Shown here in pieces: positions 1 to 64,000 of a stretch of DNA of 64,000 bases (its first letter is position 1; each line of letters starts with the position of its first letter). The translations under genes were made by a program, and so were the position numbers. The notes below the pieces were generated by a model. That model searched no databases. It saw nothing but the letters and a program-made list of their open reading frames with translations, and had not been told where the DNA came from. Source of the DNA: Kappaphycus alvarezii (taxonomy: Eukaryota; Rhodophyta; Florideophyceae; Gigartinales; Solieriaceae); contig NADL03000072.1 in the NCBI GenBank assembly GCA_002205965.3, positions 366,679-430,678 of the forward strand. Reading direction: 5' to 3'.

Positions 1-575
1 ACGACGGTGGGTTGTGTAGACAAGGCGGCAGATGAAGCGTCGAAGAACCGTACCCATGGCGATGTGGCGGAGACTGTCGCCGCGGACCTTTGGGATGAAA
101 TTGAGTACAAATTTTGCCAACGAAATAACTAAAAATATCAGTACATATTGCTTTGAAATCATGAAGAACTAATAATTTTTAATTAGTCGTATGTATCGGG
201 CCAGCGTACAGCAGCAGAAATTCCTTGCTCTTTAGAAGTCACCCCTCGCCAGATGGGAACGTGGGAAATCTCTTGCTCCAACTGTGGTACCATGACGATG
301 GATACATCATCGGACGCCACGACCACCTCCGCAAAGCACTCGACATCCTCTCCTCGCTCGATGCAACAACCCGAGGACTTCATCTTTCGCTGTCTAAATG
401 TAAGGTTTGGTGTCCTTCTGCACCGCTTGAGGTAGGGGGAAAGAGTTGGGTGTTTTACTCTTGGAAGATATATCCGATCTATCCCATTGTTTTCCAGACA
501 ACCGCAATCGACTCAAAAAGGTTATACGACACAGTAATGGGGAAGGAACTACGCTCCCTAAAATGCTACCTTCAG

Positions 576-947
576 TGTTGAAATAGAATGAATTGATTTA
601 CCGCTTCGGTACCCGAGTCGGGTACAAGTTGCCTACTGAGTCAAACTAAATACTAACCGATCGGTAACGACTTGAACAAAAGTCTAAGGGAGCCACTACA
701 ATGATTCTTACCCGTACGGATTAATTACTGCTGACGCAGTGAGAGCGACACTAGACCGTTCGGATAAGTGAGACGACAACAAAATACGAATAGACTGGCC
801 CTTACCGGTGTTTTGTTGCCCCATTGTAATTCCGACACGGTGAAATAAAACAGAGAATACATGCACATATGCATATACCATTGAGGTTCCGGCTTCCCGT
901 TCTCGGTAATTAGATTTTGGATGACTCAGACCTGAGTCATTCCGACA
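576..947 (-). repeat. Copia-A 3' LTR
   Basis: This copy of the 372-base LTR is the downstream one in element orientation. It differs from 5359-5730 by an extra a near 581 and a missing a near 630. It contains seven CCG-N(2-4)-CGG pairs by eye. The pol stop codon lies inside it, at 937-939. Confidence 0.95.
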
Positions 948-3663
948 CGCCCCCTCGAGGGCCGGGCAAGGCGGATTCCGATATGCAACCAAGCCGTTCT
1001 CGGTGTTGAAGCAGTGCATCTCCAATGATGATCTTGGTCAGAATGTCTGCTCTGTTTTCTGTCGACGGAGTGTAGTGTACTGTAACCGTTCGGTGAGATA
1101 CAGCATCCTTGACGTAGTGATACCGGATACCAATGTGCTTGACCTTACGGAGTCCCTGTACATCTTCCGTCCATCGGATAGCACCCAGGTTGTCCTGGAA
1201 AAGCACAGTAGCTCTCCGTTGCGGACAATTCATTTCCTTAAGAACCGACCGGACCCAGACTACTTCACGCACACAGGTGCTGAGGGCGTAAAACTCCGCT
1301 TCGGAAGTAGACAGTGTAGTTGCAGACTGCAACCTAGAACTCCACACAACAGGACCACCGTTGACGGTCAACAAATAACCAGATCGGGAGCGACGATGAG
1401 AGTGATCGCGGGCCCAGTCCGCGTCACTCCAAGCCTTCAGCTTGACCTGTCCATCACCGTTCGGTAGAAAGATACCAATGTCCTGCGTACCGATAAGGTA
1501 GCGGACTACATGCTTGGCCATCTTCCAGTGCTTGACTTCCGGTGCGGACTGAAACTTACCCAACATTGATACAGCTGTAGCAATGTCCGGTCGGGTTCGG
1601 GTAGCCAGAAAAAGTAGCAAACCTACGATTCTCCGATACGGTACGTTCTCCATTGCCCTTGTCTCCGTAGCGGTCAATATCTTCCTCTCTTCGTATAGAG
1701 GGTGCGATAGCGGTAGCGGGGAAGGTGATGGATTTGCATCCTTCATTCCGGCGGCCTCGATGATCTTGCTGATGTACGGTTGCTGTGACAAGAAAGTACC
1801 GTCCGGAGTTTGTTGAACTTGCACACCAAGGAACTGCGTACACTCTCCGAGTTCGGAAGTCACGAATTGCTTCGACAGCTCCTTCTTCACATCAGATACT
1901 GTACTTTCCGACCCGGTAATCAGAATGTCGTCCACATACACCAACAAGAACACCGTTTCGGAACCTCGAACGCCAATAAAAAGACAGTCGTTAGACTTTG
2001 ACATTCTGAATCCGAGTCGGTGTAGTACCTTAGCAAGGGTCTTATACCACAGCTTAGGAGCTTGGCGTAGACCGTAAAGGGACTTCAGAAGTCTGACAAT
2101 TTTCCGAACGGAGTTGAACGATGTCCCAGGGATGTGGGGAAGCCTGACCCAGACTTCTTCCGATTCGGACAGGGGTGCGTACAGGAACGCCCCCTTAACA
2201 TCAAGGTGCTGTGTCTTCCAGCCCTTGGCTCCGGCTACTGCCAACAATATCCGAACGGACTCGATGCAGGCGACAGGAGCATACAGCTCGAACTCCAGAA
2301 AGTCTGCCTCATCTTGGAAGTTTCCCCTGGCCACTAATCGGCCTTTAAACCGTTTCGGATACCCTTTCTCATCTCTCTTCAACTTGAGGATGACTCCGGA
2401 CGGAAGAATCTTAACTCCTGGTGGGGGCGGACTTCTCGTCCCATGTCCGGCATCACGGAGGGTGCTGTACTCCTCGTTGATTGCCTCAATCCACTGCTTC
2501 CGCTCGGATGACTTGAGTGCCTCGGACAATTTGGGGTCGTCCGAGGTTGAGACGAACTTCGGCATGGCCTTATGACTGTACCTCACCGATCGGACAGGAC
2601 GCAAACCGGGACGATTCGAACTTCTTGTTTCCGGTTCGGGTTCCTCTTCTCCCTCATCAGGGATGTGGGTGAGCATGTCTTCCGTGATCGGATGGCCAGG
2701 TCCCTCACTAGAGGAGGAGGATGACGATGAGGAACAATCTTCGTCCCCGTCGTTTTTGCCACCATCGCCCCCTGACCCACTTGGGTCAGTTACTGTAGTT
2801 TCCGATCCGGACAGCGGGATGTCGACATAATCTGAGTCAGAGTGGTCTTCTCCTTCGTCAGACGACAGTTGGACTTCCCCGCTACGGAGCAACTGTAAGC
2901 CAGGGAACTCATCCTCATACGCACAGACATGTTTTGTCCTGACAATTCCTGATGCGGTCAACACGAGGTAGACACCTCCACCGTCATGTCCCACACACAG
3001 GCCTTCCTCTAACCTTTGACTGAAGGTCGGTAGCCTTTCCGCGACGGGGTGATAGAGCATACGACAACCGAACGGCTTGATGTACTGTAGCTCGGTTGAC
3101 TGATACCCGTACACGGAGTCAAAGGGAACTTTCCCTGTCTTGGAGTGCAGAACCATGTTCTTGCACGCGGTCACATGCCTGAGGGCATAATGCCAATACC
3201 CGCTCGGTAGATTTGCTTGCAACAGTGCAGCACGGGTCATTGACATGACAATTCCATGATACCGTTCGGACAGCCCATTTGATGCTGGGGTATAGCTTGT
3301 AGTCGTACTGACTTCAACCCCATCCGCCCGAAGAACGGCCTGTGCCCTTTGAAACTCCTTTCCGCCATCGGTGTGCAAGGACCGGACAACTGTGCCCGAT
3401 TGCTTCTCGAATTTCTTGACGAACGAGAGCACGGCATCTGACGCTTCACCTTTCTTCCGGACGGGCACAGTGTGGACGTACCTGGAGTACTCGTCCACGA
3501 TGGTGACAAAGTACTTATGTCCTCCCTCAGACGCCGTTCGGATTTTCCCCTTAGTGTCAGCGTGTAAATGACCAAGCGCTCTTGCGTTGGTCAGACTTCC
3601 TTGATACCGTTTACGGAACTTCGACTTGGTGCATACCACACAGCCTTTCGGTGTGGGGACCAA
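937..3663 (-). CDS. Copia-A pol: integrase, reverse transcriptase, RNase H
   Basis: This 908-residue open frame encodes the catalytic part of a Ty1/copia polyprotein, which integrates and copies the element inside virus-like particles and the nucleus. It opens with the CVVC half of the integrase zinc finger. The HLRLGH half lies just upstream in the same frame, so the true frame extends to about 3800. The integrase D,D,E residues are in HADTKG, LHTDGGKEF and NGLSERYHG. A Ser/Glu-rich linker near residues 270-345 follows. The RT has the YVDDILITG active site, and RNase H has SDADWARD, STSEAEFYAL and the KHIGIRYHYVKD box typical of copia. The stop lies 11 bases inside the LTR. The domains look complete and probably active if fused to the upstream frame. 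Confidence 0.93.
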   Translation of the reverse strand: MVPTPKGCVVCTKSKFRKRYQGSLTNARALGHLHADTKGKIRTASEGGHKYFVTIVDEYSRYVHTVPVRKKGEASDAVLSFVKKFEKQSGTVVRSLHTDGGKEFQRAQAVLRADGVEVSTTTSYTPASNGLSERYHGIVMSMTRAALLQANLPSGYWHYALRHVTACKNMVLHSKTGKVPFDSVYGYQSTELQYIKPFGCRMLYHPVAERLPTFSQRLEEGLCVGHDGGGVYLVLTASGIVRTKHVCAYEDEFPGLQLLRSGEVQLSSDEGEDHSDSDYVDIPLSGSETTVTDPSGSGGDGGKNDGDEDCSSSSSSSSSEGPGHPITEDMLTHIPDEGEEEPEPETRSSNRPGLRPVRSVRYSHKAMPKFVSTSDDPKLSEALKSSERKQWIEAINEEYSTLRDAGHGTRSPPPPGVKILPSGVILKLKRDEKGYPKRFKGRLVARGNFQDEADFLEFELYAPVACIESVRILLAVAGAKGWKTQHLDVKGAFLYAPLSESEEVWVRLPHIPGTSFNSVRKIVRLLKSLYGLRQAPKLWYKTLAKVLHRLGFRMSKSNDCLFIGVRGSETVFLLVYVDDILITGSESTVSDVKKELSKQFVTSELGECTQFLGVQVQQTPDGTFLSQQPYISKIIEAAGMKDANPSPSPLPLSHPLYEERKILTATETRAMENVPYRRIVGLLLFLATRTRPDIATAVSMLGKFQSAPEVKHWKMAKHVVRYLIGTQDIGIFLPNGDGQVKLKAWSDADWARDHSHRRSRSGYLLTVNGGPVVWSSRLQSATTLSTSEAEFYALSTCVREVVWVRSVLKEMNCPQRRATVLFQDNLGAIRWTEDVQGLRKVKHIGIRYHYVKDAVSHRTVTVHYTPSTENRADILTKIIIGDALLQHRERLGCISESALPGPRGGVSE
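948..958 (-). other. Copia-A polypurine tract
   Basis: Read on the minus strand, a GAGGGGGCG run directly abuts the 3' LTR. Such a tract primes plus-strand DNA synthesis. Its position fits exactly; the assignment rests on position and composition. Confidence 0.7.
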
Positions 3664-3722
3664 CTTGGGAAGAATTCCGTCTCTGATGTGCCGCCTGATC
3701 TGCGGCAGAGTGAGGGCGTGGC

Positions 3723-4451
3723 CTAAACGGAGGTGCCACGCGTTTGCCGAATTGGTCTTTGTCGTATTCTTTTCCCGGACGGTCCTGTACTCGACTGCTG
3801 GACGGGGATTACAGGTTCTTCTTGAACGACTTCCCGATCGGTCTCATCAGGGGATTCAAATTCCCCTTCACTTTCCGTGTCGGTGCACTCACTTTCGTCA
3901 TCCGACAAAAGTTCGGGAGTACTGTCCCCTTCTTCGGACGGTTCTTTCTCCGAAACTTCTACTTCCGCACGGTTTGATTGGGCACTGTACTCCCTGGCAA
4001 TAGCCATTGACGCGCGGACTTGATCCTGATCCAGTGCTGTAAGGTCAACCGGAACGGATTCCTGACGGTCAGAGATGTAGAACAACCCATCTCGACCTTG
4101 CTTTGCATACCCGATAACGGAGTTACCGTCCTCGGTGTCAATCAACGCCATCCCTGGCATGAACAACACGTTGATTCCCTTCTTAACGAGGGCCGGGACG
4201 GATAGCAGACTCATTGCAGTGTCCGTAGCGACCAACGTATCCGACAGTGACACCCGAACGGGACCTTCTTCACTGTACCAAGTTACCGGTCGGACTCCTT
4301 TCTCATCTGCAATTACAGTCGAATCATCTGCCAGTGCGATGGAGACGTCGCAATCCGTTCGGTTTTCCACACGGTCCGCAAACGGTGTCATGTGCGACGT
4401 CGTTCCGGAGTCCAACATCATCTGGTCAGTCCTCCGTTTCGGTTTGGCCAT
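3723..4451 (-). CDS. Copia-A protease and linker
   Basis: This 242-residue frame starts MAKPKRRTDQMMLDSGTTSH, with the DSG active site of a copia aspartic protease at about residues 14-16. The family's later conserved stretch SLLSVPALVKKGI follows, then GLFYISD, which resembles the pre-integrase region. The C-terminal third is acidic and Ser/Glu-rich. The last 25 or so residues are probably out of frame: near 3800 a one-base shift restores a path into the integrase zinc finger. The frame overlaps the end of gag by 34 bases in another frame, which could be programmed frameshifting or a simple indel. The start codon is only the first ATG and may not be used. Confidence 0.85.
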   Translation of the reverse strand: MAKPKRRTDQMMLDSGTTSHMTPFADRVENRTDCDVSIALADDSTVIADEKGVRPVTWYSEEGPVRVSLSDTLVATDTAMSLLSVPALVKKGINVLFMPGMALIDTEDGNSVIGYAKQGRDGLFYISDRQESVPVDLTALDQDQVRASMAIAREYSAQSNRAEVEVSEKEPSEEGDSTPELLSDDESECTDTESEGEFESPDETDREVVQEEPVIPVQQSSTGPSGKRIRQRPIRQTRGTSV

Positions 4452-5275
4452 AGCAGAGCGCTGCTTGGACTCTTCTTGGTCCTACTGCTCCGTTTCGGTT
4501 TCTTGTCCTCGACGGATTCATCCTCCGAGGCGGAGCTTTCGTCTTCTTTAGACGGCTTCTTGCCACCTTTGCGGCGGCCGAGTCGGTTGTTTGGGTTGTG
4601 TGGGTTGTCCCAACAATCCGCTCTCTTGTGTCCCGGACGGTTGCAAAAGGTGCACTTCAACTTGGCTACCTTTGCCGTTTGGCCTTTCTCCGAATCGGAC
4701 TTGAGAGCTTTCCACTCCTCGATGAGCCTTCCCGCAACGGACTCCCACGTTATGTCCTTCTCGGCTAACGTCTTGATAGCGGCCGTGACGGGTGCAAGCT
4801 CAGGGACCCCTACAGAGGCCACGAGAATACCGACGGTGAGAGTGTCGTCGAGCTTGGCATCCATGTTGCGGAGCTCCTCGACGATGCCAGCCATCTTGTC
4901 GATGTGCTTGGCCATGTCTGACTTCAGACTCTTGTACCGAACGGAAACCAACTCGGAGATCTTGGTAATCTTGGAGGCAGTTGACGTAGACCGATAACGG
5001 GCATCAAGCTTCTCCAGCATCTCCTTAGGTTTCCCTATCACGGTACGGACGACACGCAGGGCGTGATCACTGAGGGCGCCAACAACAATGTTGCTGGCCT
5101 GACGCTGACGCTCAGCGAACTTTGCTTGAGCGTCTGTATTTCCCGATACGGTAGAGGTAGACAGTACCTCATCGAGATCCTTGGCCGAGCACGCGGCCTC
5201 CACACGGATTCTCCACAAACCGTAATCGGACTTGTCGTCAAGAGGACGAATACGGAGCTTCTCTTGATCTGACAT
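4418..5275 (-). CDS. Copia-A Gag
   Basis: This 285-residue structural protein forms the particle and binds the RNA. The N-terminus has the copia Gag pattern (LDDKSDYGLWRIRVEAAC), followed by a helical body. A CCHC zinc knuckle, CTFCNRPGHKRADC, lies near residue 209. A Lys/Ser-rich basic tail follows. The length is normal for a copia Gag. The start at 5275 is the first ATG after the primer-binding site, about 70 bases away. A decayed relative lies at 20690-21100 with the same WRIRVE and TASKI landmarks. The ORF is intact. Confidence 0.9.
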   Translation of the reverse strand: MSDQEKLRIRPLDDKSDYGLWRIRVEAACSAKDLDEVLSTSTVSGNTDAQAKFAERQRQASNIVVGALSDHALRVVRTVIGKPKEMLEKLDARYRSTSTASKITKISELVSVRYKSLKSDMAKHIDKMAGIVEELRNMDAKLDDTLTVGILVASVGVPELAPVTAAIKTLAEKDITWESVAGRLIEEWKALKSDSEKGQTAKVAKLKCTFCNRPGHKRADCWDNPHNPNNRLGRRKGGKKPSKEDESSASEDESVEDKKPKRSSRTKKSPSSALLWPNRNGGLTR

Positions 5276-5344
5276 ACTGTACGACGACCGAAACGGACAA
5301 CTAAGCGGTGTTAAGATACGAAATGCAGGGCTAGACAGTAGAAC

Positions 5345-5358
5345 CTGGGCCCATAACC
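5345..5358 (-). other. Copia-A primer-binding site for a half-tRNA
   Basis: Read on the minus strand, GGTTATGGGCCCAG directly follows the 5' LTR. It is complementary to the anticodon arm of eukaryotic initiator tRNA-Met (CUGGGCCCAUAACC), not to a tRNA 3' end. Drosophila copia is known to prime with a cleaved initiator-tRNA half, and this site matches that mechanism. Confidence 0.88.
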
Positions 5359-5730
5359 TGTTGAATAGAATGAATTGATTTACCGCTTCGGTACCCGAGT
5401 CGGGTACAAGTTGACCTACTGAGTCAAACTAAATACTAACCGATCGGTAACGACTTGAACAAAAGTCTAAGGGAGCCACTACAATGATTCTTACCCGTAC
5501 GGATTAATTACTGCTGACGCAGTGAGAGCGACACTAGACCGTTCGGATAAGTGAGACGACAACAAAATACGAATAGACTGGCCCTTACCGGTGTTTTGTT
5601 GCCCCATTGTAATTCCGACACGGTGAAATAAAACAGAGAATACATGCACATATGCATATACCATTGAGGTTCCGGCTTCCCGTTCTCGGTAATTAGATTT
5701 TGGATGACTCAGACCTGAGTCATTCCGACA
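5359..5730 (-). repeat. Copia-A 5' LTR
   Basis: This is the upstream LTR in element orientation, 372 bases, nearly identical to 576-947. It is bounded by the primer-binding site on the left and the TTCAG target duplication on the right. Confidence 0.95.
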
Positions 5731-6524
5731 TTCAGGCCAGCCTTGAGGCAGTGCACGCCTTTACCCGAGAGAACTCAGGCAGGAATACAGTGCAGGTACA
5801 ACTGTCTTCAATGCCGCCGTAGGCTCCGCACAGTTCAGTACACAATTTTTCACCTCTCATGTACCTTCCTCGAAGCATTCCTCAACGCATCGTCGATATT
5901 GAGAATACGCAAGTGGCATTTGAGCTCATGCGCAACTGCTTCGGGGTCTGTAAGATCGGGTATATATTGCTCGTAGTACTGCCACCGTGCACCGCACACG
6001 GTGCTGCAATATTCGAGGGAATGATGGGCGTGGTGTTCGAACGTTGGCTGGAGGAGTCCTCGATTCTGAAATTTTTCGGGAACTGCAACTACCTGTCAAA
6101 TCCAAGGAGGAAAAAACCGTCCCTTGGACTAGGATTCACGTCCTCGAAAGATATCGCAGGTGCCGCGTTTCTATCCTCCAGTTCAGCCTCCAACAGGCTG
6201 TGCGAAAAGGTTTTGCCAGACTCCATCAGGAGTCACACAACATAAGAAGACGCAGGCTCACCGGCTTTGGTCTCAATCCTGCTTACAGGGATTCTTCTGT
6301 TCAATGCCTTTTGCTCAAACAAAACACCTTCGCAAAAGACACTCGCGGAAGCAGTCCACGAGGCTGTGCAAGACGGTATACCTCTCGGCGACTTAAGGGG
6401 CAGTCTTTTCGTGCATCGATGGCGCCACCACGGGCAAAGGAATGGGCGTAGTGTTCCCCGTGCCCGGGTCCGAAGACTAGTATCGACGCCCCGAATTCTC
6501 GACATGGCTTCAATACTACTCTAA

Positions 6525-6670
6525 TTGATTGCGGTTGTCTGGAAAACCATGGTTAGATCGGATATATCTTTAAAGGGAAAAGTTTGGGTGTTTTACTCTT
6601 CGAAGATATATCCGGTCTCTTCCAGATATATCCGGTCTCTTCCAAGAGTAAAACACCCAAACCTTTCCCC
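6525..6670 (+). repeat. LINE-A 3'-UTR insertion with an internal palindrome
   Basis: This 146-base insert is flanked by a perfect 12-base target duplication, atactactctaa, at 6513-6524 and 6671-6682. It begins as sense LINE-A 3' UTR, switches to an antisense copy of the terminal 45 bases or so, then ends with the sense terminus at TTTCCCC. The two terminal copies form a hairpin. Removing the insert restores the host LINE. Confidence 0.85.
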
Positions 6671-7431
6671 ATACTACTCTAAAGTTCCGCTTTTCGCTCC
6701 GAACACACCGTGCTCGAGGAGAAATGTGTCCGGAAACACTTGACTGCTTCGGGGATCATCTCCTGCACTGTGGTCACGGAGGCCACAGAACTCGATGACA
6801 TGATAAGCAAGTTCACTTGCTTGCGAGGACCTACAGAAAGCTGCTCGTCACCCGGCCATCGAGCCGAGGGATGGCCTTCATCGTAAAAGGCCGGACATCA
6901 GGGCAATGGGAAGCACTGGAGGCACGGATTTCTTCGATGTCACTTTTGTCAACCCACTCGCGCCACCCAACAGGAGAGTGCGCACCTTTAACCCGCCTGC
7001 ATCCCTCAACGCGGCAAAGGCTGCAAAGTATAGAAGATATGAATCTTTTATCGCGACCGCCGCCCGAACCAGGCTCATGCCTATCCCTATTGTTAGGCGC
7101 AGATTTTTTTTGTCGCCGTCATCTACAGACCTATAGTTTACTGTACTACTTCTCCTTGTCCAAATTTGCTTATAGTTCCGGTCCTTCCTGGTCCTCCGGA
7201 ACCTCGCTTATCATTACCGCGGTCCTCTCCAAATTTACTTCCATTTTATCTAGATATTTTATACTGTATCTACCCCTCTGAATCGATCCCGAATCAAGTT
7301 CTTTTCCTTTTTGCTTACCTTCCCCTCCAAATTCACTTTTTTTTGAGAAAAAGGGTGCAAATACACTACTACAAAATCCCTTGCAGATTTATTTTACCTA
7401 TTTCTAATCTATAGAACCTGCCCCGGGAGCC

Positions 7432-7439
7432 TATTTAAA
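7432..7439 (+). promoter_or_regulatory. TATA-like box upstream of the acidic ORF
   Basis: TATTTAAA lies 110 bases before the ATG of the acidic ORF. It is conserved at the same spacing in the 54983-56513 copy and closer, about 78 bases, in the 36850-38219 copy. It probably marks a promoter inside the LTR that serves only this ORF. Confidence 0.5.
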
Positions 7440-7548
7440 CCCCTTTATTCCAAGTTTTAAACGTCTCAGATCATTTTGCACATCACACTTCTCACCCGCA
7501 CACACCCGAAACACCTCCATTACCTCCCATTCCCCCAAACCTACCAAA

Positions 7549-8046
7549 ATGACCAATCTACGCCCCTCGAAAATCATTTCCAAAAATCGCCAACCCCTAA
7601 ACTCTATTCCCCTACTCCCTTTCGGACCAACTGACCGCGAGGACTACCTGCGCCGGCAAACCAAGAAAAAGGTCATCGAATTCGTGCGTCGCCTCTTTAT
7701 CGAGGATGAGGCGGAGGAGGTAGGTAAGGGGCGGGAGTGGGACATCGAGGAGGGAGCTGGGGAGACCTTTGAGGAGTGGGTAGCCCCTGGATTGGTCTAT
7801 GAGGTTAATAACGAGGAGGATGGGGAGGATGAGGTTGAAGAGGAGGATGAATATGAGGTTGAGGTTGAAGAGGAGGATGAGGATGAGTTTGAAGAGGAGG
7901 ATGAGGATGAGGTTGAGGTTGAAGAGGACGAGTTGGATGAGGGAAATAGGGGCATGGAAAGTGTTGTACTGGGGGCCTGGATTGGAGAGTATGGATCAAG
8001 TTGGTGCCGACGCTGGAACCAGATGGAGATATCTTTAGTAGTTTAG
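7549..8046 (+). CDS. LTR-encoded acidic protein, copy 1 (C-terminal frameshift)
   Basis: I recognise no known family. The protein starts MTNLRPSKIISKNR, a basic N-terminus. A likely amphipathic helix (KKVIEFVRRLF) follows at about residues 40-50. A Glu/Asp tract of about 50 residues, encoded by a GAGGAT-type microsatellite, runs from about residue 88. After GNRGMESVVL the frame is lost through a small deletion near 7970: the sequence beyond encodes the family's C-terminus (MDQVVPTLEPDGD in other copies) in another frame. The start is chosen because MTNL is shared by all better copies and lies about 110 bases after TATTTAAA. The role is unknown. Confidence 0.55.
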   Translation: MTNLRPSKIISKNRQPLNSIPLLPFGPTDREDYLRRQTKKKVIEFVRRLFIEDEAEEVGKGREWDIEEGAGETFEEWVAPGLVYEVNNEEDGEDEVEEEDEYEVEVEEEDEDEFEEEDEDEVEVEEDELDEGNRGMESVVLGAWIGEYGSSWCRRWNQMEISLVV

Positions 8047-8296
8047 ATATCTCCCAGGAGGAAATAGATACAGTAGTTATGAGCCGTTCGCAGATATCTG
8101 TGGGAATGCTTGGGCAGCATGGATATTTTAGAGGAGTTGTTTGGATCTGATTAGAGAATGGGAAATAAGAGGACTTCATTGATTGTTAGTTTCTTAAATA
8201 TCTTTTGTTTAGAGTATATTGTCCACGCAAATTGTTTTTATGTATTTCCTGGTACCTTCTGTAGTTTTGTTCGGACTTTAGGGGTAGCCAAAAGTC

Positions 8297-8303
8297 TATA
8301 TAA
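8297..8303 (+). promoter_or_regulatory. TATA box of the LTR genomic promoter
   Basis: TATATAA sits in a block (aagtctatataagctgag) conserved in every LTR of this group, including both Gypsy-A LTRs. Its place in the last third of the LTR is where the element's own transcription start is expected, at the U3/R border. Confidence 0.55.
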
Positions 8304-8610
8304 GCTGAGTAAACTGCTTCCTCATGGAGAGGTCAAGCAATTTGGCAGAAAACTTCAAGCCAAGTCCCGAGTAGTAGGAAGTTGAGAGTCAACTTCAGAC
8401 CCAAGAAGCATTTATTTTACCCTAGTCACTAAGCATAGGTGGTAGACCCTGCCCCTTCCATACTTGCTTGTAGACCATTCAACTGCCTTCCCTATCCACT
8501 CCTTTTTGTTCGTTCAACTATACCACGGTAGCACTTTTTTTGCTTGCAACACCTCCTTCTTGGGGTGGTTGGGTCTGAGTATCTCTCCTCACGACGATTT
8601 ACCCCGATCA

Positions 8611-9300
8611 ATTACCTTGCTCTATTTCAGCAATCTCATTTCACTCCTTTTCCAAGTTCAGATCAGTGTCCGTACTCATTATTTTTACGCTGTAATCATC
8701 AGTGTAGTTTTAAATTTAAATAGACGACCTATTGGCAGAAATACCATCATCACTACTGGAATCAACTTCAGCATTTTCAATTTCATCACTGATTTGTTCA
8801 GTAATGGCTGATACGACAATAGCCATCATACCTTGCTTAGTCCTACAGCATTCATTGCTGACAGCGGCATTGCAAATAATCTATGGGCGGTCTCCAATTT
8901 AATAAAGTACATCAGTTCTTTTTGGTGCATATCCAATTATGCGAAATTCGTCCTGTATATCAACCAATAAAGCCCCCTGTGGACCAAATAAGGTGCTTGT
9001 ACCTTTGATAAAAAAAAAAGAGGTGAGAAAAGACCGACTTAGAGCTCAAGCGCAACATGCGTGATGCTTAAGACACATTAGTGATTCACCCGTCGCCCGA
9101 CCATGATACCGTTCTAGTACCTCGACGATCTGGAAGGACTAGATCATCACCGAGCAGAAGAGGGACTTTACATTTCTGTATTACATGAACAACCTCGTCA
9201 CCAGGGGTCATATAGGATGTAGTTCCAGGGTACAGCATTAATACATTGTCAAGTAATGCTTCGGAATTTTCATCACTTTAGGTAATTCTTTCTTTTTGTG
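8611..9300. other. No gene recognised
   Basis: The sequence is moderately AT-rich and has no long open frame with recognisable motifs. A poly-A run lies near 9008-9018. I see no LINE or LTR match to the rest of the window. Confidence 0.4.
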
Positions 9301-9309
9301 AAATGGGGG

Positions 9310-9408
9310 GTTAATTTACTGTGGTAGATATGTGGGTTGGTACCCAGTAAATTTGTACCGGAGCGTAGATACCGTATATTGGCCAAGCCATTTGCGACAC
9401 CGTACAAT
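9310..9408. repeat. 100-base dispersed repeat with a stem-loop
   Basis: This block recurs almost unchanged at 45013-45112. Its first half can fold on itself: tttactg near the start pairs with cagtaaa about 25 bases later, and ggtaccc is palindromic. It is unassigned; it could be the end of a small transposon or of another LINE family. Confidence 0.6.
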
Positions 9409-9437
9409 GCATCGAAAACTGTAGATGGCACTCCAAT

Positions 9438-9680
9438 CTACCAGAAGGTGGAGGGGAGGCCAGCCAGCAAACAAGCGGCATTGGAGGTTACTGTCAATGC
9501 TGAGTGCCGCTGTAAAAGAATGCATCTAACCTTCGAAAACCGTTCCATTGCGCGAGTGGCAACAGTTCTCGCGAGTTCCTTGACGACGGAGAACGCCGCC
9601 GGATGCCATCCTCCAAGCGTTGAGATGGGAACAGGAACCAGCCTCTTTCTCTGTAATTCTTGCATTCCCAGACGTAGCAT
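9438..9680 (-). pseudogene. LINE-A-like C-terminal fragment
   Basis: Eighty residues match the end of the LINE-A protein: KRLVPVPISTLGGWHP, then a diverged helix, then a SNAACLLAGL ending. It is more diverged than the other LINE-A copies and lacks the endonuclease core. The standard LINE-A 3' UTR is not visible beside it. Confidence 0.65.
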
Positions 9681-10510
9681 GTGCAGTTGCAGCTCGATTC
9701 TTCATTTTTACGATTTTCCTTGATTTTCCTTTTTTTCAGAACTCTTCTGTACATTAACGGAACCTCTGCCTGAAACTTGGGGACCAAAATTACACCCACT
9801 TTTGAAGTTGCGAACAAGCTCATCTGACAAATGCAACTTCTTCCTGGGGTTCGACGGTCAGGCTATACCAGTTCACTTTTCTTCCATCTCCAACTGGTTC
9901 GGACACGTTTGTACCTGAGTTTTTTTCAGTACAGGGGCTTTGGCAGCTGGAGCTTTGACCGCTTGTAGATACGGGGCCAGTGCTGGAAGGCTCCGCCGTT
10001 TCTTACTGACATACTTCCTTCCTAGCAATTCCTTTGGGCACGCATCACGCTCATTACCTCTATCTCCACCCGAGGTACGGAAGTTCTCTACCACTCTGTC
10101 TATCCGCCCCCGTCGGAGCCTTGCCACAGCTCTCGAGGGATTTCTCACCCGGATCGGCCCGTTCCACACCTTGGTCACGCTGCCCTACCTCCAGCTCAAA
10201 TCGAGATCGATTCGTATCGGCGTGATCTCCCAGGAGATCATTAAAATTTCGAAATTTTTGGCTGAATATAACCCTTCGAAAAATAAAGTTTGCACGCCGT
10301 AACATTGCTGGCACCAAATCGTCGATTGGAGACTGCTTCCCCCATTATAAGAATACCTGTTTAACGAACCCGCGGTTCAGAGGCTGTTTGTTGGCACTGG
10401 AGGGTCATTGCGGACTATAATAACGAAGACGGTCGGCTGGCTGTCTGGTTAGGAGGTATAGTCATTCGCAGCCCGACCAGAGAGGAAAAGCAGCAATTAA
10501 TCGCGGAAAG

Positions 10511-11184
10511 TTGGCGGAGGAACAGTTTTTAATCGCTGGCATGGATCACGTTGTCCTGGAGCACATTCCTTTGGAGGAGGTCGACTTCATTACACCGGTA
10601 CCGGTTTCAGATGACCCAGCTCCCGCACCTCCAAACCAGAGGCCCGACATCGCGTCTCAAACCCCCGATCTTTCTGAACAGTCTCTGCCATCTCTAAAAG
10701 AGATCTTCACAACTCACACCCAGTCATGTCGCATATACCGACCAAGTTCCGTGGTTGTCTAGCAGAGACGTATGCAAAGTCGATGGACGATGCAGTGAAC
10801 GCTTGTCTTGCTGATAATTCACGCAACTCAGGCGCTCACAAAATATTTCTGTTCCCAGCAGTAATGCTCACGAACATTCACTCGTCAGATTCCTGCTCCA
10901 GTGAATACCGGTGGCACTCTATTACGGACAAAATGAGGGAAAGAATAGATTTATGGAACGCGGGGCACTTCAGAACACTATGGGCGCAAGCACTCGACCA
11001 GCCCAACACCGCACCGCACGAGCTCGCGTCCACTTCGGACCAGCAACAGGCCAATGTAAAACGGGCGACAAAACTGGCCAAAGAAGGTGCATACGGAAAG
11101 GCTGCACAAGTTTTGCGCTCGCTAGGTGTTCTATCAGCTACCAGTGATGTAATCGATGCCCTTATCGATAAACATCCCCAGTAG
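10511..11184 (+). pseudogene. LINE-A N-terminal region
   Basis: Two overlapping frames, 10511-10762 and 10726-11184, encode the N-terminal part of the LINE-A protein: a Pro-rich stretch (PVPVSDDPAPAPPNQRPDI), KIFLFPAVMLTNIHSSDSC, KMRERIDLWNAGHFRTLWAQ, and TKLAKEGAYGKAAQVLRSLG. The last pattern is a helical region that precedes the RT in many RLE LINEs. A one-base shift separates the frames near 10735. The same segment lies at 50457-51265 on the other strand. Confidence 0.75.
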
Positions 11185-11231
11185 GCCCCGATGAAACAAC
11201 TCCAGTGAGGGGAACATCTTCTACCAACTAC

Positions 11232-12170
11232 AGTTTCCGACGGCTCACTGAGGGTACTTCCGTCCTGAACGCCCCGTCGGTACTAAGGAATACACCACAC
11301 GGTCCTTTACGAACCATGTCTCATCCCTCAGACCATTCTCGAGACCATTGCTGACCTTGAGAATAGGCAAGTGGCATTCCAGCTACTGCGCAACTGTTTC
11401 GGCGTTTGCAAAGTAGGCTATTTTTGCGGTTAGTGCCCCGTCTTGCACCGGAGAAGGAGGGAAGAGTTCGACAGGATGATGGAGGACTGTGTTCGAAATT
11501 GGCAGGGGGAGTACTGGATTCGGAAGTATTCCGAGAACTCCAGCTGCCGGTCACACAAAGGACAAGAAAAAACCATCTCTTGGAATCGGACTCACCTCCG
11601 CGAAGAACATCGCGGCTGCGGCGTTCTTGGCTTCTAGCTCATCATCTAGCAAGCTTTGCAAGACCTTGCTCCCAACGCCTATTAAGGAACTAGGAACATA
11701 CGAAGCAGCCGCAGATGCCCATCGGAGATGGTCGACCTCTTGCCTGCCGTCTAGGATTATCCCGTTCAGCGTAATTTGCTCGCAAAAAACACCATCGCAA
11801 AAGACGCTGACGGACGCAATCCATGAAGCAGTGCAAGAACGAATTCCTCTTGGGGATTCGAGGAGGCAGGCGTTTCGCGCGTCTATGGCCCTCCCGGGAG
11901 CCAAGGAATGGGTGTATTGTCCCCATGCCCCGGACTACAGACAAGCATTGACCCTCGAGAATTCTCGGTGTGGCTTCAATACTACTGTCAAGTCCCACTT
12001 TTTCACCTGGCACGCCATGCCGAGAAGGAATTGCCCGGACACACTCGATGTACATGGCGATCATCTGATGCACTGCCTGCATGGAGCCCAAAGGATCAAC
12101 CGACACGATCGCCAAGTAACCCTTCTCGCGAAAGACCTGGCAAGAGCTGCTCGTCATCCTGTTGTAGAGC
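11232..12170 (+). pseudogene. LINE-A thumb and zinc-knuckle region
   Basis: The sequence encodes the region after the RT palm, in several frames: QVAFQLLRNCFGVCK, then KKPSLGIGLTSAKNIAAAAF, then the zinc-knuckle stretch with VHGDHLMHC. The longest frame is 11489-12265, whose end already runs into the Gypsy-A LTR. The host LINE is cut at gttgtagagc, where Gypsy-A made its target duplication. Confidence 0.8.
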
Positions 12171-12930
12171 TGATAGGGGTAAATCGTCCGGAGAAGAGAT
12201 ACTTAGAACAACTACCCAAGACGGAGGTGTTGCGAGCGACAAAAGTGCTACCGTGGTATAGTTGAACAAATAAAAAGGAGTGTATATGGGAGAGAGTTGA
12301 GAGGGCTTCAAGCAAGTATAGAAGGGGCACGGTCTACCACCTATGCTTAGTGACTAAGGTAAAATAAATGCTTCTTGGGTCTGAAGTTGATTCTCTGCGA
12401 CTTGCTTAGGAAAAAGTTTTCTTGGGTTTGAAGTTGACTCTCAACTTCCTACTACTCGGAGCTTGACCTGAATTGTCTGCCAACTTGCTTGACCTCCACT
12501 AGAGGAAGCAGTTTACTCGGCTTATATAGACTTTTGGCTATCCTAAAAGTCTTCAAACAAACAGACTAATAACCATAAAATGCATTCACGGGAATCGTGT
12601 GAACCAGAGAGACCATTAGAAGATATTTCCTCAAGGTAAATATCTAGGTGCCATACCCATGCCAGCCACCATCGGCCAGGGGTGGGAATTGATGTGGCCA
12701 TTATATAGACCTTTCAGAGTCACTCGTAGTATCACCCCAACCTAGAACTGTACTGACATCCACTATGACAGCGTGTCCTAAAATAAAATCAACCGATGAA
12801 TTTGCCACACTCACCCAAATTAAAAATATCTTGCAAATTCAAAAACTGTAAAAAATATCTTCCAGTTCCAATACTGTATACAATTATGGTCCTCATCTAG
12901 ATTTTTTCGTGTGCGAATTTGTGCACATCA
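12171..12930 (-). repeat. Gypsy-A 3' LTR
   Basis: This is the downstream LTR in element orientation. It contains two TATA-like sites, tctatataatgg in the middle and tctatataagcc further on. It lacks the acidic ORF present in the solo LTR at 36850-38219, although head and tail are alike. Confidence 0.92.
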
Positions 12931-12941
12931 GCCCTCCCGCT
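12931..12941 (-). other. Gypsy-A polypurine tract
   Basis: Read on the minus strand, GCGGGAGGGC abuts the 3' LTR, in the position of the plus-strand primer. The stop codon of accessory ORF A overlaps its far edge. Confidence 0.6.
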
Positions 12942-13381
12942 CAAGACGAACGTCCCGGCTCGTTCTCAATGCTCTGTTGTTCTTGTGGGAGTTCTATCCA
13001 TTCATCAGGGAGAGTATAGGGTTCACTATAAGGATATGGTAGTAGCTCATTTCCAATATGATGAGAGAGTGTGTACCGTGCGATGACCGGCTCATCTCCT
13101 TGGTCAAGAGTTTCGTAGATTCGGCGTATGGTTTCATAGTGTTCTCTAATGAGCTCCTCCCGTTTCACTTCTCCAAACCTTCCAAATGTGAGGTAGTAAA
13201 CGTAGTATGCAAACTTTTCTGGCAACGGGTCCAGAAACGGGTATCTGAAGGAGAAAAAAACTCGCAACATAAGGACTGAGTCCTCACGAGTAAGGTGCGC
13301 CCCGTGAATGGTCTGGAAGCACATGCAAATACTAATGGCAAAAAAGGAAATTACTTCTGCTTCTCGAGGGTCCTCTGTCAT
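12941..13381 (-). CDS. Gypsy-A accessory protein A (unknown)
   Basis: This is a 146-residue intact frame after pol, ending at the polypurine tract, so it occupies the env position. I do not recognise the family. Landmarks are a short hydrophobic stretch (VISFFAISICMCF) at residues 10-22, RVFFSFRYPFLDPLPEKFAY, a charged helix (KREELIREHYETIRRIYETL), and a Tyr/Pro-rich motif (LLPYPYSEPYTLP). A clearly related ORF, accessory B, lies directly upstream. There is no signal peptide of normal length and no retroviral Env landmark such as a furin site, so calling it Env is not supported. The start is the first ATG; an earlier non-ATG start in the same frame is possible. Confidence 0.65.
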   Translation of the reverse strand: MTEDPREAEVISFFAISICMCFQTIHGAHLTREDSVLMLRVFFSFRYPFLDPLPEKFAYYVYYLTFGRFGEVKREELIREHYETIRRIYETLDQGDEPVIARYTLSHHIGNELLPYPYSEPYTLPDEWIELPQEQQSIENEPGRSS

Positions 13382-13439
13382 TTCGCGAAGCCAACGTCTA
13401 ATTGGTAGCCGTCCAATAATTAAGGATGCATAGTTTCCC

Positions 13440-14020
13440 CTGGGAGACTAGGCGGTGTTTGAGGCGATCTTCTTGGCGATCTTCCTCGCTGCTCCCGACG
13501 CCTTGCCCTCTTCGATGATCCGCCCGATCACTTGATGGTCCAGCTCGTATCATCATCACGGCCTCGGGAGGATCCTGGTCTTCGGCTGAGGTGTTTCTGA
13601 GCGGAGCAACGTAAGGTTCCCATAGAGGATATGGGACCAGTCGATATTCCATATCAGGGGGCAAGCTGTAACCTCTCAGTCGCACATCTTGGTTGTTCTT
13701 GAGAAATACGTAAACTGGACGGATAATGTTCAGATATGTTTGCGACAAGTCTCCGATAGCTACCATTCCATACCTCCTATAGAGTAATGATATATGACTT
13801 CCACAAACTCTGGACCTGCTTCCGTGAACCTTCCGTTTTGGAATGAGAATAGAACTCTGATCAATAGTCGGAAATCTTCTTGAGGTAGCAATGGTCCGTT
13901 CAACGTACGAAAACATAGGCATATATTAATGTAGAAATGGATGATTACGTGGAGTTCGTAGTAGTCACGCGTAATCGAGATGATCCATTCCCAGGCCCTT
14001 TTTCCTCCCATAGGAATCAT
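13440..14020 (-). pseudogene. Gypsy-A accessory protein B, frameshifted
   Basis: It is encoded by two overlapping frames, 13760-14020 and the frame through 13398-13922. The first begins MIPMGGKRAWEWI and carries INICLCFRTLNGPLLPQEDF and RVLFSFQNGRF. The second continues with RRYGMVAIGDLSQTYLNI, then YRLVPYPLWEPYVAPL. These match accessory A in order (ICMCFQTIHG, RVFFSFRYPF, then LLPYPYSEPYTLP), so A and B arose by tandem duplication. A one-base loss near 13780 breaks B here. It starts within a few bases of the end of pol. The function is unknown. Confidence 0.6.
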
Positions 14021-14023
14021 TCT

Positions 14024-15169
14024 ATAGTTAAAGATGAGTATGCCCGTGGTTGCGCATAGTCCTGTGTGAGAAGGAATTCTTCAGGCCTCTGATGGTAAGG
14101 GACCAGACGACGTGCATGGATGCCCTCCTTGATCTCTTCCCTGAGCTTGAACAGAGCTTATAGCGGGTGTCTTTCCTCCGTGACGACAAGGGTTCGAGTA
14201 CTTTGTTTGGAAGCCGGCCACTTCACAGCCTGCATTGCTTTCCGTGTGCTACAAGTACTTTAGAGCCGACTGAGAAAGTTTGGACTGGAGGCTCTTCATC
14301 CTTATTTCTTGTCTGTGTTAGCGCGCGGTGTGATCTCCAGCTTTCGGTGGCCAGTAGTTCGACCTCTCTACTCTCTTCATCGATAATATTTGTTTCCATA
14401 TCTCTCTGTAACATTCTAGGAGCTCTTCCGTACATTAGCTCAAACGGTGACCGTCCACTTCTTCCTCTTCTTCGACGATAGCCGTATAACACTTTTGGTA
14501 AGGCATCTTCCCACTGGATTTCATTCTCGACATAGTTTTCGATATTGCTCGTTTGATGGTTCCAACCATCCTCTCCGCTTTACCGTTTGACATAGGAGCG
14601 TATGCGAGAACTGTCTTCAGCTGAATCCTTCTTCCAAGAAACGAAGCAGTGAAGTTGCAGTAAAACAAAGGCGTTATCTGAGATGATCCTTTTTGGAAGA
14701 CCAAACGGTTCAATTATTTCTTTTTCGATGAATCTCAGGACCACTTCAGCATTGGCCTCCTCAACTGCAACTGCTATTGGCCATCCAGTAAGATGTTCCA
14801 CCCCTATAAGGAGGTATTTGTTTCCGGAAGAGGTTTCCTTGAATGGGCCGGCAAAGTCAATTGAGAAGGTTTCAAAGAGACGGAAACTGGAAAGCTAGAG
14901 TTGTCTTATACTTTCGTATGGAGTGAATTTTTGACAGTTGTCGCAGCTTTTCACGAAATTATAGACGTCCTTATGGATACTGGGCCACCAGAATCTCTCA
15001 GTAACGAATTTTTGGTTGTTTCGAGATCCCAATGCCCTAACTCATCATGAAAAGTCCTCAAGATCTTCATTCTTTCTTTCAAAGGGGCCACTAGTCGAGG
15101 ACCGGCTTTCGTGTGTCGGAAGAGTTTCCCATTCCAAATGTAAAAGCCTTTTGATTCCTGCGTACCCAA
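14024..15169 (-). pseudogene. Gypsy-A integrase
   Basis: The zinc-binding region shows HDELGHWDLETTKNSLLR and, in another frame at about 14920-14960, SCDNCQKF. The catalytic residues appear in SIDFAGPF (about 14840), ISDNAF and APMSNGKAERMVGTIKRAI, a D,D,E set. The end reads LREEIKEGIHARRLVPYHQR, like the usual end of gypsy integrases, and stops near 14025. At least four frame changes interrupt it, so it is inactive as assembled. Confidence 0.85.
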
Positions 15170-15178
15170 TTTCTGTGT

Positions 15179-16760
15179 TCAATCAACCTTTCTCATTTCT
15201 AGTCCATCCAGGAATTTAATTAGTCCGTCAATATTAGCTTCGTACTCGTTATTGTTCGGCACTTGCACCTCGGCAACTCCGACGATGTTCTCGGAAGCTT
15301 TTTCATTTGGAATCAGTGGATCCCTCAAGCGGGATAGGTAGTCGGCAGGCTGATTATTGCGTCCGGGCCTATACACAATTTCAAACCGATATTCTGCGAA
15401 AATGTCGAGCCATCGGGCCAAGCGGTGATGTACATCTTTCTTTTGGAATGCTGTCTTAAGTGCCTGGTGATCAGTTATCAAGACAAATTTCTCGAGTGAT
15501 AAAAGGTATACGCGAAACTTTTTCAGTGCGAAGACAACAGCGAGCGCTTCTTTTCGCAGACTGAGTATCTCTTTCCGCATCATTCAGAGTGCGACTTGCG
15601 AATTGAACCGGGTGTAGTCTTCCGTTTTCATCTTTTTGGGACAAAACGGCACCCAAAGACCGTTCTGAGGCATCTGTCTCCACAACAAATGGTCTCTTGA
15701 AATCTGGATACATGAGCACTGGGGGACACATAGCTTATCTTTAAGCTCTTCAAATGCGGTTTGCATTTCCTTGTTCCATAAAAATTTTCCGTTCTTTGTT
15801 GTGCTGGCATGTAACGGTGCTGCAGTCTTGGCGAAATCTTTGATAAATCTCCTGTAATATGAGGCCAGTCCTAAGAAGCTTCGAACCTCCGTCTTTGAAG
15901 CGGGCCTTGGTGCCAACTTGATTTTTTTCGTTTTCTCTGGATCCACTTTAATTCCCTCTTGATCGACGATATGACCGAGTAATTGGATAGACGTTTTCGC
16001 AAAGAAGCATTTGCTTAACTTAATTTTCAGGCTGTACGCAGCTATTTTCTCCACCACAGTCTTGACATGCGATATGTGCTGATCCAAGGTTTTTGAGAAT
16101 ATCACTACATCATCGATATAAACTCTTGCAAATGGAAGTCCTTTCAAAACCTCGTTCATCATTCTTTGGAATGTAGCTGGGGCATTCATGAGACCAAAAG
16201 GCATCACTTCGAACCTGAATGTACCGGCTTTGCTGGTAAAAGTTGTTTTTTCCTTGCATTTTTCATCCAATGGAATCTGCCAATAACCAGTGTAAAGATC
16301 AATTGAGGTGAAGTATCTCCCGTCCTTCAAGTCCTCGAGGATTTCCTCCATATTCGGAATCGGAAATCGATCGGGTATCATTCTCTGGTTCAGTTGTCGG
16401 TAATCGACGCAAAAAGCAGCTTTCCATCCTTCTTTGGTGCGACCACAACTGGAAATGACCATGGGGATGAAACTGGCCGAATATATCATTTTCCAGCATA
16501 CTTGTAACATTCTCTGAGATAAATTGGTCATATTTTGGCGGTTGACGTCTAGGCCTGTGGTAAATTGGTTGAGTATCGGTAAGTTCAAATGAGTGAGTGA
16601 CCGGTACACTTGCTTGTCTTAAATCGAAACGCTCCATGCAATTACTTCGGAAGATGTTAACATGTCGGATATTATCATTGAGGCGGGGCTGGAAGGTGCT
16701 GTACTTTTTCTTGAATTTCTCCAATTTGGCGCTGGTCCTTTTCTGATCCTCACCCTCCAA
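15179..16760 (-). pseudogene. Gypsy-A reverse transcriptase and RNase H
   Basis: The longest frame (15584-16609) holds RT: FTSIDLYTGYWQIPLDEKC, FGLMNAPATFQRMMNEVL and the active site YIDDVVIFS, then FLGLASYYRRFIKDFAKTA. The N-terminal part (SFELTDTQPIYHRPRRQPP) is in the next frame, up to 16760. RNase H lies in 15179-15731 (VVETDASERSLGAVLSQ, then VLITDHQALKTAF and YRPGRNNQPADYLSRL). The order RT, RNase H, integrase is diagnostic of Ty3/gypsy. Two or three single-base shifts break the frame. Confidence 0.9.
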
Positions 16761-17099
16761 ATTTTTGAAGGACCTCTTCCGGCGTGCTCACATCTTCAGA
16801 TATGGAATTCGATATATTCGTTTTCCGTGCAATTGTAATCTTCTTTCATGCCCGAATTCCGTCCTTTGATTCGATATTATCGCAAAAAGAAACACATTCA
16901 GGTGTCAAACCTACCCTAGAATTCCATTCTTCATCTGTTTCAAACCCAGAATCATAATCGTCCCATGTCATGTTCATTGTCCCCCGAGCGTACCCTTTCT
17001 CACTTCCGAAAGTGTTAGTTGGTTCGGAATCTTCGCTGTCATAGCTAGAAGTGAAATCTTCACTGTCCGTTTCTTAATCTTCCGGATGTGTGCTTTTGT

Positions 17100-17710
17100 C
17101 GAAATCCAGGGGCATCTTCACGTTCTGCCGTCAACATTAACTGAAACGATTTGGTTGCCCAAGTCAATGCAGGTCCCTAGTCTTTCCATGGTAGGGCAGC
17201 CAATGATTGCATCGAAAGGGAGCTCAGGCATGACAAGAAAGTCTAATCAACTTTAGAGTCCCCAAAGAACACGGAAACCTTGTCAACAGTGCCCATGCAT
17301 TTTGATACGGTTCCATCCGCCACAGTTATTCTTCGAGTAGTTGGAATAATTTCAAGACCTAATCTGTCACCAAAGTTTCTGAATAAGGTTTGGAACAGCG
17401 CCCGAATCGAAAAGAGCTTGGGTTTGCATTCCCAATACTTTGACTGGTACTAGTTTAAGACGTCTTGGTGCTGTCGAGGCCGATTGAAGAAACAGTTTCT
17501 TACCCTTAGCGGACTTATTAGACCTGATAATTTTTTTGAGTTCTTTTCTCGCTCCTCTGCGTCGCCCCTCAAAAGTTGACCAAACGTTATCCCAGTTGGG
17601 GCTGATGCAAGCTCAGCCACCAAATTGTACTTCTTCACATATTCTAGTACGTCCTTCGGGATACTCTTAAATTTCTTACTCTTTTCGTCTTCTTGGCCGA
17701 AGTGTCCCAC
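17100..17710 (-). pseudogene. Gypsy-A protease region
   Basis: In a frame through 17383-17430 the translation reads TQALFDSGAVPNLI, with the aspartic protease motif DSGA. Further on come RITVADGTVSKCMGTV and IIGCPTMERLGTCIDLG, the later conserved parts of gypsy proteases. One stop and one shift interrupt it. The preceding frame, 17450-17710, is a Lys-rich linker. Confidence 0.7.
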
Positions 17711-17865
17711 CCTGGAACAACTTGATCAGCCTCTTGGTTCGAGGAGGTACAGGTGCTGGGATATGCTAGCATTCCATAATCTAGCCTAGGTTTTTCGATA
17801 AAACGTTCCCTTCCCCATCCCTTTTTGTCACATTAACTTGACTGATTTCTTCAGCGATGGATACA

Positions 17866-18837
17866 TTACCGGCATCCGTCAACTTGTGATCCTTTCTGTT
17901 TTGTAAGATTTTCATCTCTGGTCCTGACTCGCTCCTTGCGTCCGATAAATTTGCTTTCTGTTGTCTTTAGACCAGCAGTTACTTTCATGATGCCCAATCG
18001 ACCGCACTTTCCACAACGAGTGTTTCTATGTGGATTATCAGGACACCTATTTGCAAAGTGTCCAGGCTTGTGACAGTAGGAACAGACTTCTGCGGCCTTG
18101 GGGGCCCCAGACTGGTTCTTCTTAATGGTAAGAGTAAGGCTTTCCAACTGCGAGGTTATCATGTCAAGTCGATTATCGAATCGGGTTTCCAACCTTTCTT
18201 CCAAGTTTTTGACATCGCTCCTGACTGATTCCAATGCTGCTGCGCTAGTCGCTGGCCTTTGATAATTCTTTTCAGGATGCACGATCGGCATAGATGTACG
18301 GGTTTCCCTCGGCATTTCACTTAGTGACTGAAACGTCTCCGAATTTTTGACAAATTCTACTATGGTACCCTTCAGTTCATTAAAAGTGTGAGGGCCCTTG
18401 ATGAGGAGGAAATCGGAGAGCCGCTTATCCCCCATCGCCGCCTTACGCAGCATTCCGTACTTGGCTTGGGCGTTGAACCCAGCCTTTTCATAGAGATCAC
18501 ACAAGTATACCAATGAGCTTAACAAATCGTCGAAGTTGAGCCGGGCCTCTATGGCGGTACGAATCATCTCATCTGGTTCTACCTCCTTAGCATATTCTTT
18601 CACAAGCCACTCACATACCTCACCGAAGTTACGCCCATTCCCGTTAAGAGACCACCCGTTGATAAACTTGGCCTTATATTTGTGCTTTGCGTCACCATGA
18701 AGATAGGCGAAGATACTTTCGGCCTTCTCTTCATCGCTCTTCTCACGCATCACAACGTTGACATATGTATAGAGAAACTCCTCAACGTCTTCATTCTTGC
18801 CCCCTGTGAACGTTATACGAGCAGCGTTGAGATCCAT
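17866..18837 (-). CDS. Gypsy-A Gag
   Basis: This is a 323-residue Gag with a helical capsid-like body (residues 1-170), a coiled-coil-like stretch (NLEERLETRFDNRLDMI) near residues 212-230, and a CCHC knuckle CSYCHKPGHFANRC near residue 252. A second knuckle starts CGKCGRLG but is lost to a frameshift at about 17985, so the last 40 or so residues are probably not native. The start at 18837 is the first ATG after the primer-binding site, with a leader of about 75 bases. Confidence 0.85.
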   Translation of the reverse strand: MDLNAARITFTGGKNEDVEEFLYTYVNVVMREKSDEEKAESIFAYLHGDAKHKYKAKFINGWSLNGNGRNFGEVCEWLVKEYAKEVEPDEMIRTAIEARLNFDDLLSSLVYLCDLYEKAGFNAQAKYGMLRKAAMGDKRLSDFLLIKGPHTFNELKGTIVEFVKNSETFQSLSEMPRETRTSMPIVHPEKNYQRPATSAAALESVRSDVKNLEERLETRFDNRLDMITSQLESLTLTIKKNQSGAPKAAEVCSYCHKPGHFANRCPDNPHRNTRCGKCGRLGIMKVTAGLKTTESKFIGRKERVRTRDENLTKQKGSQVDGCR

Positions 18838-18909
18838 GATTACAGAAAAGAAATCCCCTCGAATGGTTCCCTAAGACTGCTCAACTCGAATACCTCGGGT
18901 GCAACCCCT

Positions 18910-18923
18910 CCACAAGAGTACCA
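18910..18923 (-). other. Gypsy-A primer-binding site
   Basis: Read on the minus strand, TGGTACTCTTGTGG begins two bases after the 5' LTR. The leading TGG pairs with a tRNA 3' CCA, which is ordinary LTR-element priming and unlike the half-tRNA priming of the copia elements here. I cannot assign the tRNA. Confidence 0.6.
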
Positions 18924-18925
18924 AA

Positions 18926-19683
18926 TGATAGGGGTAAATCGTCGGAGAAGAGATACTTAGAACCAACTACCCAAGACGGAGGTGTTGCGAGCGACAAAGT
19001 GCTACCGTGGTAGTTTGAACAAATAAAAGGAGTGTATATGGGAAGATTGAAGGGCTACAAGCAAGTATAAAAGGGGCAGGGTCTACCACCTATGCTTAGT
19101 GACTAGGGTAAATTAAATGCTTCTTGGGTCTGAAGTTGATTCTCTGCGACTTGCTTAGGAAAAAGTTTTCTTGGGTTTGAAGTTGACTCTCAACTTCCTA
19201 CTACTCGGAGCTTGACCTGAAGTTGTCTGCCAACTTGCTTGACCTCCACTAGAGGAAGCAGTTTACTCGGCTTATATAGACTTTTGGCTATCCTAAAAGT
19301 CTTCAAACAAACAGACTAATAACCATAAAATGCATTCACGGGAATCGTGTGAACCAGAGAGACCATTAGAAGATATTTCCTCAAGGTAAATATCTAGGTG
19401 CCATACCCATGCCAGCCACCCATCGGCCAGGGTGGGAATTGATGTGGCCATTATATAGACCTTTCAGAGTCACTCGTAGTATCACCCACAACCTAGAACT
19501 GTACTGACATCCACTATGACAGCGTGTCCTAAAATAAAAAATCAACCGATGAATTTGCCACACTCACCCAAATTAAAAATATCTTGCAAATTCAAAAACT
19601 GTAAAAATATCTTCCCAGTTCCAATACTGTATACAATTATGGTCCTCATCTAGATTTTTTCGTGTGCGAATTTGTGCACATCA
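18926..19683 (-). repeat. Gypsy-A 5' LTR
   Basis: The 758-base upstream LTR is nearly the same as 12171-12930. Its right edge abuts AGAGC, the second copy of the target duplication, after which LINE-A resumes. Confidence 0.92.
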
Positions 19684-20097
19684 AGAGCCACGCCATGGTC
19701 TCCACCGCACGAGACCAGACATCCAGGCAATGGGAAGCAGCGGAGGAACCGACTTTTTTGATGTTACCTTCGTGAATCCCCTCGCTCCCTCCAACAGAAG
19801 AGTAAGGGCCTTTAACCCAATGTCCTCTCTGAATGTGGCGCGAAGTGCAAAGCAGAGAAGATATCAATCCTTTATCGCGACCTCCACCAGAGGCAGGCTC
19901 GTGCCTGTGCCAATCTCCACTCTTGGAGGTTGGCACCCGGATGCATGTGCAGTGCTAAATGACGTGGCAAGAAACGTGGCTGTGAGGGCACTGGAGACGT
20001 ACGGAAAGGTTCGGGGGGTTTTGATGCAAAGGCACGCTGCAGCAGCCGTCATGTCCAATGCGGCCTGCTTGATGGCTGGCCTGAAGGTAGCATTTTA
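19684..20097 (+). pseudogene. LINE-A RLE endonuclease and C-terminus (copy 2)
   Basis: This piece continues LINE-A after Gypsy-A. It carries TRPDIQAMGSSGGTDFFDVT, the R-PD-(14 residues)-D core of the restriction-like endonuclease that nicks target DNA in R2-like LINEs. It then runs through LVPVPISTLGGWHPDA to a stop after ACLMAGLKVAF. It is in one open frame (19664-20098) but has lost its RT. Confidence 0.85.
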
Positions 20098-20455
20098 GGA
20101 AGCGTAGTTCCTTCCCCATTACGCTGTAGGCGGGAAACGTTTGGGTGTTTTACTGTTGGAAGATATTTCCGACCTATCCCATGGTTTTCCAGACAACCGC
20201 AATCGACTCAAAAGGGTATACCTACAGCGTAAGGTAGCATTTTAGGAAGCGTAGTTCCTTCCCCATTATGAAGCATTCGACTCAAAAAGGGTATACCTAC
20301 AGCGTAAGGTAGCATTTTAGGAAGCGTAGTTCCTTCCCCATTATGCTGTAGTATACCCTTTTTGAGTCGATTGCGGTTGTCTGGAAAACCATGGGATAGG
20401 TCGAAAATACCTTCCAACAGTAAAACACCCAAACGTTTCCGCTTTTCTTCCATAA
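20098..20455. repeat. Rearranged palindromic LINE-A 3' UTR
   Basis: After the stop codon, the first 30 or so bases of the 3' UTR are followed by a full antisense 3' UTR (20128 onward), a tandem copy of about 70 bases (the block cgactcaaaaagggtatacc through attatg occurs twice), and finally a sense 3' UTR ending at gtttccgc near 20450. The outer arms can pair over more than 80 bases. Confidence 0.85.
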
Positions 20456-20689
20456 ATGTTTTTATTGCTGCTGAAAAAAATGATTTGGTTCTTTAATTTT
20501 TGAAAACTGAGTTCGGCTATCCCCCGGTGTACGCTAGACATGTTCAGGATAATGGATAATGTGAGTCATGTGCCTAAATGGCTGGCTCGAAGCCTGTCAG
20601 CAGGCTTTTGGTGCTGAAACAAGCTGCAACTGCTCTGCCTCGATCGATGTATGAGAATTCCAACTGCCATTACTTATCGATAGGAGGAA

Positions 20690-21100
20690 GCATCACCTTG
20701 AGCTTTTCGAGAAGTCCTCCTTCTTGTCGACGTTATCAGATAAGTTCTGTGAGATGTCACTGCAGCGAAGAGTCAACACCTTACTTATGCATGGGATCTT
20801 TGAAGCAGTATTCTTTGAGTCATAGCGCTGGTCAAATTTTGCTATCATCTTGTAGGAATTCCACAAAACTGAGCTGACAACACGCAATCGTGTATCCGTC
20901 AGTGAACTGATGATAAAATAACTCGTCAATCTCTGCTTTCTTTAGAAATACTTAACTTGCTCCTCAGTTGTGATACTCGTTCTTTTAAACACCAGAAAGT
21001 TCTTCGCGTCGCAAGCCCACTCAACGCGAATGCGCCATAAGATTTAGTCTGCCATGGAATCACGTGGTTTTATGTTGACCTTACTGCTTTTTGCCATAGC
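20690..21100 (-). pseudogene. Decayed copia Gag fragment
   Basis: The minus-strand translation, across frames, shows ILWRIRVEWACDAKNF, then LTDTRLRVVSSVLW and RYDSKNTASKI. These follow the order of Copia-A Gag (GLWRIRVEAACSAKDL, HALRVVRTV, RYRSTSTASKI). It is an older relative of Copia-A, without protease or pol beside it. Bases 20460-20690 and 21100-21630 show no other clear feature; part of the latter may be its LTR. Confidence 0.65.
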
Positions 21101-21630
21101 AAACAAAATCAATTTGGCTAGAAGAGTATAGTGCAACTTAAATCCAATATTTATTGCTGGGCTCAGGAGTAGTTCTCAACGCACAGCAAATGTAAAAATC
21201 TTAGCTAATTGCGTTGCGATGTTATCATCCTGAAAGTGAAGGATACTGTTCTCTCATGAACTTCCTTGGGGAGCTGCGATCTGGTCGTTACAAGCTCTGC
21301 ATTCCCCTTTTATTGCCTTTTGAGATCTACAGAAAGTGTAGGTTGTCACTCTCGGTCAGACTGATTTCGAACTCATGCATCTTACAAGCTTACAGTATGG
21401 TAACCGATAGTCCACTGTCAAATTAAAAGTTGGACCACGTATAGATAATTAATAATTAAAGATGAAGCATCAAATTAATTTGATACGCACTACACGTGTT
21501 TAGCTCATGGTCAGGAACTCAACACGTATTACGGATGTTAAGTCCAGAAGATGGAAGGTAGATCTCCCAAAGTAGCAACTCGGACACAAGCGCACGCAGG
21601 TTCCAAGCTTGCAGGCCTGCTTACCTTCTT

Positions 21631-24250
21631 ATGAAAAACTTGTACCGTTATGACCACAAGCGATACATGAGCTCAACAGTTGGGCGTAAGATTCAAAATA
21701 TCCTTAATTCCTACACATATCGGCCATTCCCGGAGTGCGACGACAAGTTCTTAACCCCTCCTCGGTACACTCCGCTCTTACCCACGCAGCTTCGCTCCAC
21801 TTCTCGAGCACCATCAGCAGCTCGTGCCCCAAACGAGATGGCACTCCCTGAGGAAGCTTCAGCCTTAACCAATCCACCCCAACCACAGCCCATCCCAGAT
21901 GCCAATCCTCCTCCGCCTTTGCATACCACCCCCCTCATTGAACTGCCCGAGGAGACAGCCGCTTCCCCCCTTGCACGCAGTTTGCACTACCCACGTCCCG
22001 CTAGCGCAACACATACCGCGATGTGAGGGCCACTGTATTTCAAGGGGGCTAGCTCTTTTCTTTGGAGAATGCGCGGACGCACTACATGGTTCTCAAGCTG
22101 TGGAAGCATTCACCAAGTTGTTCCCATTCCCGTCCGCGATCCTCGCGAATCCCAAGCCTTCTACACTCTCAACCATCGTTCCGGGCACAGCATCAAACTA
22201 CCGTATTTTTGTTGAACGCATTCAACTGTGGATTGATGATCAGTTCGAAACTTCGATGCGCTATGCGGCGACTCTGTGAGGAGCATGGCAAATTGGTGGA
22301 GTATGCACTGTTAACCATTGACCTTCAAAACGCCTTCAACCTGGGCACCGCAGTGCGTTTCTGAAGGAGGTCGAGCAGACGTTCCCGGAGCTCTTACCTG
22401 AGTCCATTACAAGTACGTGGCAAACCCGGGTCATCTGTTGTGTGGGGATGATATGCTCCGGAGCTTCGTAGGTGTGCAGCAAGGGTATCCGCTGGGTCCA
22501 CTTTCATTCTCCTTTATGCTGCAAAACGGGGGGAAATGTTTGAGTGTTTTACTCTTGGAAGATAATCCGATCTATCCCATGGTTTTCCAGATAACCGCAA
22601 TCAACTCAAAAAGGGCATACCGACACAGTAATGGGGAAAGAGCTGCAAAGAGTGACGCGGGACCTCATAACCCAACTGGAAAAATTGGGCGACACCGCAG
22701 GCAGGACTTCTGTACTCCTTCAGCCGTGGATCTTGGACGATGGTATACATTGGGACCACCAACGCAAGCCGTTAGAACGGCACTAAGTTCCTCTCCTCCG
22801 CGGAGGTGCGCAGTTTGGGTTTACCCCTTTGCATGAATAAGTGTGCCGTCTGGTGGCAAATCGCCCCCTCACCTGTTCAGCAGTATCTCCCATGTGAGCC
22901 TCGCCAGAACTATGGCGCCCGGACAACAGTGCTCCGCGCACCATCAGTCGGACTTATTCATGGAGCGCGAGTTATCAACGCACGTCACTTCGTTACAGCT
23001 TCTCCCCAAATGCCTGTTAACCCTGGAGGACACTCATGTAGCTCTCCATTGACTGCGGACCTGCTTTGGTGCATGTCGGATCTACCTCTAACGTGTAGTT
23101 CCCACTCATTCCACTCTTAAGGGACCAACTGATTTCGATACCGCTTTTGAAGACACTACGCGGGGGTTGATGAGCGGGGTTCTGGACGCAGACACTTTTC
23201 GGGAATTATAACTTCCTTTTGCGCCCTTTGGGCCCGCACGCCACCATCGGCATCAGGCTCCGCTCTCTAAGCTCACTGCGACGGCGGCTTCCTTTCCTCT
23301 GTATCCCGCACGCGTGCCCTGTGCTTTGCCTTATCCCTACGCTACCGAACACTGCTCTCCAATCTCACACATCCGTGGTTCGGGCACATGATGAGCGGAA
23401 GACGCAAGTGGCACCCGAGAAGATTGTCCAGTTCGCGGCTATCGACTGAAGGCAGCGTTTTGGGCAAAGGCAAACTCTCTCGCCCAGTTCAGGAAATGGC
23501 CTTTGACGTCATGCAAATGGGGATGAGAAGATGGTGGCATTTCGAGCCTCGTTATCGGTGGATGGTTGCAAGGACTGGCTTGCATTCCAACTGGCTCCAG
23601 GCTCGGGCACCTACATCTCGCACTGCAATTTAGGAAGTAGTTGCAGTTCTATTGCAGGGTACCACTGGTTCCTCCCGCTTCGAAATGCCACAAGGGAGGT
23701 ACAAGGTACTCATGTATCAGTACGGTGACCACGCGCTGTACTGTGCCAATGGATCCACCCGCGGGGGGCGGCACGACCGCAATCATGGTTGCTTGCTGCA
23801 GAACTCTCCAATGCCGCCGACAACGTGTCCTCGAGCCCCACAACACCGGCCATGCAGTTTGACCGGACATCAAGGCGCTTGGAAGAACGGGGGCACGTAC
23901 TATTATGACGAGACCGTCATCCATCCCCTGATCCCCGCCCGCCTCCCCTCCCTGGGCGATGCCACTCAAGCCCCTTAACCATGCTATCCTTGACAAGGGA
24001 CACCGCTTTTGCCGAATTGATACGTTCCAAAGTTCGTAGGCATCGCTTCATTTCCCTTCCACTCTCCACCTTGGGGGCTGGCACGCGACAACTCGGGACT
24101 TCGCCAACAGGTTGCACTGGCATTGACGCATGCGCAGCCGTTCCGATTGCCGATGCGTGGCAAAACATTGTTCGCTCGTCACGCGGGGAGATTCGTCCTG
24201 AATAGCGCCAGTTGTTTGTTTGAAGGAGTTTGGCGACACTTACGGCCACA
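21631..24250 (+). pseudogene. LINE-C, divergent RLE-type LINE
   Basis: Pieces in order along the plus strand: a Pro-rich N-terminal frame (21631-22026); TKLFPFPSAILANPKPS; RT with YALLTIDLQNAFN (22290-22345) and VGVQQGYPLGPLSFSF; an active site region WILDDG (about 22727-22744); a zinc-like YGDHALYC stretch; and RPDIKALGRTGARTYYDE (about 23860-23915), the RLE core. The end near 24205 resembles the LINE-A C-terminus. The domain order equals LINE-A at low similarity, so it is a separate, older family. Many stops and shifts are present, and a LINE-A tail is inserted at 22526. Confidence 0.75.
22526..22641 (-). repeat. LINE-A 3'-UTR-only insertion in LINE-C
   Basis: This 116-base antisense LINE-A 3' UTR interrupts the LINE-C reverse transcriptase. 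A perfect 8-base target duplication, gctgcaaa, lies at 22518-22525 and 22642-22649. Confidence 0.85.
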
Positions 24251-24444
24251 ACTTGAAAGTGTGTATATTCCACAGAACCTTCGTTCTTTAGGCCATGTAT
24301 GTAGCTGGTTACCCAAATTAGGCCTCATCTGCGATTGTTGTTGGCAGAAAAATAAAGGAAATCCAGATTTTTACTGCTTAAGATCTACAGTAGCGGACGA
24401 ATGACGGCCATCGCCCCGGACTGCTTGCTACTCCCAGGCGCGGA

Positions 24445-24486
24445 GACGGATATATCTTCCAAGAGTAAAACACCCAAACCTTTCCC
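24445..24486 (+). repeat. Minimal LINE-A 3'-end insertion (about 42 bases)
   Basis: Only the terminal bases of the LINE-A 3' UTR are present, from ggatatatcttcc to tttcccc. They are flanked by caggcgcgga (24435-24444) and caggtgcgga (24487-24496), a 10-base duplication with one mismatch. Confidence 0.7.
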
Positions 24487-24499
24487 CAGGTGCGGATAC

Positions 24500-25700
24500 C
24501 GTCAAAATTATTTCATTTAGTGTCCCTTTCTCGAACACAACACTTTCCTATGGGCATCACTCGGGACGGAGCTGTACTCTGGCTGCCGTTGTCTTCATTC
24601 AAACCACCAAACATTAGTTGATCAAACTCGAATATCGCATGCGACTCTTTGCAATTTTCGGTATTGGTTGCATCAATGCTTGTAGAAACTTCCGCAGATT
24701 TACGCCTCGCTGAATTGCTGTATGCAACCTCATCCGCGAATCGTAGTGTATACCTTTTTCTGGGCTTTATAGGCCTTTCCTTCTTAGCCATCCTAAGCCG
24801 TCCATCCGGGTCCATGCGGTGGGACCAATAGCAATTGGTTTGTGCAGTAAATGAAGCCGTTCGACTTAACCGGATTGCCTGCTTCCATGACGAAGTACGG
24901 TCTCTTGCAGTTGAAGCATTTTTCGAATGGAGATATGCTTTCCACTGCAGACTGCTGTTCCATATCAGTTCTATTCTGTTCCAATTGACGGATCTGTAAA
25001 CTTTTATCGATCAAAAACGTGGGGGTATCGGATAGCGGCGGAATCGGAAGCCTTTCTTTTTCAAGATTGATAGTTGCCTGGATGCCGATTGAGGAAAAAG
25101 GATGAAAGGGAGCGCGCGGCCCGTGGCAAAACAGGCTGGAGAAAGAAAAGAAGCGAAAGTTATGGAGAGAAAAGGGGATATGTGGCAATGTTGAAGTGAC
25201 GGTAGATCTAAATTTCGATGGATCGGGAGGGAGCGCGTGCTGTCAGGTGCAATTATAATGATGCCACACTTCCGTATCAATGAACCTAGGCGTGGGTCTC
25301 GGTTTCGAGCCAATGACTCAAAAATTGTTAGTCAAAAATGTTGATTAGGATTAAAAATTTTGATGTTAGCGTCGCGGTGCTGAGGCCTTTCTCATCCCAG
25401 TCACTTCCTGTAAGCATGCGCTGATTAACCACAAGCGGCCGCTCCAACCAACCAAAGCGAGGCTTTAAAGTCATGAAAACCTAAGGTGTACCATTGACCC
25501 GTCATGCGAAGTGTATCACCGTACAAAGTACCCTCTTGCCAGCGGGAAAGTGGTAAAATATTACTTTAATGTCATTGAAGTATTCCTTCTCTTTGCTGAA
25601 CAATTGGAAGTGTGGAACCTATTCAATTTTATTCAAAAGAATAGAAGAGAACTTACAGGGCTTGGGAATCTTCTGAAACAATACCCATTTTCACACAATT
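24500..25700. other. Unassigned; two minus-strand open frames of unknown nature
   Basis: Frames of 100 and 131 residues (24513-24815 and 24793-25188, minus) overlap. The second ends with FEKCFNCKRPYFVMEAG, a Cys pair that only faintly recalls a zinc knuckle. I recognise no family. A short antisense LINE-A 3'-end remnant lies at about 25727-25770. Confidence 0.3.
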
Positions 25701-26572
25701 CCGAGAGCATTCGGAGAGGACAGGAAGCGGTTTGGGTGTTTTACTCTTGGAAGATATATTCGATTTACCTACCCCAAGGTGCCACGTCGAATCATTAGTA
25801 CGCCATCTCCCAGAGCATTTGTGCACGGTGTGAAAGTAATGGACGAAATGGACAGACAATGTAATGAACTGTACCTTGGCCCATTTGCAGCACGGACATT
25901 CCGCGGTTCCAGGAGATCGCCTCCAATCCGCAGTCACCTTCGAGCAGTCTATTCATAGGGGGAAATTTTTGGGTATCTTCACTGTTGGAAGATATACTCG
26001 ATCTATCCTATTGTTTTCCAGACAACCAGAATCGACTCAAAAAGGAGTGCCGACACAGTCGGGGGATGAACTGCGCCCCTTAAAAGGCAGTCTTCATGCC
26101 AGCCATCAAGCAAGCTGCACAGGGCATGACGGCTGCTGCAGCGTGCCTTTTCATCAAACCCCCGAACCTTTCCGTACGTCTCCACAGCCCTCATGGCAAC
26201 TTCCTTGCCACGTCATTTAGCACTGCACATGCATCCCGGTGCCACCCTCCAAGAGTGGAGATTGGCACAGGCACGAGCCTGCCTCTGGTGGAGGTCGCGA
26301 TAAAGGATTGATATCTTCTCTGCTTTGCATTTTGCGCCGCATTCAGAGAGGACATCGGGTTGAATGCCCTCACTCTCCTTTCAAAGGAAGCGAGGGGATT
26401 TACGAAAGTAACATCAAAAAAGTCGGTCCCTCCGCTGCTTCCCATTGCCTGGATTTCTGGTCTTGTGCGGTGAAGACCACGGCGTGGCTCTACCAAGGAT
26501 GATGAGCAGATCATGCTAGGTCGTTTAAGAGGAGGGTGACTTGGCGACCACGTCGGTTGATCCTGTGGTCGT

Positions 26573-28027
26573 TGATAGGGATACGTCGTCAAGAGAAGAG
26601 ATAATGAGACCCAATCACCGCAAGGAGTGTTGCAAGCGACAAAAGTGCTTCCGTGGTGTATTTGAGAGTACTGAAGAGATATGAAAGGACTGCAGTTGAG
26701 AGGGCTACAAGCGAGTATAGAAGGGGCAGGGTCTAGCAATTATAATGTGTGAGAATCGTAAGAAAAATTTACTCGGTCTGAAGCTACCAATCGGGTTCTT
26801 AACTAGTTGGAAATTGATTTGAGGTTTTCTACAAACCTTCTTGAACTTCACAAGAATAAGCAATTTATTTCGCTTATATAGATTTTTTGGCTAACCCTAA
26901 AGTTGCCAGCAAGCATACTAAGTGTCACAAAGTGCATCAAATGAAATTGTGTGAGAAAGAAACACTAACAGCAGATAGTATTAGAATAAATATCTAAATT
27001 TTTTCCTCATAATATTAGTGCTCGAAGTCAGAGCAAAAAGATTCCACTAAAATACCTTTACCCCCAATGCAGTCCCTCCAAATCCCATTGAATTGACCAG
27101 AGCGATAAATAACCCCCTCTGACGTATTCAGCTCTGGAAATCCCTCCTCATGACCTTCAAATTCCTCTCAAAGCCTTTTACAGTAGTCGGAAGTAACGAT
27201 TACCCCCTCAGTCTCCCCTCCGTCCTCCACAGCAGATCCCTCACTTTTGTCCAATGGCTCCAACGGGTCCAACAAGTCCTCATCACCTTCCGATCTTTCC
27301 ACATTAGCTTCAGACTCATTCTCTTCTACCTTCTCTTCTGCCTCATCTAACTCTACCTCCTCTTCTACCACTTCTGCCTTCTCGAAGCAGTGCCGGAGGA
27401 CCCACTCCCGAACGCGTTCCATGTCTATTATTTACAATAATCACCATAGTTGGTTGGTCCATTGACAATCAAGGCTAGAACCTTGAGGTGGCGGCGGCCT
27501 CGGATGACCTGGCGAAGGTGAGGAACTGGTAGAGGTTTGTCATTTTGAGGGCAAAAAAGGGGGTGAGCCGATTGGGTGGTTGTTCGCGGAGTTTTTGCCC
27601 AATGACGTCGATGTTGTATTTTAAATAGAGGCGACGTCTTCGAAAAGATTCGCGGCCTTGGACGAAATAAAATATGCGAGATAATAAAATAAAGAAATGA
27701 GAGGTCATTTTACAGCTTTGAATTTGAATGCAGTCAGTAAAATCCCAAAAATATCTGCTCGATAAAAATCGGAACTTAATTCGGGTAACGAAGCGGATCA
27801 AGAATCCAAAGATTACTTTAATGAAACGGAGGACCAAAATCTTCAGAAATGAAATGAGAAGTGGAGTTTTACAGTGAATTTGGATTCGAAGGGGAAAAGT
27901 CGTCTTACGATTTTGTTCATAAAAAAGGCGAAGAACCTTTTTGAAAAATTAGAGGTCAGGGGTGAAGAAGACAGAAGTTTGAAGAGAGGACCTTTTTCCC
28001 ACAGTAGGGACCGTTTTTATAACAACA
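26573..28027 (-). repeat. Degenerate solo LTR with acidic ORF remnant
   Basis: On the minus strand it starts TGTTGTTATAAAAACGG and ends CCCTATCA. The tail and TATA block (cttatatagattttttgg) match the Gypsy-A LTR group. The flanks are both LINE-A; possible degenerate target duplications are ggtcg and ggttc. It is the oldest looking of the group. Confidence 0.65.
27130..27550 (-). pseudogene. LTR-encoded acidic protein, decayed copy 3
   Basis: The minus strand shows MTNLYQFLTFARSS (start near 27543), a frameshift, then MERVREWVLRHCFEKAE and a Glu-rich stretch, ending GGETEGVIVTSDYCKRL. It corresponds to the intact copy at 37307-37903 (RERVREWVRRNCFEQAEE, then ENEGVIVISDSSDEDEE). The hydrophobic-acidic motif is partly kept. 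Confidence 0.6.
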
Positions 28028-29640
28028 GGTTCCATTTAAGCATTTCATGAGATGATCTCTGTGTACATCGAGTTCTTCGGGGAATCTCCTCAGGCACGGC
28101 GTGTCAGGGTGAAAAGTGGGACATAACAGTAGTACTGAAGCCAAACTGAGAATTCACCGTGGTTCAATGCTGTCCAGGGTCCAGGGCGTTGGGGCAATTC
28201 ACACATACCTTAGCTCCTGGAAGAGCAATAGATACTCGAAACGTCTGCCTTCTGGAGTCCCCAGGAGGATTTCGTTCTTGTACTTCCTCATATATTGCGC
28301 CCGTCAATGTCTTTTGCGACGGGGGGAACAATGGGTAGTTTACTTCGTCATCCGACACTTCTAACAAGGGGAATCTAAACGGAGTTTGTAGGGAAGAAAA
28401 GAGGAAAAAGAAACGCGTCTGCACCTCCGTGACCTGTGAATACATCGGCGTGACATGGCAGGCGAGGAGGCATGTCGCATTAGACAGTACAGCTCGCGCT
28501 GCATTTTCTCTGCATGAGGACCATTGCGAAGTTTGCTAGATGATGAGCTAGAATACATGAATGCCGAGGCCGCAATGTCGTTTGCGGAGTCTGGCCATCG
28601 AATGGTTGGATTCGGATTGACGAGTGAATCCAAAGAGAGTAGATCGAAGAGCTTTAGAAAAAAGAATTTAGAACAAATAAATTGGAATTTTGAACTAAGA
28701 ACATGTATCGGAGAGCTGTAAAAAGGTATAATGTAGAATGAAGATCAGTGAAGGCAGATAACTGGGGGCAATCATTCTCTGGCATCCCATGTTTGACAAA
28801 ATCTGCGGCTTATATGCAAAGCGATATGCACGAAAGCCACAAGAATTACAGTTGACTAGACAATCTAGATAAAAAGTTGATTTTACCCAACCCTGCAACT
28901 TACTTTTTTGGTATCACTTGGCTGAACCACTTAGCCGAGACGACTTGTCAGAACCACCCAGCCAAGTTGAAATCTTAAAGCGGGAAATGAGTTTACAACT
29001 GATTTTTTTCCATATTAGTCCGATTCCAAGATATTTTTTTTTTCTTGTCCTTGGGTTTGACCGGTATCTGTAGTTCTCGGAATACTTCACAGTGCAGTAC
29101 TCCACCTTTCAATTTTTCGAACGGTCCTCCACCATATGGTCAAACTCTTCCGCGGCTTCTGCATGCAAAACGGGGCACTAAGTGCAACAAATAGCCTGCT
29201 TTGCAGATGCCAAAACAGTTACGCAGTAGCTGCAACGCCACTTGCCTATTTTTTAAGGTCGTCAATGGTCTCAAGGAACGGTTTGCGAGATAATACATGG
29301 TTTTTAAAAGATAGTGTCGACTTCTTCAGTACCACGGGGGATTTAGGACAGAAGTACCCTCGCTGTACTCTCTCTAGTCCCGTCTGGTAAGAGACTCTTC
29401 CTGACCCTGAAGGGACTGTAGGTCACCAGACAGTCACTTGGGCAACGACAATTGCATTCTCCTGCTTTCAACATCCACGGAGCGAAGAATTTCTATCGCT
29501 TCGGCAATTTTATAGTGGTAATTTATAACTTACCTGCATTTTGCTACGTCAGTTGAAGTAACAACTTTGCCAAATATCCGTAGTTTCGTTCCTCTTATCT
29601 GAAGTGTTCATGTATCTTGAGTACAATGAGGGAATCTTAG

Positions 29641-30380
29641 TTACAGCGTAATCAGTGCCAATATGTGTGGCATACATTGAATTACCATCACTAAAACAAT
29701 AGAACGATAATCTATTTCCATAATGTCACCGAGCATCCTTTGTGTATACCATATAGTCAGATGCTCCTGAGTCAAGATGGAAGGCTGCGTTTGCATTTTC
29801 AGCATTCTCAGGTCGTTCCTTGGCCTATGATCTGGGCATCTTATGCTCCTATTGTTTCTTCTATCCTTATTTGGGCAGTTGCTGACAATATGACTGACTT
29901 TTTTACAATTGTAGCTTCTTTTTTTCCTCAACTCACTGATTATGTTTAACAACACGCTTATTCCTAGCTGTTAAGGGTTGACTACCTCCATATTTGTTCC
30001 TTCCTCCAGCAGTATGAGAAAATCGTTATGTTCTTCATACTCTTGCAGCAGACGGGCCGTAACAGTCTCCCAGCCTAGACACTCCTGTGTGTTTTGTACG
30101 GAAGCAATAGCTTGGCCAACCTGGGACTTTTTCTTGTCTCCAAATGAGGCAAGCAACATGGCAACTTGTAAATTCGCTCCTATCACACTTTCCATTCCTG
30201 AAAGACGATTTAAGATCTCTTCAAAGGACGATGTAGTCTTGCATCGTTTGACCTTTGTATGTGAGTCTAGCAAGCTTCGATTGAAAGCTGCACTTTGGCT
30301 GCAGTATTTGATACTGCATACCGTTCCTTCAATCTAGACCATATTCTGAATGGTTAGACTTCACAGGTAAACAAAGGCGA
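29641..30380 (-). pseudogene. Copia Gag fragment
   Basis: The minus-strand frames carry FEEILNRLSGMESVIGANLQ, MLLASFGDKKKSQVGQAIAS and TARLLQEYEEH, a copia-type Gag body. A damaged knuckle follows (YNCKKVSHIVSNCPNKDRR). An upstream WSRLKERYAVSN segment near 30330 is in another frame. A primer-binding site at 30728-30741 belongs to the same remnant. It is distinct from both Copia-A and Copia-B. Confidence 0.7.
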
Positions 30381-30727
30381 GGGAGTCGATCTCCTAGTCC
30401 TTGGATAATCACCATCCCAGCTGTTGCGATACTAGTCTTTCGTGCTCTCATGGACTTCAGAATTACGGGATAGACCGTTTGCTCGCTTATATGTATTACG
30501 CCCTTGCCTTGAAGAGCAGCCTCAGTGCGGGCGTCCCATAGGTGATAGTGCCCACTGGCTTGCCGTGAAACTTGTGTATCTTTCTCGAATCTTCCATGCT
30601 CGCATGAAAAATGAAGCAGTACAATCTCGTTTGTTACAGCCAGCCACAGATAGATGTTTCTTTCAATTTGTCAACAAGGGAACTAAGACGTTTCTCAGAG
30701 CCTCAAAAAATCGTTTCGGGCGTTACT

Positions 30728-30741
30728 CTGGGCCCATAACC
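30728..30741 (-). other. Copia primer-binding site (half-tRNA type)
   Basis: The plus strand reads ctgggcccataacc, so the minus strand gives the same GGTTATGGGCCCAG as Copia-A. The LTR would begin at tgcaag, about 3 bases to the right. Confidence 0.7.
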
Positions 30742-30744
30742 AAT

Positions 30745-31703
30745 TGCAAGTTGCTCAAAATCCCTTGATTGATCCCGTCGTAATCAGAGGGATGGGATTT
30801 ACTTGTGAGTTATATACTTATCTGAATCAAGTAAATCAGCTCTATCTCGTTTGATCCTATGCATTCACTAAATGTTCGTGCTGTATTCATCGGCACGACC
30901 TGACTATAAGACAGTTTCTATGAGAACCCTGACAAATTTTGTGATACTAGCGCTTCAAGACTTCTGATTGGTTGATTTATACCTGACAACAAAAATCTCG
31001 TCACATACGCATATGTATTTGTACCTTCATGTAACCCCCCATAAAGCAAAATCGATAGTCCTCTTCCACACACGCGCCTCTCGCAGAGTTTTAACCTCGG
31101 ATGACACATCAACACGTTTCAATATATTACAAACATGTGATTCACGCGAGTGCCGCACACGTGACGCTTCAACTATGCCCCCCTCAGGCCATCAATCGGC
31201 ATCGTAAATTGTGTGAGTCCCGTCGTTTCCTTTCATCACAGTACACATAACACGTAGAGACTCAGTACGAGCCATCCTATAGTAATTTTCCCCTGGTTCA
31301 GCAAATGCAGCAATAATCATCCAAACAAGAACGACTTGGAGATGACCTAACAATTAATTCTTGGAAAACAAGGTTGTTTGATCTAAGATGGAAGTACGCA
31401 CTCATCTCTGATCCCATCTCTCTCCCTAGTAAGGCCTGGATTCAGTTAAATATTTTCTTGCGCACTTCTATTTCACGAATAGACATCAATCTCGACGATC
31501 AGAGAGCAAAGACGTGGCAAAGCCCTTCAATGTATCGAAACTGTGCTCCAAAGTTTACTTAAACTGGGGGAATTATGAGTCATTTTAGTGTTTGGAAGAT
31601 GTTGAAGGTGTATTCACCCGGTGAAAGTGTGTAACGCGGGAAAAGGTATCACTGAGTAACGCTAAATAATTACGTCTTCCCTAAAAGGCCGCCTCGACGC
31701 CAG
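30745..31703. other. Probable copia LTR remnant plus unassigned sequence
   Basis: By position the part next to 30745 should be the LTR of the Gag fragment to the left. A stretch near 31000 (cacatacgcatatgtat) resembles the same part of the Copia-A LTR. I cannot define the far edge. No gene is visible up to 31703. Confidence 0.4.
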
Positions 31704-33313
31704 TGTTAGGCCCAGATTTTTTTTTCGCTGTCATCTACAGGCCTATAGTTTACTGTAGTACCTCTCCTTGTCCAAATTTGCTTGTAGTTCCGGTCCTTCC
31801 TCGTCCTTCCTGATCCTCGCTTATCATTACCGCGGTCCTCTCCAAATTACTTCCGTTTTATCTAGATATTTTTATACTGTATCTACCCTCTGAATCGATC
31901 CCGAATCAAGTTCTTTTTCCTTTTTTGCTTACCTTCCCCTCCAAATTCACTTTTTTATGAGAAAAAGGGCGCAAATGCACTACAAAAAAATCCCTTGCAG
32001 ATTTGTTTCACCTATTTCTAATCTATAGAACCTGCCCAGCGAGCCTATTTAAACCCCTTTATTCCAAGTTTTAAACGTCCCGTCATATTTTGCTCATCAC
32101 ATCTCTCACCCGCACACACCCGAAACACCCTCCATTACCTCCCATCCATTCCCCAAACTTACCAAAATGACCATCTACGCCCCTCGAAAATCATTTCCAA
32201 AAATCGCCATCCCGCCCCCTAAACTCTATTCCCTACTCCCTTTCGGACCTACTGACCGCGAGACTACCTGCGCCGGCAAACCAAGAAAAAGGTCATCGAA
32301 TTCGGCGTCGCCTCTTTATCGAGGATGAGGCGGAGGAGGTAGGTAAGGGGCGGGAGTGGGACATCGAGGAGGGAGCTGGGGAGAACATTTGAGGAGTGGG
32401 TAGCCCCTGGATTGGTCTATGAGGTGAATAACGAGAGGACAGGGAGGATGAGAGGAAGAGGAGATGAAGGGGAGGATGAGGAGGAAGAGGAGAGGAAGGG
32501 GAGGATGAGAGAGGAAGAGGGAGGAAGGGGGAGGATGAGGAGGAAGAGGAGGAGGAAGGGGAGGATGAGGTTGAAGAGGAGGATGAGGATGAGGATGAGG
32601 ATGAAGAGGAGGGAGAGGATGACGAGGACGAGGACGAGTTGGATGAGGGAAATAGGGGCATGGAAAGTGTTGTACTGGTGGGGCCTGGATTGGAGAGTAT
32701 GGATCAAGTGGTGCCGACGCTGGAACCAGATGGAGATATCTTTAGTAGTTTAGATATCTCCCAGGAGGGAATAGAGAGCCTTGAGCTATTCGCAGATATT
32801 TGTGGGGACTGCTTGGACAGCATGGATATTTAGAGGAGTTGTTTGGATCTGATTTAGAGAATGGGAAATAAGAGGACCTCATTGATTGTTAGTTTCTTAG
32901 TATCTTCTGTTTATAGTATATTGTCCACGCAATTTGTTTTTATGTATTTCCTGGTACCTTCTGTAGTTTTGTTCGGACTTTAGGGGTAGCCAGAAGTCTA
33001 TATGAGCTGAGTAAACCGCTTCCTCATGGAGAGGTCAAACAAGTTGGCAGGCAGCTTCAAGCCCAGTCCCAAATAGTTAGGAAGTTGAGAGTCAAATTCA
33101 GACCCAAGAAGCATTTATTTTACCCTAGTCACTAAGCATAGGTGGTAGACCCTGCCCCTTCCATACTTGCTTGTAGCCCATTCAACTGCCTTCCCTATCC
33201 ACTCCTTTTCGTTCGTTCAACTATACCACGGTAGCACTTCTGTCGCTTGCAACACCTCCTTCTTGGGGAAATTGGTTCTGAGGATCTCTTCCCCTGCTGA
33301 TTTATCCCTAACA
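31704..33313 (+). repeat. Long LTR carrying an acidic ORF, copy 2
   Basis: At 1,610 bases it runs from TGTTAGGCCCAG to CCCTAACA, a perfect 7-base terminal inverted repeat TGTTAGG/CCTAACA that fits an LTR. It aligns with 7091-8610 and 54983-56513. The flanks (gccag and gaccc) are not a duplication, so it may have recombined. The right flank is LINE-B. Confidence 0.8.
32167..32833 (+). pseudogene. LTR-encoded acidic protein, copy 2 (frameshifted)
   Basis: A one-base loss just after the ATG (accatctacg where copy 1 has accaatctacg) and others break the N-terminus. The C-terminus is open at 32639-32833: MDEGNRGMESVVLVGPGLES, then MDQVVPTLEPDGDIFSSLDI, ending ICGDCLDSMDI. An expanded GAG/GAT tract lies at 32440-32640. 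Confidence 0.65.
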
Positions 33314-34545
33314 GACCCCCTCCAAGCTGGATGAAACGGATGGCGGCGGCGGCTTGGGACCGAGGAAGTAAAATGTTACCGTAATCTGCATACCAAGCAC
33401 TCAGGGCAGGTGAGAACTTCTCCTGTATCGATAGCAAGAGAGGATGAAGAGCCTGGGCAAAGAGCACGGGACCGAGGGATCCCTTGCTGAGGGCCTTCTG
33501 AACCGTGGACATAGTTGGGTCCGAAAGCAAGCTCTGTAGGAGCATCGCAACAAGAGTGTACCCACCCTTCGAGGCCTGGGGCACGCGTTTGTGCAGCTTT
33601 TAGAAGGCGCTGGCAGGAAATGCAATTGAAAGCGTTGCGAGCGTCAATCTGGACCAACAAGTGGTCGTGGAACTCGGATCTCTGGAAAGACGACGTACGG
33701 ATGAATTATTGCATCGGTGCCGTTCTTGACGCCTACCACGACTGATGGGCAGAAGGTAGGGGCTTAGGGCGGGGGTCTTCGTGTACCGCGAGCCCAGAAA
33801 TTAGGAGTCGGTAGAGAAGCCCAGCAGAGATAGGACGGATTCCCCCGTTCGGCTTCGGCAGCGCTGTTAGACGGCCCCCGCAGGAATACGGGCGGCACGC
33901 GGCCGGTAGATCGCCGTTCAAAAAAAGGATGAGGAACTTTGTCAGAGCATGAAGGCAGTCTCTGCTGGGCGTGACCCCACCTGCCGGGCGAAGCAGCATT
34001 CGCAGGAACACTGGGTATACACCATCGGCCCCAGGAGCTGTTGAAGAATTCAAGCCGTGAATGGCACAGCGGACATCCGAGACCAAGAACCTGAGCGCGG
34101 GAGGCTAACGGTGGGGGCTCAAGGGAGTGATTGAAAAGGGGGGCGGGGGATGAAGAAAGCCAAGGATTGAAATGTAGCTTCGCTGGGGAATAGTGGGGGA
34201 TCAACTTGGAAAAGGACTACTGTGGCCGGGAAGGGCTACCCCGGAGAGGAAAGGGCGGCATCTGCGAAGAACTTTGTCAGGGCGGGCGGGACCGGGAGGG
34301 GCTGGAATCGGAGAGGGGAGGGCGGAGGTGAACAAGGAGGTAGACTCGTCGAAGGGCTATCATAGAGGCGGCTGGAAGGCATGCCGATGCGGTCAACAAT
34401 GCTGGAGCAATTTTCACGGCGGCAGCGGCCAAGAGCGCGGGGGCTGCTGTGTCGAAAAACCAGCTGGGTATGGCAAGAAGTTCCAGAAGGGCTCGAGTCT
34501 TGTGCTCTGGCAAGGGAGCGTATATAACGCGGTATAAGGCTGCGA
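33314..34545 (-). pseudogene. LINE-B reverse transcriptase fragment
   Basis: Minus-strand frames give SSTAPGADGVYPVFLRMLL, CGGRLTALPKPNGGIRPISA, LVQIDARNAFN, EGPQQG, PLGPVLFAQALHPLLLSI and WYADYGNIL. These are RT motifs of an RLE-type LINE different from LINE-A. The active site reads YADY, so the second Asp is lost. An Ala-rich helix (LLELLAIPSWFFDTAAPALL) lies upstream. I assign it to LINE-B, whose C-termini lie at 53-58 kb, by inference only. It is cut by the LTR on the left. Confidence 0.7.
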
Positions 34546-36849
34546 AGTATAAGTCGTAAGTCGCTGCCTGGACTGGACGAGCAGTAAAGGTGAGAAAAGG
34601 GAAGGGGGCGGAGAGGAGGGAACGGAAGGTTAGGAGAAATTTGGAATGTTTTTAATCCATGAAAAATGAGTTCAGCTGTTTCCTGAGGGATGTCGTGATA
34701 TGTTGAAAGCTTACAATGTAAAGAATTGGCGCGAAGCCGTCAAAACGCTAGAAAACTGGCTAGAGGCCAGCCAACAGGCACGCTGCATTGAACATCGCTG
34801 CCGCTGAGGCATGGCGCTGTGTTAGGACTTGTTTGACCCTTGCATAGGTCTCCCTCGCCCTTCGTAGCGACGTTGGGTGCGACGTCGGTTAGCAACGCGT
34901 CGGCGTCCGGGTGTCATCTTCCGAGGGTAGAGATGGGGACAGGGACCAGCCTTCTTCTGGCAGAAGTCGCGATGAAGGACTCGTATCTGTTTCGCCGTTC
35001 TTGCTGCGTTGAGCGAGGTGAGCGGGTTGAAAGTCCTTAATATCCTGTTGGAGGGGGCTAGGAGGTTGACCGCGTGACATCAAAGAGTGTGTTCCGCCAG
35101 TGCGTTCCATTGCGCGAATATCAGGTCTTGTGGGGTGGACCCCCTCTTCGCGGCTCGATAACTGGATGTCGCGCAGCATTCCCAAGATCTCTCGTCAATA
35201 AACTGACCTGACGGTCGTGTCTTCGCGCCCTTTCGCCCCAGTGCAAGCAGTGCAACAGTTGGTAGCCGAAACAGTCGAGAGTTTCGGGCAGTTCTGCTTG
35301 AGGCATGGTGTTCCGGATGCAAAAGCGGGACTTGGCAATAGTATTGGAACCATATCGAGAATTCCATTGGTTCAGTACTTGTCTTAAGGCCCGGAGATGG
35401 GGTGCAGTAAACTCTATCTTTCGCACCGGGGAGCCCCAGAGGGGCACGGAAGGCCTGCTGTCTGTGTAGTTAACATTTACTCTTCCTGCACTCGCCCGTG
35501 GATGGCGTCCGATAGTGTCTTCTGTGATGGTGTTTTATTTGAGCAGAGGGCACTGAAGGGGAGAATCCTGGATTGGGAGCAAGAGATGGACCAAATCTGG
35601 TGCGCCTCCACGATGTCTCGGTTCGTTGCGATATCCGTAGTTGTCGCTGAAAGGAGGCTGTGCACAGCCTGTTGGACGCTGTGCTGGAGGCGAGGAAGGC
35701 TGAAGCTACGATGACTTCGCCGAGGTGAGTCTTCTTCCAGTGGTGGCTTCTTGGCAGGAATCGGTTTCACATGAAACTGCAGTTCTCGGAATATTTCGGG
35801 TCGAGGACGCCCTGGCAGTGTTCGCACACAGCTCTCCATCATTGCATCAAAAATTGCAGTGCCTTCCGCAGTGCAAGCTTTTGGCACGACTCGTAACAGG
35901 TATCCGAGCTTACAGACCCCGAAAAGCTGCGCAGGAGCTGGAAACGCGATTTGCGTGCTCTCCAAGGCGATGATGGTGACGAGGAACGACTTCAGGGACT
36001 TCAAATGGCCTGTAAAGAGCCAACCGGGGCGTTCATTACCACTGTTCCCCGCTGTACACCTGTGCGAGTTCTCTTGGATAGAGGGGTTTCACAGACTCCT
36101 GTGGTGGAGTTGGCCACCAGATTTGGTATTCCGGCACTGCTAGAGGCACTTCTAGAGGCAGTACCCGAGCTGCGGCCTCTGGTGATGACAAGATGTCCAG
36201 TGCCTTGCGGAGCTGGTCGTTTTTTGCAATGTTTGTACCCATCATCATGGTACAAGAGCTAAAACAGCAGGTTACCGAGTTGCTGCTCTTCGTCATCCCC
36301 TGATTTCAATAAACGTTGGATTTTGAGGATAACGGGTGCAGCGCAAAATCGAAAAGGAGCCCACCAAGTTTTTCCCCTTGTTGCGTCCCTTGCACGCTCC
36401 GGATTATATGAAGACCGAACCACAAAAAAGCGGGCTCAAGTATGTAGTAGTATACAACCCACGGGAGCAGATCAGGGAACTGATTTTTTTTGCTGAGGAA
36501 AGCTGTCCGACAGCACAAAATGAGTCCATTTTTGAGATCAACAGTCAGCAATGAGTATTAGAAGCTGTGCCCGAACTTCTGTACGACACTCCGGACTCCA
36601 CGGACGACGGAGTGAGTGCTGGATCGGGTACCAATGTCAACCTGCGGTGGTTGTAGGTATTTTGTGTCTCTCGCGGAGGCTTTTGTTATTAGGCAACTAC
36701 CTGTCAATCTGCGTAGCATTTCTCCTACGGCTAATGGTCTGGGTGTCAGGTCTTTCTTGGCCAAAGGGGTTAGAGGCGCGCTAGCTATCAAAGGGCAAGA
36801 GCGGCTGGGGCCTTTCCGGCTGCTAAGATGTTCACCATTTTAAACAGGG

Positions 36850-38219
36850 TGATAGGGATAAATCGTTGGGAGAAGAAATACTCAGGACCAAATACCCCAA
36901 GAAGGAGGTGTTGCAAGCGACAAAAGTGCTACCGTGGTATAGATGAACGAACAAAAAGGAGTGCACATGGAAGAGAGTTGAAAGGGCAACAAGCAAGAAT
37001 GAAAGGGGCAGGGTCTACCACTGATGCTCTGTAAGCAGCGTAGGAAAAAGGTTTCTTGGGTCTGAAGTTGACTCTCAACTTCCCACTACTCGCGACTTGA
37101 CTTAAAAGTTGTCTGCCTACTTGCTTGATCTCCACAACAGGAAGCAGTTTACTCAGCTTATATAGACTTTTTGGGTATCCGTAAAGTCTCAAAGAAACAT
37201 ACTAAGAGCCATGAAATACATCAATTGGAGTCGTGTGAACGACAAAGACTAACAGCAGATATTATCAGGATAAATATCTAGATTCTTTCCTTAATACCTT
37301 AGTCCTCTACATCAGAGCCAAACAGTTCCCCAAAATATCCATTCCACCCAGACAGTCCACACAAATATCCGCGAACGGCTTAGAATTCTCCATTGCCTCC
37401 TGCGAAATATCTATACATCTGACGACGTCCCCATCTGGTTCCAGAGTCGGGACCACCTGGTCCATATTTTTTGGCCCCTTCCCACTAATCCAGCACTTTC
37501 CATGTCTCCCTCCTTCGCATCCTCCTTTCCTCTCTTCTCTCCTCTCTTCATCCTCGTCAGAAGAGTCAGAGATCACAATTACTCCCTCATTCTCCCCTCC
37601 TTTCTCCATGGGAGCCCCCCCACCGTTATACACTAGTGGCTCCCACGGATCCACCCAGTCCTCCTTTTCATCCTCCTCTCCCTCCTCTTCCTCTAACTCC
37701 TCTTCTCTCTCCTCCTCCTCCTCTGCCTCTTCTGCCTGCTCGAAGCAGTTACGGCGGACCCACTCCCGAACGCGTTCCCGGTCCAACCTTCTACAGTAAC
37801 CATCGTATTTGGTTGGACCATTTGCAATCAGGGCCAAAGATTTGAGTGGACGACGGCCTCGGGATGACTTGGTGATGGTGAGGGAAGGGCGGAGGTTGGT
37901 CATGTTAAGGGCTAAAAGAAGGGGTGAGCCGATGAGGTAGTTGATGGCGGGGGGGTGCCTCAACGACGTCGACTTCGAAGTTTAAATACTGCGACGTCTT
38001 CGAAAAGTATGTCTACCTTGGACGTGAACAGTAATGACATCTAATAATGACACTCTGTCTTAAAATAAAAAAATCAACTCATGAATTTGCCACACTCATC
38101 CAAATTAAAAATATGTTGCAAATTCAGAAACTGTAAAAATACCTTCCAAATCCCGATACTGTATCCAAATTCGGTCCTCTTCTACATTTTTTTTTCGTGT
38201 GCAAATTTTGCGCACATCA
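36850..38219 (-). repeat. Solo LTR of a Gypsy-A relative, with acidic ORF
   Basis: At 1,370 bases, on the minus strand it starts TGATGTGCGCAAAA and ends CCCTATCA. A perfect 5-base target duplication CAGGG lies at 36845-36849 and 38220-38224, inside LINE-A copy 4. Its head (about 200 bases) and tail (about 500 bases) match the Gypsy-A LTR; the middle holds the acidic ORF that the Gypsy-A LTRs lack. It is a clean solo LTR left by LTR-LTR recombination. Confidence 0.9.
37307..37903 (-). CDS. LTR-encoded acidic protein, intact copy
   Basis: This is a 198-residue intact frame of unknown family. The N-terminus MTNLRPSLTITKSSRGRR is basic. A helix (RERVREWVRRNCFEQAEE) precedes a Glu-rich tract of about 35 residues. 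EGVIVISDSSDEDEE, a hydrophobic run followed by Ser and acidic residues, looks like a SUMO-interacting motif. The C-terminus NMDQVVPTLEPDGDV, then DICVDCLGGMDIL, is shared with the other copies. The frame is open back to an ATG at 37963, but that lies only about 20 bases from TATTTAAA (37981-37988) and its extra 20 residues do not align with other copies, so MTNL at 37903 is preferred. The role is unknown; a transcriptional or SUMO-linked one is speculation. Confidence 0.65.
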   Translation of the reverse strand: MTNLRPSLTITKSSRGRRPLKSLALIANGPTKYDGYCRRLDRERVREWVRRNCFEQAEEAEEEEEREEELEEEEGEEDEKEDWVDPWEPLVYNGGGAPMEKGGENEGVIVISDSSDEDEERREERKGGCEGGRHGKCWISGKGPKNMDQVVPTLEPDGDVVRCIDISQEAMENSKPFADICVDCLGGMDILGNCLALM

Positions 38220-39523
38220 CAGGGCTGCCAAAAATCCGGACGGGCCACATGAAGACAGGGCTTGCAGAAGTTCTACGAAGTGGCAAGATTTGAGGCCAGA
38301 ACCCCTGCAGAGGAACCCGGTTTGAACCCAAGAACAGCGTCGAGCACCTCCTTCTCCGTGAAGTCGCGGAAAGGCGAGACATTGTCTAGTAGAGTGTGGT
38401 ACGCTGCCTCGTGGTAGGGTGCTTGTTGCGGGTGCTTCGCGAGGAGTGCTTGGACGACCTCGGGGGTGGGTGGTAAGGCGCCCAACGAGCCGAGCGCCTG
38501 TGCTGATTTTACGTATGCCTCCGCCCCTAGTCAGTTTAGTAGCTCTGTGGATGCTCACCTGTTGCTAGTCGGAGATAGGCGGCGTAGCCGCAGCGCGTGG
38601 GGGAGACGTACTGACGGCCTGTTCCCACGAAGTCATGTATTGGCTGAAGTTCCATAGTTCTAACCGCTCTTTCATTGCTTTTGCGATCGATTGCGGCGGA
38701 GTTCGAGAGTACAGGAGCTGGGGAGGGACACGTCCGAAAAAATCACTGCAGGAAACAGAAATACTTTGGAAAATATTTGCACTCCTTGGGGTTGTACAGA
38801 TGTGCAGGCGGAAACTGCCTCCTCCATTTTCTTTGTGTACAACTCAGCAAGTAATCCCCGGAATTTTATTGGGATATGCGCCATTACAAGGGTGTGCGTT
38901 GTAAACATGTCTTGGATAGGTAGCAGGGGCTGTACCTCCGGTGTCGATGTTTGAGCGTCTGCCTCTGGTGCTAGCGTTGGAGCGACTACCACGGTAGTCT
39001 TGGTGATGAAAGAACAGCGGGACAGGAGCTTTCGGGGGAATAAAAGGTGTGGCACACCCAGTATTTGCCGGAGGGGCTGGGTCGTCTGGGACGGGGAGTG
39101 GGACGGCTGTGGTCGGCGGTACTGGGCTGCGCAGTTGTGTCTTATGCAGTGGTATGTACCTCCTCGGTGCGATATGGACTGTGCATTTTGGGCACTTTGA
39201 GTACGAGAACTCGAAGAGGCTGCTTGCTGTCGTGCCGGAAATCTTGGGAGACTATTTTTTGTTGTGACAACCACAGTACCAGTAGCCCACCTGCGCGAGA
39301 TAGCTCATCAACTTGCCGTGGCGATGCTCGTTTGGTTTTCCCATCTTGGACCCGGCGCTTTTTGTAGCACGGACGTGGGCCAGTATATTGGCGACTGTTC
39401 GTATTTGCGGCTTTGCGATGGACGCAGCGGGCAATACACAGGCCTTGGTAGTAGCCTTGTCGAGATAGTGCCTGACATCCGGCGTTCTGCCAGCCATTCT
39501 CCGTCGTTCCCTTCGAGGGGCCT

Positions 39524-39870
39524 GTGCTCTAGGTGTCACACGTGCTCCATCTGTTTTGTAGAGCATGTACAACAGCGATTTTATCTGTGGCCACGTGGAG
39601 GCTTAGTGACAAGTATCCGCTTCCCTGAGGTCTTAAACCAGTGCACCCTACTAAACGATTGGACTTATTACAGTGCTGTATGCCAATCCTCTGGACTCCG
39701 ATCCTGTACGCCGGTATGCACCTCAGACCTCCTTTGTCAACAGTAGAATTGTCACCAGGCCTGGGTTCCAGGTGACCACGTGTAGTTGATCAAAAAATTG
39801 ACCGTTTCAAAAGTTGAACTTGCTGGCGGAGTTCGGCTCTTGAGAAGTGGGGATCGGCGACGAGGGAGGG
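39524..39870. repeat. 350-base direct repeat, left copy
   Basis: It runs from tgctctaggtgtcacacgtg to gggagggggaag and matches 44424-44770 with few differences. It includes a small palindrome (cctgggttccagg). The class is unknown. Confidence 0.75.
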
Positions 39871-39944
39871 GGAAGGTGTGAAAATTGAACCAAAAACCAT
39901 TTTGCTCACCGGATACCAGCCAGCGTTCCCAACCCCAGTATTCA

Positions 39945-40167
39945 ACAAGACTCACCTCCGCGAAGAACACGGCTGCTGTGGCATTCTTGGCTTCTAGCTC
40001 ATCATCCAACAAGCTTTGCAAGACCTTGCTCCCAGCTCCTATTGCTGGGAGCATACGAAGCAGCTGCAGACCCCCTCGGAGGAGGTCGAACTCCTGCTTG
40101 CCGTCTAGGATTATCCCGTTCAGTGTAATTTGCTTGCAAAAATCACCATCGCAAAAGAGGCTGACGG
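39945..40167 (+). pseudogene. LINE-A fragment cut by Copia-B'
   Basis: It encodes LTSAKNTAAVAFLASSSSSN and SCLPSRIIPFSVIC, the region between thumb and zinc knuckle. It stops exactly where the Copia-B' LTR starts, at the host sequence gctgacgg. Confidence 0.8.
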
Positions 40168-41358
40168 TGTGAAAATTGACCACATTTTTTAATCTCTATC
40201 CTGGTGTCCTACAATGATGCTGAATTGTTGAGCAATATTTTTATTGAGGCCCACAATTTATATTTACTGTGAATCTTCAAGTAATAATTTTATCTAATAT
40301 ACACTGGCCCTATTTTATGCTGAATTCAGTGTGTAATAATTTTTATGTCCTACAGTTGGGTTTTTATATTGTACAGGCTATATTTATTGCATTTATGCTG
40401 CCAACAAATTATTATCTGGATGAGCGCTTACCTGGAAAATACTGCAATAGTTATTGCTGAGCCTGAATCATGTCTACCAAAATTATTGTACCCTGCTGTA
40501 GAGTATAAGTACTAATATTTTGTTAGAAATGTTTTTTACATCCTCGGGCCATCGAAATATTCTCCTCAATCAGATATCATTAAATTTGGTATTCTATTCA
40601 TTATTCATTCTAAGTCCAATTGTGGCATTTATTTATTTATTTAAGTTGGAACTATTTATTTTTTGGGTCTACGTATCCCATTTATTTTCCGTTTATGGGC
40701 CCAGATCACCCCGAAATTTCTTCAAGGCCGAAATTCTCATGGGATCTTCGCACGGCTCCTTGAACGGATGGTAAAGGACCTCAAGAAAAATATTTTGATG
40801 CTGTTCACATATGGAAATCTGTCCATGATTTATTACCAGCATCAAAATCTAATAAGGTTCCTAGGGCAGTACAAGGTCTTGTCTTTCAATCATAATTATT
40901 TGGATGAGCTCTTGATATTTGTATGAAAAATTCCAGACACAGAAATTCAGTCTGAAAATGGTGCATTAGCGATTGCTAACGCTATTCATAAGATGGATCC
41001 TCTATCATCTAAATCAGATACATTTCAAAAAATCTTAGATCTATTGCACACTACTCGTGGTGATAATGAGTCTTTCAAAAATTTTGAATCACGGTTTGAT
41101 GCTCGAATTGCCCAATTTCATTCATCTACTGGTACTTCGAAATTACCTGAAGCATTGGTGTCATTTTCCATCCTGACTAATTCCAAAATTGACTCAAACT
41201 AGTGAGTATCTATTTTAGCTGCTGCTTCTCCGAAGCATGAAGATGAAGCCGATTTGGGGTAAGGAAAAATCCTAGAATTAATCAAATATTCAGAAATATC
41301 ATCTATTATTCGTGCATGTGATAAACCAAAAAGTACAAATCAAACGTATGGAAATTGC
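40168..41358 (+). mobile_element. Copia-B', truncated relative of the 58 kb element
   Basis: An LTR (about 40168-40690) starts TGTGAAAATTGACC and matches 58466-59014. A half-tRNA primer-binding site (40691-40704) and the start of gag follow (MGPDHPEISSRPKFSWDL at 40695). In-frame stops and a lost gag reading frame follow (from 40900). The match to Copia-B ends near 41358, so pol and the second LTR are missing. Its gag has gatttattacca where Copia-B has one base fewer, which shows the Copia-B break is a deletion. Confidence 0.85.
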
Positions 41359-41534
41359 AATGTAAGAGGCAGGACCTTGAAAATCTGAGCATCGTCAGAA
41401 TCGAAGAACCGCATGGATCGCCTGAAAACTTTCAACACTGCATGTACCTTCATAACCTCCATCAGGAACGATTGCGACAATATCGGATCGATAAATTATA
41501 TTTTTCTGTCCAGTTTACTGTGAGCAGAAACCCG

Positions 41535-42828
41535 CTACAAGCTCTCCTCGAACCCTGTTCGCTCCTTAGCGTTTGATCCAACGACTTTAAGCAGCGCAGG
41601 CCTGGCCCTGAGGAAGGAACTTAAAACGCGTTCGGCGGTGGCAAATCGCGTGTCAGAAAATTTTACCACCACTACCGCAGGTCTGTGAAGCGCTCTGATT
41701 CTGAGCAACTCTTGTTCAAGCTCTATCACTTTATCCTGGTCATTAACAGCCTGCCGCAACTCTGTCTCCTTCCTTCTTAGCCCTTTTTTCACCATCCTGT
41801 TGAACGCTTCAGCACACTCAGCCAATCTAGTCTTGAGCTTCCTATGGTTTTGTATGGTGGATAAAATGTGCGGAACACTGTAAATGACTTCCTCCATCTC
41901 CTCTAGCTCGGCAATATTCTCGATCAGCAGATCTGCGACGTGAATTTGGTCGTTAACACTGAACATTCCAGGATATGCTTTGGTGAACAACGTACGAGCT
42001 TTCACACAGGACTGCCCCTTATCACTCGTGACAGCACAGATACGACCGCAAATATCGTACTGTTCGACTGTACGCTCAAGGATGTTGAAGTATTCCAACG
42101 CACCAAGCTTCGGGCCCGAGCATACTCAGTCCTCAACAATAAAGACATGGTGTAAGCGTGAGGTACTCCAGAGTCAATCTTACGTGTCTCTTGACATCCT
42201 CCCAGCAGTCAAACAATAATGTTCCAAACCGTCTGGCCAGGACTTCCTTGGCATGATTTACGATGTGTGTCATCATGAATCTGTGGTAAAAATCGAGTCC
42301 CTCAGATGAGAGTGCCCTCTAAGAGGGAAGTTGAGCCTCTATACCCGGGAATACGAGTTTTAGCAACTCTCTCTCAGGGCTGTTGAGATTATTTTTCAGT
42401 TTTTCAAACAAGCGAAACGGCCTAGCCTTCAGAATAATGACTTTCATCACAGCTTTTTCCAGACTGGATCTCGTTTCGTTTGTCCACACTAAGGATTCTC
42501 CTCTTCCCCCAACTTCTCCAGACGATGTTCTACACCGTTTAGTGTCGCGATTCATTTTTGCTTCTCCAGATTGGTTCTGTACAGATGAAGGGGTTCCAGA
42601 GGACATTTGAGGTGCTTTTGCACCCTCAGCATCACGTCTCCTTGTGTCGATCCCCTCAAGCTCAATTCTATGTCTCATTTTTCTCGCAGTGGCTGACGAA
42701 TTCAAAATTTGTTGAACTTTAATTCGGGGAATAGCACAGGGCACCCGCGGTGTATGACACAAAAAGTGCTGCAAATATCTATGGTGATTTTTATCTTTGA
42801 AGTTTCGGTTGCAGCACCCGCATTCCAA
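41535..42828 (-). pseudogene. hAT-type transposase remnant
   Basis: The N-terminal frame (42319-42828) has a BED-like finger (CGCCNRNFKDKNHHRYLQHF, then LCH), a basic linker, and RPFRLFEKLKNN, then LVFPGIEAQLPS, typical of the region before the hAT catalytic core. The C-terminal frame (41535-42098) has AVTSDKGQSCVKARTLF, NDQIHVADLLIENI and SDTRFATAERVLSSFL, the landmarks of hAT transposases. TLLFDCWEDVKRH lies between in another frame. The hAT C-terminal dimerisation region is not seen, and I could not find terminal inverted repeats or an 8-base duplication. It is inactive. Confidence 0.75.
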
Positions 42829-42866
42829 TGAAGGACGTCTTAATCCTCACAAACTTTGGAATATTT

Positions 42867-43217
42867 CTAGGCTCCTCCTCTCAGTTTCCTTCCGAAATTC
42901 GTTTTATGCCTCACTGCAGATTGGTCACGAACCTTTATTATTTCTAGTGGAATTCGCTCATGCCCTCGAAATTTTAATAATCTGTCCAAAAATTCATCGC
43001 TGTTGATGACATATAAGATCCCCTGCCAGTACGGAGCACCATCTAGCTCAGCCAAAATGAAACGATTAGGAAAACTCGAAGTTGCATAGAGGGGAGGAGA
43101 ACGACCTGCAGATCCATTTTGTTGTACGTGTCTGTTGTTGACATGTGTAGTGCGGTGTATTTTATCATAAAGTGTAAATCGTCCAAATGAAACAGATATG
43201 GGCTGTGACAATGGCAC
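42867..43217 (-). CDS. Hypothetical ORF upstream of the hAT remnant
   Basis: This is a 116-residue open frame of unknown family, with a mixed hydrophobic/basic composition (SSFPNRFILAELDGAPYWQG near the middle). It ends about 40 bases before the hAT N-terminal frame and reads the same way. It may be part of the same element, or chance. Confidence 0.3.
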   Translation of the reverse strand: MPLSQPISVSFGRFTLYDKIHRTTHVNNRHVQQNGSAGRSPPLYATSSFPNRFILAELDGAPYWQGILYVINSDEFLDRLLKFRGHERIPLEIIKVRDQSAVRHKTNFGRKLRGGA

Positions 43218-43349
43218 TTGTACCGGTAATGGCCCCAGTGTTACTAAGGTGACAATTGCAGGTAAAGAGCGGATGCAAAGTTACTTGGCCAGCAAAGGAC
43301 TTCACCTGAGTTACGGTTCATTTGGCTCTCAGGAGTTGTAAATGCGTTA

Positions 43350-43724
43350 TTATCTGTATCTGCCGCGCACGAAAACTGGGAAAATCCTACGAGCAGTTTG
43401 ACTTTCATTTAAAAGTGCATTCGCTCCATGCTCTCGATGTGATTCCTCTTGCCCTTGTCCCTCTTCTTGAGTTTTTGAAGTTCCCACTATAGCTCCAAGC
43501 ATAATCATCGTTGATTGAGTTACTGGGTTCCAGAGTGCCCGTCTTGGATCTGCATCGGCTCTTTCCCCCGCAGTAGGAAGCCGTTGGGGATCTTGGATCG
43601 GTGTTTTGTTTGATGATGACATAGACATAGGAGTTATACTAAAATAGATGCGTTCAAAATGTAATGGTCGTTGAAGATGGGGATGTAGATTAAAGTTGGT
43701 GTTGGTGGCGGTTGCCGGTTGCAA
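43350..43724 (-). CDS. Hypothetical ORF
   Basis: This is a 124-residue open frame, polar and Gln/Glu/Ser-rich, with no recognisable domain. It reads in the same direction as the hAT remnant. Sequence from 43740 to 44423 shows no gene; two short palindromes (ctctcgatgattgagag, ctcgcacgtgcgag) lie near 44180-44225. Confidence 0.25.
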   Translation of the reverse strand: MQPATATNTNFNLHPHLQRPLHFERIYFSITPMSMSSSNKTPIQDPQRLPTAGERADADPRRALWNPVTQSTMIMLGAIVGTSKTQEEGQGQEESHREHGANALLNESQTARRIFPVFVRGRYR

Positions 43725-44423
43725 AATTGTAGTACTTCTTCTGTAGCGTGTATTCTGCTGGCGCCGCCCATTTTACTCGGGCCAATTTCGATCTGGAAGG
43801 TCGGGAAAGGGTTTGATAGCCTACATTATTGATGAAAGTGAGCTGCGTAGGTGTTATATTTTAGATAATAATAAATCGTTTCTCCTTCAGACTAAAACCT
43901 CTGAATTTGTTGCGTGATTAAGCACTTTCATATTAAAAGTATGTAAGATACCTTTTCCTACGCTACAGCTTTGTGCCGATTCTACACGTGGAAATTACTT
44001 CTTGCCCAATTTGTAACGTGGAAATGGCCAATAATGCACTACTGTAGCAAGGATTGCTGCATCGAGATCTGGAACCCGTACGCTTCTTGTCAAGTAACCA
44101 AATTGGTGACATTTGACAGTTCTCCACCATATCAAATAATAATTACGTTGTGCCTCTCGCAACGTGTTGCATTACGGTGACTCTCGATGATTGAGAGTAG
44201 TTGAAAAAATCTCGCACGTGCGAGAGTAAGGGGCATTGACGGTAGTATATGTAAATGGTTGACTTTCCATAGTCGATACCATAAAAAAAAGGAATCATCG
44301 GTCTACAACGTAACCAAAACGCCCAAAGCTCTCAGCTTCGCACAACTATTTTTCTTGTAGCCCTTAAGGTATATTGTGCAAATACTGCACAATTTGCAGT
44401 TACAATTTGCTATCGGCCGAACC

Positions 44424-44770
44424 CTGTTCTAGGTGGCACACGTGCTCCATCTGTACTGAAGATTACAGTATGTCCGAAAGTGGCCACGTGGGGGCTTAGT
44501 GACAATTATTCGCTTCCCTGAGGTTTAAACCAGTGCACCCTACTAAACGATTGGACTTATTACAGTGCTGTATGCCAATCCTCCGGACTCCGATCCTGTA
44601 CGCCGGTATGCACCTCAGACCTCCTTTGTCAACAGTAGAATTGTCACCAAACCTGGGTTCCAGGTGACCACGTGTAGTTAATCAAAAAATTGACCGTTTC
44701 AAAATTTGAAATTGTCGGCCGAGTTCGGCTCCTGGGAAGTGGGGATCGGCGGCTGGGAGGGGGAAGTCTT
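44424..44770. repeat. 350-base direct repeat, right copy
   Basis: Same orientation as 39524-39870. The two copies bracket LINE-A, Copia-B' and hAT debris 4.9 kb apart. Their spacing invites a reading as LTRs, but no TG...CA ends, primer site or coding region of their own is evident. Confidence 0.75.
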
Positions 44771-45012
44771 GCACGCCTACAGCAAAATCGCCTTTCGTGT
44801 AGCCAAAGAGAGGTGGAGATGCGAAAGCGAAAAGGTGGGTGTTGACAAAAAGCGGGCGGTGCGCGTTGAGCATGCACAGAATGAAAAGCAGTGACGAAGA
44901 ACGTCAGCGGGAGACGGAGCGGTGCGAACGCGTGCAGCGCCAACAAGGTACCGTGTGGTCCATAGCGTTGAAGGTGCCGCTAAGGGCTAAGCGACTAAGT
45001 TTGAAATGGGAG

Positions 45013-45112
45013 GTTAATTTACTGTGGTAGATATATGGGTTGGTACCCAGTAAATTTGTACCGGAGCGTAGGTACCGTATATTGGCCAAGCCAATTGTGA
45101 AACCGTACAAGT
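45013..45112. repeat. 100-base stem-loop repeat, second copy
   Basis: Second copy of the 9310-9408 repeat, same strand, with only a few substitutions. An open frame of 191 residues on the minus strand (45014-45589) overlaps it; it is Pro/Ser/His-rich, matches nothing I know, and I do not treat it as a gene. Sequence from 45600 to 45990 is otherwise unassigned. Confidence 0.6.
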
Positions 45113-45994
45113 TGCAGCTATGTAACGAAGGGAGTGAGGACTATGCAAAGCGTTTGAAGTTGTCGACGGAGAGCGTTGAATGGCGAAGCAGTTTGTGAGC
45201 GTTTTGTGGGTGATGGGGGTCGCCTTGTGGGTTGCTGGAGCGACGTTGGTAGAATGCGAACCAGCGCAGGAACCAGCAAAGGAGGGTCTTCTACAGTGGC
45301 CATGATGCAATGAGAGGTTAAGGTGGGAAAGTCGCCGATGGTAGATACGAAGCGGCGGATGGCGGGAAGTAGGCTGTAGTGGGAGGGAGGAAGGAGGTGG
45401 GTTCCTGGATTGACGGAAGTATGTCGGCCAGGTGGTCCGGTTGAGCTGGATGACCATGGTATGGTGGACAATGGTGCCAGCCCGAAGGTGGCGAGGTGCT
45501 GGAGGGAGCGAACGGCTAGGTGGCGATGGAGGCCGTGAGGAGAGATGCTCAGCTCGCGGAGTGGTGAAGCTATGGGGGTGGTAGAGCATATTTGTTAGGA
45601 GATCTAAAATTAGGTACTAACAACGGAGGCGGGCAAGATATGTTTGGTGTATATTGCCTCATGTTCGGAGGATTGTGGCGAACAGCCGTCCGTTTACTGT
45701 GGGAACACAGAGGTTGAGTGCGTTTTTGGCCTTGGCATGGAAAGTTGCCAAGTCAGTCACTGCAGACGGCAGGCGTTGCTCACATAACTTTCAAATTAGG
45801 AGCTAGAAGCGAGGAAGGAGGCTGGGGTGATGCAGTTGGTTGAGGTAAAGCAGATCCTGAGAGTTGGCTTCTTGTCGTCTATCGGTTTAGCCGAGAGTTG
45901 TAGCTCCCTAAAGACAGCACTGTTGAGTACGCCCTCTGCAAGCGGTATCATCCGTCATCTGGTCAAAGAAAGCCGCCACGTGCATTGCGCACTA

Positions 45995-46530
45995 CGCCAT
46001 GGTCTCCACCGAACGAGACCAGACATCCAGACAATGGGAAGCAGCGGAGGGACCGAATTTTTTGATGTTACCCTCATGAATCCCCTCGCTCCCTCCAACA
46101 GGAGCGTGAAGGCCTTCAACCCGGTGTCCTCTCTGAATGCGGCGCAAAATGCAAAGCAGAGAAGATATCAATCCTTTATCGCGACCTCCACCAGAGGCAG
46201 GCTCGTGCCTGTGCCAATCTCCACTCTTGGAGGTTGGCACCGGGATGCATGTGCAGTGCTAAATGACGTGGCAAGGAACGTGGCCGTGAGGGCACTGGAG
46301 ACGTACGGAAAGGTTCGGGGGGTTTTGATGCAAAGGCACGCTGCAGCAGCCGTCATGTCCAATGCGGGCTGCTTGATGGCTGGCCTGAAGGTAGCTGTTT
46401 AGGGAGCGTAGTTCCTTCCCTATTACTGTGTCTGCATACCTGTTTGAGTCGATTATGGTTGTCCGGAAAACCATGGGATAGGTCGGATGTATCTTCCAAG
46501 AGTAAAACACCCAAACCTTTCTTCTCTCGC
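45995..46530 (+). mobile_element. LINE-A copy 6, 5'-truncated 3' end
   Basis: It starts at catggtctccaccgaacgag and encodes TRPDIQTMGSSGGTEFFDVT (RLE core) through GCLMAGLKVAV, then stop at 46402, then a sense 3' UTR ending aaacacccaaacctttc. The frame is open throughout. The truncation point lies just before the endonuclease core. Confidence 0.85.
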
Positions 46531-46539
46531 AGTATGTCG

Positions 46540-48130
46540 ACGCGATCCGAAAGAGGTAGTCTAGCTTTCACAACAATTAGCAAAACCTGAAAGGAGGCCT
46601 TTACTTGTTGCAGTTCCGCGGCAGCTTGTATAAATAGGTCCAAAGAAGGCGATTGTTTGATCAAATACTGCCTCCTGAATTCACGGGGCCTTTAGGACTT
46701 GTGACTGGTCAGCGATTGACGGTTGTTGTTCGATTCCCTTCCGAGTGCTTTACTGAAACAGCCTTGCATGGGTTGAACTGTAGCCGAATCAGTTCTCCCG
46801 ACCGACATACCTGTGCGATGTACCAGTGTTGATGACGCCGAAGTGTCAGCTTGATTGACTTAAGTATTGATCCAAAGAGTTGATCCCTAAATGGATCCAA
46901 ATTAATCTAATCGATTCATAATGTTCTTGTCACTGCATGTACTGTACTGTACTGTACAGCAACGCAATTGGCACTGCATGACAAAGCACATGTGCTACAG
47001 GACTGCAGTTCCCTCGCTGTAAACCTGTTAGATACCAGACGAATGCACGGTTTTGAGTACCACGGCTGGATCTATGGGCCACCATATCTTACACTTGGGA
47101 AGTGCCAGGTGTAGGTCCAACCATGTTTCCTCGGGATAGGACAGAATTGCAATAGTTCTCAAGAGACTATTGGCCACACTGTCTGGGACAGTAACTTACT
47201 GTGGGTCGCACATTACAAAAGAAGAGCAGACAGAAAATCAAATTTTTGCAAACCCTCCGAGGATGGCTTGGTTTCCGAATGGCAAAGGTTTAATGCATTT
47301 CTAGTTATAGTTGCGGATCAATTTCTGGCACTCAGAGCGACCCAACGCTTCACTTCGTCCTTCCAACCACCAACCTTCAAGAGCTTGGGACCCGACAACA
47401 GCTCAGATCCTAGCACATCTACTTCGCCGGCGCAACCACCTGGTCCCTTCTTGAGTCCTCCGAACCGGTTCCATCCCACATCCTTACGACACTTAGCGTC
47501 CTGCTCCAGACCATCGTCGTGTTCGCATCATTTAATCTGCGTATGTAATGTCTCAGGCAAAGTCTTCTTCCGCACAAGGTGGAGAGTTTCAATACACAAA
47601 TTCCAACCAAAGTCCAAGTTTCAGACGCAACAAGCTGAACGAAATTCCAGATCTCGTCAAGTAAGAGCTTTGGTGCACTTTGCGCGTCCCATCCTGAAAA
47701 CTTACACTCCACCGTCAAAGATGAGACCACACAAAACTTTATCAACATAACAGCAGACTTGTAATCTAACCTCTTTGTCTTGATCCACTTCACGTGTGCA
47801 GTAGAGTTCTTCTCGATGACCTGGACAAATGTCAGACAGAGGCAAAGATCATCCTGCGCGATGCCTGTGAGCGCCATTTCCTTAATTTTCCGAGAGAGAG
47901 TTCGTACGTCTACAATGTCTCCGCGATCCTCTTTGGCATGTCACACCAGAAATGCAGGCCAAGATTGAAGAGATCCCCGCTGATGATGAACGTCCCTTGA
48001 TCCTTCGTTAGTTGCGCTGGATTCTAGCGTTGCTAGTGTTAAACCCTTGCAAAATCCAAATATTCTTCGAGGTTTATATCCCCTATCACCTTGCGTAGCA
48101 TCCCCTCTGTATCGAAGCATGATGCTTGGA
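46540..48130. other. No gene recognised
   Basis: Several open frames of 60-160 residues occur on both strands (for example 47268-47750 plus and 47419-47877 minus), but none shows a family motif. A tgtac-type microsatellite lies at about 46940-46962. Confidence 0.4.
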
Positions 48131-48135
48131 TCCCA

Positions 48136-51100
48136 GGGGGGAAACGTTTGGGTGTTTTACTGTTGGAAGATATTTCCGACCTATCCCATGGTTTTCCAGA
48201 CAACCGCAATCGACTCAAAAAGGGTATACCTACAGCGTAATGGGGAAGGAACTACGCTTCCTAAAATGCTACCTTCAGGCCAGCCATCAAGCAGGCCGCA
48301 TTGGACATGACGGCTGCTGCAGCGTGCCTTTGCATCAAAACCCCCCGAACCTTTCCGTACGTCTCCAGTGCCCTCACAGCCACGTTTCTTGCCACGTCAT
48401 TTAGCACTGCACATGCATCCGGGTGCCAACCTCCAAGAGTGGAGATTGGCACAGGCACGAGCCTGCCTCTGGTGGAGGTCGCGATAAAGGATTGATATCT
48501 TCTCTGCTTTGCATTTCGCGCCGCATTCAGAGAGGACATTGGGTTGAAGGCCCTTACTCTTCTGTTGGAGGGAGCGAGGGGATTCACGAAGGTAACATCA
48601 AAAAAGTCGGTCCCTCCGCTGCTTCCCATTGCCTGGATGTCTGGTCTCGTGCGGTGGAGACCATGGCGTGGCTCTACAACAGGATGACGAGCAGCTCTTG
48701 CCAGGTCTTTCGCGAGAAGGGTTACTTGGCGATCGTGTCGGTTGATCCTTTGGGCTCCATGCAAGCAGTGCATCAGATGATCGCCATGTACATCGAGTGT
48801 GTCCGGGCAATTCCTTCTCGGGCATGGCGTGCCAGGGTGAAAAAGTGGGACTTGACAGTAGTATTGAAGCCACACCGAGAATTCTCGAGGGTCAATGCTT
48901 GTCTGTAGTCCGGGGCATGGGGGACAATACACCCATTCCTTGGCTCCCGGGAGGGCCATAGACGCGCGAAACGCCTGCCTCCTCGAATCCCCAAGAGGAA
49001 TTCGTTCTTGCACTGCTTCATGGATTGCGTCCGTCAGCGTCTTTTGCGATGGTGTTTTTTGCGAGCAAATTACGCTGAACGGGATAATCCTAGACGGCAG
49101 GCAAGAGGTCGACCATCTCCGATGGGCATCTGCAGCTGCTTCGTATGTTCCTAGTCCTTAATAGGCGTTGGGAGCAAGGTCTTGCAAAGCTTGCTAGATG
49201 ATGAGCTAGAAGCCAAGAACGCCGCAGCCGCGATGTTCTTCGCGGAGGTGAGTCCGATCCCAAGAGATGGTTTTTTCTTGTCCTTTGGTGTGACCGGCAG
49301 CTGGAGTTCTCGGAATACTTCCGAATCCAGTACTCCCCCTGCCAATTTTCGAACACAGTCCTCCATCATCCTGTCGAACTCTTCCGCTCCTTCTCCAGTG
49401 CAAGACGGGGGCACTACCCGCAACAAATAGCCTACTTTGCAAACGCCAAAACAGTTGCGCAGTAGCTGGAATGCCACTTGCCTATTCTCAAGGTCAGCAA
49501 TGGTCTCGAGGAATGGTCTGAGGGATGAGACATGGTTCGTAAAGGACCGTGTGGTGTATTCCTTAGTACCGACGGGGGCGTTCAGGACGGAAGTACCCTC
49601 GCTGTACTCTTGCTTAATCCCGTCTGGGTAGAGACTCTGTGCTGACCCTGGAGGGGCTGTAGGCCACCAGACGGTGCACTTCGGCAGCGACAAGTGCAGT
49701 CCTCGGCTTTCAGCATCCACGGAGCGAAGTACTTCGATGGCTTTGACGAGTTGGTCGTGGCGCCCGATTAATGTACCCGTCATCGTGGTACCACAGTTGA
49801 GTAACAACTTTGCCAAGTCTCTGTTCTCCCCTTCCTCTGAACTGAAGAGTTCTTGTATTTTGAGGATAATAGGGTGCAGCACCAGGTCGAAGAGGAGGCC
49901 TCCAAGATTGTCTCCCTGTTGGGTCCCGCAGACGCTTCTTATTGTGTGACTACCTATCCACAGGAATGCGGGCTCGTTTGCATAGCAATATGAGACCCAA
50001 GGATGTAACTCTGGGAACAGCTGTCTCACCGCGGTCAGAAAAGCGGGTCTGCTGCACATATTAAAAGCGTTCTTGAGATCGACAGTCAATAACCCATATG
50101 CTGGGTTACTGCCGTACTCCTGACGACTCGTCGGATTCCGTGCACGACTGTGTCGGTACCCGACTTTGTGGCGATACCCACTTGGAGAGGTTGGAGGTAG
50201 TCTGCCGCCTTCTCGGACACTCGCTTCATTAAGCAACTACCGACTAACCTGCGCAGCGTCTCCCCAACGGCGATTGGCCTGGGCGACATGTCCTTCTTCG
50301 CCAACGGGGTAAGTGGAGCACCAGCGATCCAAGGAGCGAGAACGGCTGGTGCTTTTCCAGTTGCTAGAACATTAACAAGTCTCGTAAGAGCTGCCAAAAA
50401 GCCTGAATTCCCCGATGAGGATGGACATCTTAGCAATTCTACCAGGTGGCAAGGCTTTAGACCTGAGCCTCCGGGAGAGGATCCTGGTTTAAAAGCCCTG
50501 ATAGCGCCAAGGACTTCGTCTTCAGTGAGCCGTGGAAACTGCAGTTGGTAGAAGATGTTCCCCTGACTGGAGTTGTTTCATCGGGGGCCTGCTGGGGATG
50601 TTTATCGATAAGGGCATCGATTACATCACTGGTAGCTGGTAGAACACCTAGCGAGCGCAAAGCTTGTGCAGCCTTTCCGTATGCACCTTCTTTGGCCAGT
50701 TTTGTCGCCCGTTTTACATTGGCCTGTTGCTGGTCCGAAGTGGACCGAGCTCGTGCGGTGCGGTGTTTGGGCTGGTCGAGTGCTTGCGCCCATAGTGTTC
50801 TGAAGTGCCCCGCGTTCCATAAATCTATTCTTTCCCTCATTTTGTCCGTAATAGAGTGCCACCGGTATTCACTGGAGCAGGAATCTGACGAGTGAATGTT
50901 CGTGAGCATTACTGCTGGGAACAGAAATATTTTTGTGAGCGCCTGAGTTGCTCGTGAATTATCAGCAAGACAAGCGTTCACTGCATCGTCCATCGACTTT
51001 GCATACGTCTCTGCTAGACACCACGGAACTTGGTCGGTATATGCGACATGACTGGGGTGTGAGTTGTGAAGATCTCTTTTAGAGATGGCAGAGACTGTTC

Positions 51101-51787
51101 AGAAAGATCGGGGGTTTGAGACGCGATGTCGGGCCTCTGGTTTGGAGGTGCGGGAGCTGGGTCATCTGAAACCGGTACCGGTGTAATGAAGTCGACCTCC
51201 TCCAAAGGAATGTGCTCCAGGACAACGTGATCCATGCCAGCGATTAAAAACTGTTCCTCCGCCAACTTTCCGCGATTAATTGCTGCTTTTCCTCTCTGAT
51301 CGGGCTGCGAATGACTATACCTCCTAACCAGACAGCCAGCCGACCGTCTTCGTTATTATAGTCCGCAATGACCCTCCAGTGCCAACAAACAGCCTCTGAA
51401 CCGCGGGTTCGTTAAACGAGTATTCTTATAATGGGGGAAGCAGTCTCCAATCGACGATTTGGTGCCAGCAATGTTACGGCGTGCAAACTTGATTTTTCGA
51501 ACGGTTATCTCAGCCAAAAATTTCGAAATTTTAATGATCTCCTGGGAGATCACGCCGGTACGAATCGATCACGATTTGAGCTGGAGGTAGGGCAGCGTGA
51601 CCAAGGTGTGGGAACGGGCCGATCCGGGTGAGAAATCCCTCGAGAGCTGTGGCAAGGCTCCGACGGGGGGTGGATAGACAGAGTGGTAGAGAACTTCCGT
51701 ACCTCGGGTGGAGATAGAGGTAATGAGCGTGATGCGTGCCCAAAGGAATTGCTAGGAAGGAAGTATGTCAGTAAGAAACGGCGGAGA
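48136..51787 (-). mobile_element. LINE-A copy 7, near full-length
   Basis: This is the best copy of the family, about 3.65 kb. The antisense 3' UTR (48136-48260) begins at cccc and has the same terminal sequence as all LINE-A tails. The coding region follows up to about 51265. A shared left boundary with copy 2 at ctccgccgtttcttac (about 51787) suggests the natural 5' end. There is no poly-A tail; the 3' end is TTTCCCC. No clear target duplication was found. Confidence 0.88.
48261..51265 (-). pseudogene. LINE-A protein: RT, zinc knuckle, RLE endonuclease
   Basis: One protein is spread over frames 51014-51265, 50457-50993, 50086-50436, 49151-50236 and 48261-49013. In order: a Pro-rich N-terminus; a helical region (AKEGAYGKAAQALRSLGVLP); RT with APLTPLAKKDMSPRPIAVGE, LLTVDLKNAFN and GTQQGDNLGGLLFDLVLHP; the active site YHDD at 49779-49790, which falls in a neighbouring frame; thumb FGVCKVGYLLRVVP; then in the last frame (250 residues) a zinc knuckle (C64, C69, H76, C83 in CPRRNCPDTLDVHGDHLMHC) and the RLE core RPDI at 123-126 with DV at 139-140. 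This layout is that of R2-like LINEs that nick DNA and prime RT on the nick. It is frameshifted, so not active as read. Confidence 0.85.
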
Positions 51788-52515
51788 CCCCAACGCGGGC
51801 CGCGCGCACACGGTCCGCGCCGCGAGCTGTGCCGTGCGCGCTGAAGCAGCTCAGGTGGGAGAGGGAGGGAAGGGCTTGACGGTTCACAGTGAAGACCAAC
51901 TATTGGTGGGGAAAGATCTAAATGTAGAGCCGTATATGCCCTGTTCGGGCGATCAAGATGGCGAATGTGAGTTGGCCTTTGAGGTTTACGGAAATATGGC
52001 AGATGGTGCCGTTTAGGAGCTGGATCTGAGTGACGGTGAGTTAGAACCGAACGGAAACTTAACAATTCCGAACGACGATATCAAGAGAAATAATTACCAC
52101 TCGATGGAAATGATTCGATGGAGATTGGCCATTCGCAAGGCATTCTCGCTGTTTTCGCTAAGCTTCCACAGCGTGGTGAGGCCATGTGGCGCGTGCTTGG
52201 TTCTACGCTTGGTATCATGAGGATAGCGCTTGTCAAGGCAATAGCAAGAATCGCTGATAATCGAAGGAGGAACTTGGAAAACGCGGAGGCTAACGGAAAA
52301 GCATGGAGGAAGTGGAACGTGCCCTAGCGGAAGAGTACAGTTATCCCGCTAATGAAAGTATAACGGTTGAGGAAAATTGGTTGTCTTGCAAAAACGCCCT
52401 GTATCATTTTTGCTTTATATTTCACTGATTCATGGCCCGTAACAGGCTAATGTTGACGTGGAGCCCATTTTGCCCATAGAAGATGCGAGGAAGAATGAGA
52501 GAGAGAAGTTGATGG
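51788..52515. other. No gene recognised
   Basis: A plus-strand open frame (51765-52016) begins in LINE-A sequence and has no known motif. The following 500 bases could be the lost upstream part of the SET gene, but I find no conserved landmark. Confidence 0.35.
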
Positions 52516-52521
52516 CAAGCG

Positions 52522-53148
52522 GTGAGCGAAAACCCTGTTCCTCGGATTGATTCTTGGTCTTACCAGAGGCTAAAGTTGAGAACGTTGAAAGGATGTTCGT
52601 GCACGACTGGGCAATGCTGCACCTCGGCTTGTACTTGCTGGGAGCACAGCAGAGCGTGCAGCCCGGATTTGTGTGACTGCGACTGCTCCATTTTGCCAGA
52701 CAGGATATCAATACACCGACGGCATTGCCGTAACATTCCCGCTAACACTGCCCTGCATAAGAAGACTTACGTGGGAAGGCCTGATATTCACGGTTTTGGT
52801 CGTTTTGCCGGGGAACTCTTCGAGTGTGGTGACCTTGTTGGGGTGTATAAAGGACAATTAATTGCCACACATGCTGCTGACATGATTGGGAGACTTTATG
52901 ATGCCACTGACCGAACATACCTATTCAACGTAACCGAGTCTCTTGTAATCGATGGCGGATTGCTAGGAATTAAGGCGAAGTTTTCCAATCAGACGAGGCC
53001 AGGGGCTTGTGAGAACTGCGCCAGCAAGTTTGTAAGGGTTCGTGGGATGCATGCGTAGGGGTATTTGCGAGTCGTATAGTGAAGCCAGGGAGGAGTTCCT
53101 GTCTGACTACCGTGTCATTGGGGAAGTCCCACTGTGGGCACGAAACCA
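52522..53148 (+). pseudogene. E(z)/EZH2-like CXC-SET methyltransferase fragment
   Basis: The frame 52522-53058 starts with a Cys-rich CXC (pre-SET) segment, CSCTTGQCCTSACTCWEHSR, then ACSPDLCDCDC, like the end of the E(z) CXC domain (CDPDLC). The SET domain follows: DIHGFGRFAGELFECGDLVG, YKGQLIATHAADMIGRLYD, and TYLFNVTESLVIDG. Where active enzymes have NHS the sequence reads SNQT, so the catalytic His is lost. A one-base shift near 53045 moves the end (EAREEFLSDYRVIGEVPLWA) into the next frame, and LINE-B begins at about 53149. The N-terminal 600 or so residues of the family are missing. E(z) proteins methylate H3K27; this copy almost certainly does not. The wording of the SET core looks fungal to me, at moderate confidence. 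Confidence 0.75.
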
Positions 53149-53985
53149 CCAATGTGTGGTAAATCTTTATGGGTTGTACAATGTCGCACAGAACCGTGCG
53201 GAGGGTATTCATAAATTAACTACGGATGCGGGCGGTGGGTAGAAGCCTGTCGCGCCTGCATTATTTGGAGACTAAATGCAAAACGGGTAACGAAGCCACG
53301 GAGCTCCTGTTGAGGGGAGGAACCGCGACGGAAAGCAGCGAAGGAAGCAAGGCGGCGGAAAAAAACCCTGCCGTCGTCGCCCAAGGCGCCATAGATATCA
53401 ATCCCGAAGGGAGAGGAGGATATCGTTTTGGCTGCAGTGAGTGCCGTAATGACGATTTTTCTCGCGCTCTGCGAGAGTTACGGCAGCGCCTGCGATAACC
53501 GTTCTTGGCGAAATGTGGCGGCGTGCAGAGGGGGGGCAACAGTAACGTCGACAGCGATATCGGTACTGTGAAGCCCGTATCCAGCGGGTATGTAAATGTC
53601 CATTCGTATCGCGGGGGATTCCGAATGCCCAGATGGGTTGGGAACCTGGCAGAGGAGCGGATGTTCGACGAGGGCGACGATCCCAACCTCCTTGTAGTAG
53701 CAGGCAAGAACGTTGCAGAGGATGTGATGACGACGAGTCATTCCCTCTTCGTATTTGCAGGTCAACGCGTGTTGACCACTTGGAACTAAGAAGGGTGCGA
53801 TGTCGGCCGAGCGGCGGGAGCAGACCGGACAGCGAGTAGATCCAGGGAATAGCACGATGCCGAGACGTAGAGCCAAATAATGCAGGCGCGACAGGTTTCT
53901 ACCCGCGGCCCGCATCCGTAGTTAATTTATGAATACCCTCCGCACGGTTCTGTGCAACATTGTACAACCCATAAAGATTTACCAC
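53149..53985 (-). mobile_element. LINE-B fragment with inverted 3' ends
   Basis: On the minus strand, codons from 53866 down to 53270 or so encode LRLGIVLFPGSTRCPVCSRR, GQHALTCKYEEG, RMDIYIPAGYG and STDIAVDVTVAPP: a zinc knuckle followed by an RLE core, as in LINE-A but a different family. Its 3' UTR follows at 53149-53270 (minus). A second 3' UTR in plus orientation is joined to the 5' side at 53868-53985, giving tail-to-tail inverted repeats of about 115 bases. The same gene end is found at 57120-57890. Confidence 0.75.
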
Positions 53986-54039
53986 CACGTCTGACACTTC
54001 TAGCAGGGTGCATCTATACGGAGTTTGGAGAGAAGTGCA

Positions 54040-54095
54040 GAAGCTGTGGGTGTTTTTCTCTTGAAAGATATATCCAATCTATCCCATGGGTTGGT
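54040..54095 (-). repeat. LINE-A 3'-end remnant
   Basis: Antisense terminal LINE-A sequence (gggtgtttttctcttgaaagatatatcc), diverged. It interrupts a LINE-B tail-like block that is uninterrupted at 28345-28430. Confidence 0.6.
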
Positions 54096-54169
54096 GGAGA
54101 GGGAAAGGAGAAAACGGAAACGGGCCTGCGCCTCAGTGACCCTGTATCTACATCGACGGGTAAAGTCAG

Positions 54170-54982
54170 ACAACGAAAAAGGGATTGACCAGTTGTGCCA
54201 ATGCCTTGGAAGGCAACCGTGTTTCGACATGTTACCAAAATAACGTCCCCACACGGCAAAATCGAGATTCCATGATGGAGCAAAATCGCCTAAAGTCTCA
54301 AAGCTTTATTAAATATGAACTACTGTATGTGGCCGAATGAATCTAGAAGAGGAGGAATTTGCGGGTTATTTTAATGTATGGAAGATGTGGTCGGTTGTAG
54401 TAGAGTACCGTGCGATGCTCATCTTCCGTCATTAAATTTTTTCACACAAATGAGGGGCTTCAATGCTTTATCTAAACCTTCCGAAATCCTTTGTCGATGA
54501 AATATTGCATTACATAGAAAATGTTGGCCAGCTAGACTTCGAATTGAATTTGGCATGGATGTGGAATATTGCATATGGACGTTTATGTGGGCCAACAAAA
54601 TGAAGACTTTCCTTAAGATGGCCCGACAGTTCGTGATACTCGCTTTGGCCACACGACAAAACAATGTACTGTACAGTGCTCCACATGGAGGTATTCCCAT
54701 CTTTATCAGATAGAGCACATGCAGCGTAACGGATTGAAGCAATTTGAGTTGACTCCTCCTTTCTTCACAACTCCAGACACTGCTGGTCGACAGAAATGAA
54801 AGATCATGACAGAAAATGAAATACCGTGAAGTTGAAAGAACCGCCATTTTCTGCCCTGCTGGGTCTTTTGGACAGCGAGGGAATAGATGGAGTTCGGGAC
54901 TTGTCCGAGGGTTCGATTTGTGCTAACCGAATGGAACGCTGCCGCGGCCATTATGTCTAATGCGGGATAGTTGCTTACTGGC
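54170..54982. other. Unassigned, ending in a LINE-A scrap
   Basis: No gene is recognised. A 142-residue open frame (54419-54847, minus) has no known motif. The last 45 bases (54938-54982, plus) match the LINE-A C-terminal codons (gccattatgtctaatgcggg) and are cut by the LTR that starts at 54983. Confidence 0.4.
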
Positions 54983-56513
54983 TGTTAGGGATAAATCAGC
55001 AGGGGAAGAGATCCTCAGAACCAATTTCCCCAAGAAGGAGGTGTTGCAAGCGACAGAAGTGCTACCGTGGTATAGTTGAACGAACGAAAAGGAGTGGATA
55101 GGGAAGACAGTTGAATGGGCTACAAGCAAGTATGGAAGGGGCAGGGTCTACCACCTATGCTTAGTGACTAGGGTAAAATGAATGCTTCTTGGGTCTGAAT
55201 TTGTCTCTCAACTTCCTAACTATTTGGGACTGGGCTTGAAGCTGCCTGCCAACTTGCTTGACCTCTCCATGAGGAAGCGGCTTACTCAGCTTATATAGAC
55301 TTTTGGCTACCCCTAAAGTCCGAACAAAACTACAGAAGGTACCAGGAAATGCGCAAAAACAATTTGTGCGGATGACATACTATAAACAGAAGATACTTAA
55401 GAAACTAACAATCAATGAGGTCCTCTTATTTCTCATTCTCTAAATCAGATCCAAACAACTCCTCTAAAATATCCATGCTGTCCAAGCAGTCCCCACAAAT
55501 ATCTGCGAATGGCTCACAGCTCTCTATTCCCTCCTGGGAGATATCTAAACTACTAAAGATATCTCCATCCGGTTCCAGCGTCGGCACCACTTGATCCATA
55601 CTCTCCAGTCCAGGCCCCACCAGTACAACACTTTCGATGCCCCCATTTCCATCATCCAACTAGTCATCTTCCTCCTCATCTTCCTCTTCCTCCTCATCCT
55701 CCTCTTCATCTTCCTCTTCCTCCTCATACTCCTCCTCATCCTCCTCTTCATCCTCCTCTTCCTCCTCATCCTCCCCGTCCTCCTCGTTATTAACCTCATA
55801 GACCAATCCAGGGGCTACCCACTCCTCAAAGGTCTCCCCAGCTCCCTCCTCCATGTCCCACTCCCGCCCCTTACCTACCTCCTCCGCCTCATCCTCGACA
55901 AAGAGGCGACGCACGAACTCGATGACCTTTTTCTTGGTTTGCCGCGAGTAGTCTCCGCGTTCATAAGGTCCGAAAGGTAGAAGAGGAATAGAGTTTAGGG
56001 GGCGGGGATGGCGATTTTTGGAAATGATTTTCGAGGGGCATGGATTGGTCATTTTACTAGGTTTGGGGGAATAGGAGGTAATGGAGGGTGTTTCGGGTGT
56101 GTGGGGGGGAGAGGTGTGATGAGCAAATGATCGGGACGTTTAAAACTTGGAATAAAGGGGTTTAAATAGGCTCGCGGGGCAGGTTCTATAGATTAGAAAT
56201 AGGTAAAATAAATCTGCAAGGGATTTTTGTAGTAATGCATTTGCGCCCTTTTTCTCAAAAAAAGTGAATTTGGAGGAGAAGGTAAGCAAAAAGGGAAAAA
56301 GAACTTGATTCGGGATCGATTCAGAGGGGTAGATACAGTATAAAAATATCTAGATAAAACGGAAGTAAATTTGGAGAGGACCGCGGTAATGATAAGCGAG
56401 GTTCAGGGAGGACGAGGAAGGACCGGAACTACAAGCAAATTTGGACAAGGAGAGGTACTACAGTAAACTATAGGCCTGTAGATGACAGCGACAAAAAAAA
56501 TCTGCGCCTAACA
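54983..56513 (-). repeat. Long LTR carrying an acidic ORF, copy 5
   Basis: It is the 1,531-base reverse-strand counterpart of 31704-33313, from TGTTAGGCGCAG to CCCTAACA on the minus strand. The left flank is LINE-A and the right flank is other sequence; ctggc and cggtc are not a duplication. It carries both conserved TATA-like sites (TATTTAAA at 56161-56168; tatataag near 55288). Confidence 0.8.
55426..56052 (-). pseudogene. LTR-encoded acidic protein, copy 5 (one in-frame stop)
   Basis: This copy is colinear over about 208 residues with a single in-frame TAG at 55660-55662, directly after the Glu/Asp tract. Before it: MTNPCPSKIISKNR, then KKKVIEFVRRLFVEDEAEEV and GETFEEWVAPGLVYEVNNEE. After it: GPGLESMDQVVPTLEPDGDI, then LDSMDILEELFGSDLENEK. 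The C-terminal mix of bulky hydrophobic and acidic residues resembles acidic activation domains. TATTTAAA lies 110 bases upstream. Apart from the stop it is the most complete long-form copy. Confidence 0.65.
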
Positions 56514-56599
56514 CGGTCCTCCCGGGTTCCAGCTCAATCTTGCCTAGACCCAAGTTTACGGCTTCTCCACTCCCCATCCCCCTTTGTCACTTACCTGCC

Positions 56600-57890
56600 C
56601 CATTTTCTACGCTCCCCCAAGTTCATCGTGATGGGATCTCCGATTGGCTCGGACTCTTTTGTTTCTTATTTTTTGCAGGCCGCGAAGCCGCCGTTGACCA
56701 CATCTTCCGTTCCCTTCGAAATTTGCACGATGCTCAATTGGCTATTCTCTATGAGCGGTCTAGGCCTCCTGCAAACTTCAGACATTGCCGAGGCTGCTTA
56801 CGCAGCATCTGCACTTGACTCTTTTGGACTTATCTCCGACCTGCTGACTCTTTCCCAGGGCCGCCACCTGGAAGAGATCCCTCGCCCCGCAATCCCATTC
56901 TTGCTCCCGCCACCCGCATCTGTCCTCGTGGCTTACAGCTACGGCACTTTTAGAGCGTTGCTCATCGCCCTCCGGCGAAAGGCTCCAGTCTGCGATCACA
57001 ACTGAACTCATGCTATCGAATTTTGATAAGTTTTCTTGCCTGCAGCAGCACCCGATCGAGCACGGCTCCTCTCCGTGCGCACTTCTTCCTCCTCTGTTTT
57101 CTCTTCGCTTCCTCACCCCTCCGCGGTACTTACATGTCCTCTTCTGCGTCAAAAGTCGCTCTGGCTCTCCGTCTCGGCATCGCGCTATTCACTGGATCTA
57201 CTCGCTGTGCGGTCTGCTCCCGCCGCTCGGCAGACATCGCACCCGTCTTAGATCCAAGTGGTCAACACGCGTTGACCTGCAAATACGAAGACGGGATGAC
57301 TGGTTGGCATCACGTCCTCCGCAACTTTCTTGCCCTCCTCTGCAAGAAAATTGAGATTGTCGCCCTCGTCGAGCATGTGCCCCTCTACCAGGTTCCCATC
57401 TCGTCTTGGCATTCGGAGTACCCCGCGTTACGAATGGACATTTACATTCCCGCTGCATACGGGCTTCAAAGTATCGATATCACCGTCGACGTTACTGTTG
57501 TCCACCCCTCTGCACGCCGCCACATTTCGCCAAGAACGGTTACCGCTGGCGCTGCCGCAACACTCGCAGAGAGCGAGAAACATCTTCATTACGGCACTTA
57601 CTGCAACCAAAACGATATCTTCCTCTGGCTGTCGAGTTTGATATCTATGACGCCTTGGGCGAAGACGGCAAAGGTTTTCCCGCCGCCTAGCTTCCTTCGC
57701 TGCTTCCCGTCGCGGTTCCTCCCCTCAACGGGACCTCCGCGACTTCGTTACAAGTTTTGCGTTTAGTCTCCAATTAATGCAGGCACGACAGATTTCCACA
57801 TGTCGCCCCCATTTGTAGTTAATTTCTGAATACCCTCCGCACGCTTCTGCGCAAGATTGTACTACTCATAAAGATTTACCACCAGATCTG
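56600..57890 (+). mobile_element. LINE-B 3' half
   Basis: Frames 56628-57005 and 57023-57766 encode the C-terminal half of LINE-B. Landmarks are MGSPIGSDSFVSYFLQ near the start; then LALRLGIALFTGSTRCAVCS, GQHALTCKYEDGM (zinc knuckle), ALRMDIYIPAAYG and SIDITVDVTVVHP (RLE core, two Asp), and a basic tail. The 3' UTR follows from 57768 to about 57890. The RT is absent here. A one-base shift separates the two frames. Confidence 0.75.
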
Positions 57891-57993
57891 GAGGTGCGGC
57901 TGCTACTTTCGCAGAAAGTGCAAAACATGCGCTTTGCTGCGAATTGTGCCCTTCCGACAATATTCTTCTCCTCTCTGTCTGCCTGACTTCCAC

Positions 57994-58041
57994 ATAGATC
58001 GAGTATGTCTCCCAACAGTAAAAACACCCAAACCTTTCCCC
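57994..58041 (+). repeat. Minimal LINE-A 3'-end insertion (48 bases)
   Basis: Terminal LINE-A sequence (ctcccaacagtaaaaacacc to tttcccc) is flanked by ttccac at 57988-57993 and 58042-58047, a short but perfect duplication. Sequence from 58050 to 58465 shows no gene. Confidence 0.6.
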
Positions 58042-58465
58042 TTCCACGGGGTGGTAGGCGACGAGAGTTCCAAGTTCTCACGCCGTCACGCCACTCATTT
58101 TGCATCATGTCGTATCCCTCACCCCCACCGGAAGATCCACGAATTGCCTATGCGCTTTGCCTTCTGTTCGCCAGGAATGCAAGCTCTTCAGATTCTCACG
58201 CCCTGTCTCCCTAGTAGCTTGCATTCTAGCCAAGCTCTCCGCGAACGATTTTCTCTAAAAGGGGAGAATGAAGGGGTAGTTAATATTGCAAGATATATTT
58301 TTAGTTTTACTTATTCCCTAGCGATCCAGGTCCTAAAGGACTGTTGTCATGCTATTGACCGTACTGCTGATGTGTGTTGTCCTAGTTATCTCCTATTACA
58401 TATGACTCGGGTGCGTTGTCATAGATCAAAAGAATCAAAATTTTAACGCTTTATTCAAGTGACAC

Positions 58466-59014
58466 TGTGAAAATTGACCAATATTTTAATCTCTATCCCG
58501 GTGTCCTACATTGATGCTGAATTTGGAGCAATATTTTTATTGAGGCCCACAATTTATATTTATTATGAATCATCAAGGAATAATTTTATCTATTTTACAC
58601 TGGCACTATTTTATGCTGAATTCAGTGTGAAATAATTTTTATGTCCTACAGTTGGGTTTTTATATTATACAGGCTATAATTACATTTATGCTACCAACAA
58701 ATTATTATCTGGATGATTGCTTACCTGGAAAATACTGCAATAATTATTGCTGAGCCTAAATTATGTCTACCAAAATTATTGAACGGCTCACCTGATTTTT
58801 GTAGCAGGTTCACCCTGGTGTAGAGTATAAGTAGTCTAGGTTGTTAGAAATATTTTTACATCCTCGGGCTATCGAAATATTCCCCTCGATCAGATATTAT
58901 TAAATTTGGTTTTCTATTCATTATTCATTCTAAGTCCGATTGTGGCATTTATTTATTTATTCAAGTTGGAACTATTTATTATTATTTGGATCTACCTATC
59001 CCAATTATTTTGCA
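58466..59014 (+). repeat. Copia-B 5' LTR
   Basis: 549 bases, from TGTGAAAATTGACC to ATTTTGCA. The same sequence starts at 40168 and 63455. Confidence 0.93.
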
Positions 59015-59027
59015 GTTATGGGCCCAG
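59015..59027 (+). other. Copia-B primer-binding site, overlapping the gag start
   Basis: GTTATGGGCCCAG directly follows the LTR and is complementary to the initiator tRNA-Met anticodon arm. The ATG inside it (59018-59020) opens the gag frame. Confidence 0.85.
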
Positions 59028-59934
59028 ATCGCCCCGAAATTCCTTCAAGGCCGAAATTTTCATGGGATCTTCGCACGGCTCCTTGGACGGATGGTAAAGG
59101 ACCTCAAGAAAAATATTTTGATGCTGTTCAAAAATGGAAATCTGTTCATGATTTTTACCAGCATCAAATTCTAATAAGGTTCCTAAGGCAGTACAAGGTC
59201 TTGTCTTACAATCACAATTATTTGGACGAGCTCTTGATATTTGTAAGAAAATTCCAGACACAGAAATTCAGTCTGAAAATGGTGCATTAGCGATTGCTAA
59301 CGCTATTCATAAGGTGGATCCTCTATCATCTATATCAGATACATTTCAAAAATTCTTAGATCTATTGCACACTACTCGTGGTGATAGTGAGTCTTTCAAA
59401 AATTTTGAATCACGGTTTGATGCTCAAATTGCCCGATTTCATTCATCTACTGGTACTTCGAAATTACCTGAAGCACTGGTATCATTTTTGCTCCTGGCTA
59501 ATTCCAAAATTGATTCAAACCAGCGAGTATCTATTTTGGCTGCTGCTTCTCCGAAGCATGAAGAAGCCGATTTGGAAAAAGGAAAAATCCTAGAATTAAT
59601 CAAATATTCAGAAATATCATCTATTATTCGTGCATGTGATAAACCAAAAAATACAAATCAAATATATGGAAATGCTCAAAAATATATCTCTTCAAGTCAA
59701 TCAAATATTTCATACGGAGAAAAGAAAAATTTCAAGAAAAATAATAAGCAAAGATTATCTCCTGAAGACTTTGCTGCGCTCAAGGCAAAATCAACTTGTG
59801 ACCGATGTGGAGAAATTGGCCATTGGGCCTATGAAAAAGATAAATGCAAGAGTGCTAAAAATTATCATAAAGGTTCATCATCTAGAATGGGAAATGCAGA
59901 AAATATCAAAGACAAAAATGATTCTGGTTCGTAA
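59018..59934 (+). pseudogene. Copia-B Gag (one frameshift)
   Basis: The frame opens at the ATG inside the primer-binding site (MGPDRPEIPSRPKFSWDL), and this N-terminus is conserved in Copia-B' at 40695. One base is missing near 59150 (gatttttacca against gatttattacca in Copia-B'), after which the frame continues through NALAIANAIHK-like sequence, FKNFESRFDAQIARFHSSTG and ILELIKYSEISSIIRACDK to a zinc knuckle CDRCGEIGHWAYEKDKC with unusual final spacing. It ends NDSGS at 59934; protease follows in another frame. Confidence 0.8.
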
Positions 59935-59942
59935 CATTTCAT

Positions 59943-60500
59943 ATGGTAAAAACGGTGCTTGATTCTCCGTCAAATACGTTATACCCAGGTCCGTTACTTG
60001 ATGATGGAGCACCGTATAGTGGAATGGGTATTGTTGAATTACGAGCACTTTCGAAATTTATTTTACCGAAATGGAATGGAATTCTTGATGAACTTCCTGA
60101 ATGTATCAAGGACACGCCCTTCTGGCAATACGGAAATGGCGACCACTCAAGCGAAAAAAGAAAAATGATCGGTTCAATATTTTTATCAGCTATTTCAGAC
60201 AATGGAAATCAGGTTAAAATAAGGCATCTAATAATCAGTGGATCATCTCAATGGGTTATTGGAAGAAATATCACAAGAAAATCAAATATTATTCATATGA
60301 CGGACAATCGCATCGAGTTCGAGTCCGCAAATAATTCAATCGATTCTATAACATTGGTGGATCATGGTCATCATTGTTATGTACCCGGAAATATATTTAT
60401 CAATCATCCGAACCTATTGAAAACTCATTTCTATCAGCAATTTGTTCCAACAATATCAATACATCAAAAAATATATCTTGGGCTGAAAAGAAGAAAATAA
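59943..60500 (+). CDS. Copia-B protease region
   Basis: The 185-residue frame contains LLDDGAPYSGMG (residues 18-29), where DDGA replaces the usual DSGA or DTGA of retroviral-type proteases, and later SQWVIGRNITRKSNIIH and GHHCYVPGNIF. The frame is open a few codons upstream of the ATG, so it is probably reached from gag by a frameshift, or was fused to it before an indel. The first residue of the catalytic pair plus Gly-Ala fit; I cannot tell whether the Asp for Ser/Thr change is normal in this branch. Confidence 0.65.
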   Translation: MVKTVLDSPSNTLYPGPLLDDGAPYSGMGIVELRALSKFILPKWNGILDELPECIKDTPFWQYGNGDHSSEKRKMIGSIFLSAISDNGNQVKIRHLIISGSSQWVIGRNITRKSNIIHMTDNRIEFESANNSIDSITLVDHGHHCYVPGNIFINHPNLLKTHFYQQFVPTISIHQKIYLGLKRRK

Positions 60501-61599
60501 TTAATAAGGTTCACAAACATGTATGTGCACTTAAATTATAATGATATAAAACTATTGTTACAAAGAAATTTTATATGGGACGATGAATGCAATAAATATT
60601 TATCAAGCATAATTGACTCCTGCAAATTTTGTGATGTCACAAAAAAACCATCTCATCCTCGTGCAGTATCTTTAAGCTCTATATCTCGCGGATTTAATGA
60701 ATTGGTTTGTGTGGATCATTTTTTTGTGGAAAACTTGGATATTTTTCACATTATGGACTCAGTTACCAGGTATTCAACTGGTTCAATAGTGCCCTCTTTA
60801 AGGATGGAAAATTGCATTGATTGTATTGAGACTCTCTGGTTAACACCATTTTGGGACCCTAACTATTTAATGGGAGATCAGGCGTTTGACAATGATAATT
60901 TTAGAAGCTATCTTGAGGAAAGAGGAATTTCGTTTTGTCCTATTGGTTCCCGCCGCCATAACAAAAATTATATTGAGTCAAAACATAAAATATTGAGAGA
61001 CATTTATATCCGTTTAAAAATATCCGATTCTTCTGCAAGTAATACGGTTCGTATTGCTCGAATGTTTCAAATATCGAATGATTTATATGGAAATGATGTT
61101 GTTTCTTCATACGAGCTTGCCACTGGTCACACTCGACCCATCGATAATTCTGGTCCTCGAAGTCTACCAAATGATTTAAGAGAAGCTCATAATGAGCTAA
61201 TAGCCAAGAGGAAATTAAATCTTATTCTAAAATCAAAGTCTGTGACCGATATTCCAATTAATGTTGGCGATATTGTGGAAATTTTATTCATCTACCAAAT
61301 CAGAAAAAGGATCTTGGTCATCGCCCAAACCAGTATTGAAATTCGACAAAAAATCTCTTATCGTCACAGTACCTGGATCCAATGGAAAATTTATACATGC
61401 TGCAATTGAAGATGTCCGACATTCCGTTTCATCTAATGAACTAGCATACCAAATTCAAAAGGCAAATGATTTATTGAATCAGTCTATTGAATATTCTGTG
61501 GAAGATATTTCTGATGAAACAAATATTACCGAAGTGAAGAATGTGGGCGAAAACAATTTTGACGATCATTCTGATGATGGTAATTTTAACCAAATATGA
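60490..61599 (+). pseudogene. Copia-B integrase (frameshifted)
   Basis: The zinc-binding His residues lie in INKVHKHVCALK, encoded at about 60503-60540 in one frame; the CKFC pair follows in the frame 60519-61409. Catalytic residues are in VCVDHFFVEN, LMGDQAFDN and NKNYIESKHK. A one-base loss near 61275 moves the C-terminal region (KSEKGSWSSPKPVLKFDKK) to the frame 61261-61599, which ends with an acidic stretch. The DDE set is complete, so the enzyme itself could fold if the frame were whole. Confidence 0.8.
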
Positions 61600-63424
61600 A
61601 TACTGATGTCGAAAAATATAATGAATCAGAAATTGATGGAAATTTATCAGAATCTAAAAACATATTATCTCTCGAACATGTTCCGATTGAATCTGAACTT
61701 AGTTCCCTGCACCCTGAAAATTTAATTCATATCCCTATTGATGAAAACGATGGAATTGATGCGCATGAAATTGAGTTGTTACCTGGAACGGAATTGAAAT
61801 CATCTGAACAAAAAGATCTGAGTTTTTATCATAAAAGGTTTGGATCTAAAGAATTTTTACTTCATCAAGCATCTGGACTTCCATCTCATATTATTTCAAA
61901 TGCGTACAATACGGAAGAAAATAATTTTCTCACTACGTGTTCAAAAATTCATGTTTCAAAAATTCCTCCCGACTCGAATGTAATATCCAGTCACGTTTTA
62001 TACAAAATAAAAATTTTGGATGATGGAAAATATTATTGCAAGGCTCGAATTGCTCCGCATGGAAATGAGGACAAGGAGAAAAATAATTTGAGAACTGATT
62101 CGGAATCTTGTTCTCCGATGGCAATTAGAATTCTCTTATCAATTGCTACAATTTTTAAATGGAATTTATCAAAGGTTGATGTGAAGTCTGCATTTTTACA
62201 ATCTGGATCAGCATTACGAGATGTTTATGTGAGACCTCCTCGGGAATGCTCCGAAAAATCCTTCTATTGGTTATTACTGTCTGCTTCATATGGGTTAGTC
62301 AACGCGAATGCAAAATGGCAAATACACTCTGATAATACTTTCTTTGACCTCGGATTGAAATCAGTCGTTTATATACCCCAATTATTTTTCATGAGTTTAA
62401 AAGGATCCTTAATTCTTGTTGTTAAATTGGTCGATGATATACTTATTACTGGACAAAAAAATATTAAGAAGCAATTTATCCAAGATCTTGGGAAAGTATA
62501 TAAGCTTGGTACAATCGTACATAGTCCTGGATCTTTTTATTTCAATGGAGTTAAAATCATGCAGTTTGATGACTATAAAATTAATGTCTCAGCTGATGAA
62601 AGCTAAATGGACTGGAACCCCATTCAATATCAAGAAATCGTCGAAAACAACCTGATGAAGAAATGAACTCATTTGAAAACTTTGCTTTTAATTCGTTAAA
62701 CGGATCAATTGTCTATTTGGGTATGGTTGCATCTCCAGTGTCTGCCTTTACAGCAAGTTATTTACAACAGAAAAGGTCAAATCCGTTGGTTCGTGATTTA
62801 TCTATCCAATCTTCTATGCTTCGGAATTTAAAATCTTTTGGTTCTACAAGCACGTATCGGCGCCCGGAAGTTTCTGGAAATTTCAATTTATCAGTTGTTG
62901 TTTTTTCTGATGCAGGAAAACCAGCCGGATCGACAAATGCTCAACTTGGATGTATTGGTGGGCTAATTGGCTCCTTAAATTGTAATTCAATATTTCATAC
63001 AATTTATTGGCATTCACATCTATCTCGGCGTCCTGTTAAATCTATTGCATCTGGTGAAATATTGGCTGCTGGTGAAGCTATCGAGGAAGGAAAAATTATT
63101 GCAGCAGCATACAGTACACTTCTAAATATCAATATTCCTCTTCATGTTGCTGTTGATTCAAAAGATCTATTCAGCTCTCTATCTACTTGTCGTGTGCCTG
63201 AAGATAAATCTATTAGAGCGGATGTTCAATTAATTCGATATAATTTCGAAACGAACAAAATCAAGAAAATGCTATGGATACCTGGTTCAATTAATCCTTC
63301 CGACCCGCTCACAAAAAAGGACAGTCCTGTATCTGACATGCTCAAGCTCCTTTTATTTGATGGATCTATACCTATGGATATGAGTAATATTTTATCTCGG
63401 GATTCATCTCAGTCAACAGGATAA
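61596..63424 (+). pseudogene. Copia-B reverse transcriptase and RNase H (frameshifted)
   Basis: The first frame (61596-62606) has CKARIAPHGNEDKEKNNLRT, WNLSKVDVKSAFLQSG, LLLSASYGLVNANAKWQ and the active site KLVDDILITG. A one-base loss near 62600 shifts it to the next frame (62605-63424), which reads through RNRRKQPDEEMNS to RNase H: VVFSDAGKPAGS, ASGEILAAGEAIEEG, AVDSKDLFSSL and WIPGSINPSDPLTKKD. All key residues are present. It stops 18 bases before the polypurine tract. Confidence 0.85.
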
Positions 63425-63441
63425 ATTTAATTCAATATTTC

Positions 63442-63454
63442 AAAGGGGAAGTAG
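63442..63454 (+). other. Copia-B polypurine tract
   Basis: AAAGGGGAAGTAG directly precedes the 3' LTR, in the position of the plus-strand primer. Confidence 0.8.
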
Positions 63455-64000
63455 TGTGAAAATTGACCAAATATTTTAATCTCTATCCCGGTGTCCTACA
63501 GTGATGCTGAATTGTGGAGCAATATTTTTATTGAGGCCCACAATTTATATTTATTATGAATCATCAAGGAATAATTTTATCTATTTTACACTGGCACTAT
63601 TTTATGCTGAATTCAGTGTGAAATAATTTTTATGTCCTACAGTTGGGTTTTTATATTATACAGGCTATAATTACACATTTATGCTACCAACAAATTATTA
63701 TCTGGATGATTGCTTACCTGGAAAATACTGCAATAATTATTGCTGAGCCTAAATTATGTCTACCAAAATTATTGAACGGCTCACCTGATTTTTGTAGCAG
63801 GTTCACCCTGGTGTAGAGTATAAGTAGTCTAGGTTGTTAGAAATATTTTTACATCCTCGGGCTATCGAAATATTCCCCTCGATCAGATATTATTAAATTT
63901 GGTTTTCTATTCATTATTCATTCTAAGTCCGATTGTGGCATTTATTTATTTATTCAAGTTGGAACTATTTATTATTATTTGGATCTACCTATCCCAATTA
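63455..64000 (+). repeat. Copia-B 3' LTR, cut by the window end
   Basis: It matches 58466 onward over 546 bases with a few small indels. The last three or so bases lie outside the window. Confidence 0.92.

Follow-up and report, generated by a model that had tools for sequence, protein, structure and literature searches.

Evenly spaced CCG-N(2-4)-CGG sites in a Copia retrotransposon of Kappaphycus alvarezii and different words in related Copia lineages

Introduction

Why should one Copia retrotransposon carry pairs of CCG and CGG triplets through its genes as well as its long terminal repeats (LTRs)? The question is raised by Copia-A, an element in a 64,000-nucleotide stretch of Kappaphycus alvarezii DNA (the window), in which an initial annotation noticed many CCG-N(2-4)-CGG pairs. 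Most known cases of motif build-up in transposons concern non-coding DNA, such as the tandem repeats of VANDAL elements and the LTR boxes of Sireviruses. The analysis confirms a pattern broader than the one first noticed, as it adds even spacing, site-bearing relatives, and other words in further Copia lineages of the same genome.

Architecture of Copia-A

Copia-A is a Ty1/Copia element with gag, an integrase that precedes the reverse transcriptase, an LTR at either end, and a 5-base target duplication (Table 1). Its LTR pair shows 99% identity. Comparison of the three open reading frames (ORFs) with Pfam found ordinary Copia domains only, and neither an additional domain, a VANC protein, nor a candidate reader of the sites was detected there. 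LTR matches of Copia-A are bunched on certain contigs.

Table 1. Positions of Copia-A, its parts, and its everted sites in the window
Feature	Position	Strand	Details
Copia-A LTR retrotransposon	576..5730	(-) coding	TG...CA LTRs, ttcag on both sides, Copia domains
Target-site duplication ttcag, first side	571..575	none	matches ttcag at 5731..5735
Target-site duplication ttcag, second side	5731..5735	none	matches ttcag at 571..575
LTR with 7 everted sites	576..947		starts 601, 613, 657, 712, 756, 832, 897
LTR with 7 everted sites	5359..5730		starts 5383, 5395, 5440, 5495, 5539, 5615, 5680
61 internal everted sites	948..5358		starts 994, 1086, 1216, 1245, 1296, 1358, 1457, 1539, 1587, 1633, 1665, 1799, 1847, 1908, 1953, 2012, 2104, 2160, 2251, 2350, 2396, 2500, 2586, 2631, 2682, 2802, 2879, 3039, 3068, 3107, 3200, 3262, 3362, 3457, 3534, 3607, 3775, 3834, 3875, 3965, 4049, 4111, 4126, 4193, 4254, 4286, 4355, 4376, 4434, 4490, 4525, 4578, 4633, 4690, 4732, 4783, 4937, 4991, 5143, 5220, 5288
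pol ORF, integrase and reverse transcriptase	937..3663	(-)	36 sites; domain matches
Middle ORF, Pol_BBD match	3723..4451	(-)	13 sites
gag ORF, zinc knuckle	4418..5275	(-)	12 sites

Abundance of the everted sites

Copia-A contains 75 CCG-N(2-4)-CGG sites (29 with N2, 32 with N3, and 14 with N4), about one per 70 bases, and the neighbouring spacings are scarce (2 sites at N1 and 3 at N5). The initial annotation had estimated about 70 pairs, far above chance, with seven in each LTR, and both statements hold. Dinucleotide shuffles of the whole element give a mean of 4.98 and a maximum of 12 among 1000, while those of the two LTRs give means of 0.18 and 0.21 and maxima of 2 and 3 among 1000 against the 7 sites present in each. 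The internal region has 61 sites versus 4.5 under the same shuffling. The enrichment is thus real, and the inverted order CGG-N-CCG is not comparably enriched in Copia-A. Positions 6001-64000 of the window, rescaled to the length of Copia-A, contain about 1.6 sites, and each 1-kb bin between 6 and 64 kb has at most 4, in agreement with the earlier remark that the LINEs, Gypsy-A, and Copia-B lack a comparable density.

All but one of the 61 internal sites lie inside an ORF, and the claim that they occupy all reading frames of gag and pol is correct with the addition that the three codon phases are used unevenly (9/18/9 in pol). Codon-preserving shuffles, 2000 per ORF, give a mean of 7.0 (maximum 14) for the 36 sites of pol, 2.5 (maximum 7) for the 13 of the middle ORF, and 2.75 (maximum 8) for the 12 of gag, where the site at 4434 falls in the gag/middle ORF overlap and is included in both counts. 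Moreover, the pol protein sequence permits 80 site positions, of which 36 are realised and 7.1 are expected. Since the observed numbers lie far above both the shuffles and the permitted-position expectation, protein sequence and codon use do not account for the sites, as the initial annotation had stated for codon use. In a comparison of 33 proteins that included metagenome proteins, the pol of Copia-A ranks first in permitted positions per residue (88 per 1000), a weak signal in that the others vary widely and the realised sites of Copia-A are counted in. Nor do the sites form tandem repeats; the element has a single 2.7-copy array with a 9-base unit.

Spacing of the sites

The 68 non-duplicated sites are spaced with a coefficient of variation (cv) of 0.48, compared to 0.85 under random placement, and none of 20,000 simulations is as even. 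Their largest centre-to-centre gap is 167 bases, whereas 299 are expected, and a gap this small is reached in 3 of 20,000 simulations. The sites of pol are also more regular than random draws from the permitted positions (cv 0.42 versus 0.75, 0/2000). For the middle ORF, such draws give 0/2000 when uniform and 0.0045 when weighted, and the sites of gag are no more even than draws from their permitted positions. Helical phasing shows no clear peak in the range 9.5 to 11.75.

Copies, relatives, and conservation

Counting in other genome copies, as the initial annotation had suggested, found 15 two-LTR loci of the Copia-A family (among L021-L040), each with 66-75 sites; 13 of them have an exact 5-base target duplication. 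Two of these loci, L027 and L038, have common flanks and apparently represent a single insertion. Five relatives with 69-77% DNA identity have 17-33 sites each, of which 15-30 are at positions homologous to Copia-A sites, and 52 of the 75 Copia-A sites have an intact counterpart in one or more of the five. The everted sites are specific to the Copia-A family and some of its kin. No relative was found in viral contigs by protein, pattern, or alignment, and prokaryote genome contigs gave one stray contig (L055, 49% identity) with zero sites.

Tests of whether sites are better conserved than their neighbours gave mixed results. With Copia-A as base, paired triplets are kept better than unpaired ones in L046, L048, and L049 (p = 0.0055, 0.0025, and 0.011), while no significant difference is seen in L041, L047, L054, and L042. 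With the relative as base, paired triplets are favoured in L041, L046-L049, and L054 (p <= 0.004) and not in L042 (p = 1), in a test that is biased by old arrays. For outgroup-defined site bases between Copia-A and L054, 21/311 (6.8%) are changed compared to 225/2175 other C/G (10.3%), which gives p = 0.053, and against unpaired CCG/CGG p = 0.21; the same test with L042 gives 0.45 and 0.059, respectively. If only triplets already present in the ancestor are counted, paired ones survive about as often as unpaired ones (e.g., 47/49 versus 37/40), and none of eight outgroup pairings is below 0.05, the best being 29/30 versus 32/40 (p = 0.068). Old copies lose sites freely. Present-day purifying selection on the sites is only suggested, by the value of 0.053.

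Other words in Copia lineages of the same genome

Two further Copia lineages have words, or dialects, of their own: CCG-N3-CGG in L045 and L056, and the asymmetric GACC-N4-GGAC in L052 and L057-L059. The N2/N3/N4 sites number 2/20/6 in L045 and 1/12/5 in L056, and codon shuffles of CCG-N3-CGG give 4.9 versus 20 observed in L045 and 3.0 versus 11 in L056. ACC-N4-GGA occurs 20, 11, 15, and 18 times in L052, L057, L058, and L059 (expected 3.2, 1.9, 2.9, and 3.0). This shorter form is insufficient as a discriminator, as it is also found 13 times in Copia-A, 10 of them as CCG-N2-CGG sites, and the exact GACC-N4-GGAC was used instead; it occurs 12, 4, 9, and 5 times in the same four loci and 0 or 1 times in each of 22 other compared sequences. 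The asymmetric word stands on both strands, 34 sense (coding strand) and 30 antisense. The signal of L057 is modest (log10 p -5.3), close to the best chance pairs in other loci, and copies with this dialect are broken, with a small excess inside single ORFs (pooled 22 versus 5.4). Ten further Copia loci have neither dialect, L065 has five CCG-N1-CGG, and L044 and L050, Copia families with LTRs 96-98% identical, have no enriched word.

Proposed explanation and its rivals

CCG-N(2-4)-CGG would be a double-stranded DNA site for a dimeric sequence-specific protein, with two half-sites across a gap of 2-4 bases, and the pattern supports such a protein as the natural reader. Selection on Copia-A may have built up the sites until every stretch longer than 167 bases, measured between site centres, contained one. 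A factor, either element-encoded or recruited from the host, could then load over the whole DNA copy and keep it open or active in chromatin in a VANC-like manner. Because related Copia lineages of one genome use different words, the readers probably differ by family and may evolve alongside each dialect. The reading favoured here, with nearly even confidence, is that the sites bind dimeric, family-specific proteins and that selection has preserved them, with self-recognition or anti-silencing as the likeliest use, in the manner of VANC on VANDAL. Anti-silencing through undoing CpG methylation is without support because no CpG hypermutation is seen: in relatives, 373/1409 unpaired CpG C (26.5%) and 3131/12,303 non-CpG C/G (25.4%) are changed, which rejects CpG decay or methylation as the driver. 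The CpG observed/expected ratio of the window is 0.86.

The elements may instead exploit a factor of the host that serves transcription, insulation, or centromeres, with no co-evolving family-specific reader. CCG/CGG half-sites are typical of factors like Zn2Cys6, but a search with PF00172 (Zn2Cys6) is uninformative on this point, as it gave no match at all, the 14 control genomes included. The bunching of LTR matches on some contigs also fits such a factor, as with CoLT at Phytophthora centromeres in the published account (PMC7082073). However, related lineages in one genome use different words and promoter function needs no sites along gag and pol, which makes an exploited host factor unlikely, if worth serious consideration. 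Somewhat less probable still is an action on extrachromosomal cDNA rather than chromatin, in which integrase, Gag, or a host factor coats the copy, for instance against self-integration or for packing or import. Even coverage of the element from end to end, LTRs included, is consistent with such a coat, family-specific words fit an element-encoded reader, and Copia-A inside Copia-A was not noticed in the flanks of the few copies examined. In contrast, L044 and L050 manage without an enriched word, and the three ORFs yielded no binding domain beyond the ordinary Copia ones.

Small hairpins or Gag packaging signals in RNA are very improbable, even though the everted site is self-complementary and genomic RNA contains many. 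The 29 N2 sites would have a 2-base loop, which is too tight for a hairpin, and the flanks do not extend the stem (21/68 complementary versus 23.8). With neither stem-extending flanks nor a one-strand bias in the asymmetric dialect, the RNA reading is disfavoured. It is equally hard to credit that the sites are a side effect of base composition, of codon choice, of the encoded proteins, or of biased mutation, or that they are a relic left from an array now out of use. The borderline tests of present-day purifying selection are in line with such a reading, but composition and codon use are ruled out by the shuffles and permitted-position counts, and a relic still requires a past selective origin.

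Comparison with known systems

Leu3-type Zn2Cys6 sites of fungi share the everted CCG-N-CGG geometry of Copia-A, and differ in their fixed spacing at single promoters. In Neisseria and Haemophilus, DNA uptake sequences are short self-identity words scattered across coding sequence, as the Copia-A sites may be, but they serve bacterial DNA uptake with one word per genome and at lower density.

Sirevirus: The plant Ty1/Copia Sireviruses are described as having a repeated motif with a CGG-CCG core in 8 to 32 palindromic boxes per element, grouped in the LTR and ahead of ENV, while a few copies lie at the ENV start in two elements (PMC2829016). The box sequence differs among elements around the common core, and a regulatory role was proposed and left untested in that work (PMC2829016). 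The likeness to Copia-A lies in the Copia superfamily, the CGG/CCG palindromes, and the variation around a common core (PMC2829016). However, the Sirevirus boxes, as described, are inverted, as a rule nearly identical within an element, and mostly outside genes, whereas the Copia-A sites are everted, have only the half-sites in common, and tile gag, pol, and LTRs (PMC2829016). With everted rather than inverted enrichment spread through the element, they are not the Sirevirus motif; that motif is nevertheless their closest published parallel, as far as its description extends (PMC2829016).

VANDAL: The initial annotation had named VANDAL of Arabidopsis as nearest, a place that passes to the Sirevirus motif (PMC2829016), absent from that annotation, while the comparison itself gains from the different words per Copia lineage. 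A short motif has accumulated in a transposon family, and related families have different motifs, according to the VANDAL accounts (PMC5735166, PMC10398659); the three Copia dialects show this second feature too. In those accounts VANDALs are DNA transposons that have a VANC protein of their own, the motifs lie in tandem repeats outside coding sequence, and DNA methylation is the target (PMC5735166, PMC10398659). In contrast, Copia-A is a retrotransposon with its sites in coding sequence (60/61 of the internal ones in ORFs) and not in tandem repeats, and with no extra domain found.

CoLT: This centromere-enriched Phytophthora element resembles Copia-A as a Copia element with clustered copies (PMC7082073). 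It differs in that its account, so far as available, shows no repeated binding word (PMC7082073).

Significance

What is new here is that selection appears to have placed evenly spaced, binding-like sites in gag and pol themselves, and that related Copia families of one genome have different words. Each Copia family may thus maintain a self-identity code, a palindromic word at short regular intervals in coding and regulatory DNA, written through synonymous freedom and perhaps amino-acid change, which would let a co-evolving dimeric protein recognise and coat the family's DNA end to end. Together with the Sirevirus boxes, such a code could be an old and general Copia habit, possibly with a Copia-encoded reader; this broader proposal is offered tentatively, as a plausible idea that falls a little short of an even chance. 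DNA-level self-recognition by retrotransposons becomes directly testable, with simple probes for finding the reader protein, and the Copia-A sites may shed light on the CGG-CCG boxes in plant Copia elements, which still lack an explanation.

Structure and copies of Copia-A

The coding region of the Copia-A retrotransposon copy in the window is broken into several frames (see table); two copies elsewhere in the genome, L028 and L030, have stop-free frames about 1000 codons long. Both also carry a 306-codon stop-free frame antisense to the gag and protease region (L028:939-1856 and L030:941-1858, minus strand), which is probably due to chance.

Features of the Copia-A element in the window
Feature	Position	Strand	Characteristics
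Copia-A LTR retrotransposon	576-5730	minus	TG...CA LTRs, ttcag flanks at both ends
LTRs	576-947 and 5359-5730		TG...CA ends
gag ORF	4418-5275	minus	zinc knuckle
middle ORF	3723-4451	minus	Pol_BBD match
pol ORF	937-3663	minus	integrase and reverse transcriptase

At least 42 Copia-A LTR matches with 96-100% identity occur in the 336 Mb eukaryotic assembly of 884 contigs to which the window belongs (40 of 132 candidates scored). A beta-tubulin piece is divergent, with named matches of up to about 74% among the 120 hits listed. Some of the LTR matches are clustered, a hint that insertion is targeted or centromeric: three places within ~80 kb on contig C738, two ~27 kb apart on C193, and two ~7 kb apart on C488. 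Among 20 Copia-A regions, fifteen two-LTR loci keep 66-75 sites, and five single-LTR loci have 7-45. As the flanks of L027 and L038 are identical, the fifteen are probably fourteen insertions and some assembly contigs are duplicated.

Elsewhere in the window, the second Copia element, Copia-B (58000-64000), is AT-rich (~35% GC), and its nearest protein matches come from unnamed metagenome sequences and from a single EukProt transcript. Strong spaced GGA/GAG/CTC repeats at 31000-36000 and 51000-56000 in the triplet-pair scan are probably purine-rich low complexity.

Number and spacing of the everted sites

Copia-A contains 75 CCG-N(2-4)-CGG sites (29, 32, and 14 with gaps N2, N3, and N4), so the dense pairs described in the initial annotation are real. 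Counts fall sharply at N1 and N5, and the opposite orientation CGG-N-CCG has no comparable excess in the element. Dinucleotide shuffles yield 4.98 sites (maximum 12 in 1000 shuffles). The same annotation held that codon use cannot explain the sites, and the codon-preserving shuffles it proposed agree, with 7.0 sites against 36 observed in pol, 2.5 against 13 in the middle ORF, and 2.75 against 12 in gag. The pol protein permits sites at 80 positions, 36 of which are used (7.1 expected). Flanking bases are mainly A or T, and C directly follows CGG in 1 of 75 sites. A tandem-repeat check of the element showed that the sites are not such repeats.

The mean inter-site distance is 68.6 bases with a cv of 0.48, compared to 0.85 under random placement (second LTR omitted, 9-base exclusion); the observed 0.48 is reached in none of 20,000 simulations. 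The longest site-free gap is 167 against 299 under random placement (3/20,000 reach the observed value), and gaps >147 number 4 against 6.8 expected, which alone is not significant (1402/20,000). The sites of pol and the middle ORF are spread more evenly than random draws from the permitted positions; those of gag are not (p 0.35-0.37).

Age and conservation of the array

Five relatives with 69-77% DNA identity have 15-30 of their 17-33 sites in common with Copia-A at aligned positions, and of the 75 sites of Copia-A, 52 remain intact in one or more of these relatives. The array is firmly old and of non-random origin. Across seven relatives, 556/2994 site bases (18.6%) are changed; the corresponding figures are 25.4% for non-CpG C/G and 26.5% for the C of unpaired CpG. 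The expectation that sites are conserved beyond their neighbours receives borderline support from a stricter test, in which outgroups define the sites: between Copia-A and relative L054, 21/311 site bases changed against 225/2175 of other C/G (p 0.053), with lower divergence at every codon position. With L042 in place of L054 the difference was not significant, nor was that in retention conditioned on ancestral presence. Present purifying selection is suggested by the sequences, not proved.

Words of other Copia lineages

All triplet pairs with gaps 0-12 were scanned in Copia-A, seven relatives, the rest of the window, L055, and ten more Copia loci. In L045, whose pol is 44-45% identical to Copia-A, and its sister L056 (reverse-transcriptase tree, support 1.0), the top-ranked pair is CCG-N3-CGG, with 20 and 12 occurrences. 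Their N2/N3/N4 counts are 2/20/6 and 1/12/5, an N2 share unlike that of Copia-A (p 9e-5). They have 7/15 and 8/15 mapped positions in common with Copia-A (2.4-2.5 expected). In L052 and its relatives L057-L059, GACC-N4-GGAC replaces the everted CCG word, with exact counts of 12, 4, 9, and 5, respectively, and 0 or 1 in each of 22 other sequences. The shorter pair ACC-N4-GGA heads the scan in L052, L058, and L059 and comes second in L057. The sites of this dialect show no significant position sharing with Copia-A. The CC-to-GG distance is 4 to 6 bases in all dialects.

No excess of either word was found in L044, L050, L051, L055, or L060-L065. The L044 and L050 families have 96-98% identical LTRs yet no enriched word, and the trait is therefore not needed for transposition in general. 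In L065, CCG-N1-CGG occurs five times in 4.5 kb, which may be chance or another dialect. The contig L055 (WTJV01000047.1) is assigned to a bacterial MAG of the Amoebophilaceae, but its Copia gag-pol makes it probable eukaryotic contamination. The rooted reverse-transcriptase tree puts the word-bearing lineages on the same side of its split as L065; supports on that side vary between 0.02 and 1.0, with no value for the node that defines it.

Known systems and possible function

Plant Sirevirus Copia elements contain 8 to 32 palindromic boxes each, varying between elements, with a CGG-CCG core in 12 of 13 elements tabled, and chiefly in LTRs and before ENV (PMC2829016). VANDAL families have family-specific motifs in non-coding tandem repeats bound by VANC (PMC5735166, PMC10398659). 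Evenly spaced palindromes in LTR-element coding sequence were not found described among the titles and abstract openings of the papers listed, which included few subscription journals.

The sites are very probably selected at the DNA level. An RNA signal is argued against by the GACC-N4-GGAC word, which is asymmetric and so has a readable strand: 34 of its ACC-N4-GGA matches run along the coding strand and 30 along the other, 64 words that are not independent events because the four loci are related and some positions are common. Moreover, the flanks do not extend a stem (21/68 vs 23.8).

A family-specific reader is rather likely. A protein dimer would bind the sites on double-stranded DNA, which fits the symmetric half-sites, short flexible gap, A/T flanks, and even cover. 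A chromatin role, either anti-silencing or activation, is possible and is put forward tentatively. The main rivals are that the sites serve coating of the element cDNA, or that a general host factor binds them. For the anti-silencing idea of the initial annotation, the version based on undoing CpG methylation lacks support since CpG hypermutation was not seen; other silent marks are possible. Related families use different words, which points to readers that would change along with the Copia family.
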